Origin: an uncultured Ruminococcus sp.
Lineage (GTDB): Bacteria > Bacillota > Clostridia > Oscillospirales > CAG-272
Length of the DNA stretch: 54,603 nt
Direction of reading: 5' to 3'
NCBI GenBank assembly: GCA_902778145.1
Contig: CACYWW010000009.1
Span: forward strand, 1 to 54,603
The notes under the pieces were generated by a model. That model had not been told where the DNA came from. It saw only the letters and a list, made by a program, of their open reading frames with translations, and did no database searches. Each line of letters starts with the position of its first letter. Within the stretch, counting starts at the first letter, position 1. Positions 1-54,603 of this stretch are shown here, piece by piece. The position numbers were made by a program, and so were the translations under genes.

Positions 1-49
1 AGCGGTCCCCCTTCCCCAACAGGGGAAGGTTATAGATTGCTTCACCGCT
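1..49. repeat. nested dyad element
   Basis: An inner perfect hairpin CCTTCCCC-AACA-GGGGAAGG (10-29) lies inside an outer 6-base pairing AGCGGT (1-6) with ACCGCT (44-49). No coding frame is convincing here. It resembles the other intergenic dyads at 12941-12960 and 45758-45776 in style and is cut by the window edge, so its full extent is unknown. Confidence 0.5.
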
Positions 50-56
50 TTGGCTA

Positions 57-79
57 AAAACTCCACACCGTGGAGTTTT
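57..79 (-). terminator. intrinsic terminator after guaB
   Basis: A perfect 10-base stem AAAACTCCAC with loop ACC and GTGGAGTTTT. Read on the minus strand it lies about 35 bases past the guaB stop and ends in a short U-run, so it probably ends the pyrI-guaB transcript. The symmetric A/T tails mean it could also act on the plus strand. Confidence 0.7.
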
Positions 80-114
80 CTTAACGCGTCGCGCCCCAAA
101 AGGGGAAGACAGGT

Positions 115-1620
115 TTATTTTATAGGCGCGCTTTTTTCTTTCTGTATGACGTCGTGTGCGCCGCCCTCGACTATGCTCGTCGCCGATACAAGCGTGAGCT
201 TCGCTTTTTTCTGCAGCTCGGGTATGGTCAGCGCGCCGCAGTTGCACATCGTCGATCTGACCTTTGAAAGCGACAGCGCGACGTTGTCTTTAAGGGATCC
301 GGCGTACGGGACGTACGAATCGACGCCCTCCTCAAACGACAGCTTCTTGTCGCCGCCGAGGTCGTATCTCTGCCAGTTTCTCGCTCTCGCGGAGCCCTCG
401 CCCCAGTATTCCTTGTAATACGTGCCGTTGAGGCTGACCTTGTTCGACGGGCTTTCGTCGAATCTCGCGAAATATCTGCCGAGCATCACGAAATCCGCGC
501 CCATCGCAAGCGCGAGGGTTATATGATGGTCGTATACTATGCCGCCGTCAGAGCAGACGGGGACGTATACGCCGGTCTCTTCAAAATACTTATCGCGCTC
601 TTTGCATACCTCGATGAGCGCGGTCGCCTGACCTCTGCCTATTCCCTTCGTCTCACGGGTGATGCAGATCGAGCCGCCGCCGATGCCGACCTTGACGAAA
701 TCGGCGCCGCAGTCGGCTAAGAATCTGAAGCCGTCCGCGTCAACGACGTTGCCGGCGCCTACCTTTACCTTGTCGCCGTAGTTGTCTCTTATCCATTTGA
801 TCGTGATCTTCTGCCATTCGGAGAAACCCTCGGACGAGTCTATGCACAGTACGTCCGCGCCGGCTTCGACGAGCGCCGGGACGCGCTCCGCGTAGTCGCG
901 CGTGTTGATGCCGGCGCCGACGACGTATCTCTTCTGCTCGTCGAGCAGCTCGTCCGGGTTCTGTTTATGAGTGTCGTAGTCCTTGCGGAAAACGAGGTAA
1001 CAGAGCTTGCCTTCATCGTTGACTATCGGCAGGGAGTTGAGCTTGTGATCCCAGATTATATCGTTCGCTTCCTTCAGCGTGGTGCCTTCCTTTGCCCAGA
1101 TGAGCTTTTCAAACGGCGTCATGAATTCGGACACCTGCAGATCGAGCGACATGCGGGAAACGCGGTAATCGCGCCCGGTGACGATGCCGAGCAGCTTGCC
1201 CTCGTTCGTCCCGTCGTCCGTGACGGCGATGGTCGAATGTCCGGTCTTCTCCGTCAGCGCTATGACGTCGGCGAGCGTATCGGTCGGTTTGAGGTTGGAG
1301 TCGCTTTTAACGAAGCCGGCTTTGTACGTCTTCGCGCGCTTGACCATGGCTGCCTGATTTTCGACCGTCTGCGAGCCGTATATGAAGGAAACTCCGCCCT
1401 CCGTGGCGAGCGCGACGGCGAGCCTGTCGCCTGAGACCGACTGCATGATGGCGGACACCATCGGTATGTTCATCGTTATAGCCGGTTCCTCACCTTTTTT
1501 GAATTTGACGAGCGGCGTCCTCAGACTCACGTTCGACGGTACGCATTCCGACGACGAATAGCCGGGGATAAGCAGATATTCATTGAAGGTATGGGAAGGT
1601 TCGTTTATAAATGTCGCCAT
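115..1620 (-). CDS. guaB: IMP dehydrogenase
   Basis: Oxidises IMP to XMP with NAD+, the committed step of GMP synthesis in the cytosol. The 501-residue protein has the usual (beta/alpha)8 barrel interrupted by two CBS domains at about residues 110-225 (segments [12 protein letters not shown] and [12 protein letters not shown]). The catalytic loop [10 protein letters not shown] with its cysteine is present near residue 320, followed by the flap KGIGRGQ and the IMP-phosphate loop SDGGI. The length and the C-terminal region of about 130 residues fit the clostridial IMPDH form. The ATG at 1620 is preceded by GGAGG eight bases upstream, and the gene lies directly after pyrI (12 bases), so the two are cotranscribed. 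This puts a GMP-synthesis gene at the end of a pyrimidine cluster. The identification is very safe. Confidence 0.95.
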
Positions 1621-1632
1621 GCTTTTTTCCTC

Positions 1633-2052
1633 CTACACGTTGGCTTTTCCTTCGCAGTATAAACAGCGGTACGTTTTGTTTTTCTCGTCTGTCAGCATGA
1701 AGATCTGATCCAGCTCCTGCTCGGTCGACGTGATGCAGCGCGGATTTCTGCACTTTATCACGTTGACGAGCTTTGACGGGAGCTTCATGTTTTTCTTTTC
1801 CGCGACTTTGCCGTCGCGGATGACGTTCACCGTCGCGCCGGGATCCACGAACCCGACGACGTCAAGGTCGACGTTGATATCCGCGTCGATCTTTATCACG
1901 TCCTTTTTTCCCTTTTTGCCGCTTTGCGCGTTAGTTATCAGCGCCACGGGCACGTTCAGCCCGCCGAGTCCGAGAAGCGTATAAAGCTTCATCCCGCAGC
2001 CGGCTGTTATGTGATCTATGACCACTCCGTTCTTAATCGGATCGATATTCAT
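1633..2052 (-). CDS. pyrI: aspartate carbamoyltransferase regulatory chain
   Basis: Regulatory partner of PyrB. It binds nucleotides (CTP/ATP) through its N-terminal domain and clamps the catalytic trimers through a C-terminal zinc domain. In this 139-residue protein the four zinc cysteines are visible as C-x4-C (CRNPRC) and C-x2-C (CLYC) near the C-terminus. The N-terminal part, with ITAGCGMKLYTLLG, matches the allosteric domain. Length is about normal for the family (around 140-150). It is separated from pyrB by 63 bases containing a good promoter, so its expression can be uncoupled from the upstream pyr genes, while guaB follows 12 bases later. The Shine-Dalgarno site is weak (GGACGG). The function is clear from motifs and from its place next to pyrB. 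Confidence 0.93.
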   Translation of the reverse strand: MNIDPIKNGVVIDHITAGCGMKLYTLLGLGGLNVPVALITNAQSGKKGKKDVIKIDADINVDLDVVGFVDPGATVNVIRDGKVAEKKNMKLPSKLVNVIKCRNPRCITSTEQELDQIFMLTDEKNKTYRCLYCEGKANV

Positions 2053-2073
2053 ATGCTGACCGTCCTTTTTTCT

Positions 2074-2103
2074 ATTTTACTATAAAACAACTCGTTATGT
2101 CAA
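2074..2103 (-). promoter_or_regulatory. promoter for pyrI-guaB
   Basis: Minus-strand TTGACA (2098-2103) and TAAAAT (2074-2079) are separated by 18 bases, just upstream of pyrI. It gives a short leader of about 15-20 bases. It would let pyrI and guaB be made independently of the attenuated pyrC operon promoter. Confidence 0.65.
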
Positions 2104-2115
2104 TACGTTTTCGCA

Positions 2116-3039
2116 TTATTTTTCCGGGTTTGCGGATAAAAGGCTGAGTATAAGCGCCTCTCTCATGTATTTTCCGTAAAGCGCCTGTTTGAAATAACAC
2201 GCTCTCGGGTCGTCGTCCACCTTCACGCTTATCTCGTTCACCCTCGGCAGCGGATGCATGACTATCATATCGGGCTTTGCGTGCCCCATCTTTTCAGGCG
2301 TCAGGATATAGCTGTCCTTGAGTCTGAGATAATCCTCCTCGTTGAAAAATCTCTCCCTCTGCACGCGCGTCATATAAAGGACGTCAAGCTGAGGCAGAGC
2401 CCACGAAAGATCCGAAGTCTGCACGCATTTCATGCCGTTTTTCACAATGACGTCGTTATAAACGTAATCCGGCAGACGAAGCTCCTCCGGGGAAATGAGG
2501 ACGAGCCTTACGTTTTCATATCTTGACATGGCGTTTATCAGCGAATGTACGGTGCGCCCGAATTTCAGGTCGCCGCAGAGCCCTATCGTCAGATCGTCAA
2601 GTCTTCCCTTCTCGCGGCTGATCGTCAACAGATCCGCAAGCGTCTGGGTCGGGTGGCAGTGTCCGCCGTCTCCCGCGTTTATGACGGGAACGGTCGCAGC
2701 CTTGGCGGCGACGAGGGCGGCGCCCTCCTTCGGGTGGCGCATTGCGATTATATCGGCGTAGCAGGAGACTATTTTCGCCGTGTCGGACACGGATTCGCCC
2801 TTAGACGCGGAGGAAGAAGCTCCGTCCGTCATGGATATAACGCTGCCGCCGAGCTCGTACATGGCGGCTTCAAAGCTCATCCGCGTTCTCGTGGACGGCT
2901 CGAAAAACAGCGTCGCGAGCTTTTTTCCCGCACAGGCGTGCGCGTATTTGCCGGGATTTTCGATTATATCGTTCGCCGTGTCGATCAGACCGTAAAGCTC
3001 TTCCTTCGACAGGTCGGTTATATCTATCACGGATCTCAT
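2116..3039 (-). CDS. pyrB: aspartate carbamoyltransferase catalytic chain
   Basis: Condenses carbamoyl phosphate with aspartate to carbamoyl aspartate, second step of UMP synthesis. The 307-residue length is typical. Carbamoyl-phosphate binding motif [13 protein letters not shown] lies at about residues 45-57. [11 protein letters not shown] and the aspartate-domain motif [10 protein letters not shown] are also present. The start ATG overlaps the pyrE stop (ATGA, 4 bases) and has GGAGG six bases upstream, implying translational coupling. With PyrI downstream this should form the classical regulated holoenzyme. No odd features were seen. Confidence 0.96.
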
Positions 3040-3680
3040 TTCGCGCCTCCGATCCAGCTCTCGTCCGACGGATCGTTTCTGAAAGCGATAAGGCGCTCCG
3101 CGTCTTCCGGGCGGATATATCCCTGCTTCGCGGCGACGGCGACGATCTCGTCAAAATCCGTAAGCGAAACGTTCTTCACGTTTGCCGCCTCGAGCCTTTC
3201 AAGTCCTTTTTTCATCCCGTAAGTGAATATGGAAGCGATGCCGAGCACACACGCTCCCGCCTCACGCAGAGCCTCGACCACGTCGATCACGCTGCCGCCG
3301 GTCGAGATGAGATCCTCTATGACTACGACCTTCTGCCCGGGCTCGAGCTTTCCCTCTATCCTGTTCTGTCTTCCGTGATCCTTGTTCGACGAGCGGACGT
3401 ATCCCATAGGCATACCGAGGATGTGTCCGGTTATCGCCGCGTGCGCGATGCCCGCCGTCGACGTTCCCATGAGCACTTCGGCTTCGGGATAGTATTTTCT
3501 GACGGTTTCGGCAAGACCCTCTTCAACGTGCGTGCGCACCTCCGGCGCCGTCAGCGTAAGGCGGTTGTCGCAGTAGATCGGGCTTTTTATGCCGGACGCC
3601 CACGTGAAGGGCTCGTCCGGGCGGAGGAAAACGGCTTTGATCTTAAGCAGATCCGACGCTATAAGTTCTCTGTATTCCAT
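3036..3680 (-). CDS. pyrE: orotate phosphoribosyltransferase
   Basis: Transfers ribose-5-phosphate from PRPP to orotate, giving OMP. The PRPP signature [13 protein letters not shown] is near residue 120 and the catalytic flap region [13 protein letters not shown] just before it. I chose the ATG at 3680, whose A is the last base of the pyrF stop (TAATG), giving 214 residues. The earlier in-frame ATG at 3704 lies inside pyrF and adds only MRKGVLLI, which contains the AAAGGAG Shine-Dalgarno sequence itself. The gene overlaps pyrB by 4 bases downstream. It is tightly coupled between pyrF and pyrB, which supplies the next and an earlier pathway step. Confidence 0.95.
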
Positions 3681-4378
3681 TATAAGCAAAACTCCTTTAC
3701 GCATTTTTCATAGGCGGCTACGGGATCGGCAGCGGCTGTCACCGGGCGCCCGACGACTATGTAATCCGAGCCCTCGAGCCTCGCCTGCGCGGGCGTCATC
3801 ACTCTTTTCTGGTCGCCCTTGTCCGAATCGGCGAATCTGACGCCAGGCGTTACGGTCAGAAATCCGTTCCCGCAGGCGTTGTGTACCGTCCGCGCTTCAA
3901 GCGGCGAGCAGACGACTCCGTCAAGCCCCGCCGATTTCGCGTTTTGCGCGTAGTGCATCACTACCTCTTTCATCGGCTCGCGGATCAGCAGATCCTTTTC
4001 GAGCCTCTCCTGATCGGTCGAAGTCAGCTGCGTCACGGCTATGAGCAGCGGGCGCGTCCCGTCATCTCTGACAAGCCCTTCGAGTGCCGCTTCCATCATC
4101 GCGACGGTACCGGCGGCGTGAACGTTGCACATATCTATATCAAGCCGGGACAATACAGCCATCGCCTTTCTTACGGTGTTCGGGATGTCGTGAAGCTTCA
4201 GATCGAGGAATATTTTGTGTCCTCTGTCCTTTATGCGGCGGACCATATCCGGTCCCTCCGCGTAAAAAAGCTCCATCCCTATTTTCACAAACGGCTTTCT
4301 TTCCCTGAACAGGTCAAGAAACTCAAGCGTTTTCGCAGCGCACGAAAAATCACACGCCACTATTACGTCTTTTCCCAT
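3680..4378 (-). CDS. pyrF: orotidine-5'-phosphate decarboxylase
   Basis: Decarboxylates OMP to UMP, the last step of the de novo pathway. The catalytic lysine/aspartate array is visible as FLDLKLHDIPNT near residue 65. The N-terminal strand VACDFS and the phosphate loop VVGRPVT near the C-terminus fit too. I prefer the ATG at 4378 (MGKDVIVACDF), preceded by AAAGAGG, giving 232 residues. An in-frame start 17 codons upstream (4429) would overlap the preceding gene by 16 bases and adds sequence not found in the family. Organisation is pyrF-pyrE-pyrB with overlapping stops and starts. Confidence 0.95.
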   Translation of the reverse strand: MGKDVIVACDFSCAAKTLEFLDLFRERKPFVKIGMELFYAEGPDMVRRIKDRGHKIFLDLKLHDIPNTVRKAMAVLSRLDIDMCNVHAAGTVAMMEAALEGLVRDDGTRPLLIAVTQLTSTDQERLEKDLLIREPMKEVVMHYAQNAKSAGLDGVVCSPLEARTVHNACGNGFLTVTPGVRFADSDKGDQKRVMTPAQARLEGSDYIVVGRPVTAAADPVAAYEKCVKEFCL

Positions 4379-4413
4379 GGTATACCTCTTTCCGCGGCAT
4401 TCTTTTTTGCCGC

Positions 4414-5295
4414 TTATTCCTTCATCCATTCGTCAAAGTAGATACGCGCGCCTTCCCCGACGGTCATGTCAGCTTTCGTGTTTTGTATCATATAGCCGAT
4501 CATATTCACCGGGATCACAAGGTTTTTGATCTTGATCTCCTTTTTACGGCGCCGCGCCATACCGGCTATGACCTCGCGCAGATCTTCCCCGCCGAATTCT
4601 TTTTTATAGATCTCCGCATCCCTCCTCCTGCGGCGCGTACAGCAGGCGTTGTGCGCCCACCGCAGGAAAAGCGCCAATCCGCACGACACGGCCAGGATGA
4701 CGGGCAGAGACACCCATACGGGCACACGCGTCGCAAACCCGTAAAAATCGTTCCAGCCGCCTTTTTCCTCGCCTATGATCACCACCATGATCATGTAGAC
4801 CGCCGCGTACAGCAATACCGGCACGAGCGCGAGCGCCGCCTCCTTCAGCTTCACAATATGGCTGTTTATGAAAAAGCAGAACGTGACGATCGAAAGGACG
4901 GGACAAACGCCGTGCAAGAAGAAGCGCGAGCCCGAGAAGATCAGATAAAATCCTTTTACCGGGGCGAGGACGCACAGCGACACGATGAACGTGAGTGCGA
5001 CCGACGAAACGGTGGCGTGCATCATCACGACGACCCAGTCCGGCAGATGATAATTGCCGGTGCGCAGTCCGTCTATCGTGTAAGGCAGACACAAAAGCAT
5101 CGAAAGCCCCGCTATTATATTGGAATTCACCGTGAACATGCAGAACGTGCGTATACCCATATGGTCGAAATTTTCGTCGTAAATGGTAACAAGATTCATC
5201 GTAACGCCGATGATGACGCAAACAGACACGACGGCGGCTCCTATGAGAGCGCACAGACACTGTATCATATTGCTGCGTAATGCCGGATCTTTCAT
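4414..5295 (-). CDS. six-helix membrane protein of unknown function
   Basis: A 293-residue protein with about six hydrophobic segments (near residues 10-32, 46-68, 85-110, 122-141, 150-172 and 190-211). An Arg-rich cytoplasmic stretch (CCTRRRRRDAE) and a charged tail of about 70 residues follow. The pattern of helices and the NSNIIAGLSMLLCLPY segment recall the Pr6Pr/FAR-17a-like family, but I am not certain. The ATG has GGAGG six bases upstream. It sits inside the pyrimidine cluster, 31 bases after the pyrD remnant and 35 bases before pyrF, so it should be cotranscribed with them. It does not look like a UraA-type uracil permease: too short, and without that family's motifs. A role in pyrimidine metabolism cannot be claimed. 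Confidence 0.7.
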   Translation of the reverse strand: MKDPALRSNMIQCLCALIGAAVVSVCVIIGVTMNLVTIYDENFDHMGIRTFCMFTVNSNIIAGLSMLLCLPYTIDGLRTGNYHLPDWVVVMMHATVSSVALTFIVSLCVLAPVKGFYLIFSGSRFFLHGVCPVLSIVTFCFFINSHIVKLKEAALALVPVLLYAAVYMIMVVIIGEEKGGWNDFYGFATRVPVWVSLPVILAVSCGLALFLRWAHNACCTRRRRRDAEIYKKEFGGEDLREVIAGMARRRKKEIKIKNLVIPVNMIGYMIQNTKADMTVGEGARIYFDEWMKE

Positions 5296-5326
5296 TACTT
5301 TCCTCCCGCGTTCGTTTTTTCGGCCG

Positions 5327-5817
<491 letters not shown>

Positions 5818-5918
5818 TATTATCTCCATTCTCCGTAGGGGTCGACTGCGTGAACCCCCGTTGCTCACTATGTTCACAATGGGTAACCCCTGACGACGAC
5901 CCGTTATCCCCGGCTTAA

Positions 5919-6557
5919 TTATTCACTATCAGTTTTATAATGTTCTAAATCAAGATGGACAAACTCATCTCTTCTAAATTCCGGTAAAACGTAGGGTATG
6001 TACGCGACGTTGTCGTCACGTTTTGAATATTCACTTCTTTCTTTCAATCCAAGCTTGCATATAATATCCGATATATCTTCATTTTCATTTGGATATATCG
6101 AACATTCTCCCTCGTGAGTTTCGGATAAGAAGAATAACGATTGATCGCCTCTGTAAAACATAAGATTTTGTGCCGGCTCATAATTATAACCGCGGCTATG
6201 ATTATTTTCCCAATATGCAAATAAACTGCCGTATGAAAGCACAAAATTCTTCGTATCTTCGTTAATTACAAAATATTTTCTTTTCATATTAGGATTGAGC
6301 CAAATTTGAGAGTTATGTATTAACCTCACTTCCTCCCAGTTTTTTCTTGCTTCATCAGTCAGCATTTTCTCAAAATCGCAGATTTCGTATTTTAATATTT
6401 TTTCAACTGGGGGATTGTCCGGCTTACTTAATCCGTCCCACCAAAAATAATCATATGATAAATACTTTGAGTATTTAAAGCAGCATGACATCAAGTCGGG
6501 AAAATAAAAGTCATCAATATCATCTGAGTGTTCAATGCCGATATAATACTTTTTCAT
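5919..6557 (-). CDS. AT-rich hypothetical protein inserted in the pyr operon
   Basis: Encodes 212 residues rich in Tyr, Asp, Glu, Asn and Phe (YYIGIEHSDDIDDFYFPDL, FFLSETHEGECSIYP), with no signal peptide or membrane segment. I do not recognise the family. The acidic, aromatic-rich makeup is reminiscent of small immunity-type or SMI1/KNR4-like proteins, but no defining motif is visible. Base composition and codon use are plainly more AT-rich than every neighbour, which indicates recent transfer. The ATG at 6557 has TCGGAGG upstream. It lies between the truncated end of pyrD and the pyrD/acetyltransferase remnant, on the same strand, so it could ride on the pyr transcript. No partner toxin gene is visible next to it. 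Confidence 0.65.
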   Translation of the reverse strand: MKKYYIGIEHSDDIDDFYFPDLMSCCFKYSKYLSYDYFWWDGLSKPDNPPVEKILKYEICDFEKMLTDEARKNWEEVRLIHNSQIWLNPNMKRKYFVINEDTKNFVLSYGSLFAYWENNHSRGYNYEPAQNLMFYRGDQSLFFLSETHEGECSIYPNENEDISDIICKLGLKERSEYSKRDDNVAYIPYVLPEFRRDEFVHLDLEHYKTDSE

Positions 6558-6641
6558 AATTTCCTCCGAATAAATTTAAATTGCTCGCGGAGCGGTGCGC
6601 AGGAGGGAAGACCCCTCTCCTGCAAGCCGAGGTGCCGACTC

Positions 6642-7526
6642 CTACCGTCTGAATCCGTACCTCTCCATAACTCCGGACAGTTTTTCGATTATCTTCTTGC
6701 ACGCATACGGATCAACGAGGTTCGCCGCGCCGACCTGCACGGCGGTCGCGCCCGCGTACATCATCTCAAGAACGTCCTCCGCGCGGCTGACGCCGCCGCA
6801 GCCGATCACGGGGATCTTTACCGCGCGGCTGATCTGATATACGGCACGAAGTGCGACCGGAAAAACACACGGGCCCGAAACGCCGCCCGTAACGTTCGCT
6901 ATCACCGGCTTCCCGGTCTTAAGATCGATCCTCATGCCGAGCAGCGTGTTTATCGCGCAGATGCCGTCCGCGCCCGCGTCCTCGCAGGCTTTTGCGATCG
7001 CCGCTATATCCGTGACGTTCGGCGAAAGCTTCATTATGACCGGCTTACGCGTCACGGCTTTCACCGCTTTTGTCACCGCCGCGGCGGACTCACATGAGGT
7101 ACCGAAGCCCATGCCGCCGGCTTTCACGTTCGGACAGCTTATGTTTATCTCAAGCCAGCCGACCTGTTCCTCCCGGTCGAGAAGCTCGCTTACATAAACG
7201 TAATTCTCGACCGAGGAGCCGGATATATTCGCCATCACCTTTTTGTGAAATACCTTTTTCAGTGCGGGAAGCTCGTGTTTAATAACGTGTTCGACGCCCG
7301 GATTCTGAAGTCCGACGGCGTTGAGCATGCCGGACGCGCATTCCGCTATCCTCGGCGTCGGGTTGCCGAAGCGCGGCTCCCTCGTCGTTCCCTTGAAGGA
7401 GAACGTGCCGAGGATATTTATATCGTACAGCTCCGCGAATTCAAGCCCGTAGCCGAACGTGCCGGAGGCGGGGATAACGGGATTGTCAAGCTCAATGCCG
7501 CAAAGGTCGACGCTCATTTTTCCCAT
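6642..7526 (-). CDS. pyrD: dihydroorotate dehydrogenase 1B, catalytic subunit
   Basis: Oxidises dihydroorotate to orotate on FMN, passing electrons to PyrK and NAD+. The catalytic cysteine is in NISCPNVKAGG (about residue 130). FMN-binding stretches IMKLSPN, VIGCGGV and [12 protein letters not shown] follow. The start ATG at 7526 has AAGGAGG upstream and overlaps pyrK by 13 bases. The C-terminus ends abruptly (ERYGFRR), about eight residues short of the tail preserved in the pyrD remnant 1 kb downstream ([14 protein letters not shown]). Homology between the two breaks off near 6650. The enzyme core is complete, so I expect activity, but the gene end has been remodelled by a recombination event. 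Confidence 0.92.
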   Translation of the reverse strand: MGKMSVDLCGIELDNPVIPASGTFGYGLEFAELYDINILGTFSFKGTTREPRFGNPTPRIAECASGMLNAVGLQNPGVEHVIKHELPALKKVFHKKVMANISGSSVENYVYVSELLDREEQVGWLEINISCPNVKAGGMGFGTSCESAAAVTKAVKAVTRKPVIMKLSPNVTDIAAIAKACEDAGADGICAINTLLGMRIDLKTGKPVIANVTGGVSGPCVFPVALRAVYQISRAVKIPVIGCGGVSRAEDVLEMMYAGATAVQVGAANLVDPYACKKIIEKLSGVMERYGFRR

Positions 7527-8248
7527 AATATCTCCTCCTTATAAAGCACGGGTCCGTCTTTGCATATGCGTTTATAACCCGTTACCGTACTGCACGAACA
7601 GCCCATGCACGCACCGAAGCCGCAGCCCATGCGCTCTTCAAACGAAAGCTGACCGTCCGATTTGCAGCTGTTGAACACGGCTCTGAGCATAGGTTCGGGG
7701 CCGCACGCGAAACAGTACGAATACTCCGCCGGCAGTCCGTCCGTCACAAAGCCTTTTCCGCCGTATGAGCCGTCCGCGGTCATGACGGTGACGTTGGCAC
7801 CGAGCGCCTTGAATTTATCTTCATAGAACACGTCGCAGGCGCGGTTGAAGCCGAGCACAACGGACACGTGTTTCCCCTCTCCGCAGAGTCTTTTGCAGAG
7901 AAGGTACATAGGCGGCACGCCGACGCCGCCTCCGATCACGAGAGGATGATCGCCCGAAGGCGCGGTGTCGTAACCGTTGCCGAGTCCGCTCAGAACGGAC
8001 AGTTCAGTCCCCGCCGGCATACGCGCCATCTGCTCAGTGCCCTTGCCGACTGTTTTATAAATGAGCGTCAGTTTTTCATCCGTTTTATCGCATACGGATA
8101 TCGGGCGGCGCAGATACAGTCCGTCGAGCTTTACGTTCACGAACTGACCGGGGCGCGTTATATCCGACGTGTCGCCGCAGAGCGTCATTTCATACACGTT
8201 TTTCGTAAGCGGCACGTTCTTTTTTACAGTGAAAATTACGTCTTTCAT
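7514..8248 (-). CDS. pyrK: dihydroorotate dehydrogenase electron-transfer subunit
   Basis: Iron-sulfur flavoprotein that moves electrons from PyrD to NAD+. The 244-residue protein has a ferredoxin-reductase fold: FAD motif RRPISVCD near residue 52, nucleotide-binding loop GGGVGVPPM near residue 107, and CGPEPMLRAV near residue 176. The [2Fe-2S] ligands are C-x4-C-x2-C (CGFGACMGC) plus the later cysteine in ICKDGP. It starts 2 bases after the carB stop and overlaps pyrD, as in many Firmicute pyr operons. Presence of PyrK makes the PyrD above the NAD-linked 1B type. Confidence 0.95.
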   Translation of the reverse strand: MKDVIFTVKKNVPLTKNVYEMTLCGDTSDITRPGQFVNVKLDGLYLRRPISVCDKTDEKLTLIYKTVGKGTEQMARMPAGTELSVLSGLGNGYDTAPSGDHPLVIGGGVGVPPMYLLCKRLCGEGKHVSVVLGFNRACDVFYEDKFKALGANVTVMTADGSYGGKGFVTDGLPAEYSYCFACGPEPMLRAVFNSCKSDGQLSFEERMGCGFGACMGCSCSTVTGYKRICKDGPVLYKEEILWEK

Positions 8249-8249
8249 A

Positions 8250-11200
8250 TCAGGAATCTATCGTGGAGACGGTGAGCGTCGTCTCCTCGAGCACGTCGAG
8301 CAGGACTCTTACGGTGTCAAGCGAGGTGAACATGGTGACGTTGTTTTCCGTCGCCGCTTTTCTTATCTGCTGACCGTCGCTCTGCGCGTCGGTCGCCGCG
8401 ATATCGCGCGTGTTTATAACGTACGCGATATGGCCCTGACGGAGCGCCTCCGGTATCTCGTCAGAGCCTGACGAGATCTTTTTGAGGATATGCGTGCGGA
8501 TCCCGTTCTCCTTAAGATATTTCGCCGTTCCCTCCGTCGCCTCTATATTGAAGCCGAGGTTGTAGAAGCGGCGGATCAGCGGGAGCGTTTCCGCCTTGTC
8601 GGAGTCCGCGACAGTCACGAACACCGTGCCGTAATTCTGCAGATGTGTGCCCGCCGCCTGAAGTCCCTTGTACAGCGCGCGGTTCAGCTTGTCGTCGTAG
8701 CCTATCGCCTCGCCGGTCGATTTCATCTCCGGGGACAGATACGCGTCAAGTCCTCTGATTTTATTGAACGAGAACACCGGCACCTTTACGTAATGGCGTT
8801 TCTTTTCCTCCGGGTACAGGTCGAATATCCCCTGCTCCTTAAGCGTGCTGCCGAGGATGACCTCGGTCGCTATATCCGGCAGCGGATACCCCGTGGCTTT
8901 TGAAAGGAACGGCACGGTGCGGGACGATCTCGGGTTGACCTCTATGACGTATACGTCGTCGTTCTTGTCGACGATGAACTGGATGTTGTAAAGTCCCTTT
9001 ATGCCTATGCCGAGACCGAGCTTCTTTGTATAGGTGAGTATTTTACCCTTGACTTTATCGGAGACCGAGAACGTCGGGTAAACGCTTATCGAGTCGCCGG
9101 AGTGTATGCCGGTACGCTCGACAAGCTCCATGATGCCGGGGATGAAGACGTCGCGTCCGTCGCAGATGGCGTCCGTCTCGACTTCCTTTCCGGGGATATA
9201 CTTATCGACGAGCACAGGCTTGTCCGCGTCTATTTCAACAGCCGTTTTCAGGTAGTGGCGGAGCTGTTCCTCGTTCGCCACTATCTGCATCGCCCTGCCT
9301 CCGAGCACGAACGACGGGCGGACGAGCACCGGGTAGCCGATATCCGCGGCGGCTTTTACGCCGGCTTCTATGTTCGTCACGGCGCAGCCCTCGGGCTGAG
9401 GGATGCCGAGCGAGAGCAGGACCTTTTCAAAGCTGTCCCTGTTCTCCGCGCGTTCTATCGCCTCGAAATCCGTGCCTATCATACGGACGCCGCGCTCCGT
9501 CAGAGGCTGCGCGAGGTTTATCGCGGTCTGACCGCCGAGCGAGGCGATTATGCCCTCCGGACGCTCGAAATCCAGCACCGCCATGACGTCCTCCGGCGTA
9601 AGCGGCTCGAAATACAGCTTGTCCGCCGTTTCGTAGTCGGTCGAGACCGTCTCCGGGTTGTTGTTTATTATAATCGATTCGTATCCGGCGCGTCTTATCG
9701 TCTGAACGGCGTGGACGGTGGAATAGTCGAATTCAACGCCCTGCCCTATCCTTATGGGACCGGCGCCGAGAACGACGATCTTTTTTCTGTCCGTAAGACG
9801 GCTGTCGTTCTGTCCGGTGTATGACGAATAAAGGTATGCGAGATATTTTCCGGTGTGGAGCGTGTCCACCATGCGGAAGACGGGGGTTATTCCGTTTTTC
9901 TTTCTCTTTTCGTATATCTCTATCTCGGTGAGGTTCCAGAGCGACGCTATGAACTTGTCCGAAAAGCCAATTTTCTTCGCCTCGGACAGCACCTTCACGG
10001 AGTTGACGTTCTTTTTCAGCTTCTCCTCCATGTCCGTTATGTTCTTCATGGCTTCGAGGAACAGCTCCGTTATCATCGTCTTTTCGTGTATCCGCGCGAT
10101 ATCGGCGCCGCGGCGCAGAAGCTCCGTAACGGCGTATATCGTATCGTCTCTGAAATAGGAAACGTATTCGAAAAGCTGCTCCGTCGTATACGCGTCGAAC
10201 TTCGGAAGATACAGGTGGCAGACTCCCGTTTCGAGCGAGCGCACGGATTTCAGCATGCACTCCTCCAAGTTCGAGCCTATGCCCATGACCTCGCCGGTCG
10301 CCTTCATCTGCGTGCCGAGCGTGTTCGGCGCGTCTGAGAATTTATCGAACGGGAAGCGCGGGAATTTTGCGACGATATAATCAAGCGACGGCTCGATCGC
10401 GGCGGTGCCTCCGGCGACCGGTATCTCGGTAAGCTCCATACCGAGAGCGATCTTCGCGGTGACGCGCGCTATCGGATAACCGCTCGCCTTGGAGGCGAGG
10501 GCGGACGAACGCGACACGCGGGGGTTGACCTCTATCAGATAGTATCTGCTCGACGCGGGGTCGAGCGCGAACTGCACGTTGCAGCCGCCTTCTATCTTCA
10601 ATTCTCTGATTATCTTTATCGCGCTGTCGTTGAGCATCTTCAGATCATGATCGGAAAGCGAAAGTATCGGCGCGACGACTATGCTGTCGCCGGTGTGGAC
10701 GCCGACGGGGTCGACGTTTTCCATGCCGCAGATCGTTATCGCGTGGTCGCTCGAATCGCGCATGACCTCGAATTCTATCTCCTTGTATCCGCGTACGCTC
10801 TTCTCCACGAGCACCTGATGGACGGGTGAAAGCCTGAAGGCGTTGGAGGCGACGGAGATAAGCTCCTCCTCGTCGTAGGCGAAGCCGCCGCCGGTGCCGC
10901 CGAGCGTGAACGCGGGGCGGAGCACGACGGGATATCCGATCACCTGAGCCGCAGCCACGGCTTCATCGATACTGTACGTTATCTGAGACGGGATGACCGG
11001 CTCGCCGATCGACTCGCACATCTCCTTGAAAAGCTCCCTGTCCTCGGCGCGTTCTATGCTGTCCGCGGGGGTGCCGAGCAGCTCCGTGCCGCACTCCTTG
11101 AGTATGCCTTTTCTCGAAAGCTGCATCGCGAGGTTCAGTCCCGTCTGTCCGCCGATGCCGGGGATAATCGCGTCGGGACGTTCGTACCTGAGGATCTTCG

Positions 11201-11420
11201 CAACGTATTCAAGCGTAAGGGGTTCCATATATATCTTATCGGCTATAGTCTTATCGGTCATTATGGTCGCCGGGTTGGAGTTGCAGAGTATTACCTCGCA
11301 TCCCTCCTCCTTAAGGGCGAGGCACGCCTGAGTTCCGGCATAGTCGAATTCCGCCGCCTGTCCGATCACGATGGGACCGGAGCCTATTATCAGGACCTTG
11401 CGTATGTCTTTTCTTTTCAT
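8250..11420 (-). CDS. carB: carbamoyl-phosphate synthase large chain
   Basis: Makes carbamoyl phosphate from bicarbonate, ammonia and two ATP, feeding PyrB. From the ATG at 11420 it has 1056 residues, normal for the family. The first half opens with VLIIGSGPIVIGQAAEFDYAG and the second half repeats this as VVLGAGPIRIGQGVEFDYS, the hallmark of the duplicated ATP-grasp synthase. GIGGQTGLNLA and SLGGQTAINLA mark the two nucleotide sites. The last 140 or so residues form the MGS-like allosteric domain. The start is supported by GGAGG eight to nine bases upstream and by the 1-base gap to the pyrC stop. A 12-codon longer frame would overlap pyrC. The glutaminase partner carA is not in this window. 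Confidence 0.95.
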   Translation of the reverse strand: MKRKDIRKVLIIGSGPIVIGQAAEFDYAGTQACLALKEEGCEVILCNSNPATIMTDKTIADKIYMEPLTLEYVAKILRYERPDAIIPGIGGQTGLNLAMQLSRKGILKECGTELLGTPADSIERAEDRELFKEMCESIGEPVIPSQITYSIDEAVAAAQVIGYPVVLRPAFTLGGTGGGFAYDEEELISVASNAFRLSPVHQVLVEKSVRGYKEIEFEVMRDSSDHAITICGMENVDPVGVHTGDSIVVAPILSLSDHDLKMLNDSAIKIIRELKIEGGCNVQFALDPASSRYYLIEVNPRVSRSSALASKASGYPIARVTAKIALGMELTEIPVAGGTAAIEPSLDYIVAKFPRFPFDKFSDAPNTLGTQMKATGEVMGIGSNLEECMLKSVRSLETGVCHLYLPKFDAYTTEQLFEYVSYFRDDTIYAVTELLRRGADIARIHEKTMITELFLEAMKNITDMEEKLKKNVNSVKVLSEAKKIGFSDKFIASLWNLTEIEIYEKRKKNGITPVFRMVDTLHTGKYLAYLYSSYTGQNDSRLTDRKKIVVLGAGPIRIGQGVEFDYSTVHAVQTIRRAGYESIIINNNPETVSTDYETADKLYFEPLTPEDVMAVLDFERPEGIIASLGGQTAINLAQPLTERGVRMIGTDFEAIERAENRDSFEKVLLSLGIPQPEGCAVTNIEAGVKAAADIGYPVLVRPSFVLGGRAMQIVANEEQLRHYLKTAVEIDADKPVLVDKYIPGKEVETDAICDGRDVFIPGIMELVERTGIHSGDSISVYPTFSVSDKVKGKILTYTKKLGLGIGIKGLYNIQFIVDKNDDVYVIEVNPRSSRTVPFLSKATGYPLPDIATEVILGSTLKEQGIFDLYPEEKKRHYVKVPVFSFNKIRGLDAYLSPEMKSTGEAIGYDDKLNRALYKGLQAAGTHLQNYGTVFVTVADSDKAETLPLIRRFYNLGFNIEATEGTAKYLKENGIRTHILKKISSGSDEIPEALRQGHIAYVINTRDIAATDAQSDGQQIRKAATENNVTMFTSLDTVRVLLDVLEETTLTVSTIDS

Positions 11421-11421
11421 C

Positions 11422-12648
11422 TCATCTATCCTCCGTATGTATTTTTCCGTCTTCATATACGACCCTGCCTCCGCAAACGGTCATGACGCAGCGTCCGCTG
11501 ACCGTCATACCCGCGAACGGCGTGGATCTTCCGAGTGAAAGGAATCTCCCGGGATCTATCTTGTATTCGCATCCGAGATCCCACACCGACGCGTCGTTTT
11601 GCGCGGGGATGCCGAAGCGCTTGCGCGGCGCCTCGCTCATCATGTAAACGAGCCTGTCAAGCGAAATGATCCTGTTTTTCACAAGCTCGGTGTAAAGCAG
11701 CGGGAACGCCGTCTCAAGTCCAACGATGCCGAAGGCGCTCCCCTTCAGCCCCTTTGACTTTTCCTCGCGTGAATGCGGCGCGTGATCCGTCGCTATCATA
11801 TCTATCGTGCCGTCAGCCACGCCCTCGAGAAGCTCCTGACGGTCGCGGCCGGACCGCAGCGGCGGGTTCATCTTGAATCTTCCGTCCTCACGCAGATCCA
11901 TATCGTCGAGAAGCAGGTAATGCGGCGCGGTCTCACACGTAACGTCAAGTCCGCTTTTCTTCGCCCGGCGGATCAGCTCGACGCTCTCCTTCGTCGATAT
12001 GTGGCAGACGTGATAGGCGCATCCGGTCTTTGCGACAAGTCCGAGATCGCGTTCTATCTGTCTCCACTCGCTTTCACTGCTTATGCCCTTGTGATTTTTG
12101 AGCACAGCGTATTCTCCCGCGTGGATATATCCGCCGTCGAGCAGGGAGTTGTCCTCGCAGTGCGCGGCGATGATCGCGCCGAGCCCCGCCGCCTCCGTCA
12201 TCGCGGCCTCCATTATGCCGTCCGCCTGGACTCCGGAGCCGTCGTCCGAGAAGGCGACCGCGTACTTCGACAGCGCCTCCATGTCGACTACGCTCATCCC
12301 GGCGCGTCCGACCGTTATGGACGCGTACGGATGGACGCGTATCACGGCGGTCTTTTCGATTATATCGAGCTGACGTCTGATGTTTTCGACGCAGTCCGGC
12401 ACGGGATCGAGATTCGGCATCGTGCAGACGTCCGTATATCCGCCCGCCGCCGCCGCCATGCTGCCGGATCTTATCGTTTCTTTATAAGAAAAACCCGGCT
12501 CGCGGAAATGCACGTGCACATCGCAAAAGCCGGGTAAAACCGTATATCCTTTTTTTCTGAATTCATCAAGCGAGGGGGCGGAAAAGTCAAAGCCGGGTGC
12601 TTTGGCGGTGCCCTCTTTCATTATCGTGTTTGACGCTGTACGCTCCAT
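11422..12648 (-). CDS. pyrC: dihydroorotase
   Basis: Cyclises carbamoyl aspartate to dihydroorotate. The 408-residue amidohydrolase shows the zinc HxH motif in PGFCDVHVHFREPG and further metal-site stretches AHCEDNSLL, HVCHISTKESVE and the catalytic ATDHAPHSREEK. This is the class I (PyrC/AllB-like) type found in Gram-positive pyr operons. The start at 12648 follows GGAGGG five bases upstream. An in-frame ATG 16 codons earlier lies within the attenuator hairpin and is unlikely to be used. First gene of the operon, directly after the leader hairpin. Confidence 0.94.
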   Translation of the reverse strand: MERTASNTIMKEGTAKAPGFDFSAPSLDEFRKKGYTVLPGFCDVHVHFREPGFSYKETIRSGSMAAAAGGYTDVCTMPNLDPVPDCVENIRRQLDIIEKTAVIRVHPYASITVGRAGMSVVDMEALSKYAVAFSDDGSGVQADGIMEAAMTEAAGLGAIIAAHCEDNSLLDGGYIHAGEYAVLKNHKGISSESEWRQIERDLGLVAKTGCAYHVCHISTKESVELIRRAKKSGLDVTCETAPHYLLLDDMDLREDGRFKMNPPLRSGRDRQELLEGVADGTIDMIATDHAPHSREEKSKGLKGSAFGIVGLETAFPLLYTELVKNRIISLDRLVYMMSEAPRKRFGIPAQNDASVWDLGCEYKIDPGRFLSLGRSTPFAGMTVSGRCVMTVCGGRVVYEDGKIHTEDR

Positions 12649-12658
12649 GGTCCCTCCG

Positions 12659-12761
12659 AAAAAACGTCCATGCCGGGCGGCAAGGACGTCATACACAAAA
12701 CAACAGGAAGTAAATCGATTTACCTTATTGTATATTCAATCTTGCCGATATCTCGGTATCG
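12659..12761 (-). promoter_or_regulatory. putative transcription attenuator in the pyr leader
   Basis: On the minus strand the leader can form three competing structures. (a) A terminator hairpin with outer stem ACGTCC/GGACGT and inner TGCC/GGCA (12664-12689), followed by six T (12659-12664). (b) An antiterminator in which CGGCAAG (12741-12747) pairs perfectly with CTTGCCG of the terminator's 5' arm (12678-12684). (c) An early hairpin CCGA-GATA-TCGG (12745-12756, or the alternative CGATA/TATCG, 12746-12761) that hides the CGG needed for (b). The Shine-Dalgarno of pyrC follows directly. A PyrR-type binding loop is not obvious, so the sensing factor is unknown. Confidence 0.6.
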
Positions 12762-12784
12762 ACTTAAAAATCATCGTTTTTGAT

Positions 12785-12813
12785 AATATACCACAGATCG
12801 GCTGTTTTGTCAA
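12785..12813 (-). promoter_or_regulatory. pyrC operon promoter
   Basis: Minus-strand TTGACA (12808-12813), 17-base spacer, TATATT (12785-12790). Transcription would start near 12778, giving a leader of about 130 bases before pyrC. Confidence 0.8.
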
Positions 12814-12823
12814 TCATTGACAA
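12807..12823. promoter_or_regulatory. palindrome over the -35 box
   Basis: TTGTCAATCATTGACAA is a perfect 17-base palindrome whose one arm supplies the -35 box of the pyrC promoter. It may be an operator for an unidentified repressor, or simply back-to-back -35 elements. Confidence 0.45.
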
Positions 12824-13060
12824 GAAGATTTTAAAAATATTTAACTTATTCCGCCTCTTCGCTTCACTCAGAACGAATCTCGCTGTATCGCTGTTTCATT
12901 CTGAATTCATCATTCCGAATTTTGAATTCTCTGCCGCGCCCCCTCAGATACTTCTGAGGGAGGGGTTAAGGGGGTTTGGGGGTCATGAGGGGTGGGCACC
13001 CCCAAAGCGAACGATCTGCAGAGTACGAACGGTCGGGGCTGAGTCTTCATCAGCCCGCCC

Positions 13061-13062
<2 letters not shown>
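12824..13062. other. non-coding gap with dyad and G/C-skewed repeat debris
   Basis: No supported gene lies between the pyr promoter and the GH43 gene. The stretch holds a hairpin CCCTCAGA-TACT-TCTGAGGG (12941-12960), runs of G such as GGGTTAAGGGGG, and CATTCTGAATTCATCATTCCG-like fragments. It resembles decayed copies of short intergenic repeats. A transcription end for the downstream-reading hydrolase operon may be here, but no clean U-tailed hairpin is visible. Confidence 0.4.
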
Positions 13063-14271
<1,209 letters not shown>

Positions 14272-14275
14272 TGTC

Positions 14276-16018
14276 TTATACCCTTTCCGCTTTGATAAAC
14301 AGCACGCTGTGACCCCTCAGCACGGTATCGCCGCCGACGACGGTGAAGCCGTTGCAGTCAAAACCGTATCCGTCCGTCACTATCTGATCCGATCCCGTTA
14401 TCGCGTAACCCTTCACGCTTATGTCAAGAGGCTCTCCGCCGCGGTTCACGGCAGAGATGAAAACGTGATCTCCGTGGTAGGTACACAGAACGTCCGCCGA
14501 AGGATCCGCGTCGCAGTAAAGCAGTACGCCGTTTTCGTGTCCGCGCATGAGTCTGAAAAGCTCGCCCGTGCTCTCCACCCTGACGCCGCCGTCCTTTACC
14601 GTGATCATTCCCTCGTTCACCGGCATAAAGAACTGCGCACGTCTGATATGATATTTTTCACCGCTCTTCGCGAAAAAGTGGAACTGCAGGGCGTTTGAGA
14701 AAAACAAAGCGTTTGAAGAATCCCTGCCCCAGGTGTAATTCCATTCGTCGGCGAAGACGTTGATCTTGTCAAAGGAATCTTTGTAAAGATCGTTTTTATA
14801 GAAATCGAGCCCCGGATCGGCGCCGTCGGCGAAGTTGCATTCGAGCATTTCCTTTGTCGCCATACCGTTTTCGCCCTGCGTCTCGTCCGGAAGGATACCG
14901 ATGTAGTTGTGATATGAAACGTATCCGTGATCGGAGTTGAGCGCCGAGACGAAATCGCGGTTCCATTGCTTGAAGCCCTCCGCCCAGGTAAGGCCCACGA
15001 CAGGCACGGCGGAGGGATCGGCGTCCTTCACGGCCTTGATCAGCTCGTCCGTCTTTTTCGCGGCGAGAACGGCGTCGTCCTTGTATTTTCCGCCGAAGAA
15101 ATAGACCTCGTTTCCGATGTACCAGTATCTGACGTCGAATTTGTCAAAGCCGAGCGCCTGTCTTTTCGCTCCGTATTCCGTATCCGCGCCGCCGTTGCAG
15201 TATTCGACAAGACGGCGTGCGTCGTCCGCGTCGGACAGAAGGAGACTTACGGTATACTCCGGCTCCGCGCCAAGCTCCCTGCAAAGCATCATGAACTCGT
15301 TTATGCCGATATCGAGGCAGTCCTGGTCGTACGTATCGCGGAAAAGGAACCATTTGTCGCCCGCGCCGACCGGCTTTCTGAATTCCGGCGCCTTCAGGCT
15401 CTCCTTCCACTGAAAATGGTCGGCGGCGCAGCCGCCCGGGAAACGCACGGACGACGGGCGGACGTATTTAAGAGCTTCGATCACGTCGCGTCTCATACCG
15501 TAAAAATTATCTTTTATCATAAGAGACGCCTCGAAAACGTACGCCCTGCCGGAAACGGACACGGAAAACGTGCCGCGGCTGACTTCTCCGCACTCAAAAT
15601 CAAAGGAAAGGAGTCTGTAATGCCCGCCGTCCTCTTCAAGCTCAAAGCTTTTTTCATACCCCGAAAGTCCGAACGTGACGGTCGCCGCGGACAGGGCCTT
15701 CACCCAGACTCTCGCGGTGTAAACGCCGCCTCCGGTCGATATGACGTCAGACGTCTGCGAGAGCCTTCCGCCGTCGAGCAAAACGAATGAGCTTCCGCAC
15801 AGACTCAGCTCCGGTCTGTCCTTTATGTATTCGTATCCGGAGCATTCCCAGCCGGACGGGGCGTCCGCGCCGAAAAACAGCTTTCTGTTGTTGAGCAGCT
15901 CGGCGCTCAAGCCTCCGAAAAAGCCCTTGCGCGTGATCTCCGCGTTGACGCCGAAAAGCCCGTTTTCAAACGGCGCCCCGCGTCCTTTTATGTTTATCTC
16001 AACGTTTTTCAATGTCAT
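14276..16018 (-). CDS. GH51-type alpha-L-arabinofuranosidase
   Basis: Removes arabinofuranosyl side groups from arabinan or arabinoxylan fragments. The 580-residue protein has the (beta/alpha)8 core of clan GH-A with VRFPGGCAADHFQWKE near residue 190. The acid/base Glu is in YWYIGNEVYFFG near residue 300 and the nucleophile Glu in INVFADEWNYTWG near residue 425. The N-terminal ~170 residues and C-terminal ~100 residues are beta-rich, as is usual in the family. No signal peptide, hence cytosolic. Its start overlaps the stop of the preceding GH43 gene by 4 bases (ATGA), so translation is coupled. Substrate is inferred from family and neighbours. Confidence 0.85.
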   Translation of the reverse strand: MTLKNVEINIKGRGAPFENGLFGVNAEITRKGFFGGLSAELLNNRKLFFGADAPSGWECSGYEYIKDRPELSLCGSSFVLLDGGRLSQTSDVISTGGGVYTARVWVKALSAATVTFGLSGYEKSFELEEDGGHYRLLSFDFECGEVSRGTFSVSVSGRAYVFEASLMIKDNFYGMRRDVIEALKYVRPSSVRFPGGCAADHFQWKESLKAPEFRKPVGAGDKWFLFRDTYDQDCLDIGINEFMMLCRELGAEPEYTVSLLLSDADDARRLVEYCNGGADTEYGAKRQALGFDKFDVRYWYIGNEVYFFGGKYKDDAVLAAKKTDELIKAVKDADPSAVPVVGLTWAEGFKQWNRDFVSALNSDHGYVSYHNYIGILPDETQGENGMATKEMLECNFADGADPGLDFYKNDLYKDSFDKINVFADEWNYTWGRDSSNALFFSNALQFHFFAKSGEKYHIRRAQFFMPVNEGMITVKDGGVRVESTGELFRLMRGHENGVLLYCDADPSADVLCTYHGDHVFISAVNRGGEPLDISVKGYAITGSDQIVTDGYGFDCNGFTVVGGDTVLRGHSVLFIKAERV

Positions 16019-17661
16019 ACCTTTCTTTTGACGGTGCCGCGCGTTATCCCGTTTCTGTTATACGCGTCGACGGTGACGGTATAAGAGACGCCCTTGATCA
16101 AACAGCGTATATCCGCCTGTGTTTTCCCGATTATCTGATACTGTGTGTGAAGCTCGTTTTCATCAACGCCGAAACGGATGAAATAGCCCTCGGCGGAAGG
16201 GACTTCGTCCCACGTTACGCACATGTTTCTTTCGTCCTCGTCGCGCACGGCGGTAAATTCCGGCGCCTTTTCGGGCGCCTTACCGTCGCCTTTTCCGAAA
16301 ACGCGGAGACCGCTTACGGCGAACCTGCCGTTCGCGGGCACTTCTCCGTGATTTTCTATCTTTATGAACCGGAAGGCTTCGTCATCGTACTGAAAATACT
16401 CGTGCGGATGATCGTCGCCGTTATCGCGTCTGTCCGTGAGCATACGCCAGTTTTCGCCGTCGTCTGAGACGGACAGCGCGTATCTGTAAGAAAAACCGTT
16501 TTCGCGGCCCGTCGTATCGGTAATATCCTGATCGGCGAAATTCACCTGTACGGACTCGACAGGAAGCACGGAGCCGAGATCGAGACAGAGCCACTGTCCG
16601 GGCTCGCCGTCCTTCGCGCTCCACCACGTTTTCATATTTTCATCCGCCGCGCGCTCCGGTGAATGATCCGCGTCAAGCGACGAGGAGGCGCGGCACACGG
16701 TGCCGTACGAGAGAAGATGAAGTCCCGCGTCGCACTCCGTGAACGGATCGTCGACCTCGTGCGGAAAAAGCATCGGATAATCGCCGCGCAGAGTGTTCGT
16801 GTAAAGCCGTCCGTCCTCCGAAAGCTTTGCCGGGAACAGGCAGAGACGGCGTTCGAACAGGTGGTTCACGCTGATCGACACGGTGTCGATTTTCCACAGG
16901 TTCCCGTTCTTGTCCTCAAAAAGACAGCCGTGGCCCGCGCCGCGCATGAATCCGGTCGATTTGAACACCGTGGGGCTGTTGTCGCAGTTTTCGAACGGCC
17001 CGAGCGGATGATCCGAGACGGCGACACCGTCGCAGTACGTGGAAAACTCGGTGCCGGGCGTGGCGTATGTAAGGTAATATTTACCGTCTATCTTGTTCAC
17101 CCATCCGCCCTCGAGGCTCGGCATACGCTCGATCTCGTTGTTGTCGCCGCAGCGGTCGTAGCCGCGGGTCCTGTAATCGGAATAAAATATCGGGACCGGC
17201 CCTTCAACGAGCCGCATATTATCCCGTGGATCGAGCTTTGAAGCGTGAAGGCATCTGTCTCCCAGCCCTTCGTAAACGTAGACGTATCCGTCGTCGTCAT
17301 ATAAAAACGCGGGGTCGTGCCATTCGTACGGACGTCCTATGTTGACCCATGAACCGGGATCGAACGGATCGTCCGAATATAAGATATTCCCGCCCTGACT
17401 GAAGGTAACGTAAAGCCGCTCGCCCACGACGCAAGCCGCCGGTGCGAAAAGCTCGAAATCGGGAAACATTTTTATGTCGACCATTATGAAATCCCATTTC
17501 ACGAGATCGTCCGATATCCAGTATCCCTCTCCGTGGGAGGCGAAAAGAAAATACTTGCCGTGATATAAAACTATCAGCGGATCGGCTGATTCGCGGCCTT
17601 TATATCCTCTCTGATACCGGTAGTTTATATCGACCGGGTTGCAGAAGGTGCGTTTTTTCAT
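16015..17661 (-). CDS. GH43 glycosidase with F5/8C (CBM32-like) and FN3 domains
   Basis: Three-domain protein of 548 residues. Residues ~1-310 are a GH43 propeller: SADPLIVLYHGKYFLFAS (base Asp), WHDPAFLYDDDGYVYVYEG (second Asp) and SLEGGWVNKIDGKYYLTYA (acid Glu). About 325-460 is a discoidin/F5-8C-like carbohydrate-binding domain (AADENMKTWWSAKDGEPGQWLCLDLG, ending SGLRVFG). About 465-548 is a fibronectin type III domain (VTWDEVPSAEGYFIRFG). The domain set resembles large xylosidase-like proteins of gut clostridia. There is no signal peptide, odd for a protein with binding modules that usually face the outside. The ATG at 17661 shares one base with the stop of the preceding GH43 gene (TAATG). 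Confidence 0.85.
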   Translation of the reverse strand: MKKRTFCNPVDINYRYQRGYKGRESADPLIVLYHGKYFLFASHGEGYWISDDLVKWDFIMVDIKMFPDFELFAPAACVVGERLYVTFSQGGNILYSDDPFDPGSWVNIGRPYEWHDPAFLYDDDGYVYVYEGLGDRCLHASKLDPRDNMRLVEGPVPIFYSDYRTRGYDRCGDNNEIERMPSLEGGWVNKIDGKYYLTYATPGTEFSTYCDGVAVSDHPLGPFENCDNSPTVFKSTGFMRGAGHGCLFEDKNGNLWKIDTVSISVNHLFERRLCLFPAKLSEDGRLYTNTLRGDYPMLFPHEVDDPFTECDAGLHLLSYGTVCRASSSLDADHSPERAADENMKTWWSAKDGEPGQWLCLDLGSVLPVESVQVNFADQDITDTTGRENGFSYRYALSVSDDGENWRMLTDRRDNGDDHPHEYFQYDDEAFRFIKIENHGEVPANGRFAVSGLRVFGKGDGKAPEKAPEFTAVRDEDERNMCVTWDEVPSAEGYFIRFGVDENELHTQYQIIGKTQADIRCLIKGVSYTVTVDAYNRNGITRGTVKRKV

Positions 17662-18890
17662 TACGGTCTCACTTTCTCGAATTTGAAGCCGTCAAAGCAG
17701 GCTTCGCCGTTTCTGAAGACAAAGCACAGCCCGTGGGATCCGTACGCGTTTTCAAGTTCTGTTTTTATATCGGTATATTCACTGTTCGTTATCACCGCGC
17801 AGCCGAGTACGGCGCCGAACGGGCTTCCCTCGCGTATCTCGACGCCGACGGGGGTGTCCGAGACCTTTCCGGCGCGTAAGATGAGCGTTTCGTTCTGACG
17901 CATGTTCGCGATGTTCGGGTAATACAGATACGAGCCGTTCTTTATGCCGGCCAGCTCGAACCCTTCTTCGTTTTCACGTTTATAAACTCCGTCCGAGGCG
18001 GCGAAGAACCATTCGCCCTTTATCTCCTCCCACGACGCGTCGTAATGTCCCACGCCGTGTATCTTTATGAACTCGTCGACCGCTATGTCGCCGCCGTCTT
18101 TGAAGTGCGCGTATACGATCTTCGTCGTTCTGTAATACGGATCTATCTTCTCGTCTCCGAGATTTTCCGGGATTCCGTACGTGAAATACGTTTGATTGTG
18201 ATACGTGAAAAACGTGCCATGATCCACCGTGTGGTCCTTCATGAACTTTTTATGATAAGTATACGGTCCGTATACGTTATCGGACGTTGCGATACGGGCT
18301 TCGTGCGTATTGAGATAGTACAGCCCGTTATGCTTCGTTATCCAGCACGCGTCGCTGTCCCAGTTCGGCGTGACGTCCACCGGTCTCGGAGGCTCCGCAA
18401 GCGATATCATGTCTTCGTTCAGCTTTGCGATATAGTATTTCTTTCCGATGCAGGTGAAACCGAACATTATGTAAGGCGTTTTGTTTTCATCGTCGTCGAT
18501 GAATACGGTGGGATCGTAGCACGCGGTATCGACCATGCCTTTCGGGATGAGTGGCTTTCCGAGCGCGTCCCTGTAGGGCCCGCCGGGGCTGTCGCTCACG
18601 GCGACGCCGATGCAGTACTGCTGATGTGAAAAATACATATAGTATTTTCCGTTCCTCTCGGCCGCGTCGGTCGCGTAGCACTCCTCACATTTGCCTAAAA
18701 ACGTGTCCTCGGGGCGAAGAGTATACTCAAGTCTCCAGTTGAGCAGATCGTCTGAGGAAAAGATCCTCCAGTCGTCCATTCTGAAAATCGGCTGCCCCGG
18801 TCCCCTGTCGTGGGTCGTGAACATATACGCGCGGCCGTTGAAAATATGAACGTGCGGGTCGCATACGCCCTTGTTGTTTATGATCCTCAT
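17661..18890 (-). CDS. GH43 glycosidase with substituted acid residue
   Basis: A 409-residue GH43-like protein. The base motif VCDPHVHIFNGRAYMFTTHD is at the very N-terminus and YDPTVFIDDDENKTPYIMFG near residue 150 carries the second Asp. In the third motif, DSDACWITKHNGLYYLNTH, the position that holds the acid Glu in the sister proteins (eight residues before the N/K/D-G turn) is Asp. Either the acid is Asp here or it lies elsewhere. Residues ~310-409 are a CBM6-like beta domain (GVEIREGSPFGAVLGCAVI, CFDGFKFEKV). No signal peptide. GGGGG serves as Shine-Dalgarno sequence. It is in the operon between two other GH43 genes. Activity is likely but not certain. Confidence 0.8.
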   Translation of the reverse strand: MRIINNKGVCDPHVHIFNGRAYMFTTHDRGPGQPIFRMDDWRIFSSDDLLNWRLEYTLRPEDTFLGKCEECYATDAAERNGKYYMYFSHQQYCIGVAVSDSPGGPYRDALGKPLIPKGMVDTACYDPTVFIDDDENKTPYIMFGFTCIGKKYYIAKLNEDMISLAEPPRPVDVTPNWDSDACWITKHNGLYYLNTHEARIATSDNVYGPYTYHKKFMKDHTVDHGTFFTYHNQTYFTYGIPENLGDEKIDPYYRTTKIVYAHFKDGGDIAVDEFIKIHGVGHYDASWEEIKGEWFFAASDGVYKRENEEGFELAGIKNGSYLYYPNIANMRQNETLILRAGKVSDTPVGVEIREGSPFGAVLGCAVITNSEYTDIKTELENAYGSHGLCFVFRNGEACFDGFKFEKVRP

Positions 18891-18900
18891 ACGGTCCCCC

Positions 18901-19962
18901 TTATTCGAAATCTTCCGTACGCCATTCGTCGTACCAGTCTATCCTCACGTTATCCCCGTCAAAGCGGATCGGAAGCCATACGTAGTCGGCTTCGGCTGTT
19001 TTCTCACGCGGGATGCGGCTCATTATTTCCGCCGCCGCGCTTCTCTCCTCATCCGTCGCCTCGGGTGAGAACATGATATCGTACGCCTTTTCGTAATCCT
19101 CATACGGGACGTCCATCGCGTTGGGCATCCAACGGTCGGCGCAGGCTATATAAAGATCCTTTTTGCCGTGCACCTTGAACACGCTCGATATCTGACTGTG
19201 ATATGACGTGCGGCTCGCATCGCCCGGGTGCGGATCGCCCAGGACCGTATAAGGGCCGTGCCACGTGTCGGCGACAGCCGCCTCGGACGGGTTCGGCATA
19301 TAGCCCGTGGTGCCGGATGTGATGATGTAGTGCTTGCCTTTTCTTATGAAGTGAGCCGTCGCCTCGCGGACGTACGGCGGATGACTGTGCGGGAAATGCT
19401 CGGAATAGTAGCCTGTGACGTCCGTATAATCCGCCGTCAGGTCGGCGATGACCGTCTCGCTGTGGACGCGCTCGAAGAAATAATAACCCTTGCCGTCATC
19501 CGCGACGGCGAGGTCGAAATCGCCCGCGCTCATATCGAGCGGATAAAGCCCTTCGCGCACCTTCGTATAAGGCCCGGTCAGGCTGTCGGCGGTCATCACG
19601 GTCTCGCTCTGCGTGCCGTCCCTCTGCATTATTTTGAGCCAGCAGACGAATTTTTTCGTCTTTTTGTTGTAGATTATATGCGGACGGTCCATCATAGACG
19701 ACGGGTGGAGGCTGCTTCCGGGATCGTCCGTCTCGGGTGGGATGATGACCCCGAGGTCCTCCCAGTTATACAGATCGACCGATCTGTAGCAGCGCACTCC
19801 CCAGTGCCAGATATTTTTGTCCGGATCCGTGAACTGCTTGTTTTCGCCGTACCAGTAGTAGGCGCCGTCAAGATACATGACGGAGCCGCCGTGCGCCTGT
19901 ATACGCTCTCCCTTCGTGTCAAGCCATACCGCGCCGGGTCTTATGCTGTTATACTTCTCCAT
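18901..19962 (-). CDS. GH43 glycosidase, galactanase-like subfamily
   Basis: The 353-residue protein shows QAHGGSVMYLDGAYYWYGENK at the N-terminus and YVREATAHFIRKGKHYIITSGTTGY in the middle. This pattern is seen in GH43 subfamilies containing exo-beta-1,3-galactanases (subfamily 24 and relatives), where the Asp base of other GH43 proteins is replaced. The acid Glu is in REATAHF. No signal peptide and no accessory domain. It starts 3 bases after the preceding arabinofuranosidase gene. If the subfamily reading is right, the locus can also attack arabinogalactan main chains, broadening it beyond xylan. Subfamily assignment is tentative. Confidence 0.75.
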   Translation of the reverse strand: MEKYNSIRPGAVWLDTKGERIQAHGGSVMYLDGAYYWYGENKQFTDPDKNIWHWGVRCYRSVDLYNWEDLGVIIPPETDDPGSSLHPSSMMDRPHIIYNKKTKKFVCWLKIMQRDGTQSETVMTADSLTGPYTKVREGLYPLDMSAGDFDLAVADDGKGYYFFERVHSETVIADLTADYTDVTGYYSEHFPHSHPPYVREATAHFIRKGKHYIITSGTTGYMPNPSEAAVADTWHGPYTVLGDPHPGDASRTSYHSQISSVFKVHGKKDLYIACADRWMPNAMDVPYEDYEKAYDIMFSPEATDEERSAAAEIMSRIPREKTAEADYVWLPIRFDGDNVRIDWYDEWRTEDFE

Positions 19963-19965
19963 ACG

Positions 19966-22041
19966 TCAACCTCTGTTTATTATATATTCGGTAAAAGACA
20001 GCTTCCGTACTTCAAGCGTTATAACGCCGTCTTTTACGGTCAGTGCCGCATTCTTTTCTTTTATTTGCCTGTCATTCAGGGTGTTCATCGAAAGCAGGCT
20101 GTCCGCGTAAAGCATCGAGCCGCCGTATTCGCCGTCGGGAACGTTGAAAACCGAAAGATCAAGCGTAAGCTCCCCGTCCTCCTCCGTGCGGTCAAGGACG
20201 TTCAGCACGAGCGCGGAGCCGTCACTGTTTTCGGAAAGCTGCACCTGTACCGGGTCGTTTCTGTGCGGATGATAATCCTCGAGCACGATCGTCCTTGCCG
20301 CCTTAGTGTGAGAGAACCTGCTCATCATCTCGCCCGCCGCCGTCAGATACGCGCCTTCCTTCGGCGTCTCTATAACGGACTGCGAGTGAGTGTTCGCAAG
20401 GTTGTTGAAGTTGATGAAATCTATCATTTCACCGTACCTCTGCCACATCATCATCTCAGCCGCCGCGTCGAGCGCGTACGACCACTTGCTGAACATATAA
20501 CACTTGTTTTTCTTTGTCTTCCCTCTCGGGACCATGTTGTACACGTCCGCGCCGTTCAGCGGCAGCCATTCGGTATTGCAGTACTTTATGTTCGTGCCGT
20601 GCTTTTCATTGTAACCGCCTATCAGCGCGAGCTTTCTTTGCAGATCCGTCTCCTCTATCCCGCGGTCGGCGAGAAAATCTATGTGTCCGCCGGCGATATC
20701 GAGCATACGGACAAGCGAGTCGAAATCATAGCAGTACGATATCATTCCGATCTTTATCCCGGGATCCACGGCTTTCATCGCCTTCGAATACTCCACGCAT
20801 TCGTACGCGTATTCCTCCGCCGTGAACCAGCGGTGGCATTCGTTGTCCATCTCCCAGTATTTCACGTTATACGGCTTTACCCTGCCGTTTCCGATCCGCG
20901 CGCGTCCGCCCTCCGTCGTTTCGTCGCCGTTGCAGTATTCGACCCACGCCGCGGCTTCCGCGGCGCCTTTTTTCTTATCCGCGAACTGCAAAAGATCCCT
21001 GCCGTGTAAGAATCCGGTAAGCGTTTTGTCGTTCGGGTCGCCTCCTATTGATTCGGGAGGAACGTAGTCGAAAAAGCGCTTATACGGATGATACATATTC
21101 ACGCAGATCATGGATTCGCCGCCGCACGCCTCCGCGTAAGAGGCGAGCTCGTCCGTGCCGATATCGTTATACTGATATCCGCCCCAGAAATAGGAATAAT
21201 CCGGTTCTCTGTATTCGCCGACGCCCTTGCGCCAGTCATAGAACGAGGCGAAGCAGCCGCCCGGCCAGCGTATGACCTTCGGCGCAACTTTCGCGCCCGC
21301 CTCGACCGCGCTTTTTTTGAAGCCGCGGACGGCGTCGTCCGGCTGAAGCGAAAAATCGTCGAATTCGACCTCCGAATCCTCGGGCGTCAGCAGTACGAAT
21401 GTATATCTTCCGTTTTCCGGTACCGTCATTTCGGCTTTTATCCGGGTAAACTCTTCGCCGGGCTCTTCGATGCGGACGAGACACACGGGGCTGTCAGTCG
21501 TGTTTTCTCTGTAAAACGCCGCGTAAAGCTCGCCCTTGCCCGATATAAAACGCGCCATTCCGCTGAAATTGTATTTGACGCCCGCAAAGCAGTATTTTCC
21601 GTCCTGCGCGAGACCGCCCGTTTTTTCACGGTTTACCACGCGCATAGCGTATTTTCCGTGGCAGCCGCCCTCCGTCATACGGATGTGAACGTCGTGACCG
21701 GGCGAATCCCCGATCACAAACGTCGAGTCGTCGCAGACGGGCTGATATCCGGCGACGCCCGGAAAAGCGAACCACGCGTTGTGCTCGTACGAGGAATGAT
21801 ACCAGTCAAACACGCGCCAGTCGGTCTCACAGCGGGAATTGAGGTCGTTTTCGTCGTCAAGCAGATCGTACCAGAGCTTGTTTATGAGCCTGTAAGGATA
21901 AAACGGCTCAAAGCTGCGGTTGAAAAACATTTCCGCCACCATCCCCTCGACCTGAAGCCCGTAGCCGAGCTCTATGAAGTTCGACGCGAGCTTACGGCTT
22001 ATCGGCGTGCCGTGATACTCCTTCACTGCTTTCAGTTTCAT
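19966..22041 (-). CDS. GH51-like alpha-L-arabinofuranosidase, large form
   Basis: Clan GH-A glycosidase of 691 residues with N- and C-terminal beta domains. VIRWPGGCFASFYDWRKG (near residue 260), the acid/base Glu in KYWEMDNECHRW and the nucleophile Glu in IKYCNTEWLPLNG are visible. The N-terminal 240 residues resemble the carbohydrate-binding-like domain of GH51 enzymes. I chose the ATG at 22041, preceded by AAGGAG. The in-frame ATG five codons upstream overlaps the xylB stop. No signal peptide. It is distinct in sequence from the 580-residue GH51 protein downstream, so the two probably differ in linkage or substrate. Confidence 0.8.
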   Translation of the reverse strand: MKLKAVKEYHGTPISRKLASNFIELGYGLQVEGMVAEMFFNRSFEPFYPYRLINKLWYDLLDDENDLNSRCETDWRVFDWYHSSYEHNAWFAFPGVAGYQPVCDDSTFVIGDSPGHDVHIRMTEGGCHGKYAMRVVNREKTGGLAQDGKYCFAGVKYNFSGMARFISGKGELYAAFYRENTTDSPVCLVRIEEPGEEFTRIKAEMTVPENGRYTFVLLTPEDSEVEFDDFSLQPDDAVRGFKKSAVEAGAKVAPKVIRWPGGCFASFYDWRKGVGEYREPDYSYFWGGYQYNDIGTDELASYAEACGGESMICVNMYHPYKRFFDYVPPESIGGDPNDKTLTGFLHGRDLLQFADKKKGAAEAAAWVEYCNGDETTEGGRARIGNGRVKPYNVKYWEMDNECHRWFTAEEYAYECVEYSKAMKAVDPGIKIGMISYCYDFDSLVRMLDIAGGHIDFLADRGIEETDLQRKLALIGGYNEKHGTNIKYCNTEWLPLNGADVYNMVPRGKTKKNKCYMFSKWSYALDAAAEMMMWQRYGEMIDFINFNNLANTHSQSVIETPKEGAYLTAAGEMMSRFSHTKAARTIVLEDYHPHRNDPVQVQLSENSDGSALVLNVLDRTEEDGELTLDLSVFNVPDGEYGGSMLYADSLLSMNTLNDRQIKEKNAALTVKDGVITLEVRKLSFTEYIINRG

Positions 22042-22052
22042 ATGAGTCTCCT

Positions 22053-23462
22053 TCATTCCGACAGCACCTTAAGCGCCGGGTACAGTTTCTTATATACCTC
22101 GAAGCCTTTATCATATTTTTCGTGAACACGGGGATCCGGGCTTGCCGCGAGGTGCTTTTTCACCGTCGACGCGGCGCATTCCTTCAGCGTTTTATATTCT
22201 CCGCAGCCGACCATCGCGAGCATCGCCGCGCCGAACTGCTCCGTGTCCGTAACGTATATATCGACTCCGAGCACGTTTGACACAACCGTCTGCCAGAGCG
22301 GGCTTTTCGCGCCGCCGCCGCAGAGCACGGCTTCCTTTACGCTCACGCCGCCCGATACGATACAGTCCCGCAGGGCGTACGATACGCCCTCATACAGCGA
22401 AAGACACATATCCTGCCGCGTCGTTTCCGCCGAAAGCCCGACGAACGCACCGCGCGCCTTTACGTCGTTGTGGGGGCAGCGTTCGCCCGTAAGATACGGC
22501 AGGAAATACACGCCGGTCGACGCCGCTTTATCAAGTGTGAATTTATCGTAATCCGTGTGAAGTATCCGTTTCGTCCACCAGTCGTCACAGCTCGCCGCGG
22601 AAAGGATACATCCCATAAGATGATATTTCCCCGTGCTGTGGCAGAAGTTGTGGAGCGTCTTCCCGGCGCCCGGTCTGAATTCATCGCACGGCAGAAACAC
22701 CGTTCCGCTAGTACCGAGAGATATACTGCAGTCGCCGTCGGACAAAACGCCGCAGCCGACGGCGGAGGCGGCGTTGTCGCCCGCGCCCGCGCACATAACG
22801 GCGTTTTTCAGGCCGTATTCCGGCTTGAGCGGTCCGGTCACTTCACAGCTTTCGTAAAGCGCGGGGAGCATATCCGGGGAGATACCGCAGATACGGCACA
22901 TCGTCTCCGACCATTTTTTATGCTCAACGTCAAGCAGAAGCATTCCCGCGGCGTCCGAATAATCCGTTGAAAAGACGCCGGTGAGCTTATAAGCGAGATA
23001 GTCCTTCGGCAGACATATCCTGCGGCATCGCGCGAAATTCTCCGGTTCGTTTTCGGCGACCCACAGTATCTTCGGCGCCGTGAAGCCCGGGAAAGCGGTA
23101 TTCCCGGTCTCCGCGAACGTCTCCGGGATGCTGTTCAGATACGCCGTCTGCTTTTCGCTTCTGCCGTCGTTCCAGAGGATCGCCTCACGGATGACCGCGC
23201 CGTTTTCGTCAAGCATTACGAGACCGTGCATCTGCCCGGCTATGCTCACACCCTTTATTTCGTCCTCTCTGCCGCGGCTGAGCCCGGAAAGGATCGTTTC
23301 TGCCGCCGAGAGCCAGTCCGCCGGATCCTGCTCGCTGTATCCCGGCGCCGGGTAATGAACGTCGTATTTTACGCTTCTCGATCCGTATACGTTTCCCTCG
23401 CCGTCGACGACGGTCCCCTTACAGGAGCTCGTGCCGAGGTCGATGCCTATATAGTAATTCAT
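22053..23462 (-). CDS. xylB: xylulokinase
   Basis: Phosphorylates D-xylulose to xylulose-5-phosphate for the pentose phosphate pathway. FGGY-family motifs are plain: phosphate-1 loop YYIGIDLGTSSCKGTVVD at the N-terminus, GQMHGLVMLDENG near residue 75, LWNDGRS, and phosphate-2 SLGTSGTVFL near residue 245. The catalytic Asp lies in GAGDNAASAVG. Length from the ATG at 23462 is 469 residues, slightly short but within the usual range. That ATG follows GGAGGG four bases upstream. An ATG six codons earlier overlaps the Shine-Dalgarno sequence. With xylA in the same operon it completes xylose conversion. Confidence 0.93.
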   Translation of the reverse strand: MNYYIGIDLGTSSCKGTVVDGEGNVYGSRSVKYDVHYPAPGYSEQDPADWLSAAETILSGLSRGREDEIKGVSIAGQMHGLVMLDENGAVIREAILWNDGRSEKQTAYLNSIPETFAETGNTAFPGFTAPKILWVAENEPENFARCRRICLPKDYLAYKLTGVFSTDYSDAAGMLLLDVEHKKWSETMCRICGISPDMLPALYESCEVTGPLKPEYGLKNAVMCAGAGDNAASAVGCGVLSDGDCSISLGTSGTVFLPCDEFRPGAGKTLHNFCHSTGKYHLMGCILSAASCDDWWTKRILHTDYDKFTLDKAASTGVYFLPYLTGERCPHNDVKARGAFVGLSAETTRQDMCLSLYEGVSYALRDCIVSGGVSVKEAVLCGGGAKSPLWQTVVSNVLGVDIYVTDTEQFGAAMLAMVGCGEYKTLKECAASTVKKHLAASPDPRVHEKYDKGFEVYKKLYPALKVLSE

Positions 23463-23476
23463 TTTACCCTCCGTTT

Positions 23477-26377
23477 TCACGAATAGAATCTGATTTCAAG
23501 AATGCCGACGAAGGTGGCGTTCGGATTGTGAATCGCAAGCCATACGTCGCCGTTATAGTTTATTTCCGACAGATCTATCACGGCGTCTCTCGCTCCGGCT
23601 GCCCACGAGCGGTTTGAAAACACCATTTCGGTATGAACTATATCTCCGTCAAAATCCACGTTCTGTTCATATCCGTATGATGAATCCCTGCTTTTGAGTC
23701 CGATCGCAAGCGAGGGCGAGGCTGCGAAGCGTTTTTCCGTGATCTCCGTTCCGTCGCAGCAATACGTTATTTCGACACGCGAATAATCCGAAAGATCCAC
23801 GTTTCCGAGATACGCGGTATAACCGAACTTAAGATAGATATAAGGGTCATAAATGCCCGCCGGCGCGCCTTCCTCGCTGTATGCCTTCTGATCCTTCATG
23901 GTCGAAAAGTCGACCTTCCACGCCGGCAGCTCCGGCATGTTCTCCGGCTTTTCGTGGTAAAATCCCGAAGCGCCGGACAGCGCGACCGACGGCTTTCCGC
24001 CTTTGCATTCGGCGTATTCGACCCTGATCCGGTGCAGGCCATTTTCAAGTATGATCGCGCCCGACGCCGTGCGTTCGCCCGTAAGCGAAGGATCGTATGA
24101 GCCGTCGGCGACGAGCCGTCCGTCGATATAAAGCACCGCGCCGCCCGTAAACGTCAGCGTGAATCCGTATTTTTTCGTCTCCTCCGCTTTGATGAAGCCT
24201 TCGAACAGCGCGGCGGTATTGCCGCCCTCCGGAAGCTTGTCCGCGCCGACGCCGTCCGTTACGGTGTATCCCGACAGAAGACCGGATATCAGCCGCAGAT
24301 CAGGCTGCGCCGGATAACCGGCGGGCAGCGGATAAAGCGAAAGAAGAAGTCCGGGTTCGGGTTCGGGTTTGGACGCATTTATCTGCACGGTCTTCATTCC
24401 CTTGACGCCGTCCGCGCCCCGCGGAAGTATCTTTTCGGTTTTTCCGTCATACGCGACGGCGATATCCGCGGCATAATCGTTCCTGCGTTCCGGCGCGCTG
24501 TCTCCGGTCGTGAACCACGATTCAAGGCTGTATATGTCGGTCACGTTGTCGGACCAGTGGAAATTGATCTTAACACCGTCGCCCGTAAGTCCGAGAAGCG
24601 ATCGCGGTACGGTAACCGCCATCCTGTCGTTTTTCAGCGCGTACGGCACGCATCCGATCTGCTGCCATACGCCGTCCTTATACGCGCAGAGCGACGTTGC
24701 TGTATCCGATATGACGTCATAATTCAGAAGAAAGTCGTATCCCTCCCAGCCGGTGCTCTTGTCATCGTCCGCGTCGATAAACAGGAGCATCCAGTTTGAA
24801 GCGTCTTTATAAGACGTTACGGGCTCCTTTGTCCTCACATAGAAATAAACGTTCGAGCCGTTCGCCGTTATGCGTGATTCGATCATATCGTTTCTGCCGG
24901 TGTCGTTGACGTAGCGCAGCTTTCCCGTGGTATCAGTATGATCGCGGCGGGACGTGTCGCCTTCAAAATCCGTATAAATGGGGTAAACGCTCTCCCATTT
25001 TTCGAAAACGTCCGGATCCGTCTCGCTCATCGTATGCCTGCCGGACGCGCCGTCCGCCGGCAGAACGCCCTTGAACCGGCGGATTATCGAACACATCTGA
25101 TAAAAGTAGTTGTCCGTATAGCCGCCCTTCATCGGCTCTATGTCCCGGGAAAACTCCGGGTTGAACTGATCTACGAATCCGGTATCGGTATGGTGCTCCT
25201 CCGTAAAATTCTGCGCGACCCACTCGTTCCACCGGGAGATCAGAAGCACCTCGCATTCGGGGTTCTTCTTCATCAGCTGCTTGAAAGCGGTTTCGAACAC
25301 CGTGCCTTTACCCATCGTATCCGTCTCGAGAAATGCGTTGAGGTACTTTTTTGCCGAGCGCGAACCGCTTCTGCCGGCTCCGAAATTCGCAAAGCCGGCG
25401 CAGCCGATGCCGGTGCATTCCGCGGTTTCCCTGTTTTCGACCCAACCGTAGCCGTAACCGAAATTAACTATGCGGTTGTCCTCCCAGTACATTTCACTGT
25501 ACTGCTCCGGGCTGACCCATGACTTTCTGAAGGTGAGCTTGTCCCTATAGTATTCATCCTTCATTATCGGGAACGTGCCGTCGTCAAGAGGCTTTGCCAT
25601 GGCGAGAGGCTTGCCGTCCCAATAAAACCACAGATCCTTATACTTTTCATCCGTCATGAAAAGCTCGTAGTATTTTCCGAGATCTCCTTTGCCCTTGACA
25701 GCGGAGGCGAAGCCCCACGGCACGATATAAGGCGTCATCTGACCGTTCGCACGCATTTCCGCACACGTGTCGAGCAGTACCTTCTGCGTATCCTCGTACA
25801 GATATCCGTTCGTCAGATCGACGTATATAAAATCCACGCCGGCCATCGCAAAATAATACATGTCGCGCTTTATCTGCCATACGTCGTCGGCTCTGTGGTA
25901 TCCCGTCTCCGGCTCCGACCACCAGCAGAAGCCCCAGCGCGGTCCGAAATTCGGATTGTACGGATCTGACGCGATGGCTTTGGCGTTGTCAACGTCGCAG
26001 GTGGATCCGGTCGTCCAGACAAGGTAGAACAGACCGACGTATTTATCCTTTTTCGGCAGTCCGGCGGTCTCCGACGTCGGCAGCACTCTTCCGAGCGCGT
26101 CCGTCGCAGTTTCATTGTAATTTGTTATGAGTATCTGCGGAGATCTTCCCTTTTCCGTCAGCACCTGCCCCGAAGGCGACGCCGGCGTGAACGTAAGAAG
26201 ATCGAGGCTTTTTTGCGGTACCGACGTATCGTCCGGCGCATCCGTTATATCCGGCGCGACGGTCTCCGTAACGTCGTCCGCCGTACCGGTCGTCTCCGCT
26301 TCGTGCGTACATGACGCAGCAAAAAGCATAACTCCGGAAATAACGAACGCAAGCGCCCGTTTGATCGTTTTTTTCAT
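23477..26377 (-). CDS. secreted lipoprotein, TIM-barrel glycosidase-like with binding domains
   Basis: A 966-residue exported protein. A lipoprotein signal ends in FAASC (Cys near residue 23), followed by a Thr/Asp-rich linker. Residues ~100-450 look like a TIM-barrel hydrolase of the GH71/GH99 type (YVGLFYLVWTTGS, AGVDFIYVDLTNGY, VLLISRWNEWV). Next come a CBM9-like domain (NVYFYVRTKEPV, MLLFIDADDDKSTGWEGYDF), a PA14-like domain at ~690-800 (FEGFIKAEETKKYGFTLTF, AVLYIDGRLV) and a C-terminal beta domain. It is the only protein of the locus with an export signal, so it probably meets the polysaccharide at the cell surface, with the GH43/GH51 enzymes finishing inside. Enzyme family and activity are uncertain. 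Confidence 0.7.
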   Translation of the reverse strand: MKKTIKRALAFVISGVMLFAASCTHEAETTGTADDVTETVAPDITDAPDDTSVPQKSLDLLTFTPASPSGQVLTEKGRSPQILITNYNETATDALGRVLPTSETAGLPKKDKYVGLFYLVWTTGSTCDVDNAKAIASDPYNPNFGPRWGFCWWSEPETGYHRADDVWQIKRDMYYFAMAGVDFIYVDLTNGYLYEDTQKVLLDTCAEMRANGQMTPYIVPWGFASAVKGKGDLGKYYELFMTDEKYKDLWFYWDGKPLAMAKPLDDGTFPIMKDEYYRDKLTFRKSWVSPEQYSEMYWEDNRIVNFGYGYGWVENRETAECTGIGCAGFANFGAGRSGSRSAKKYLNAFLETDTMGKGTVFETAFKQLMKKNPECEVLLISRWNEWVAQNFTEEHHTDTGFVDQFNPEFSRDIEPMKGGYTDNYFYQMCSIIRRFKGVLPADGASGRHTMSETDPDVFEKWESVYPIYTDFEGDTSRRDHTDTTGKLRYVNDTGRNDMIESRITANGSNVYFYVRTKEPVTSYKDASNWMLLFIDADDDKSTGWEGYDFLLNYDVISDTATSLCAYKDGVWQQIGCVPYALKNDRMAVTVPRSLLGLTGDGVKINFHWSDNVTDIYSLESWFTTGDSAPERRNDYAADIAVAYDGKTEKILPRGADGVKGMKTVQINASKPEPEPGLLLSLYPLPAGYPAQPDLRLISGLLSGYTVTDGVGADKLPEGGNTAALFEGFIKAEETKKYGFTLTFTGGAVLYIDGRLVADGSYDPSLTGERTASGAIILENGLHRIRVEYAECKGGKPSVALSGASGFYHEKPENMPELPAWKVDFSTMKDQKAYSEEGAPAGIYDPYIYLKFGYTAYLGNVDLSDYSRVEITYCCDGTEITEKRFAASPSLAIGLKSRDSSYGYEQNVDFDGDIVHTEMVFSNRSWAAGARDAVIDLSEINYNGDVWLAIHNPNATFVGILEIRFYS

Positions 26378-26380
26378 AAA

Positions 26381-27691
26381 TCAGACGTTTCCCGAAAACA
26401 GTATATCGTTCAACACCGCTTCAAGGTATTCCTGTCTGCCGCTCACGGGGGCGGGATCCTTAAGATCGGCGGCGTACGCGGCGAGCGTTTCAAGCGTTTC
26501 TTTTCCTTCGACTATCCGTCTGCCTATGCCGCTTTCATATGACGCGTAGCGCTGTTTTATAAAGTCTTCTATCCTGCCGTCTTCGATTATCTGATACGCC
26601 TTTATGAGCCCGAGCGCGAACGCGTCCATGCCGGCGATATATGAAAGCACCGTGTCATCGAGCGTATCGGACTGTCTTCTCGCCTTCGCATCGAAGTTGA
26701 GACCGCCGTTCGTGAAGCCGCCGGCTTTTATGACCTCGTACATGCAGAGCGTCGTATCGTAGACGTTCGTCGGGAACTGGTCTGTATCCCAGCCGAGCAG
26801 CGGATCGCCCTGATTAGCGTCGATCGAGCCGAACAGCCCGTTTACGGCGGCTACCCTCAGCTCATGCTGGAAGGTGTGTCCGGCGAGCGTCGCGTGGTTG
26901 GCTTCTATGTTGAGTCTGAAATCCTTTTCAAGACCGTTTACGCGGATGAAATTGGCGCAGGTCGCCGCGTCGAAATCGTACTGATGCTTCGTCGGTTCCT
27001 TCGGCTTCGGCTCTATGTAGAAATCGCCGTCAAAGCCGTGGGAGCGCCCGTAGTCGCGCGCCATTTTCATGAAGCGTCCGAGGTTGTCGAGCTCAAGCGC
27101 CATATCCGTATTGAGCAGCGTATCATAGCCTTCACGTCCGCCCCAGAAAACGTACGCCTTCGCGCCGAGCTTGACGGCGGCGTCGATCCCCGCCTTCACC
27201 TTTCCGGCGGCTACGGCGAAAACGTCGGCTTCGGGACTTGTGGCGGCGCCCGCCATGAACTTTTTGTCGCCGAACATATTCGCGGTGACCCACAGAGGTC
27301 TGATGCCCGTCTGCTTCTGCTTTTCAAGCAGGTAGTCCGTCATCTCCTCGAGATTCTTTACGCTTTCGGCGAGCGTTGCGCCCTCAGGCGCGACGTCCAC
27401 GTCGTGGAAGCAGTAATAGTCTATGCCGAGCTTCTGCATAAGCTCAAAGGCGAAATCCGCTTTCGCCCTGTATTTTTCCATTCCGGACAGACCGAAGGTC
27501 TTATCCATCGTGTCGCCGCCGAACATATCCGTTCCGGAGGCGTTTACCGTGTGCCACCAGCTCATTGCGAATCTGAGCTGCTCGCCCATGGTCCTGCCGT
27601 TTATGACCCTGTTTTTGTCATAGTATCTGAAAGAAAAAGGATCGCGGCTTTCCTTGCCTTTGAATTCAACTTTTCCGTTTTTCAAGTACAT
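26381..27691 (-). CDS. xylA: xylose isomerase
   Basis: Interconverts D-xylose and D-xylulose with two divalent metal ions. The 436-residue length is the class II size. Family motifs include [13 protein letters not shown] (catalytic His), [32 protein letters not shown] (metal Glu/Lys), [18 protein letters not shown] and [20 protein letters not shown]. This is among the clearest calls in the window. It is the first gene of the operon, with its own promoter at 27717-27746 and a leader of only about 20 bases. Confidence 0.97.
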
Positions 27692-27716
27692 TTCATCACA
27701 CCTCGTTTTTTTCTTT

Positions 27717-27746
27717 ATTATATATCCGCGCAGTATGTCCGTTCAA
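27717..27746 (-). promoter_or_regulatory. promoter of the xylA operon
   Basis: Minus-strand TTGAAC (27741-27746), 18-base spacer and a perfect TATAAT (27717-27722). Expected start near 27710. No other good promoter was seen across the following nine genes, so they probably form one transcript of about 14.6 kb. Confidence 0.7.
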
Positions 27747-27791
27747 GTATTATTTTTGTACGGTATAGTCAATATTTGCGGTCTTGGCGTC

Positions 27792-27823
27792 ATATTCTGT
27801 TTTTTATGCAAAAAACAGAATAT
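27792..27823. promoter_or_regulatory. perfect 14-base inverted repeat, terminator or operator
   Basis: ATATTCTGTTTTTT, loop ATGC, then AAAAAACAGAATAT. It lies 14 bases beyond the stop of the UroD-like gene and 46 bases upstream of the xylA -35 box. It could end the upstream transcript or be an operator for a XylR-type repressor. It lacks an extra U-run beyond the stem, so its role is open. Confidence 0.55.
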
Positions 27824-27837
27824 TATTTTACTATTTC

Positions 27838-28932
27838 CTATCTGCAGAAGTCATATACCGTCTGATACATTTCGAACACGTTCTCCGTCGGGCTGTTGTC
27901 CTGTATCGCGTGGGTCGGGGCGAAATGATATCCGCCGTAAGGCTTCATCATTTCAAGGATATCCGTGCAGTTCGCCCTGACGTCCGCGGGCGTCCCGTAC
28001 GCGAGAGGCCCGGCCGTTGAGATGCACCCTCTCAGATTGAGCCTTCCGCCGAAATGATCGAGCAGCCAGCGCGGGCTCATGTTCGCCGCCTCCGGCTGAA
28101 GCGTATCCACGCCTTTGACGCCCATTCCAATGAAATCCTCATACGCCCACGACGAAGATCCGCACGTATGTATCATGACGGGCAGACCGTACGACTTTGC
28201 AAGATCGACGAACTGCTTCTGTATCGGCTTTATCGTTTTTCTGTACAGCTCAAGGCTGATCATCGGCGCGATCTGTGTGCCGAGATCCTCTCCGAGCCAG
28301 ATGAAATCTATCTCTCCGCGGCACGCCTCAAGCGTTCTTTCCATTATTTCAAGCGAGGATCGCGCACGGCGGCGGATAAGCCTCATCGGCGCCTCGTCCT
28401 CGAGGATGAGATGGCAGAGCGTGTCCTCCATCCCCATTATCCTGCCGTTGGAGTTGATCACGTCCGGCACGCCGGGGTCGCCCAGATGGAGGGCGAACAG
28501 CCCGCCGTAAGAGCGCGCGAGCTCAGCCGCCGCGCCGTAGTCGAAATCGTCCGGCGACGGCACGGGATAGTTATCGAACTCCTCGTCGTCCGCGTCCTTC
28601 AGAGGGAAATCGCAGAAATCCCAGTATCCGCCTGTTTCATGCGCCACCCAGCGCATGATAAACCCCTCGAGCGGGTCGCGCTGTCTGCCCTCCGGCACGT
28701 CGAAAAGCCGCGGTCCCTTGTACGGCGCGGCGATCCTGCGGTAATCCACGCCGAGCAGCCTCATGAAGGTTTCGTGACTTTCATTCTGTACGCCGAGGTA
28801 TTCTTTGAGTCGTCTGTCGATGCCGCCGTTCGCTTCATAGCCTATCGGCGGTCTGTCCGTTTTTTCAAATTCGAACGTCGCCCTGACGCGCTGTCTGCCC
28901 GTCATCGTTTCGGTCATCCTGTTAAGTTTCAT
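27838..28932 (-). CDS. UroD-family protein (methyltransferase-like)
   Basis: A 364-residue member of the uroporphyrinogen decarboxylase superfamily. Many members outside heme operons are corrinoid methyltransferases or unassigned proteins linked to sugar loci. MTGRQRVRATFEFEKTDRPPIGYE is the usual N-terminus and MIHTCGSSSWAYEDFIGMGVKGVDTLQPE holds the His/Cys pair that binds zinc in the methyltransferase branch. GRLNLRGCIST follows. No heme gene is nearby, so true uroporphyrinogen decarboxylase is unlikely. The ATG has GGAG six bases upstream. It stands alone between a terminator upstream (29021-29045) and the hairpin at 27792-27823. The substrate is unknown. Confidence 0.75.
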   Translation of the reverse strand: MKLNRMTETMTGRQRVRATFEFEKTDRPPIGYEANGGIDRRLKEYLGVQNESHETFMRLLGVDYRRIAAPYKGPRLFDVPEGRQRDPLEGFIMRWVAHETGGYWDFCDFPLKDADDEEFDNYPVPSPDDFDYGAAAELARSYGGLFALHLGDPGVPDVINSNGRIMGMEDTLCHLILEDEAPMRLIRRRARSSLEIMERTLEACRGEIDFIWLGEDLGTQIAPMISLELYRKTIKPIQKQFVDLAKSYGLPVMIHTCGSSSWAYEDFIGMGVKGVDTLQPEAANMSPRWLLDHFGGRLNLRGCISTAGPLAYGTPADVRANCTDILEMMKPYGGYHFAPTHAIQDNSPTENVFEMYQTVYDFCR

Positions 28933-29020
28933 GATACACTCCGGATCGTTTATTTTTTGTTTTCATCATCCCGGTCTCACGCGCGTGCGCGTTTGTCCGG
29001 CGCCGGCGCGGAGTATAAAG

Positions 29021-29045
29021 AAAAACCGGTGCGGGACCGGTTTTT
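29021..29045 (-). terminator. intrinsic terminator after the isomerase gene
   Basis: AAAAACCGGT-GCGGG-ACCGGTTTTT, a perfect 10-base stem. On the minus strand it is nine bases past the stop at 29054 and is followed by CTTT. Confidence 0.8.
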
Positions 29046-29053
29046 CCGTTATA

Positions 29054-29881
29054 TCAGTATCCGAGCGACCTCAGATATCCGCGGCTTATCTTCGCCGCCT
29101 CGAGCGTGGGCATATCCTTCGATTCGTCCTGTTCGACTATGATGTACTCGATACCGACACGCTTCGCCGCCGCGAGGATAGCCGGGAAGTCCTGCATACC
29201 CATACCGAGCGGACGGAAAGCGAATCCGTTGTCTTCCTTCGACTGCTTCGGCTTTGCTTTTCCGCTGTCGTCGATCAGCGCGTAAACGGGGCCGTCGGCG
29301 AGCTTTCTGCAGGTGAAATCCTTAAGATGGAGCGTATGCATCCTGCCCGCATATTTTTCTATGAAGGCCGCGGGATCGACTCCGGCGTATTTCGCCCAGC
29401 AGGTATCGACCTCACCCTCTATAAGATCGGGCATGGCGGCGTATATCCGCTCAAGTATGAATTCCCCGTCGAGATAATTGAACTCGAAATCGTGGTTGTG
29501 ATACGTGAGCTGTATACCGTTCTTCTTCAGAAGCTCGCCCACCTGTCTGAACTTCGCCATCGTGGCGTCGAAATTGCCGTTCTGGTAGTTTTCGATCCCG
29601 TACCACGGTATAGCCGAATAACGGGCGCCGATCGTCTTCAGGAAGTCGACCGCCTCCTGCCCCTGTTCAAGGAACAGATCGGGTCCCTGGTGGACGGACG
29701 GGCACGTGAGCCCGAGCTCGTCGAGCATGCTTCTGATCTCGGCGGCGTTGTGTCCGTAGTATCCCGCGAACTCAACGTGATCGTACCCCGCTTCCTTTAC
29801 CTTTTTCAGCGTGCCGAAGAAATTCTTCTCCATCTCATCCCTTACGGAATAAAGCTGCAGACCGACCTTGAAATCACTCAT
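29054..29881 (-). CDS. sugar phosphate isomerase/epimerase-like TIM-barrel protein
   Basis: A 275-residue AP-endonuclease-2/xylose-isomerase-like TIM barrel. The N-terminus KVGLQLYSVRDEMEKNFFGTLKKV and the middle QLTYHNHDFEFN are characteristic. EVDTCWAKYAGVD, MHTLHLKDF and YIIVEQDES carry metal-binding Glu, Asp and His residues. Such proteins usually work with Gfo/Idh/MocA dehydrogenases, which is exactly the gene 12 bases upstream, so the pair probably epimerises or isomerises a keto-sugar or inositol-like compound. The substrate cannot be named. AGAGG precedes the ATG. The transcript ends at the hairpin just downstream. Confidence 0.85.
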   Translation of the reverse strand: MSDFKVGLQLYSVRDEMEKNFFGTLKKVKEAGYDHVEFAGYYGHNAAEIRSMLDELGLTCPSVHQGPDLFLEQGQEAVDFLKTIGARYSAIPWYGIENYQNGNFDATMAKFRQVGELLKKNGIQLTYHNHDFEFNYLDGEFILERIYAAMPDLIEGEVDTCWAKYAGVDPAAFIEKYAGRMHTLHLKDFTCRKLADGPVYALIDDSGKAKPKQSKEDNGFAFRPLGMGMQDFPAILAAAKRVGIEYIIVEQDESKDMPTLEAAKISRGYLRSLGY

Positions 29882-29893
29882 ATGGCACCTCTC

Positions 29894-31072
29894 TTAAATC
29901 TCCGGGATATCGATGACGACCTCGTGACCCGTCTTGCCGGATCTTACGATACCGTCGATTATCGCCTGGTTGTAAACTATCTGAGACGACGGGACGGGAG
30001 CCTTGCCGCCGGTCTTCACGGCGTCGAGGAACGAGCGGATCTTGTGATAGAACTCGCCCTCCTTCGTGTTGCTCAGCATCGGTACGGTCGTGGAAACGCC
30101 CACGTCCGTGCCGGCAACGTCGTGATATATCGTCATCGGACCGCCGATAGAACCGTTCCAGCACTCGGTCGACGGGATACGCAGGGAAGCCTTCGTACCC
30201 ATGATTATCGTGTCGCCGGAGGTGTCGAGATTCATTGCCCAGGCTATACGGAAGTCGAGGATTATACCGCCCTCGAGACGGACGAGGCCCGCCGCGAAAT
30301 CGTCAACGCCGAACTCCTCCGAATATTCCTCGGGCTTATGCTCCGCTCTCCAGTATTCCTTGCTCTTGCCGAAGAAATCGGAGGTGTAGCCGGTAACGGT
30401 GAGGGGCTTCGGATATCCGATGGCGTTCAGGACCATATCGAGCGAATAACAGCCGATGTCGCCCATGGCGCCGATGCCGCCGGTCTTCGCCGAGATGAAC
30501 GAGGTGCCGAACGGGGTCGGTATCCCTCTTCTTCTGCCGCCGCCGGTCTGTATGTAGTAGATCTTTCCGAGCTCGCCGGATTCGACTATTTTCTTTATCA
30601 TCTGCATATTCGGATTGAATCTCGGCTGGAAGCCGATGGAGAGGACCTTGCCGCTCTTTTTCTCGGCTCTCATGACGTCGAGCGCCTCGTCAAGCGTTAC
30701 GGTGAACGGCTTTTCGAGCAGAACGTTCACACCGTGCTCGAGCGCGTCTATCGCGCAGGGCGCGTGCTGGGTGTTGTAGGTGCAGACAGATACCGCGTCG
30801 AGCTCCGGCTCGTTTTCGAGCAGCTCGTGGCACGACAGATAGCAGCGCGCCTCCGGATATCCCCACGCGTTCATGAAATCGGACGCCTTGCCGGGGATGA
30901 GATCCGCCGCCGCGACGATCTCAACGTCGGCCATTTTTTTGTATTCCTGCATATGCGCGCCGGCTATCCAGCCGGTGCCGATGATCGCTACCTTGAGTTT
31001 TTTCGAGGTATCCACGACGACCTCGGTCTGATCTTCCTTGAAGGCGTCAAGACTCGTCACTTTTTTTGCCAT
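29894..31072 (-). CDS. Gfo/Idh/MocA-family oxidoreductase
   Basis: NAD(P)-dependent sugar or inositol dehydrogenase-like protein of 392 residues. After ~25 extra N-terminal residues the Rossmann fold starts KVAIIGTGWIAGAHMQEYKKM. The family lysine is in VLLEKPFTVTLDEAL (EKP motif near residue 120). The substrate domain has GGIGAMGDIGCYSLDMVLNAIG with the conserved Asp and a His-poor region. The Shine-Dalgarno sequence is GGAAGGG. It is transcribed from a strong promoter with the isomerase behind it. The N-terminal extension (KKVTSLDAFKEDQTEVVVDTSK) is unusual but has no signal-peptide character. Confidence 0.87.
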   Translation of the reverse strand: MAKKVTSLDAFKEDQTEVVVDTSKKLKVAIIGTGWIAGAHMQEYKKMADVEIVAAADLIPGKASDFMNAWGYPEARCYLSCHELLENEPELDAVSVCTYNTQHAPCAIDALEHGVNVLLEKPFTVTLDEALDVMRAEKKSGKVLSIGFQPRFNPNMQMIKKIVESGELGKIYYIQTGGGRRRGIPTPFGTSFISAKTGGIGAMGDIGCYSLDMVLNAIGYPKPLTVTGYTSDFFGKSKEYWRAEHKPEEYSEEFGVDDFAAGLVRLEGGIILDFRIAWAMNLDTSGDTIIMGTKASLRIPSTECWNGSIGGPMTIYHDVAGTDVGVSTTVPMLSNTKEGEFYHKIRSFLDAVKTGGKAPVPSSQIVYNQAIIDGIVRSGKTGHEVVIDIPEI

Positions 31073-31123
31073 ATGTATTCCCTTCCTGTACTTTCGGATC
31101 CTTTCATGGGATCTTTTTTCTTT

Positions 31124-31153
31124 ATTATATCACCCGATCAGTTGATTTGTCAA
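31124..31153 (-). promoter_or_regulatory. promoter of the dehydrogenase-isomerase pair
   Basis: Minus-strand TTGACA (31148-31153), 18-base spacer, TATAAT (31124-31129). Both boxes match consensus fully. Confidence 0.8.
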
Positions 31154-31194
31154 TACCATTCTTAAAAGAATCGGCGCCGCGTCCGCCTCCCGGA

Positions 31195-31228
31195 CGAAAA
31201 AAACGCCGGGATCGGTACCCGGCGTTTT
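31195..31228 (-). terminator. terminator of the oad operon
   Basis: AAAACGCCGGG-ATCGGTA-CCCGGCGTTTT (31200-31228) begins a few bases after the oadA stop. On the minus strand it is followed by a run of T. Strong intrinsic terminator. Confidence 0.85.
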
Positions 31229-31231
31229 GCG

Positions 31232-32626
31232 TCAGAAGAAGACCCTGAGAGTCCTCTCCTCCTCTTCCTTTTTCGGAGCGTATTTGTTTTTCAGGAATTC
31301 CGGCGCGACCTTAGGGAAAAGCGCGCATGACAGAACGTCCTCGTCACACCGTGCGACGTCCTTCATTTCCTCTCGGTATTTTTCGAGCTCCGGTTCTATG
31401 AGATCGGCGGGACGGCAGGTTATGAGCTCCTCGTCGCCTATCGCCTTTTTTCTGACCTCTTCGTTCACCTCACCGGGCAGTCTGCCGTATTCCCCGCGCA
31501 GAACGCCCTTCGATTCCTTTGTGAACGTCTTGTATCTCTCGCCCATCAGCACGTTCATGACGGCCTGCGTGCCGACGATCTGCGACGTGGGCGTCACGAG
31601 CGGAGGATATCCGAAATCCTTCCTTACTCTCGGTATCTCAGCCAGAACGTCGTAATACCTGTCCTCCGCCTTCGCCTGCTTGAGCTGTGAAATGAGGTTC
31701 GAGAGCATGCCGCCCGGGACCTGGTAAAGCAGAGTGTTCGTGTCGACACGGAGCACCTTCGGATCGAGGATGCCTTCGTTTTTCAGCCTTTCGGCGACGC
31801 CCCTGAAATGTGCCGCCGCCTTTGACATCAGGTCGAGATCGAGCCCGGTATCGCGCGGGGTGTCCTTCAGCGTTGCGACAAGGGATTCGGTCGACGGCTG
31901 GCTCGTGCCGTTCGCGAACGGAGAAAGCGCCGTGTCGACAATGTCGACGCCCGCCTGCGCCGCGAGCAGGTTCGTCATATCGCCCGTGCCCGTCGTATTG
32001 TGCGTATGGAGGTGGACCGGTACCGATACGCGCTCCTTGATCGCCTTTATAAGCGAGAACGCCTCGTACGGGAGGAGCAGGTTCGCCATATCCTTGATAC
32101 AGATCGTATCGGCGCCCATCTCCTCGAGCTTCATCGCGAGCTCAACGAAATACCGTTCGTTGTGGACGGGGCTTATCGTGTAGCTTATCGCCGCCTCAGC
32201 CTCGCCGCCGTAGTATTTCGTATACTTCATCGCGCATTCGATGTTGCGGACGTCGTTCAGCGCGTCGAATATCCTGATTATGTTTATTCCGTTCTCGATC
32301 GACTTTTTGACGAAAAGCTCGACGACGTCGTCGGCGTAATGCTTGTATCCCAAAAGGTTCTGCCCGCGCAGAAGCATCTGCAGCTTTGTATTCGGCAGCG
32401 CCTTGCGGAGAGCGCGGAGACGCTCCCACGGATCCTCGTGCAAGAATCTCATGCAGGCGTCGAACGTAGCGCCGCCCCAGCATTCGAGCGAATAATATCC
32501 TATTTTATCAAGTATTTCACAGGCGGGGAGCATATCCTCCGTACGCATGCGCGTAGCCGCCTGCGACTGGTGCGCGTCGCGCAGGATCGTATCCGTGATC
32601 TTCAGCGGATTTTTCTGTGTATCCAT
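31232..32626 (-). CDS. oadA: oxaloacetate decarboxylase alpha (carboxyltransferase) subunit
   Basis: Takes CO2 from oxaloacetate (or a related acid) and loads it onto the biotin of the carrier protein. The 464-residue protein has the carboxyltransferase barrel: ITDTILRDAHQSQAATRMRTEDM at the N-terminus, CWGGATFDACMRFLHEDPWERL, the catalytic KDMANLLLPYEA (Lys expected to be carboxylated or metal-linked), and metal His pair VHLHTHNTTG. It ends without the biotin domain found in longer OadA proteins. That domain is the separate gene at 33837-34175. ATG at 32626 follows GAGGTGAT. A GTG two codons upstream is the alternative. Confidence 0.93.
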   Translation of the reverse strand: MDTQKNPLKITDTILRDAHQSQAATRMRTEDMLPACEILDKIGYYSLECWGGATFDACMRFLHEDPWERLRALRKALPNTKLQMLLRGQNLLGYKHYADDVVELFVKKSIENGINIIRIFDALNDVRNIECAMKYTKYYGGEAEAAISYTISPVHNERYFVELAMKLEEMGADTICIKDMANLLLPYEAFSLIKAIKERVSVPVHLHTHNTTGTGDMTNLLAAQAGVDIVDTALSPFANGTSQPSTESLVATLKDTPRDTGLDLDLMSKAAAHFRGVAERLKNEGILDPKVLRVDTNTLLYQVPGGMLSNLISQLKQAKAEDRYYDVLAEIPRVRKDFGYPPLVTPTSQIVGTQAVMNVLMGERYKTFTKESKGVLRGEYGRLPGEVNEEVRKKAIGDEELITCRPADLIEPELEKYREEMKDVARCDEDVLSCALFPKVAPEFLKNKYAPKKEEEERTLRVFF

Positions 32627-32633
32627 AATCACC

Positions 32634-33833
32634 TCAATGAGCGAAAAGCGAGAGCAGGACGCCGGCGGCGATAGCGGAGCCTATGACTCCCGCCACGTTC
32701 GGGCCCATCGCGTGCATCAGAAGGAAGTTGCCGGGATCCTCCTCCTGGCCGACCTTCTGGCTTACCCTCGCCGCCATCGGCACCGCGGAAACGCCGGCGG
32801 AGCCTATGAGCGGGTTTATCTTGTTCTTTGTGAAGAGGTTCATGAACTTGGCGAGCAGGACGCCTCCGGCTGTACCGAAGCTGAACGCCACGATGCCTAT
32901 CGCAAGAATGAGCAGCGTCTTCAGATCGAGGAAGTTATCAGCCGTAGCCGTTGCGCCGACGGAAACTCCCAGGAATATCGTGACTATGTTCATAAGCTCG
33001 TTCTGCACGGTCTTCGAAAGCCTTTCGGTGACTCCGCATTCACGGAGCAGGTTTCCGAACATCAGGCATCCGACGAGCGGAGCCGCCGACGGAACGATCA
33101 GCGATACGACGACAATCATGAGTATCGGGAAAACGATCCTCATTCCCTTTGATACGGGGCGGAGCTGCTTCATCTGGATGGCTCTTTCCTTCTTCGTCGT
33201 AAGGAGCTTCATTATCGGGGGCTGGATGAACGGCACGAGCGCCATGTAGCAGTACGCGGCTATGGCGATCGGTCCGAGCAGCTCGGGGGCGAGCCTTGTC
33301 GCCGTATAGATCGCCGTGGGGCCGTCGGCGCCGCCGATTATCCCGATAGCGCCGGACTGCGCCGCCGTGAAGCCGAGGCTTCCGGAGGACAGCTTATAAA
33401 GCCCGTTCGCCGCGGCGTAGGTGACGAAAATACCGAGCTGAGCCGCCGCTCCGAGCAGCATGCTGCGCGGATTCGCGATCATGGGCGAGAAATCCGTCAT
33501 GGCTCCCACGCCTATGAATATGAGGCACGGGTAAATACCGAGCTTGACGCCGAGATAGAGTATGTCTATGAGTCCCGCCTGACCCTGCGCGAATATCGAC
33601 CAGTCGATATGACCGCCGGCAAAGACCTCCGAATGGAAGAGCCCGGCGCCGGGAAGGTTGGTGAGTATCATGCCGATCGCTATCGGAACGAGCAGGAGCG
33701 GCTCGAATTTCTTTTTAATCCCGAGATAAAGGAGAATGCCGCCGATAACGAACATTATCAGGCATTTCCAGTTATTGTCGACCGAAAAAAGGTAAAAACC
33801 GGTCTGCTTGAGAAAGTTTACGAGAGCGTCCAT
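32634..33833 (-). CDS. oadB: sodium-pumping decarboxylase beta subunit
   Basis: Integral membrane subunit that decarboxylates carboxybiotin and pumps Na+ outwards. 399 residues with about nine to eleven hydrophobic segments. The conserved Asp of the sodium path is in [20 protein letters not shown] near residue 175, and the family also conserves [25 protein letters not shown] and [16 protein letters not shown], all seen here. The C-terminus [19 protein letters not shown] is typical. It starts 3 bases after the carrier gene and ends 7 bases before oadA, so the pump genes are cotranscribed. Confidence 0.94.
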
Positions 33834-33836
33834 ACG

Positions 33837-34175
33837 TCAGCCTATCACGCACAGGACGGTGCCCGCGTCTACCTGCGTACCGGCGCTCACGGCGACGGAC
33901 GATACCGTGCCGTCCTCCTTCGCGAGGATCTCGTTCTCCATCTTCATCGCCTCGAGTATCATCAGCACCTGACCCTTTTTCACGCGGTCGCCCGCTTTGA
34001 CGCTTACCGTCGTCACCGTGCCGGTGAGCGGAGCCTTCACGGCGCCTTCGGCAGCGGCGGACGGAGCCGTCACCTGCGCGGACGCTGTCTGTACGGGCGC
34101 CGCCTCGTCGTCCGAGACGAGCTCGATGAGCACTTCGTATTCAACACCGTTTGCAATTACCTTGTACTTTTTCAT
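33837..34175 (-). CDS. biotin carboxyl carrier protein of the decarboxylase
   Basis: Small 112-residue carrier. The N-terminal 40 residues (KKYKVIANGVEYEVLIEL) are the usual lead-in, residues ~40-50 are an Ala/Pro-rich swinging linker, and the biotinyl domain carries EAMKMENE with the lysine that is biotinylated. It shuttles CO2 from OadA to OadB. It overlaps the gamma subunit gene by 4 bases upstream. Having a free carrier rather than one fused to OadA matches glutaconyl-CoA/methylmalonyl-CoA decarboxylase-type gene sets, so the true substrate could differ from oxaloacetate. The OadA sequence argues for oxaloacetate. Confidence 0.92.
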   Translation of the reverse strand: MKKYKVIANGVEYEVLIELVSDDEAAPVQTASAQVTAPSAAAEGAVKAPLTGTVTTVSVKAGDRVKKGQVLMILEAMKMENEILAKEDGTVSSVAVSAGTQVDAGTVLCVIG

Positions 34176-34498
34176 TTTGTGACCCTCTTTACGGATATTA
34201 TTCTGACAGCCGATACGTCTTTGCCGAGCTCCTCGGCCACGGCGGCGCCTATGACCGCGGCAAGCTCGCCGTCGGGCTTGAACGCACCTTCATCCGCCGG
34301 CGCCGCGGAGCCTTCATCCGCGTTTTTTTCCGGCTTTTTTCCAAGCTGCAGCGCGGAGCCCGCGAGCAGTATCAGACGGCAGACGAGCATAACGAGCAAA
34401 AGCCCGGCAAATACGACGCCTATTCCCATAAGCATCACGTTCAGTATCCCGGGATCCGCCGTCACGGCCGTCACCGCCTCTTCCGTTATTCCTTCCAT
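34172..34498 (-). CDS. oadG: decarboxylase gamma subunit (OadG-like)
   Basis: Single-span membrane protein of 108 residues that holds the decarboxylase complex together. The hydrophobic helix is ILNVMLMGIGVVFAGLLLVMLVC (about residues 18-42), followed by a charged linker rich in Lys, Glu and Ala and a C-terminal stretch with AAVIGAAVAEELGKDVSAVRIISVKRV, which is common in clostridial OadG-like proteins. ATG at 34498 is preceded by GAGGAG. An upstream TTG start would swallow that site. First gene of the operon. Confidence 0.8.
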   Translation of the reverse strand: MEGITEEAVTAVTADPGILNVMLMGIGVVFAGLLLVMLVCRLILLAGSALQLGKKPEKNADEGSAAPADEGAFKPDGELAAVIGAAVAEELGKDVSAVRIISVKRVTK

Positions 34499-34528
34499 AG
34501 CTCTCCTCAATTTCAAAAAAATCGATTT

Positions 34529-34557
34529 ATTATATCACTCGGGCTATTAAGTTTTCT
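34529..34557 (-). promoter_or_regulatory. possible oad promoter
   Basis: A perfect TATAAT on the minus strand (34529-34534) about 30 bases before oadG. The matching -35 (TAGAAA, 18 bases away) is poor. The tadA stop is only 67 bases upstream, so read-through from tadA is also possible. Confidence 0.4.
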
Positions 34558-34564
34558 ATACCAT

Positions 34565-35038
34565 TTAATTGCGGTTTTTGCGCAAATTATTGAAAAACCG
34601 TCGGAGAAGTTCCGAGCACTCCTCCTCCATCACGCCGCCGTGCACCTCCGGCATGTGGTTGAACCTGAAATCCCTCAGATCGCACACGCCTCCGAAGCCG
34701 CCGAAGCGTATATCGGGCGCGCCGTAGTAGACGCGGCGTATCCGGCTGTTCACGCAGGCGCCCGCGCACATGACGCACGGCTCGAGCGTGACGAACAGAT
34801 CGCCTTTATGGAGCCTCCAGCCACGGAGCGACGAGCACGCGGCGTCGATCGCGGAGAGCTCCGCGTGGTAAAGCGCGTTTTTCCCCGTCTCGCGCCTGTT
34901 GCGGGCGCGGGCGACTATCCTGTCCTCCCAGACTATCACGGCGCCGACCGGCACCTCGCCGAGCTCGTACGCTTCAAGCGCCTCGGCATACGCTTCGCCC
35001 ATGTAAAAGCGGAGCTCTTCTTCCGTGTATTCCTTCAT
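34565..35038 (-). CDS. tadA: tRNA adenosine(34) deaminase
   Basis: Deaminates the wobble adenosine of tRNA-Arg(ACG) to inosine. The 157-residue protein has the zinc deaminase motifs: HAELSAID (zinc His and catalytic Glu) near residue 60 and PCVMCAGAC (two zinc Cys) near residue 90, plus PVGAVIVWEDRI. The length matches TadA and not the shorter cytidine deaminases. The ATG at 35038 sits just inside the end of the CPBP gene's stop region, with only a weak GGGAT. A TTG four codons earlier is possible. It is probably coupled to the preceding CPBP gene. Confidence 0.92.
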   Translation of the reverse strand: MKEYTEEELRFYMGEAYAEALEAYELGEVPVGAVIVWEDRIVARARNRRETGKNALYHAELSAIDAACSSLRGWRLHKGDLFVTLEPCVMCAGACVNSRIRRVYYGAPDIRFGGFGGVCDLRDFRFNHMPEVHGGVMEEECSELLRRFFNNLRKNRN

Positions 35039-35039
35039 A

Positions 35040-36038
35040 TCATCCCGCAAGCCGCGTCAAAAACGACATCCCGAACGTGAGCAGGGTTATAAGCAGCGCC
35101 GCGCACACGTAGATCACGAGAAGCGGCGACAGCTTTCCGTGCAGACCGCCGCGCAGATCGACCCTGAGCGGCTCATCCGTCACCGTGCAGAGCGCCGTCC
35201 CTTCGTTTTTCTCCTCACGTCTGTGTTTTATAAGAAAGATCCCGGCGGCGGTACCGGCGGCGAATATCACGGCGCTCACCGAAAGCTCCGCTATAAATGA
35301 TACCTCGGGAGACAGAAATTCGGGGAGCGACAGGAAAAGCACGCTTAAGAAGTTGTTGATGAAGTGCACCGCCATCGAGACGCGCAGAGTGCCGCAGCTG
35401 AGCGCGGCGTACGCCATGGCTGTTCCGGCGATGAATGCGAACGGGAGCTGTACCGGGTTCATGTGCATCAGAGCGAACAGGACGCCGGACGTCATGACCG
35501 CGAAGCTTTTTCCGAACGGCAGCAGCTCTCCGAGCACCAGACCGCGCATCGCCAGTTCCTCAAACACCGCCGGGAAAACGGCGATATAGATCACCCGCAG
35601 TATGAAGACCGCCGGGTCTCCGGTCGGCTGCGCCGCACCGAGGTTCGGGTCCGCGCCGATCCCGGTCAGCGCCGCCGAAACGACAGCCGCCACGAGCTGC
35701 GCGAAGTAAACGACGCCGAGCGTGAAGACGCCGACGGCGAACGTCCCCTTTTTCCCGCGGCGGAAGCTGAAATATTCCGCGGGGCGTCTTCCGGTGACGA
35801 TCCCGAACAGAAAGACCGGGAGCGCCATATATGTAAGATAGATGATCGCCTGCGAAAGCTCGCCGTAAAAGCCCTGCTTCTGCAGGGCGACCGGTATGAT
35901 CGGCACGAAGCTCACGTAGAGGTTTATGCCGAGTATTATGAACATGAGCACGGCGACGCGGCTCTGCGCCGCTCTGAACCGGGCGTTCCTCATGATCTCC
36001 CCGTTTACGGGCGGGTCCCCGAAACCAAGATCGTTCAT
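35040..36038 (-). CDS. CPBP-family intramembrane metalloprotease
   Basis: Membrane protein of 332 residues with about eight hydrophobic segments. The CPBP (CAAX protease/bacteriocin-processing) motifs are all present: motif 1 FEELAMRGLV near residue 165, motif 2 FALMHMNPVQLPFAFIAG and motif 3 VHFINNFLS. They supply the two glutamates and histidines of the active site. Substrates of such proteins in clostridia are mostly unknown. A charged loop and a final helix (LSPLLVIYVCAALLITLLTFGMSFL) follow. The ATG at 36038 has no Shine-Dalgarno sequence and lies only seven bases from a -10 box. The in-frame ATG at residue 16 has GGGGAG but with only three bases of spacing. Confidence 0.87.
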   Translation of the reverse strand: MNDLGFGDPPVNGEIMRNARFRAAQSRVAVLMFIILGINLYVSFVPIIPVALQKQGFYGELSQAIIYLTYMALPVFLFGIVTGRRPAEYFSFRRGKKGTFAVGVFTLGVVYFAQLVAAVVSAALTGIGADPNLGAAQPTGDPAVFILRVIYIAVFPAVFEELAMRGLVLGELLPFGKSFAVMTSGVLFALMHMNPVQLPFAFIAGTAMAYAALSCGTLRVSMAVHFINNFLSVLFLSLPEFLSPEVSFIAELSVSAVIFAAGTAAGIFLIKHRREEKNEGTALCTVTDEPLRVDLRGGLHGKLSPLLVIYVCAALLITLLTFGMSFLTRLAG

Positions 36039-36044
36039 GGTACC

Positions 36045-36074
36045 ATATTACTCATAATTCTGTGAATAAGTCAA
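36045..36074 (-). promoter_or_regulatory. promoter abutting the CPBP gene
   Basis: Minus-strand TTGACT (36069-36074), 18-base spacer, TAATAT (36045-36050), then GGTACC and the ATG. Transcription would begin at or within a base or two of the start codon, suggesting a leaderless message. Confidence 0.6.
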
Positions 36075-36191
36075 CCCAAGAGCCACAAAATAATGTTAAA
36101 AAGCGCTGTTTTGTGTATTATGCACAAAAATTCAGCGGTAATTTCATGTATTTTGACATCAACGTGTTGATCGTTGTTTACAAATTCGACG

Positions 36192-36220
36192 TTGTTTTAT
36201 CCGAGTTCCAAATGTATAAT
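36192..36220 (+). promoter_or_regulatory. promoter of the M23 peptidase gene
   Basis: TTGTTT (36192-36197), 17-base spacer and a perfect TATAAT (36215-36220). Expected start near 36227, leader about 58 bases. Confidence 0.6.
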
Positions 36221-36284
36221 ATAAAAATGGATCCGGATAGGGTCCGGATTTCAGCGCGGAATTTTTTCAGGAGCGTCACGGCTT

Positions 36285-37610
36285 ATGTCATTGAAAGGTA
36301 AAAACCGAATATTCCCGGCGGTCATCTGCATTCTTCTTGCTGCCGCCGCCGTACTGATGATAGCGTCCGTATGCTCCGTCAGGGTCGGGCTTCGTCTGTT
36401 CATTGACGGCGTTGACATCGGAGTAGTGGAGAGCGCTTCCGCGGTCCGGTCCGTCGAACAGCGCGTGCGCGCCGATCTTCCGGCGCTCGCATACGGCTCG
36501 GACACCGCGGTGTGCCGCATCACGTACGGCTACGCCGAAGGGGCTGAGGTCAGAAACGTCCTCACGGATGATGAGATATATAAGGCGATCTACATAGCCT
36601 CGCTCAAGGAGCACACGGCGGCATACGGGATATACGCGAACGGCGCGTTCGTCGCGGCGAACACCGATCCGTCGGTGATAGCGGACGCCGTGACCGCGGT
36701 CAGGATCGCGGCGCAGGGCGCCGAGGGGAGCGAGGTCGAGCTGACGGGCACGCTTGAGGTGCGTTCGCTCTACTATCCGGTATCTGTCCTCAGAGCGGGC
36801 ACGGAGATCACGCAGCTTCTGCTTGAAGGATCCGGAGAGCTTTACCGAACGGTCGACGCCGGCAGGTCATCGATCATCGCGGTCGACGTTGAGGCGAACG
36901 AGGACGAACCGAAATCGTTCGGACCGGGCGGCGGACAGATAGTGTCGTCCGAAACGGAAGAGGACGGGGCGATAACGGTCAGCGTCAAGGTCACCGAGAC
37001 CGTTCCGTACACCACGGAATACAGAAGGAACGAGGATCTTTTCATCGGCAGCTATGAGAAATCTCAGGACGGCGCCGACGGAAAGAAGGAAGTCATATAC
37101 AGGATAAGATACGAAAACGGGATACCGGTCAGCCGTGAGATAGTCTCGGAGGAGATCGTGTTTGCGCCTTTGCCGAAAATAATCGACGAGGGGACGAAAA
37201 CAAGATCGTCCGCCGCGGCGGGCTCAGGCTACGAATGGCCGATCAAGCGCAGCTACACGCTGACCGACACCTTCGGTGGAAGGACCGTGTTCGGTAAATA
37301 CAGCTACCATTACGCGATAGACATAGCGGTACCCGGCGGTACGCCGATCTACGCGGCGAACGGCGGCGTCGTGACGAAGGCGGAGCGGAGCTCCTCATAC
37401 GGATACTACTGTATGATAAAGCACGACAACGGTCAAGAGACGCTTTACGCGCACATGCGGTCGGAGCCCTTTGTTTCCGTCGGCGAACGCGTCTATCAGG
37501 GTCAGCAGATAGGCGAGGTCGGTATGACCGGATACGCCACGGGATATCATCTGCATTTCGAGATCAGGATCGACGGAGAAAAGGTCGACCCGCTCAAATA
37601 TCTTCCGTAA
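36285..37610 (+). CDS. G5-domain M23 peptidase (cell-wall endopeptidase-like)
   Basis: Likely trims peptidoglycan cross-links outside the membrane. The 441-residue protein has an N-terminal membrane anchor (IFPAVICILLAAAAVLMIASVC, residues ~9-30). A SpoIVFA/Csd-like extracytosolic region of about 200 residues follows. A G5 domain at ~225-305 comes next (VKVTETVPYTTEYRRNEDLFIGS, VSREIVSEEIV). The LytM/M23 domain at ~325-441 has zinc residues in YHYAIDIAVPGG and HLHFEIR, and MIKHDNGQETLYAHM between. This order (TM-G5-M23) is common in clostridial spore or cell-wall enzymes. AGGAG lies 11 bases before the ATG. It is transcribed alone, between its promoter and a terminator. Confidence 0.9.
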   Translation: MSLKGKNRIFPAVICILLAAAAVLMIASVCSVRVGLRLFIDGVDIGVVESASAVRSVEQRVRADLPALAYGSDTAVCRITYGYAEGAEVRNVLTDDEIYKAIYIASLKEHTAAYGIYANGAFVAANTDPSVIADAVTAVRIAAQGAEGSEVELTGTLEVRSLYYPVSVLRAGTEITQLLLEGSGELYRTVDAGRSSIIAVDVEANEDEPKSFGPGGGQIVSSETEEDGAITVSVKVTETVPYTTEYRRNEDLFIGSYEKSQDGADGKKEVIYRIRYENGIPVSREIVSEEIVFAPLPKIIDEGTKTRSSAAAGSGYEWPIKRSYTLTDTFGGRTVFGKYSYHYAIDIAVPGGTPIYAANGGVVTKAERSSSYGYYCMIKHDNGQETLYAHMRSEPFVSVGERVYQGQQIGEVGMTGYATGYHLHFEIRIDGEKVDPLKYLP

Positions 37611-37615
37611 ACCGG

Positions 37616-37643
37616 AAAGAGGTCCGACAGGGCCTCTTTTTTT
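37616..37643 (+). terminator. terminator after the M23 gene
   Basis: AAAGAGG (37616-37622) pairs with CCTCTTT (37633-37639), ending in a run of seven or more T. It lies six bases past the stop codon. Confidence 0.85.
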
Positions 37644-37702
37644 GTTTTTCCCGAAAAAGCGCGGCGCGGGATGATTTAACGTGTATTATTCTGCAAAACG
37701 GC

Positions 37703-37731
37703 TTGACAAAATATATAAAACGTGCTATAAT
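37703..37731 (+). promoter_or_regulatory. first of two tandem consensus promoters
   Basis: TTGACA (37703-37708), 17-base spacer, TATAAT (37726-37731): a perfect sigma-70-type promoter about 115 bases before the Phd-like gene. Confidence 0.85.
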
Positions 37732-37745
37732 GGTATTCAATACCA
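37731..37745. promoter_or_regulatory. palindromic operator candidate
   Basis: TGGTATTCAATACCA, a perfect 15-base palindrome that begins at the last base of the first -10 box, so a bound protein would block that start. The Phd-like protein encoded downstream is the obvious candidate binder, by analogy with autoregulated Phd/YefM antitoxins. Confidence 0.5.
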
Positions 37746-37785
37746 GATTATGCGGTCATGTGAATATTAAATTGTGAAAAATAGG

Positions 37786-37814
37786 TTGACAATATCCTAA
37801 AATCGTAGTATAAT
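37786..37814 (+). promoter_or_regulatory. second tandem consensus promoter
   Basis: TTGACA (37786-37791), 17-base spacer, TATAAT (37809-37814), again perfect. Start expected near 37821, about 24 bases before the Phd-like ATG. Confidence 0.85.
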
Positions 37815-37844
37815 AAAGCAGTATTTTCAAAAGGAGGCCGGCGA

Positions 37845-38132
37845 ATGAATATAAATACAGACAAGATCGTATCCATATCCGACGCCAACCGCAACTTTTC
37901 ACAGACCGCGCGTCTCGCTGACAAGCTCGGAGAGGTCTACATTTTCAAGAACAACAAGCCGAAATACAAGCTGACGGTCATAAGCGAAGACGAGCTGACG
38001 GCGGGACTTCCCGCGGAGCCTTCCGAAGGTCAGGAGGTCAGCAAGAGCAAGCTCGACCGTCTCATGGCTCTGATCAGAAAATACCGCAGCGGGCTTGAGG
38101 AGCTGCTCCGGATATCGGATAAACAGCTGTAA
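37845..38132 (+). CDS. Phd/YefM-like antitoxin-family DNA-binding protein
   Basis: A 95-residue protein whose first 55 residues (IVSISDANRNFSQTARLADKLGEVYIFKNNKPKYKLTVIS) match the Phd/YefM antitoxin fold: ISDANRNFS helix, then the strand that ends in the NNKPKY turn. The C-terminal 40 residues (SKSKLDRLMALIRKYRSGLEELLRI) are a charged helix, where antitoxins normally hold their toxin. No Doc, RelE or YoeB-like toxin lies on either side. The next gene, 44 bases downstream, is an acyltransferase. AAGGAGG is seven bases before the ATG, behind two perfect promoters and a palindrome. It may now be a stand-alone repressor of the downstream lipid genes. That role is inference. Confidence 0.8.
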   Translation: MNINTDKIVSISDANRNFSQTARLADKLGEVYIFKNNKPKYKLTVISEDELTAGLPAEPSEGQEVSKSKLDRLMALIRKYRSGLEELLRISDKQL

Positions 38133-38176
38133 CGGACGGCGGGCGATCCGGTATCAACCGTAAAACGGAGGACGTT

Positions 38177-38935
38177 TTGAAGGACAGGATACAGTATTAC
38201 ATAAGCGAGGACGAGGAGTTCTCCGGGACCGATTTCAACGGTCGGAAGGTCGACGGCGATTACGTCTACATAAGAAACGGCGTGGGGACGCGCATACTTT
38301 ACAGCGTCATAGCGCGGCCGATCGCGTTTCTTTACTCGAAGCTCGTGCTCCGCCAGAAGACGGTCGGGCGGAAAAAGCTGAAGGGCTTCAGAAATACCGG
38401 GATATACGTTTACGGCAACCACACTCAGCGTACCGGCGATCCCTTCATGCCGAATTCGTTCCTGTTTCCGAAGAGGGTATATTTCGTCGTCCACCCGGAC
38501 AACATTTCGATACCCGTTCTCGGAAAATACACGCCGGCGCTCGGCGCTCTTCCGCTGCCCGGCGATATGAAGGCGTACCGCAATTTTCTCTCCGCGCTTG
38601 ACACCCGGACGGGCGAGGGCGGCGCCGTCGTCATATATCCCGAGGCGCATATCTGGCCGTATTACACGAAGATCAGGGATTTTCCCGACACGTCGTTCGG
38701 CTATCCGTGCCGCGGAAATACGCCCGTGTTCTGTTTCACCAACACGTACAAAAAAAGCCGGCTTTTCGGAAAGCCGCGCGTGGTGACTTATATCGACGGT
38801 CCGTTTTATCCCGACACGGAGCTGCCGCTGAAAAAACGTACGAAGGATCTGCGCGACCGCGTTTACGACGCGATGTGCGCCCGCGCCGCCCTCTCGGACT
38901 GCGAATACATCAAATATATCAAAAAGGAAGGCTGA
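38177..38935 (+). CDS. PlsC-like lysophospholipid acyltransferase
   Basis: A 252-residue acyltransferase of the 1-acylglycerol-3-phosphate type. The acceptor/catalytic box is YGNHTQRTGDPFMP near residue 78. Here five residues separate His and Asp, where the usual motif has four. GAVVIYPEAHIWPYYTKIRDF is the equivalent of the EGT box. The N-terminus (MKDRIQYYISEDEEFSGTDFNGRKVDGDYVYIRN) is a family-like lead, with one hydrophobic stretch YSVIARPIAFLYSKLVL. The start is TTG at 38177 with GGAGG five bases upstream. No better ATG exists. It is followed after one base by a GT8 gene, so lipid and glycan steps are made together. Confidence 0.82.
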   Translation: MKDRIQYYISEDEEFSGTDFNGRKVDGDYVYIRNGVGTRILYSVIARPIAFLYSKLVLRQKTVGRKKLKGFRNTGIYVYGNHTQRTGDPFMPNSFLFPKRVYFVVHPDNISIPVLGKYTPALGALPLPGDMKAYRNFLSALDTRTGEGGAVVIYPEAHIWPYYTKIRDFPDTSFGYPCRGNTPVFCFTNTYKKSRLFGKPRVVTYIDGPFYPDTELPLKKRTKDLRDRVYDAMCARAALSDCEYIKYIKKEG

Positions 38936-38936
38936 C

Positions 38937-39776
38937 ATGGTCAATATACTGTTCTGCGGGAACGGATACGTCTTTGACGGGATGCTCACCTGCGCCCTCT
39001 CCATCCTGAAGCGCTCCGAGAGCACGGAGCCGTATACGTTCTACGTATACACGATGGACGTTTCACATCTGAAACCCGCGTACACGCCGATACCCGATCC
39101 GATGATCGGATTCTTCGATACGGTCATCAAGTCGTACAACCCCGAAAACAGAGTCGTGAAGACAGACGTTACGGATCTTTATATGAAGCATTTCTCCGGC
39201 TGTCCGAACGAGGGCGCCTACTGCTCGCCTTACACGCTGATACGGCTTTTCGCCGATCTCATAGACGGGATGCCGGACAAGCTTTTGTATCTCGACGCGG
39301 ATATAATGTTCAACCGTGACATACACCTTCTGTATGATACGGATATAAGCCTTGTCGAATACGCCGCGGCGAGAGACCACTACGGAAAATATCTGCTGAA
39401 CCCGAACTACGTCAACGCCGGCGTCCTGCTGTTCAATATGAAAAAGATAAAAGAGACGGGACTTCTTGAAAAAGCCCGCGGCTGGATAAAAAAGCAGAAG
39501 CTCACGTTTGCGGATCAATCCGCGATAATCAGGTCCACTACCTCGAAAAAAATGCTCCCGCAACGTTTCAACGATCAGAAATTCCTGCACAAGCACACCG
39601 TGGTGCGCCATTTTTCAAAGCGGCTCTTCTGGCTGCCGTATCCGCACACGGACAACATAAAGCAGTGGCACGTCAGCCGCGTCCACAAGGTCTTCGGATA
39701 TTACTGCTTCGACGATATCCTGTACGAATACATATATCTGAAGAAAAAATATGAAACCGAGGTCGACCCCAGATGA
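38937..39776 (+). CDS. GT8 family glycosyltransferase
   Basis: Retaining glycosyltransferase of family 8 (galactosyl- or glucosyltransferase-like), 279 residues. The metal/nucleotide-sugar DxD is in LLYLDADIMFNRD near residue 120, with NAGVLLFNMKKIKETGL and DQSAIIR following, and the C-terminal KQWHVSRVH resembles the family's second metal-binding His motif. No membrane segment, so it acts on the cytosolic face. The sugar and acceptor are unknown. It starts one base after the acyltransferase stop and overlaps the next gene by 4 bases (ATGA). Confidence 0.87.
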   Translation: MVNILFCGNGYVFDGMLTCALSILKRSESTEPYTFYVYTMDVSHLKPAYTPIPDPMIGFFDTVIKSYNPENRVVKTDVTDLYMKHFSGCPNEGAYCSPYTLIRLFADLIDGMPDKLLYLDADIMFNRDIHLLYDTDISLVEYAAARDHYGKYLLNPNYVNAGVLLFNMKKIKETGLLEKARGWIKKQKLTFADQSAIIRSTTSKKMLPQRFNDQKFLHKHTVVRHFSKRLFWLPYPHTDNIKQWHVSRVHKVFGYYCFDDILYEYIYLKKKYETEVDPR

Positions 39777-41533
39777 GCAGAAAAAACATACCCATTTTCT
39801 TCGCGTGCGACGACAACTTCGTAAAATTCACGATCGTTTCGCTCTTTTCGATAAAAGAGAACGCGTCAAAGGAGAATCATTACACGGTCTACGTCCTTCA
39901 CACGGGCATAACGAGCGCGATGATGGAAAAGCTGTACGAGCTCCAGGACGAGAACTTCACCGTGATCTTCCGTGACGTAACGGATTATCTCTACTCCATC
40001 TCCGACAAGCTCCCGATCAGGGATTATTATTCAAAAACAACGTATTACAGAGTCTTCATCGCGGAAATGTACCCGGAATACGACAAGGCGATATACATAG
40101 ACAGCGACACCGTGGTACAGGGAGATATAAGCGAGCTTTACGACACCGACATAGACGACTGCTACGTCGGCGCGTGCCACGAGCAGGTGATGGTGCAGGT
40201 GGACGAATTCGGCACATACGTCGAGCGCGTCATCGGGATCGACCGCAACAACTTCTTCAACGCGGGACTTTTGCTCATCAACTGCGTAGAATTCCGCGAG
40301 CATATGGTGCTCGACAAATTCGTGCATTATCTGAAGCAATACACTTTCGTCGTCACGCAGGACGAGGATTATCTCAATCTCATCTGCAAGGACCGCGTCT
40401 TCTGGCTCGATCAGAGGTGGAACACCGAGGTGTTCGGAGAGATACCGTATCCCGCGGAGGAGGCGAAGATGATCCATTACATAATGGTCAACAAGCCGTG
40501 GCACTACGAGGACTGCCGCTTCGGCGACATTTTCTGGAAATACACGGAAAAAACGAGCGTATACGGGGAGATAAAGCAGATCCTCGATTCATACCCGGAG
40601 GAGAAAAAGCAGCGCGACACGTTGTCTGCCGAAAACCTCGTGAAGCTCGCAGTGGAGGAGACCCTGCGCACGGACAATTTCAAAAACCGTCAGGATTCTC
40701 TGAAGGATCAGGGCAGAGTCGCGGTAGTAAAGAAGATAGAGGAATACGAGCGCGCCGGCAGATTTGCCGAGGACGTCGAGGACGACCCGCCGACGATACC
40801 GCTCGACCCGGACGATATAGATTATCTGCGCCGTTCCCCGCTCGCGAAGGCGCGCACGGCGGCGGCGTTCTCCGCGGCGAGACGCTTCGTCAACAGGCTG
40901 ACCGACGACAAAAAGCTGATAATAAAGGAGATCCGCGGGATCGAGAACCTGACCGGGCTCGAGACCGGCGCGGTACTCACCTGCAACCACTTCAACGCCT
41001 TCGACAGCTTTGCGATGCAGATCGCCGTGGACAGCGCGAAGCTGAAAAACAGAAAGCTTTACCGCGTGATCCGGGAGGGCAACTACACGTCCTTCCCCGG
41101 CTTCTACGGTTTTCTGATGAGGAACTGCAACACGCTGCCGCTGTCGTCGAACCATAAGACGCTGAAGAAATTCATGGAGGCGACCGATACGCTCCTCGGC
41201 CGCGGACATCTCGTCCTCGTCTATCCCGAGCAGAGCATGTGGTGGAATTACCGCAAGCCGAAGCCGCTGAAAAACGGCGCGTTCACGTTCGCCGTCAAAA
41301 ACAACGTCCCGGTCATACCGTGCTTCATAACGATGAGGGACACGGACCTTGTCGGAGACGACGGATTTTTCGTGCAGGAATACACGATACACATAGGCAA
41401 GCCTCTCGAGCCGGACAGAGATCTTCCGTATTCAAAGAAAGTCCAGGCTCTGGCGGATGAGAACTACAGGATCTGGAAGGAGATCTACGAACGTGAATAC
41501 GGAATGCCGCTGCGTTATACGACAGAAACATAA
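39773..41533 (+). CDS. fusion of GT8 glycosyltransferase and PlsC-like acyltransferase
   Basis: A 586-residue protein. Residues 1 to ~275 are a GT8 domain: IPIFFACDDNFVKFTIVSLFS at the N-terminus, the DxD in AIYIDSDTVVQGDISELY, NFFNAGLLLINCVEFRE and TQDEDYLNLICKDRVFWLDQRWN. A charged linker of about 75 residues follows (~280-355). Residues ~360-586 are an acyltransferase with the box LTCNHFNAFDSFAM (normal H-x4-D) near residue 400 and LVYPEQSMWWNYRKPKPLKNGAF. The two halves match the two stand-alone genes just upstream in kind but not closely in sequence. Joining sugar and acyl transfer in one chain suggests both act on the same lipid-linked acceptor. Confidence 0.85.
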   Translation: MSRKNIPIFFACDDNFVKFTIVSLFSIKENASKENHYTVYVLHTGITSAMMEKLYELQDENFTVIFRDVTDYLYSISDKLPIRDYYSKTTYYRVFIAEMYPEYDKAIYIDSDTVVQGDISELYDTDIDDCYVGACHEQVMVQVDEFGTYVERVIGIDRNNFFNAGLLLINCVEFREHMVLDKFVHYLKQYTFVVTQDEDYLNLICKDRVFWLDQRWNTEVFGEIPYPAEEAKMIHYIMVNKPWHYEDCRFGDIFWKYTEKTSVYGEIKQILDSYPEEKKQRDTLSAENLVKLAVEETLRTDNFKNRQDSLKDQGRVAVVKKIEEYERAGRFAEDVEDDPPTIPLDPDDIDYLRRSPLAKARTAAAFSAARRFVNRLTDDKKLIIKEIRGIENLTGLETGAVLTCNHFNAFDSFAMQIAVDSAKLKNRKLYRVIREGNYTSFPGFYGFLMRNCNTLPLSSNHKTLKKFMEATDTLLGRGHLVLVYPEQSMWWNYRKPKPLKNGAFTFAVKNNVPVIPCFITMRDTDLVGDDGFFVQEYTIHIGKPLEPDRDLPYSKKVQALADENYRIWKEIYEREYGMPLRYTTET

Positions 41534-41581
41534 AACAACTGAAACAAGGCGTTGACACGCCGTAAAAAACACGAGGTACGG

Positions 41582-43045
41582 ATGATGAAGAAAAAACTTA
41601 CCGTTCTGCACAGCAACGACATCCACGGTGACTTCCTGCCCAAGCGGGGAGCGCACGGCATCTTCGAGGGAGGTCTTTCCCGGCTTTCGGGATACGTCAA
41701 AAAGGTCAGGAGCGAGGAGGAAAACGTGATCCTTGCGAACGCCGGAGATATGTTCCGCGGCTCCATCATAGACTCCGAATTCATGGGACTTTCGACGATC
41801 GCGCTGATGAACATGCTCTCGCCCGACGTCATGACCGTCGGCAACCACGAGGTCGACTACGGTATCGCGCATCTTCTTTTCCTTGAAAAATGCGCCAGAT
41901 TCCCGATAATCAACGCGGATCTGTACATAACCCTGAACAACACGCGTCTGTTCCGTCCGTATATCAATATAGAGGTCGGCGGCATGCGGGTCATGTTCAT
42001 AGGGCTGCTCACAGAGGAGGTCATCAGCTCCACGAAAAACGAGCGCGTCATCGGCTCGTACATAAACGTCGCGGAAGCGGCGAAGGAGGTCGGTATAATC
42101 GCGGACAACTACCGCACAAAGGACACGGATATACTGATCCTTCTGACGCACATCGGCATTGAAAAAGACCGCGAGCTCGCCGCCCTGCTCGATCCGGACT
42201 GGGGCGTGGACATGATAATCGGCGGCCATTCCCACACGTTCATGGAACAGCCCGAGACCGTGAACGGGATACAGATAGTACAGGCGGGCACGGGCTCCGG
42301 TCAGATCGGCAGATTCGATATAGAATACGACGACGAGGAGCGGAAGATAACAAGATCCGAATGGCGCCTGCAGAAGATCAACGAGAGCACCGCACCGGCG
42401 GATCCTCTGATCGACACGCTGCTCGATACGTACAAAACGCAGACCGACGCGAAATACCACCGTATAGTGACCGGCTTCGCCCGCGAGCTCACGCACCCGA
42501 GCCGGATACAGGAGACCGAGATGGGCAACCTCTACTCGGATCTTCTGCAGGAGGATTCGAGCTTCGACATAATGATGATGGGCTCCGGCGCCATACGCAA
42601 AAAAGCGATGGGACCGATAGTCGAGTATCAGGACATGCTGGAAAACACGCCGTTCGACGACCAGCTCTGGATGATAAAGGTCACGGGAGACGAGTTCCGC
42701 CGCATGGTGAAATATATAATGCGCGACGACGCGTGGGAGGGACACACGGAGTTCTACCAGTTTTCAAAGGGCGTCCGCATAGTATACAGGAAGAGCACGC
42801 ACACGCTTGAAGAGCTGTCGTTCCGCGGCAGGGAGGTCGCTGACGGCGACGAATTCCTCATAGCGATGCAGACGTATCACTTCAACAATTTCGAGGAATT
42901 CTTCAACGTTCCGGTCGAACCCATAAAAAAACGCATGCGTCCGCGCGTCGTGGCGACGTCGGTCAACAATATAGTCGAGGAGTATTTCACAACGCATCAG
43001 AACCTCGACGCTCACGTCGAGGGCAGGATAACGATACTCGACTGA
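41582..43045 (+). CDS. YunD/UshA-like metallophosphatase (5'-nucleotidase family)
   Basis: Two-metal phosphoesterase of about 487 residues. Metal sites are visible in LHSNDIHGDF (D, H), NAGDMFRGS, GNHEVDYG, LLTHIGIEKD and IIGGHSHTF. The C-terminal ~200 residues are the 5'-nucleotidase C-terminal domain. There is no signal peptide, unlike periplasmic UshA, and the layout fits cytosolic YunD-type proteins. Nucleotide or sugar-nucleotide substrates are probable, which would fit a role behind glycosyltransferases that release UDP/GDP. Two consecutive ATGs (41582, 41585) follow GAGGTACGG and either could be used. It closes the acyltransferase/GT8 operon before a strong terminator. Confidence 0.87.
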   Translation: MMKKKLTVLHSNDIHGDFLPKRGAHGIFEGGLSRLSGYVKKVRSEEENVILANAGDMFRGSIIDSEFMGLSTIALMNMLSPDVMTVGNHEVDYGIAHLLFLEKCARFPIINADLYITLNNTRLFRPYINIEVGGMRVMFIGLLTEEVISSTKNERVIGSYINVAEAAKEVGIIADNYRTKDTDILILLTHIGIEKDRELAALLDPDWGVDMIIGGHSHTFMEQPETVNGIQIVQAGTGSGQIGRFDIEYDDEERKITRSEWRLQKINESTAPADPLIDTLLDTYKTQTDAKYHRIVTGFARELTHPSRIQETEMGNLYSDLLQEDSSFDIMMMGSGAIRKKAMGPIVEYQDMLENTPFDDQLWMIKVTGDEFRRMVKYIMRDDAWEGHTEFYQFSKGVRIVYRKSTHTLEELSFRGREVADGDEFLIAMQTYHFNNFEEFFNVPVEPIKKRMRPRVVATSVNNIVEEYFTTHQNLDAHVEGRITILD

Positions 43046-43052
43046 ACAGCGC

Positions 43053-43085
43053 AAAACGGCGGAGAGATCCCGCCGTTTTCTTTTT
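43053..43085 (+). terminator. terminator after the phosphatase gene
   Basis: AAAACGGCGG (43053-43062) and CCGCCGTTTT (43070-43079) form a perfect 10-base stem, followed by CTTTTT. Confidence 0.88.
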
Positions 43086-43109
43086 GAGCCGCTTTGTGCT
43101 TTTTTTCTA

Positions 43110-43138
43110 TTGACTTATCGCCCGTTTTATGGTATCAT
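43110..43138 (+). promoter_or_regulatory. promoter of the ABC-F gene
   Basis: TTGACT (43110-43115), 17-base spacer, TATCAT (43133-43138), about 32 bases before the ATG at 43170. Confidence 0.7.
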
Positions 43139-43169
43139 TACGGTAATAACGCAAAGAAGGTACGGTATC

Positions 43170-44759
43170 ATGATAGGAACAAGCAACGTATCTCTGCAGT
43201 TCGGCGGGAGGACTTTGTTCTCGGGGGCTGATCTGCAGTTCACCCGCGGCAACTGCTACGGTATAATCGGCGCGAACGGCGCCGGAAAATCGACGTTTCT
43301 GAAGATCCTTTCGGGCGAGCTCGAGCCGACGAAGGGCGATGTCTTCAAGACTCCGACGGAGCGTCTTTCCGTGCTGAAGCAGGATCACTACGCGTACAAC
43401 GACTGCACGGCGCTGCGCACGGTGCTTCTCGGCAACCCGGAGCTTGTCCGTATCGGCGACGAGCGCGACGCGATCTACTCCAAGGAGGAGATGACCGAGG
43501 AGGACGGAGTTCGCGCCGGCGAGCTTGAGGAAAAATACGCCGAGCTCGGCGGCTACACCTGCGAATCCGACGCAGAAATGCTCCTCAACGATCTCGGCAT
43601 AACGGACGAATACCACTACATGCCGATGTCGGAGCTTTCCGACTCGCAGAAGGTCAAGGTGCTTCTCGCGCAGGCGCTTTTCGGAAACCCGGACATACTG
43701 CTTATGGACGAGCCGACGAACGGTCTCGACCTCGTTACGGTCAACTGGCTCGAGGACTTCCTCGCGGATCTCGACAGCACGGTCATCGTCGTGTCGCACG
43801 ACAGACACTTCCTCAACAACGTATGCACCCACATCGTCGACGTTGACTTCGGCAAGATCACGATGACTGTCGGCAACTACGATTTCTGGTTCGAATACAC
43901 GCAGATCCGTCAGCGTCAGATGCGCGAGCAGAACAAGAAGAACGAGCAGAAGGCGAAGGAGCTGCAGGAATTCATACAGCGCTTCTCCGCAAACGCTTCA
44001 AAATCCAAGCAGGCGACGTCCCGCAAAAAGCTGCTTGAATCGATCAACCTTTTTGAAATGCCCGTCTCGTCCCGCCGTTTCCCATTCATCAGCTTCGAGC
44101 CGTCGCGCTCCATCGGAAACGACCTGCTCGAGGTAAAGAACCTCAGCAAGAACATAGGCGGCAGACAGGTGCTCGACAACGTCAGCTTCATCCTCCGCCC
44201 GCGTGATAAAGTCGCGTTCGTCGGCGACGACCCGATAGCGAGGACGACGCTTTTTAAGATCCTTGCGGGCGAGATGGAACCCGATTCCGGATCGTACAAA
44301 TGGGGCGTCACGACGAAGGTCGCGTATCTGCCGCAGGACAACTCCGAATATTTTGACGGTCACGAGGAAAACCTCGTAGACTGGATCAGGGCGTGCTCGA
44401 CGCTCACGTATGAATCCGACGTTCGCGGCTGGCTCGGAAAGCTGCTCTTCTCCGGCGACGAGGCGCTGAAGCAGGCGAAGGTGCTCTCCGGCGGCGAAAA
44501 GGTGCGCTGCATGCTCTGCCGTATGATGCTCTCCGGCGGCAACGTCCTCATAATGGACGAGCCGACGAACCATCTCGACCTTGAATCTATCACCGCGCTG
44601 AACAACGGAATGACGAAATTCCCCGAATCGATCCTGTTCTGCTCACGCGACCATCAGCTTAACCAGACGGTCGCCAACCGCATAATCGACGTCACGACCG
44701 GCAGCTTCTACGACAGGCTGACGACGTATGACGAATATCTTGAAGAAACGAGGAAATAA
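43170..44759 (+). CDS. ABC-F family ATPase
   Basis: Soluble twin-ATPase protein of 529 residues without transmembrane parts, of the type that works on ribosomes (YkpA/YbiT-like). First ATPase: Walker A GANGAGKST, signature LSDSQ, Walker B LLMDEPTN. The linker of ~80 residues is Lys/Gln/Glu-rich (RQMREQNKKNEQKAKELQEF), as expected for an ABC-F interdomain helix. Second ATPase: signature LSGGE and Walker B LIMDEPTNHLD, but the Walker A position reads GDDPIARTT, without the usual GKS/T lysine. Start ATG at 43170 with GAAGG upstream. A frame 20 codons longer would cover the promoter. It ends 2 bases before the next gene. Confidence 0.9.
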   Translation: MIGTSNVSLQFGGRTLFSGADLQFTRGNCYGIIGANGAGKSTFLKILSGELEPTKGDVFKTPTERLSVLKQDHYAYNDCTALRTVLLGNPELVRIGDERDAIYSKEEMTEEDGVRAGELEEKYAELGGYTCESDAEMLLNDLGITDEYHYMPMSELSDSQKVKVLLAQALFGNPDILLMDEPTNGLDLVTVNWLEDFLADLDSTVIVVSHDRHFLNNVCTHIVDVDFGKITMTVGNYDFWFEYTQIRQRQMREQNKKNEQKAKELQEFIQRFSANASKSKQATSRKKLLESINLFEMPVSSRRFPFISFEPSRSIGNDLLEVKNLSKNIGGRQVLDNVSFILRPRDKVAFVGDDPIARTTLFKILAGEMEPDSGSYKWGVTTKVAYLPQDNSEYFDGHEENLVDWIRACSTLTYESDVRGWLGKLLFSGDEALKQAKVLSGGEKVRCMLCRMMLSGGNVLIMDEPTNHLDLESITALNNGMTKFPESILFCSRDHQLNQTVANRIIDVTTGSFYDRLTTYDEYLEETRK

Positions 44760-44761
44760 GA

Positions 44762-45653
44762 ATGAGACAGCTTACGGTAAGACGTGAAAAAACGTTCGTC
44801 GGCTCCGCCGCGAAGGCGCACGTATACATCGCGGATCCGCAGGGAGATACCGTCATAAGCGGTATGAACTGTTCAAAGCTCGGCGAGCTCAGGAACAATG
44901 AGGAAAAGACGTTTGAGATCACGGAGGAGGCGACGCGCGTGTTCGTCACCGCGGACAAGCTGAGTCAGAGCTTCTGCAAGGACTCCGCCGCCGTTCCCGC
45001 GGGTACGGAGCCCGTGCTCCTCACCGGGAAGAACAAATTCGATCCCGCAAAGGGCAACCCGTTCCGTTTTGACGGAGAACCTGACGATTTCGCTCTGCTT
45101 GACAGGAACAGCGGCGGCAAAAAGGGCTCTCTGATCATGATCATAGCGCTTGTCGTCGGCATCATCGCCGGATATTTCGGGATGAGGGCGATATTGAATC
45201 ATGAAAAAAAAGGTCGACGTGACGTTCCACGGGCTCACGATGCAGCTCACGGACAAATACACGGAGGATAAAGACAGCTCGATCGTCAATGAAAACTCGC
45301 GGCTTTTCGCAAAGGGCAAAAGCAGCCTTGAGGTAGCGGTACATCTGCTCCGCGAGCCGACGGTCGGCGAATCGGAAATACTTGCCGATCTCAGCGAAAA
45401 GGAATACGCGGAACTGATGCTGAAGACGTACGGCTGGGATGATAAGACGTCGGTCGAGCAGAAGGACGGTCTGACGTTCTTCAAAAAGACCGAGACACTG
45501 CAGGTCGGCGGGAAGGACACGGAATTCTACTATACCTATTACATATTCAAAGGCAAGGACGCCTTCTACCGGGTCATGCTTTACACGGTACAGAAGTCCG
45601 TGTACGAAGGATCGACTTTCTCCGACATCATAAAGACCGTAAAGGTCAAATGA
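44762..45653 (+). pseudogene. single-pass membrane protein, apparently frameshifted
   Basis: The first frame (44762-45271) encodes a cytosolic domain (MRQLTVRREKTFVGSAAKAHVYI) and a helix KGSLIMIIALVVGIIAGYFGM, then 25 unlikely residues (EKKGRRDVPRAHDAAHGQ). A second frame (45201-45653) encodes the natural continuation KKVDVTFHGLTMQLTDKYTEDKD. The switch is at a run of eight A (45204-45211). With seven A the two join as one 296-residue protein, N-in, one helix, C-out, a layout I associate with clostridial homologues. So this is either a real inactivating or phase-variable change, or an assembly error. The separate start at 45201 has only a weak, distant GAGGG. Function unknown. Cotranscribed with the ABC-F gene. 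Confidence 0.7.
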
Positions 45654-45671
45654 ATCCGGCAATAAAAAACG

Positions 45672-45813
45672 GACGGCTTGCACAGCCGCCCGTCAACTTG
45701 CAGACAAAGTTTTTATTCTTTATTCTACTCCTTCCGTCACGACTGAACGTCGTGACACCTCCCTCAAAGAGGGAGGCAAAACAAGGCTCCTGACGGCTTG
45801 CACAGCCGCCCGT
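45672..45813. repeat. paired 22-base repeats with two hairpins between
   Basis: Two identical 22-base copies (45672-45693 and 45792-45813) contain the stem GGCT-TGCAC-AGCC. The second is followed by five T and may end the plus-strand transcript. Between them are two perfect hairpins: GTCACGAC/GTCGTGAC (45736-45756) and CCTCCCTC-AAA-GAGGGAGG (45758-45776). The whole gap between the two convergent genes is made of these elements. Confidence 0.8.
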
Positions 45814-45826
45814 TTTTATTTATCTT

Positions 45827-47809
45827 TCAAAGATCATCCGGCAATCTGTGATTTACACAGTATTCAAGACAGTTCAGAACTTCGTCGACCGTTATGCTGC
45901 CGGTCCGGCCGGCTCCCATATCCTCGTTGAAGAGATAAAAGCCGAACGAATTGTGATAATCCCTGCTTTCCCTGTCCGTTATATTGCGCTCGTATATCAC
46001 GCACTTTCTGTCCATATCAATGAATATGCGTTCATAGCACTTGTCGCCGCTGTTTTTTATATCATACGTATAGCCCGCCATGCCTGTCCTGTTGCTGCGC
46101 CACGACGCGGAAAAGAACTTTTCCGCCCGGCCGAGACCTTCCAGCACTTCTTCAAAGCTGTCGCTTTCATTTACTATGTCGCAGACGGTCTGAAGATCGA
46201 GCTTCGGATATCCGTATTCCTCCCGGAGTCCGAGACGCTTCAGATCCGTATAGAGCAGGATATGTGCCTCCGGAACGGATCCGTCGACGCCGCGGCGCTT
46301 CAGCAATTCGTCGATCCCGTCGCCTGTCGCGCGGGAATACTCTACGTCTATCCCGAGGTATGTGTTATCGATATATTCCTTTACTTTTTCGATCTCTTTT
46401 GTATCAAGCTTCTCTCCGTTCCTTTCACGGATAATATAACCCGCGAATTCTTCAGCCGATATTAAATCGGTTTTACTTGTTTCGATTTCAGCGGATTCAG
46501 CCGTATTGTCAGAATTCGTTTCCGGATTCTCGGTTTGTTGTTTGTCGTCGGTCGATCCATCGGGATCCGCGGAAGTGCCTGCGTGCGGAGTTTCCTCTCC
46601 GGTCATGGTCTGTCCCGATGCGGCACCGACGTATTCGGCTACCTTTACGGCGTACCGTTTCTCCGTTTTTCCGGCTACACCGTCTTCACCGACTTTCTTT
46701 TCTTTTATTACGACCTCGACCCACAGCCCGTCTTCCGCGGGTATGGCGGTACAGGAAACCTTTTTCCTCAAAACTCCCGGAATATTTTCATCCGACGCGC
46801 TGCAGATCCTGTTTCTGTCAAGCTTTATACCGCTGAAAGGCTCAAGCGCCTTGTCATACAGCTCGCCGCGGAATTCGAGGACCGTCCCGTCGTTTCTTAT
46901 GACGGCTTTTACGTCGTCTCCGCGTCTTATACCGTCAGTCTCCCTGTAAAAGGTGAACGTGTATTCGGCTCTGAAATCCCTGTCTTCTTTCGTGTAATTT
47001 CTGAAATCCGCGGTCTTATCTTCATCGGTGGATACGTGGATGAGGGACGGCTCGGTCACGTGCGTGTCAACGTCATATTTCCATTCCCTCGCGTCGACGC
47101 CGGTGTATTCAAGGATAACGGCTCTCGCGTAATCCGCGTAATCCTTCTCCGTTGAATCTTCATTGATAGGACCCGTGAACGTAAGCGTGTCTGGCGTCTC
47201 GTCCGGACTGTACGTGTATCTTACGATCCCTCCGGTCACCTCATCAAACCATAACGCCGCAAACGCACCCTCAGTCCCGTTCCAGTACATATCGGCGCCG
47301 TGGCCCCTTTTGAATATATTTTGAGTCCATTCATAACGAAGGCTGTATTCTTTTCCAAACACCGTTTCGGTTTTATCCGGAACGTTTTCCTTTTTATAGT
47401 TTTCAAATGCATGCAGATTATCAAGGATCTTTCCCTCTTTCTGGGATGACAAATCTGCCGCCTGATATTCCACTGTACGGTATTCAGACAATTCCACGGC
47501 TTTTCTTGTTTCGATTTCAGCGGATTCAGCCGTATTGTCAGAATTCGTTTCCGGATTAGCGGCACCGACGTTCCTGTGCGCGTCCTCATACGCTTTCTTT
47601 GCGACCGGTATCAGGCACACGGCAAACAGTGACACGATGAGAAGTCCCGCGGCCGCAGCCGAAAGAACGCTCAGAAATCCGTGCCGAAAGGACGGCTCCG
47701 CGTCCGTGCCGGTATTTTTTATTTGAGCTTTGAGGATCGCTCCCTTCCTCTCCCGGATGAGAGCGTCAGCCTCCGTATTGAGAAGCCTTTTCATATCCCG
47801 CTCACTCAT
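45827..47809 (-). CDS. large membrane-anchored anti-sigma-like partner of the ECF sigma factor
   Basis: A 660-residue protein directly after an ECF sigma gene. The short cytosolic N-terminus (MSERDMKRLLNTEADALIRERKG) is where an anti-sigma region would lie. One helix follows (LSVLSAAAAGLLIVSLFAVCLIPVA, ~residues 45-70) and then ~590 extracytosolic residues in two parts. The parts are separated by a linker, and the sequence NPETNSDNTAESAEIET occurs identically before each part (~residues 85 and 430). The first part contains YDVDTHVTEP and RFRAEYTFTFYRE-like strands. The second ends in EVLNCLEYCVNHR. I recognise no catalytic motif. The ATG at 47809 follows AGAGGTGAT. A GTG three codons earlier overlaps the sigma stop. 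Pairing with the sigma gene suggests, but does not prove, anti-sigma function. Confidence 0.65.
   Translation of the reverse strand: MSERDMKRLLNTEADALIRERKGAILKAQIKNTGTDAEPSFRHGFLSVLSAAAAGLLIVSLFAVCLIPVAKKAYEDAHRNVGAANPETNSDNTAESAEIETRKAVELSEYRTVEYQAADLSSQKEGKILDNLHAFENYKKENVPDKTETVFGKEYSLRYEWTQNIFKRGHGADMYWNGTEGAFAALWFDEVTGGIVRYTYSPDETPDTLTFTGPINEDSTEKDYADYARAVILEYTGVDAREWKYDVDTHVTEPSLIHVSTDEDKTADFRNYTKEDRDFRAEYTFTFYRETDGIRRGDDVKAVIRNDGTVLEFRGELYDKALEPFSGIKLDRNRICSASDENIPGVLRKKVSCTAIPAEDGLWVEVVIKEKKVGEDGVAGKTEKRYAVKVAEYVGAASGQTMTGEETPHAGTSADPDGSTDDKQQTENPETNSDNTAESAEIETSKTDLISAEEFAGYIIRERNGEKLDTKEIEKVKEYIDNTYLGIDVEYSRATGDGIDELLKRRGVDGSVPEAHILLYTDLKRLGLREEYGYPKLDLQTVCDIVNESDSFEEVLEGLGRAEKFFSASWRSNRTGMAGYTYDIKNSGDKCYERIFIDMDRKCVIYERNITDRESRDYHNSFGFYLFNEDMGAGRTGSITVDEVLNCLEYCVNHRLPDDL
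46476..46528 (-). repeat. 53-base direct repeat, copy 1
   Basis: Identical base for base to 47505-47557, in the same frame of the same gene, encoding the second NPETNSDNTAESAEIET linker. The perfect identity points to recent duplication or ongoing recombination. Confidence 0.9.
47505..47557 (-). repeat. 53-base direct repeat, copy 2
   Basis: Partner of 46476-46528, encoding the first linker just outside the membrane helix. Recombination between copies would remove 1029 bases (343 codons, in frame) and leave a shorter protein with only the second extracytosolic part. Confidence 0.9.
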
Positions 47810-47814
47810 TTTTA

Positions 47815-48339
47815 TCACCTCTGTCCGTAGTATTTTTTCATTTTTTCCACCGCTCTTCTGTACCGTTTCTGCACGGCGGCTTCGTTCTCCGAAGTTTCCG
47901 CGGCGATCTTTTTGAATTTCATGCCGCAGAGAACGTGGAGCGTGACAACGCGCTTTTCCTCCGGCGCGAGCCTGTCGAGCGCGTCGAGCAGCGTCAGAGA
48001 CGAAGCGACATCCGTCTCCTCCGCAGGGAGTTGTTCCGCCTCCTCAAGCTGTTCCGTTCCCCGCCTTTTCCGCAGACGGTTGAGCGCCTGATTGCGCGCG
48101 ATCGATATCACCCAGGCGCACGCGTCCCCGCCCGAGTACGATCCCGCGCTTTCCAGCACCTCAACGAACGTGTCCTGCGCCGTGTCCTCCGCGTCGCACC
48201 GCTGCCCGAGTACGGAATAGGCGGTGAAATATACTTTTTTGCCTATCAGGTCGTACAGCTCCGAGAGCGCTCCGGAATCGCCCCGGGCTATACGTTCAAG
48301 CGCCCTTTTGCAAAGCGCTTTTCTTTTTGTATCGCCCAT
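47815..48339 (-). CDS. ECF-type RNA polymerase sigma factor
   Basis: A 174-residue sigma-70 family member with only regions 2 and 4. Region 2 is LSELYDLIGKKVYFTAYSVLGQRCDAEDTAQDTFVEV with the typical DAEDTAQDTF and WVISIARNQALNRLRKRR. Region 4 at ~120-165 is LAPEEKRVVTLHVLCGMKFKKIAAETSENEAAVQKRYRRAVEKMKK, a helix-turn-helix. ATG at 48339 is preceded by a TTG codon that is better spaced from GGAG, so the true start may be 48342. It overlaps or touches the following membrane gene, the usual arrangement for a sigma factor and its controller. Target promoters are unknown. Confidence 0.92.
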   Translation of the reverse strand: MGDTKRKALCKRALERIARGDSGALSELYDLIGKKVYFTAYSVLGQRCDAEDTAQDTFVEVLESAGSYSGGDACAWVISIARNQALNRLRKRRGTEQLEEAEQLPAEETDVASSLTLLDALDRLAPEEKRVVTLHVLCGMKFKKIAAETSENEAAVQKRYRRAVEKMKKYYGQR

Positions 48340-48415
48340 CAATTTTTGAATCTCCGATCATCGTGGTTCATATATATAGTAACGCGTAAGAGCGAAAATC
48401 GGACAGATAAATTGT

Positions 48416-48456
48416 AAAAAAATAAAAAAAGCTTTATCCCGCGGACGGGATAAAGC
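48416..48456 (-). terminator. terminator after the 39-residue gene
   Basis: GCTTTATCCCG-CGGA-CGGGATAAAGC (48431-48456), an 11-base perfect stem, followed on the minus strand by TTTTTTTATTTTTTT. A T-run on the other side could make it work in both directions. Confidence 0.88.
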
Positions 48457-48466
48457 GCGTTTTTCG

Positions 48467-48586
48467 TTATCTTCCGTTTCTGCCGCCGCGGCAGCCGCCG
48501 CAGTTGCAGTAGCAGAAAAGAATGAGCGCGATTATTACGATGAACCATATATTATCGTCGTCGAAGATATCGCATAAGCAGTTCAT
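48467..48586 (-). CDS. 39-residue single-helix membrane peptide
   Basis: Reads MNCLCDIFDDDNIWFIVIIA followed by LILFCYCNCGG and an Arg/Gly tail ending NGR. A short acidic N-terminus is followed by one hydrophobic helix (IWFIVIIALILFCY) and a Cys/Gly-rich end with six cysteines overall. The ATG at 48586 has GGAGG eight bases upstream and the stop is directly followed by a strong terminator, so the frame is very likely real. Small proteins of the type FDDNCIWIIIL... are frequent in clostridial genomes and have, as far as I know, no assigned function. It lies between yraN and the sigma operon, on the same strand. Confidence 0.72.
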   Translation of the reverse strand: MNCLCDIFDDDNIWFIVIIALILFCYCNCGGCRGGRNGR

Positions 48587-48678
48587 TATCGGACCTCCGA
48601 ATCATATTTTTCGTATTGCCGGATGCATTCAGCCTCCGTTACTATAATATGACCCTCCGTCAGACGGTGACACAGCGG

Positions 48679-49113
48679 TCAGAGGAACCTTCTGTCCCGG
48701 CTGCCGTATCTTACGCTCTGCGACGACTGCACGGCGTTCTCGATCTGTCCGATCGAATCTATGAAATACCAGACCGATCCGTCCTCAGCCCTGTGAGTGC
48801 TGACTATGACCTCGATAACGTCTATCCTCGGCTGAAGGCGCGTCGGATGCTCGAAGAGATACTGCTTCGCCGCCGTGGCGACGGAATTCTTTTTGAAGGC
48901 GTTGACGGCGGAGGCGGGTCTGCCGTATCTCAGGCTTTCTCCGTTGTATCTCGTTTTGACCTCCGCTATGACGAGGTATTTGTCGTTATACGCCACGATA
49001 TCGAGCTCACCGCCCGAGGCGTAGTAATTCCGCGCCGCCACGGTGAAGCCCTTCCGCTCAAGGTATTCCGCGGCGACGCCCTCTCCGAAATACCCGAATT
49101 CCCTGTTATTCAT
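48679..49113 (-). CDS. yraN: YraN (UPF0102) endonuclease-like protein
   Basis: A 144-residue protein with the restriction-endonuclease-like fold: GEGVAAEYLERKGFTVAARNYYASGGELDIVAYNDKYLVIAEVKTR contains the Asp and the E-x-K of the PD-(D/E)xK site. The protein is next to RNase HII, its usual neighbour. The cellular role is poorly defined. Start ATG at 49113 overlaps the rnhB stop by 8 bases, with little Shine-Dalgarno sequence, so translation is coupled. An in-frame TTG two codons upstream is possible. Confidence 0.9.
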   Translation of the reverse strand: MNNREFGYFGEGVAAEYLERKGFTVAARNYYASGGELDIVAYNDKYLVIAEVKTRYNGESLRYGRPASAVNAFKKNSVATAAKQYLFEHPTRLQPRIDVIEVIVSTHRAEDGSVWYFIDSIGQIENAVQSSQSVRYGSRDRRFL

Positions 49114-49708
49114 TGTCAAGAAACTTCAGAAAGGTTTTTCTGTGAGCGGGACACGGGCCGTATTTGCGGAGCGCCTCCATATGCTCGCGCGTGCCGTAGC
49201 CCTTGTGCTTCGCAAAACCGTACTGCGGATACTCTTTATCAAGCTCATAACAGAGTCTGTCACGGCTGACCTTTGCAAGCACCGACGCCGCGGCGATCGA
49301 CGGCACCTTCGCGTCGCCGCCGACTACGGTCTCTGCCGGGATCTTTATATTCCTTTTGCAGTTCCCGTCTATCAGCGCAAAATCGGCTTTGACGGAAAGC
49401 GCCTCTATCGCGCGTTCCATCGCGAGCATGGACGCGTTCAGGATATTGATCTCGTCTATCTCCTCTGCCGAGGCGAAGCCTATCCCGTACGCGACGGCGT
49501 TTCCGGTTATTACCGTGAAAAGCGCCTCGCGCTTTTTTTCGGACAGCTTCTTGCTGTCGTTGAGCCCTTCTATCACAAGACCGCGCGGCAGTATCACCGC
49601 CGCGGCGCATACGGGGCCCATAAGCGGGCCTCTGCCCGCCTCGTCGACTCCGCAGATGTTCGCGTATTCCTCGGCGGCGTACGCTTCTTCATACGTATAA
49701 TCAAGCAT
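49106..49708 (-). CDS. rnhB: ribonuclease HII
   Basis: Cuts RNA in RNA-DNA hybrids, including single ribonucleotides in DNA. The 200-residue protein has the DEDD catalytic set: CGVDEAGRGPLMGPVCAAAVIL (D, E) near residue 20, DFALIDGN (D) near residue 112 and SIAAASVLAKVSRDR (D) near residue 145. AEEYANICGVDEAGRG is the standard N-terminus. The ATG at 49708 lies inside the end of the rbgA gene (8-base overlap), with GGAGAG upstream. Confidence 0.96.
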   Translation of the reverse strand: MLDYTYEEAYAAEEYANICGVDEAGRGPLMGPVCAAAVILPRGLVIEGLNDSKKLSEKKREALFTVITGNAVAYGIGFASAEEIDEINILNASMLAMERAIEALSVKADFALIDGNCKRNIKIPAETVVGGDAKVPSIAAASVLAKVSRDRLCYELDKEYPQYGFAKHKGYGTREHMEALRKYGPCPAHRKTFLKFLDNE

Positions 49709-50570
49709 TTTTCGGTCTCTCCAGCGTTATTTTCCCGATCTTTCCGGCGCGCAGCTCGTCAAGCAAAAGATCCGCGCAGCGATCCCTGTTTATCTCGCCG
49801 CCCTTCAGCAAAAGCCCGCGCTTTCTCGCCGCCGCCTCGAATATCTCGTGAGGCTCGGCGCCCTCGACAAATTCCGGGTCGAGCTTGTATCTCTCACACA
49901 GAAGCGAAGGATAGAGCCTCTTCAGCCTCTCGCACAAAGCGTAGGCGACAGCCTCACGCTCGACTACCTCGTCCTTGACGGCGCCGGTCATGCTGAGGTT
50001 TTCGCCGACCTCGCGCTCGTCGAATTTCGGCCACAGGACGCCCGGCATATCGAGCAGATCTATACCGAGCGACGTCGTCACCCACTGCTTCGCGGTGGTG
50101 ACGCCCGGCCTGTTCTCGACCTTCGCGCTCTTGTTTTTCGCCAGACGGTTAATGAGCGACGATTTGCCGACGTTCGGTATCCCGACGATCATCGCCTTGA
50201 GATGTCTTCCCGCCATCCCCTTGTCCTCATAGCGCTTTATCTTTTCCGACAGCGCGGTATTCACGGCGTCGCGCATGCGGTCGAGCCCGTATCCCGTGAG
50301 GCAGTCCGTGAAAATGCAGCTTTCACCGTTCTTTTCATAATAAGCGCGCCAGATCCGGCACGCCTCGGGGTCGGAGAGCGTGTATTTGTTCAGCACCGTG
50401 ACGTGAGGCTTCGCGCCGATCAGGCGCTTTATCTCCGGGTTCTTCGAGCTGTAGGGGATGCGCGCGTCGAGCAATTCTATCACTATATCGACGGAGCCGA
50501 GATTTTCCTGTATCAGCCTCCGCGTTTTAGCCATATGGCCGGGAAACCACTGTATCTGATCCGACGGCAT
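49701..50570 (-). CDS. rbgA: ribosome biogenesis GTPase RbgA/YlqF
   Basis: GTPase needed for late assembly of the 50S ribosomal subunit. The 289-residue protein shows the circularly permuted GTPase motif order: G4 (VLNKYTL) comes before G1 (VGIPNVGKSSLINRL near residue 130), G2 (GVTT) and G3 (DMPGVL). The N-terminus QIQWFPGHMAKTRRLI is diagnostic. The C-terminal ~80 residues form the RNA-binding helical domain. It heads the rbgA-rnhB-yraN set, a common Firmicute order, although rplS, often nearby, is absent. Confidence 0.96.
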   Translation of the reverse strand: MPSDQIQWFPGHMAKTRRLIQENLGSVDIVIELLDARIPYSSKNPEIKRLIGAKPHVTVLNKYTLSDPEACRIWRAYYEKNGESCIFTDCLTGYGLDRMRDAVNTALSEKIKRYEDKGMAGRHLKAMIVGIPNVGKSSLINRLAKNKSAKVENRPGVTTAKQWVTTSLGIDLLDMPGVLWPKFDEREVGENLSMTGAVKDEVVEREAVAYALCERLKRLYPSLLCERYKLDPEFVEGAEPHEIFEAAARKRGLLLKGGEINRDRCADLLLDELRAGKIGKITLERPKNA

Positions 50571-50595
50571 ATTCTGTCCTTTCCTTTCCCTGTCA

Positions 50596-50655
50596 AAAGT
50601 CCCGCCTTCGTGGGACTTTCCCGTTCAATCCAAAGCGCAGAGCAACGCTCTGCGC
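50596..50655 (-). terminator. two hairpins between lepB and rbgA
   Basis: GCGCAGAGC-AAC-GCTCTGCGC (50635-50655) directly follows the lepB stop on the minus strand, and AAAGTCCC/GGGACTTT (50596-50619) follows it. Neither has a long U-run on the minus strand, so partial termination or RNA-end protection is as likely as full termination. Confidence 0.55.
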
Positions 50656-50667
50656 CGGTATCTTCTG

Positions 50668-51363
50668 TTAAAACTTCACCGAAAACGGCCAGATCCGGAA
50701 AATGACCTTTCCGAGAACGTAGCGCGAATCGACGGGACCGAGGTTCGACCTCGAATCGGACGAGCCGTTGCGGTTGTCTCCCATGCAGAAGAGCATCCCA
50801 TCCTCGACCGTCAAAGGATATGTTCTCGTATATCTGTCCTTGATAATCGGTGTGCCTTCTGCGTAGGTACTGCGCATCGGTTCTATATACGGTTCGTCGA
50901 GCGGCTCGACCGTTGCGAGCACTTCGTCGACCGTGAGCGAGCTGTCGTCGTAGACGTAGACCTTCCAGTTATCGAAATCGATATACACGGTCTGACCGCC
51001 CACCGCTATGACGCGTTTGATTATCGGCTCTGTTATTATCGGGTACGTCGTATGCGAGCCCTCGGGTACCTGGAAAACGACTATGTCGCCCTGCTTCGGC
51101 GTATAGAACAGGTTTGAAACGACGATCGACTCTCCCTCGTGAAAGGTGACCTCCATCGAGCCGCCGTCAACGACCGCCTGTCTCGCGACGTACGAGAACA
51201 TCAGAAGCACAAAGGAAAGCGAAAGCGCGATTATCTCGACCCATTCGAAGACCTCCTGCGCGGCGGACTTCTTCTCTTTTTCCTTCTTTTTCTTTACGGG
51301 AGCCGTCTCTTCCGCCGTCTCCTCTTTTATCTCTTCTTTTATCTCTTCGTTACTGTTGTCCAT
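50668..51363 (-). CDS. lepB: signal peptidase I
   Basis: Membrane serine protease that removes signal peptides from exported proteins. The 231-residue protein starts with an unusually long charged stretch of Glu and Lys (residues 1-35), then one helix (VEIIALSLSFVLLMFSYVARQAV), the catalytic Ser in GGSMEVTFHEGE near residue 68, the general-base Lys in IIKRVIAVGGQTV near residue 117, and the box FCMGDNRNGSSDSRSNLGPVD. One N-terminal helix is normal for Gram-positive SipS types. It overlaps the end of the upstream phosphoglycerate-mutase-like gene by 14 bases. Confidence 0.95.
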   Translation of the reverse strand: MDNSNEEIKEEIKEETAEETAPVKKKKEKEKKSAAQEVFEWVEIIALSLSFVLLMFSYVARQAVVDGGSMEVTFHEGESIVVSNLFYTPKQGDIVVFQVPEGSHTTYPIITEPIIKRVIAVGGQTVYIDFDNWKVYVYDDSSLTVDEVLATVEPLDEPYIEPMRSTYAEGTPIIKDRYTRTYPLTVEDGMLFCMGDNRNGSSDSRSNLGPVDSRYVLGKVIFRIWPFSVKF

Positions 51364-52591
51364 TCTCTTCCGTGGTCTCCTCTTTTTCGGGTGCGGGCAG
51401 CCTTATCATGAACGGGATGAACTTGAAGCCCTCGGGCAACCAGAACCCGCTCTTCGCGGCGTTCAGCTCCGAAAACGGCTTGTTTCCTACCTCCGTCCTT
51501 GTGGAATTATACATAAAGAACGGCGACTTTTCCGCGGTGTAAGCGCGCGCTTCGACGGAGCACGCCGCGCCCGACGTGACAAGGATCTTGAACTGATCGC
51601 CGCAGCCGCACAGATATTCGTATACGGGCGCGAGGATCGCGGAATCCGTTTCCTCTATGGCGCGGACCTTCGCCTGCGCGTCGCCGTCAAACGAAGCCTT
51701 GAGCGCCGAGCCGACGTGTACGAACACGAGATCTGCTCCGGCGGAAAACTCCGCGACAGCCGCGGCGGCCTTCGCGGCGTATTCACCGTTTTCGCCGGGC
51801 ACGGCGTCAACGCATCTGATACCGGAGATCGCCGCGGCGGCGCGGACATCCGGATCGGAGCAGACAGCCGCCGACGAGACCTTCCATTTTTCGTCAAAGT
51901 TTTCGATATCCGGACGCTTGCCGGCCGCCCACAGCCATACGGAGTTGAGCGGCTTTTTGCCCTCCGCGCGGCGCTTGACGTTGACGGGATGATCGTTCAG
52001 TATCGTATAGCTCTTTTCAAATACGGGGACGAGACGCGCCGCGCTTTCGCCCGCCGGCAGGAACGGTCCCACCGGTCCGCCGACGATATCGGCAGGGCTG
52101 TACATCTCCTCGATGCCGGGCGCTCTCTTCCAGAGCAGGCAGTGCTCTGTGCCGGCGCCCGCGTAGAATTTCTTGATCTTCGTGGAAAGCCCCTTGTTCA
52201 GAGCGCTTATGAGCCTCGCCGTCTCCTCGGGCGTGACGTCGCCGTCAAACGCGGAGATCATGGTCTTGTCCCTGTAATCTCCGTCCTCGGAAAGCGTGAC
52301 GAGCGAGCATCTGTACGCCGTGTCCTCGGCGTCGATCGCAAGACCTCTGCCTGCCGCCTCAAGTATCGCGGTGCCCGAAAGATCCTTCACGTCGGATCCG
52401 AGGACCGCGAATGCCGTGGACGATACCGTCGGTATCACGTCCTTTTCGGGATAGCTGATCAGTCCGTTGAAGCTCCTGTACGCGAGCATGTTCATCGTCG
52501 GCTTCACGGCGGCCTCCATCGGTGATTTTCCGTTGAGCGCGGACAGCTTGCCGTCTGACATACCGTCACACATCAAAATAAAATATTTCAT
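51350..52591 (-). CDS. phosphoglycerate mutase-like protein with degenerate active site
   Basis: A 413-residue protein with the alkaline-phosphatase-superfamily layout of archaeal-type cofactor-independent phosphoglycerate mutase (ApgM). MKYFILMCDGMSDG keeps the first metal Asp, and LEAAGRGLAI, DHPVNVKRRAEGKKP and overall length fit. Other catalytic positions are changed. The family's GSD-containing nucleophile loop reads TVSSTAFAVLG. The D-x-x-G-H metal motif reads ALKASFDGD. The DH(S/T)TP...H motif reads VTSGAACSVEARAY. It is therefore probably not a working mutase. The ATG at 52591 follows GGAG. It overlaps lepB, so the two are cotranslated, and a regulatory or binding role is possible. 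Confidence 0.75.
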   Translation of the reverse strand: MKYFILMCDGMSDGKLSALNGKSPMEAAVKPTMNMLAYRSFNGLISYPEKDVIPTVSSTAFAVLGSDVKDLSGTAILEAAGRGLAIDAEDTAYRCSLVTLSEDGDYRDKTMISAFDGDVTPEETARLISALNKGLSTKIKKFYAGAGTEHCLLWKRAPGIEEMYSPADIVGGPVGPFLPAGESAARLVPVFEKSYTILNDHPVNVKRRAEGKKPLNSVWLWAAGKRPDIENFDEKWKVSSAAVCSDPDVRAAAAISGIRCVDAVPGENGEYAAKAAAAVAEFSAGADLVFVHVGSALKASFDGDAQAKVRAIEETDSAILAPVYEYLCGCGDQFKILVTSGAACSVEARAYTAEKSPFFMYNSTRTEVGNKPFSELNAAKSGFWLPEGFKFIPFMIRLPAPEKEETTEENGQQ

Positions 52592-52693
52592 AATAACTCC
52601 TGAAGTCATAATCGACCTATTATATCAAATAGAGTGTATCATATAATTTTATCGCAGGCAAGTATAAAATTTAAATTTTGACGGAGAAAAGCA

Positions 52694-52722
52694 TTGACAT
52701 TTTTCAAGGCGTGTGATATGAT
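52694..52722 (+). promoter_or_regulatory. promoter of the esterase lipoprotein gene
   Basis: TTGACA (52694-52699), 17-base spacer, TATGAT (52717-52722), start near 52729. Confidence 0.75.
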
Positions 52723-52752
52723 TTGTGCGTATCCACATGAAAGGAGTTCAAA

Positions 52753-54441
52753 ATGAAGAAATATATTTCATTTTTAGTGTGTGCGATAATGATGATGACG
52801 TTGATAACGGGATGCTCCGGAAAGCCGGAGACGACGGGCACGGTCACAGAGACCGGGACGCCCGAGCCTTCCGTGACGGAGACGGAGCCCGTGACTGAAG
52901 AGACGACGGAGCCCGTGACCACGGAACCTCAGGAGACGCTCCCCGTGGTGACGGAGGACGAGGAGGCGATGAAGGCGGAGCCCGCGTCGTCCTTCACGGT
53001 CTCCCGCGCGTTCGGCGACGGGATGATCCTGCAGAGGAACGAATATATACGGATCTGGGGCTGGGCTGACGATTCTCAGAACGGGAAGCGCGTCGAGGCG
53101 GAATTCTCCGGCCTGCACGGCGCCGCCGTCATAGAGAACGGCGAATGGATGCTGACGCTCGGAGGCACGCTTCCGGAATGCACCGAAGGCAAGCAGCTCA
53201 GAGTATTCGGCGCGGACGGTACGGAATATAAATACGAGGACGTCCTCGTCGGCGACGTTTACTGGGTGATCGGTCAGTCGAACGTCTGGTATCCGGTCTC
53301 CTACATCAAAAACGAACCGCTTGCAAACGAAAAGGGCAGGAACGCCGAGATAAGCAACGAGCTTCAGATAAGACTGAACAGGACGTTCGCCGGCGACTTT
53401 GCCGGTATCGACATCGGCACGGACGCGGTAAGCCGCGACGTCGTCAATAAACGCGGCTGGCAGAAGCCGGAGCAGGGCGCGATGGACTTCTCCGCCCTCG
53501 GCTACTTCAACGCTCTCATGATATACGAACAGCTCGAGCGCAAGGTGCCGGTAGGGATGATAGAATTCGACGGCAACGGCTGCGCGCTTCACGCGTTCCT
53601 TCCGAACAAGGTGCGTGACGATCTGCAGGTAAGCAAGCTGTCGGGCGGTCATTACACCGCCGCCGGCGCGAACGCTCACGTTTCCTCTTTCATGTACAAC
53701 CACGGAATGTATTCGTTCCGGAAGATGCCGATAAGAGGGATACTCTGGTATCAGGGCGAGTCCGACCTTCAGACGACGAACGACAACTGCACCAAATACG
53801 CCGAGCGCTTCACCGCGCTGATAAAGTATCTGCGCGACGACCATGACCAGTTGAACCACGATTATCCCGTATATATAGTCGAGCTGCCTCCGATATTCAT
53901 AGCGTTCGATTTCGCGGCGGTGAGAGACAATATGGGTCTGATCCCGACTATGCTCGACGAGGCATATATCTGCACGACGTCGGATCTCTGGTCCGACAGG
54001 ACTTACAACAAGGACGCCGTCAGAAACAGCCTGCATCCGTACAACAAATGGGAGATAAGCGAGCGTATGTCCGCGATGATCCTCGCGCATGATGACGGTA
54101 TCGGCGAGCTCGATCAGCTTTGCGGCCCGCAGATAGACAAGATAGAGCTCTCCGAGGACAGACAGACCGTCACGCTGACCTATAAATACACGGGCGGCGG
54201 TCTCAAGTCCGACTCGGCGCTCAAGGGCTTCAAGGTGAAGACCGAAAAGAAAACGTCTTGGGCAAAGCCCGCGTCCATGGAGATAACCGGAGAAAACACT
54301 GTCGTGATCAAAGCAAACGCTCCGATAACGCAGGTGGCGTACGAGACGCAGAGAGACGACACGTTCCCGAAGAATCTGACGCTCTCCTCCGGCACCGGGA
54401 TCCCCGCCGGCGCATTCAGCTTCCCGTTCCCCGCGGAATAA
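52753..54441 (+). CDS. sialate O-acetylesterase-like lipoprotein
   Basis: Surface carbohydrate esterase of 562 residues. A lipoprotein signal ends in LITGC (Cys 21), then a Thr/Glu/Pro-rich linker of about 55 residues. The N-terminal beta region FGDGMILQRNEYIRIWGWAD is typical of SASA (sialate O-acetylesterase) proteins. The nucleophile motif is VYWVIGQSNVWYPV near residue 177, the GILWYQGESD block is near residue 335, and the catalytic His is in NSLHPYNKWE near residue 423. The last ~90 residues are a beta domain. Substrates may be acetylated xylan or glycan decorations rather than sialic acid, given the xylan genes in this window. AAAGGAG lies six bases before the ATG. Confidence 0.87.
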   Translation: MKKYISFLVCAIMMMTLITGCSGKPETTGTVTETGTPEPSVTETEPVTEETTEPVTTEPQETLPVVTEDEEAMKAEPASSFTVSRAFGDGMILQRNEYIRIWGWADDSQNGKRVEAEFSGLHGAAVIENGEWMLTLGGTLPECTEGKQLRVFGADGTEYKYEDVLVGDVYWVIGQSNVWYPVSYIKNEPLANEKGRNAEISNELQIRLNRTFAGDFAGIDIGTDAVSRDVVNKRGWQKPEQGAMDFSALGYFNALMIYEQLERKVPVGMIEFDGNGCALHAFLPNKVRDDLQVSKLSGGHYTAAGANAHVSSFMYNHGMYSFRKMPIRGILWYQGESDLQTTNDNCTKYAERFTALIKYLRDDHDQLNHDYPVYIVELPPIFIAFDFAAVRDNMGLIPTMLDEAYICTTSDLWSDRTYNKDAVRNSLHPYNKWEISERMSAMILAHDDGIGELDQLCGPQIDKIELSEDRQTVTLTYKYTGGGLKSDSALKGFKVKTEKKTSWAKPASMEITGENTVVIKANAPITQVAYETQRDDTFPKNLTLSSGTGIPAGAFSFPFPAE

Positions 54442-54487
54442 CGCGATCTCATTCTCAGTTGAGGCGGATTTAATTGAAAAAAGCACG

Positions 54488-54600
54488 GCGGTGTACTTCG
54501 TAAAGAAGTACACCGCAGCTAAATTCGCCTTGCGGCGAGCTAAATTGGGCTTCGCCCAGCTAAATTTGCTTCGCAAGCTAAATTCGGCTTTGCCGAGCTG
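54488..54600. repeat. array of five hairpins spaced by AGCTAAATT
   Basis: A 12-base-stem hairpin (GCGGTGTACTTC-GTAAA-GAAGTACACCGC, 54488-54516) is followed by four small hairpins. They are TCGCC-TTGC-GGCGA, TGGGC-TTC-GCCCA, TTGC-TTC-GCAA and TCGGC-TTT-GCCGA. Each is preceded by AGCTAAATT (54517, 54538, 54558, 54576). The stems differ in sequence but keep pairing. It starts 46 bases after the esterase stop and continues past the window end. Confidence 0.85.
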
Positions 54601-54603
54601 AAA

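What the first reader, a model, noticed from the sequence alone, without database searches (positions are those of the whole stretch)
38177..43045. Acyltransferase / GT8 / GT8-acyltransferase fusion module
Four tightly packed genes: a PlsC-like acyltransferase, a GT8 glycosyltransferase, a single protein carrying both domain types (586 residues, GT8 then PlsC), and a YunD-like phosphatase. Starts and stops of the first three overlap or touch. A fused sugar- and acyl-transferase next to separate copies of both suggests stepwise building of an acylated glycolipid or a lipid-linked glycan. The phosphatase might process the nucleotide by-product. I do not recall a named pathway with this set. Seen: domains, overlaps. 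Known: GT8 and PlsC families. Inferred: the pathway.
Basis: partly seen in the sequence, partly recalled or inferred. Interest (0 to 1): 0.72.

Follow-up and report, generated by a model that had tools for sequence, protein, structure and literature searches.

The report
Gut-bacterial acylated-glycolipid enzyme cassette
A gut-type bacterium carries a compact, widely shared three-gene set whose four enzyme domains (two sugar-adding, two fatty-acid-adding) most likely build a membrane lipid with sugars and extra fatty chains that nobody seems to have described.

Summary
In detail: a PlsC-like acyltransferase (AT1), a GT8 glycosyltransferase (GTa) and a 586-residue GT8+PlsC fusion (GTb-AT2) lie head to tail at 38177-41533. 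The fusion is real and common: 74 of the 80 best related loci keep AT1-GTa-fusion in that order, and no other neighbour recurs in more than 7. The phosphatase adjoins it in 2 of 80 and is not part of the unit. Eleven other loci encode the four domains as separate adjacent genes, in two orders, and the GTb-AT2 join probably arose more than once (one-clade tree p-AU 0.018). A sister form keeps GTb-AT2 and, in 25 of 26 loci, puts a CrtO-family gene (CrtO acylates the sugar lipid in staphyloxanthin synthesis) directly after it; 0 of 19 genomes with the window's triad have CrtO over cut-off. No carotenoid synthase was found in 48 genomes. Some loci have GTb-AT2 with neither partner. Best reading: acylated-glycolipid synthesis, GTb+AT2 as core, GTa+AT1 or CrtO as elaboration. 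Acceptor, sugar, acyl positions and product are inferred. My paper searches found no description. New variant of a known kind.

The parts
38177..38935 (+). AT1: LPLAT-fold acyltransferase, 252 aa, NHTx4D-type (HX5D) motif and YPEAH block
38937..39776 (+). GTa: GT8 glycosyltransferase, 279 aa, DxD D120/D122
   Evidence: (PF01501 52.4 bits)
39773..41533 (+). GTb-AT2: fused GT8 + PlsC-like acyltransferase, 586 aa
39791..40510 (+). GT8 domain of the fusion (residues 7-246), LgtC/WbbM-like; D110, D112, D197-E198-D199, H235, K241 invariant in 53 of 53 aligned
40931..41329 (+). PlsC-like domain of the fusion (residues 387-519); HX4D H406/D411 and E486 invariant in 53 of 53 aligned
41552..43045 (+). 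UshA/YunD-like metallophosphoesterase + 5'-nucleotidase C-domain; neighbour, NOT judged part of the module
   Evidence: adjacent in 2 of 80 related loci
37845..38132 (+). Phd/YefM-like small protein upstream; neighbour, role unknown, not judged part of the module
   Evidence: 22.3 bits, under the 29.8 cut-off; 5 of 80 loci

Best explanation
The three genes are a self-contained cassette that builds an acylated membrane glycolipid on the inner face of the membrane. GTb (retaining GT8, nucleotide-sugar donor) puts a hexose on a lipid acceptor, most likely diacylglycerol, and the fused AT2 then adds a fatty acid to that product, handed over within one protein. GTa adds a second sugar and AT1 a further acyl chain. 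The product would be a tri- or tetra-acyl mono- or diglycosyl lipid. In sister lineages the GTb-AT2 core works without GTa/AT1 and a CrtO-type acyltransferase supplies another acylation. Shown: domains, catalytic residues, conserved order, split forms, CrtO linkage. Inferred: acceptor, sugar, acyl positions, order of steps, product.
For: Triad order kept in 74 of 80 loci while no other neighbour family is in more than 7 of the 80. Gaps of -8 to +20 bases in 66 of 69 AT1-GTa pairs and 59 of 71 GTa-fusion pairs (start codons picked by script). All four domains as separate adjacent genes in 11 loci, 4 with AT1 first and 7 with AT1 last. In a 295-genome family sample 66 of 70 genomes with GTa also match the fusion, against 65 of 225 without GTa (the two draws look like the same set; Fisher p 6.5e-24, not corrected for relatedness). 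Catalytic residues of GTb, GTa and AT2 invariant in the aligned sets. All fused rows held as one clade: p-AU 0.018. CrtO-family gene directly after GTb-AT2 in 25 of 26 class II loci; over cut-off in 0 of 19 triad genomes. In G496 a CrtO gene overlaps a GT28/MGDG-synthase-family gene by 4 bases, and in G038 the two matched domains lie 124 bases apart. PatA, among AT1's structural matches, acylates a mannose of a glycolipid, probably at the cytosolic face (PMC4792965, passages).
Confidence: 0.57

Rival explanations
1. De novo glycoglycerolipid assembly: the GT8 domains glycosylate glycerol or glycerol phosphate and the two PlsC-like domains act as GPAT/LPAAT-type enzymes on the glycerol, so the product is an ordinary (di)glycosyl diacylglycerol made by an unusual route.
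Against: The sister form has AT2 plus CrtO, a family named for acylating a glycosyl group, not glycerol. GTb-AT2 with neither partner would give only a mono-acyl lipid.
Confidence: 0.17
2. The cassette glycosylates and acylates a phospholipid or inositol lipid, a Clostridial counterpart of PIM synthesis, rather than diacylglycerol.
For: PatA is among AT1's structural matches, top by Foldseek E-value, and PatA acylates PIM1/PIM2 mannose.
Against: PIM mannosyltransferases are not GT8 (recalled); PatA scores below PlsC and the GPATs in the second aligner. I did not search for inositol-lipid genes.
Confidence: 0.1
3. The genes decorate a cell-wall or surface polymer or protein: GT8 enzymes add sugars and the acyltransferases anchor or acylate the glycan.
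For: Close GT8 structural matches WbbM, LgtC and GlyE act on O-antigen, lipooligosaccharide and a surface glycoprotein (functions recalled).
Against: No neighbour family other than CrtO and XRE regulators recurs, so no linked flippase, ligase, polymerase or substrate protein; two LPLAT domains and the CrtO link point to lipids.
Confidence: 0.12
4. Unrelated housekeeping genes that happen to lie together.
For: Each domain family is common.
Against: 74 of 80 loci keep the triad, repeated fusion, co-occurrence.
Confidence: 0.02

Closest known systems
Staphyloxanthin terminal steps (CrtQ + CrtO)
   Same: Glycosyltransferase followed by an acyltransferase acting on the glycosyl lipid (PMC12924280, passages); a CrtO-family gene follows GTb-AT2 in the sister form.
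   Different: The glycosyltransferase is GT8; a PlsC-like enzyme goes with it; no PF00494 match in 48 genomes; the window's genome has no CrtO match.
Mycobacterial PIM acylation by PatA
   Same: LPLAT-fold enzyme acylating a glycolipid sugar (PMC4792965, passages); among AT1's structural matches.
   Different: About 10% identity; no inositol lipid shown; glycosyltransferases of another family (recalled).
C. difficile UgtA/UgtB/HexSDF glycolipids
   Same: Clostridial membrane glycolipid synthesis by successive glycosyltransferases (PMC11898633, passages).
   Different: No word beginning with 'acyl' in that paper's main text, so no acyltransferase step is described there; whether its enzymes are GT8 I did not check.
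LgtC / WbbM GT8 glycosyltransferases
   Different: Fused to an acyltransferase; Glu stands at LgtC Gln189 in the window's clade.
Tri-acyl lipoteichoic-acid anchors of lactobacilli (recalled; one search gave only a listing)
   Same: Glycolipid with an extra acyl chain on the sugar.
   Different: Other glycosyltransferases; I recall no known acyltransferase for it.

Membership tests
GT8 (PF01501) | Profile score over cut-off | tested here: met
   GTb 152.7 and GTa 52.4 bits against 24.3
GT8 (PF01501) | DxD metal site and C-terminal His/Lys (LgtC-type; motif recalled) | tested here: met
   GTb D110, D112, H235, K241 in 53 of 53; GTa D120, D122, H225, K228 in 29 of 29
GT8 (PF01501) | GT8 fold | tested here: met
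PlsC/LPLAT (PF01553) | AT2: profile over cut-off and HX4D | tested here: met
   52.7 bits against 23; H406 and D411 in 53 of 53. In split forms the last residue is E in 10 of 35 distinct rows
PlsC/LPLAT (PF01553) | AT1: profile over cut-off | tested here: not met
   22.1 against 23 bits
PlsC/LPLAT (PF01553) | AT1: HX4D spacing | tested here: not met
   HX5D: H82 in 45 of 45, D88 in 44 of 45
PlsC/LPLAT (PF01553) | AT1: LPLAT fold | tested here: met
PatA-type His/Glu relay | Catalytic His plus block-3 Glu | tested here: inconclusive
   H82 and E156 in 45 of 45; geometry not measured
Staphyloxanthin-type acyl-glycosyl carotenoid pathway | CrtO gene in the window's genome | tested here: not met
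   no PF18927 match in G000 (other genomes ring, the 14 standard controls do not); genome 88% complete
Staphyloxanthin-type acyl-glycosyl carotenoid pathway | Carotenoid/squalene synthase (PF00494) | tested here: not met
   0 of 48 genomes; control rings in 7 of 14
PIM synthesis | Inositol lipid acceptor | not testable with these tools
   no product data

The most novel reading that the evidence does not exclude
A new class of membrane lipid in monoderm gut Clostridia: a diglycosyl lipid with three or four acyl chains, in overall shape like lipid A, made by a stand-alone cassette that spreads between families and has repeatedly fused its core glycosyltransferase and acyltransferase, with CrtO or GTa/AT1 as exchangeable second halves.
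Probability: 0.15. Interest if true: 0.8.

Novelty: new variant of a known kind. Interest (0 to 1): 0.55.

Why it matters
Sugar-acylated glycolipids are known in Gram-positive bacteria, but (from recall) most of the acyltransferases that make them are not. A conserved gene set in which the glycosyltransferase and the acyltransferase are fused gives direct candidates. By their record titles the 80 nearest loci come from MAGs of Clostridia, many from ruminant and other animal guts, where membrane glycolipids can bear on host immunity and antimicrobial tolerance (recalled). If the product is multi-acyl and diglycosyl it would be an unrecognised lipid class.

Tried and rejected
Phosphatase as a module member: rejected. 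Toxin-antitoxin reading of the upstream Phd-like ORF: not pursued; weak hit under cut-off, near the module in 5 of 80 loci. Carotenoid acceptor: rejected for these genomes as far as PF00494 shows. GT28/MGDG synthase as universal partner: not found; PF06925 matches in 11 of 48 genomes, over cut-off in 9. In L013/L166 and L022 a gene that looks like one lies about 1.2 kb beyond the fusion, past a kinase-like gene on the other strand (G675 hit), so not counted. Sequence search of solved structures with AT1: no match up to E 1. Paper searches showed no description of the fusion or cassette in their listings; they cover open-licence papers only, and I opened none of those listed except PMC11898633. 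The fold searches on the fusion were filled by GT8 hits, so AT2's fold was not tested by itself; AT2 rests on Pfam and motifs.

Caveats on sets. The alignments used 53 of 79 fusion, 45 of 72 AT1 and 29 of 72 GTa sequences available, plus the window inside those numbers. The tree was a quick one on 76 of 130 distinct loci. In its labels L104, L105 and L106 appear as lacking AT1/GTa because their flanks were short; the longer copies L118, L115, L116 show all four genes. Only the fused/split label is used. The test whether the class II fusions form one clade did not finish. Loci L103-L109 are shorter copies of L114-L120 and were dropped for the counts. L121 (AT1, GTa, AT2, no GTb found), L140 (short GTb), L143 and L145 (incomplete sets) were not placed in a class count except L140, which is in class II. 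The 16 class II genomes were chosen from loci already seen to carry CrtO (L132/G595, the exception, was not among them), so 16 of 16 is not independent evidence; the empty triad genomes are. After this recheck I lowered the main confidence from 0.60 to 0.57 and raised two rivals by 0.02 each, because of the loci with neither partner.

Full report
What is there. The region holds AT1 (38177-38935), GTa (38937-39776) and the fusion GTb-AT2 (39773-41533, 586 aa), with a one-base gap and a 4-base overlap. Pfam gives GT8 for GTa and for residues 7-246 of the fusion, and Acyltransferase for residues 387-519; AT1 falls just short of the cut-off. NCBIfam has no family over its cut-off for any of the three. 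The fusion is the only such gene found in its genome; the other three matches are AT1, GTa and one more acyltransferase-like frame.

Is the fusion real and shared? Of these 80, 79 give a closed full-length fused frame of 585-612 aa, and 74 show AT1-GTa-fusion in order on one strand. Five have the fusion without AT1 and GTa beside it (L013, L020, L021, L022, L080), and one is cut by the contig end (L084). Gaps of -8 to +20 bases separate 66 of 69 AT1-GTa pairs and 59 of 71 GTa-fusion pairs. Clustering of the other ORFs in the 80 loci, many with short flanks, found no other neighbour family in more than 7 loci (a cluster of 15 is the antisense frame of AT1). The phosphatase is beside the module in 2 of the 80 (L005, L006).

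Where does it occur? In a family sample 131 of 295 genomes match the fusion at E 1e-20; by my count of the printed rows 50 of the 131 have one uninterrupted frame across both domains, 47 full length and 3 partial. In an order sample 38 of 295 match. In a phylum sample 2 of 398 match, one being the window's own genome and the other a GT8-only match. Within the genus 7 of 12 genomes, own included, carry it. Six fused copies from other families (58-66% identity) are no more distant than those from other genera of the same family (53-69%, leaving out its 42-46% rows, which are the separately fused sister form). This fits horizontal spread, but I did not test it against housekeeping genes.

Three architectures. 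Class I is AT1-GTa-[GTb-AT2]. A split four-gene form exists in 11 loci, in two orders: AT1-GTa-GTb-AT2 (L115, L119, L162, L163) and GTa-GTb-AT2-AT1 (L116, L117, L118, L155, L156, L157, L159). Class II, 26 loci, is GTb-AT2 without AT1/GTa beside it, as two genes (21) or fused (L126-L130). Three more split loci do not fit neatly: L158 has GTa but no AT1 found, L120 and L160 have neither. In a tree of 76 rows the fused/split label needs four changes: a fused class I clade with a re-split member (L144), and fused class II rows nested among split ones. Holding all fused rows plus L144 together is disfavoured (p-AU 0.018). If so, the same two domains joined in the same order more than once, which is good evidence that they act in sequence.

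The sister form. In class II a gene of Pfam CrtO (glycosyl-4,4'-diaponeurosporenoate acyltransferase) follows AT2 directly in 25 of 26 loci, L132 being the exception (by similarity; the two proteins checked with Pfam score 55.7 and 57.2 bits against 27.3). In 48 chosen genomes CrtO is over cut-off in 16 of 16 class II genomes (chosen from loci already seen to carry it), 0 of 19 triad genomes, 0 of 1 with the fusion but no AT1/GTa beside it (G675, one contig-edge match below cut-off), 2 of 5 split four-gene genomes (G038; G040 by a partial match) and 1 of 7 genomes without a fusion match (G014). Of the 26 class II genomes 23 have no GTa match at E 1e-10 and 21 no strong AT1 match (G514, G595, G873 have both, G880 and G074 AT1 only; weaker AT1 matches are largely AT2 itself). 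So GTb-AT2 works without GTa/AT1 in many genomes, and CrtO and GTa/AT1 look like alternatives, though not strictly: seven loci show neither beside GTb-AT2. G595 fits the alternation, with no CrtO after its GTb-AT2 but an AT1-GTa pair on another contig. PF00494 gave no match in 48 genomes, with 7 of 14 controls ringing, so a carotenoid is unlikely to be the acceptor. In G496 a CrtO gene overlaps a GT28/MGDG-family gene by 4 bases; in G038 the matched domains lie 124 bases apart.

Co-occurrence. In the family sample 66 of 70 genomes with GTa also match the fusion, against 65 of 225 without. The four others are G017, G552, G609 and G719. The same two calls show the core without GTa in 65 of 131 genomes.

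Mechanism. Most likely GTb glycosylates a membrane lipid, AT2 acylates the product, GTa adds a second sugar and AT1 another acyl chain. Evidence for a lipid product is indirect but points one way: two LPLAT domains, CrtO in the sister form, CrtO beside GT28. The acceptor is the weakest link; PF06925 was not found in the window's genome, which leaves open that GTb itself is the first glycosyltransferase.

Verdict. The cassette reads as a new variant of acylated-glycolipid synthesis; it is not filed under the staphyloxanthin or PIM pathways.

Noticed in passing
window 13075-19962: Four GH43-family genes on the minus strand (13075-14271, 16015-17661, 17661-18890, 18901-19962), in a run with long ORFs of no Pfam match and an FGGY kinase (22053-23480): looks like a large plant-glycan utilisation cluster.
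   Followed up: no
window 14276-16018, 19966-22056, 28931-31165, 45827-47818: Long ORFs (580-744 aa) without any Pfam match at 1e-5; the last overlaps the end of a sigma-70 family gene (47815-48342) on the same strand.
   Followed up: no
window 2116-12696: Pyrimidine biosynthesis run on the minus strand: Asp/Orn carbamoyltransferase, phosphoribosyltransferase, dihydroorotate dehydrogenase and its Fe-S subunit, carbamoyl-phosphate synthase large chain, dihydroorotase-like amidohydrolase.
   Followed up: no
L115, L124, L131, L144, L146, L155-L157, L163, L175 and others: XRE/HTH_3 regulators with a hydrophobic C-terminal part recur near both forms of the cassette (31 of the loci held have a homologue, copies included), in L115, L124 and L144 directly beside it. 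The family is common, so some are chance.
   Followed up: partly
L144:4800-6332: AT2 here carries a degenerate GT8-like N-terminus (GTb profile 48.8 bits, no Pfam GT8 match) after a full separate GTb gene: looks like duplication and decay after re-splitting of the fusion; L145 shows the same.
   Followed up: partly
L132-L137, L139, L141, L161 (class II GTb): Nine class II GTb sequences, one clade in the tree, have Ala instead of the last Asp of the DQD motif; 10 of 35 distinct split rows, mostly of the four-gene lineage, have HX4E in AT2.
   Followed up: no
L172:2875-4538 (G595): An AT1-GTa pair stands without GTb-AT2, followed by two ORFs that look like secreted proteins; GTb-AT2 of this genome is on another contig.
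   Followed up: no
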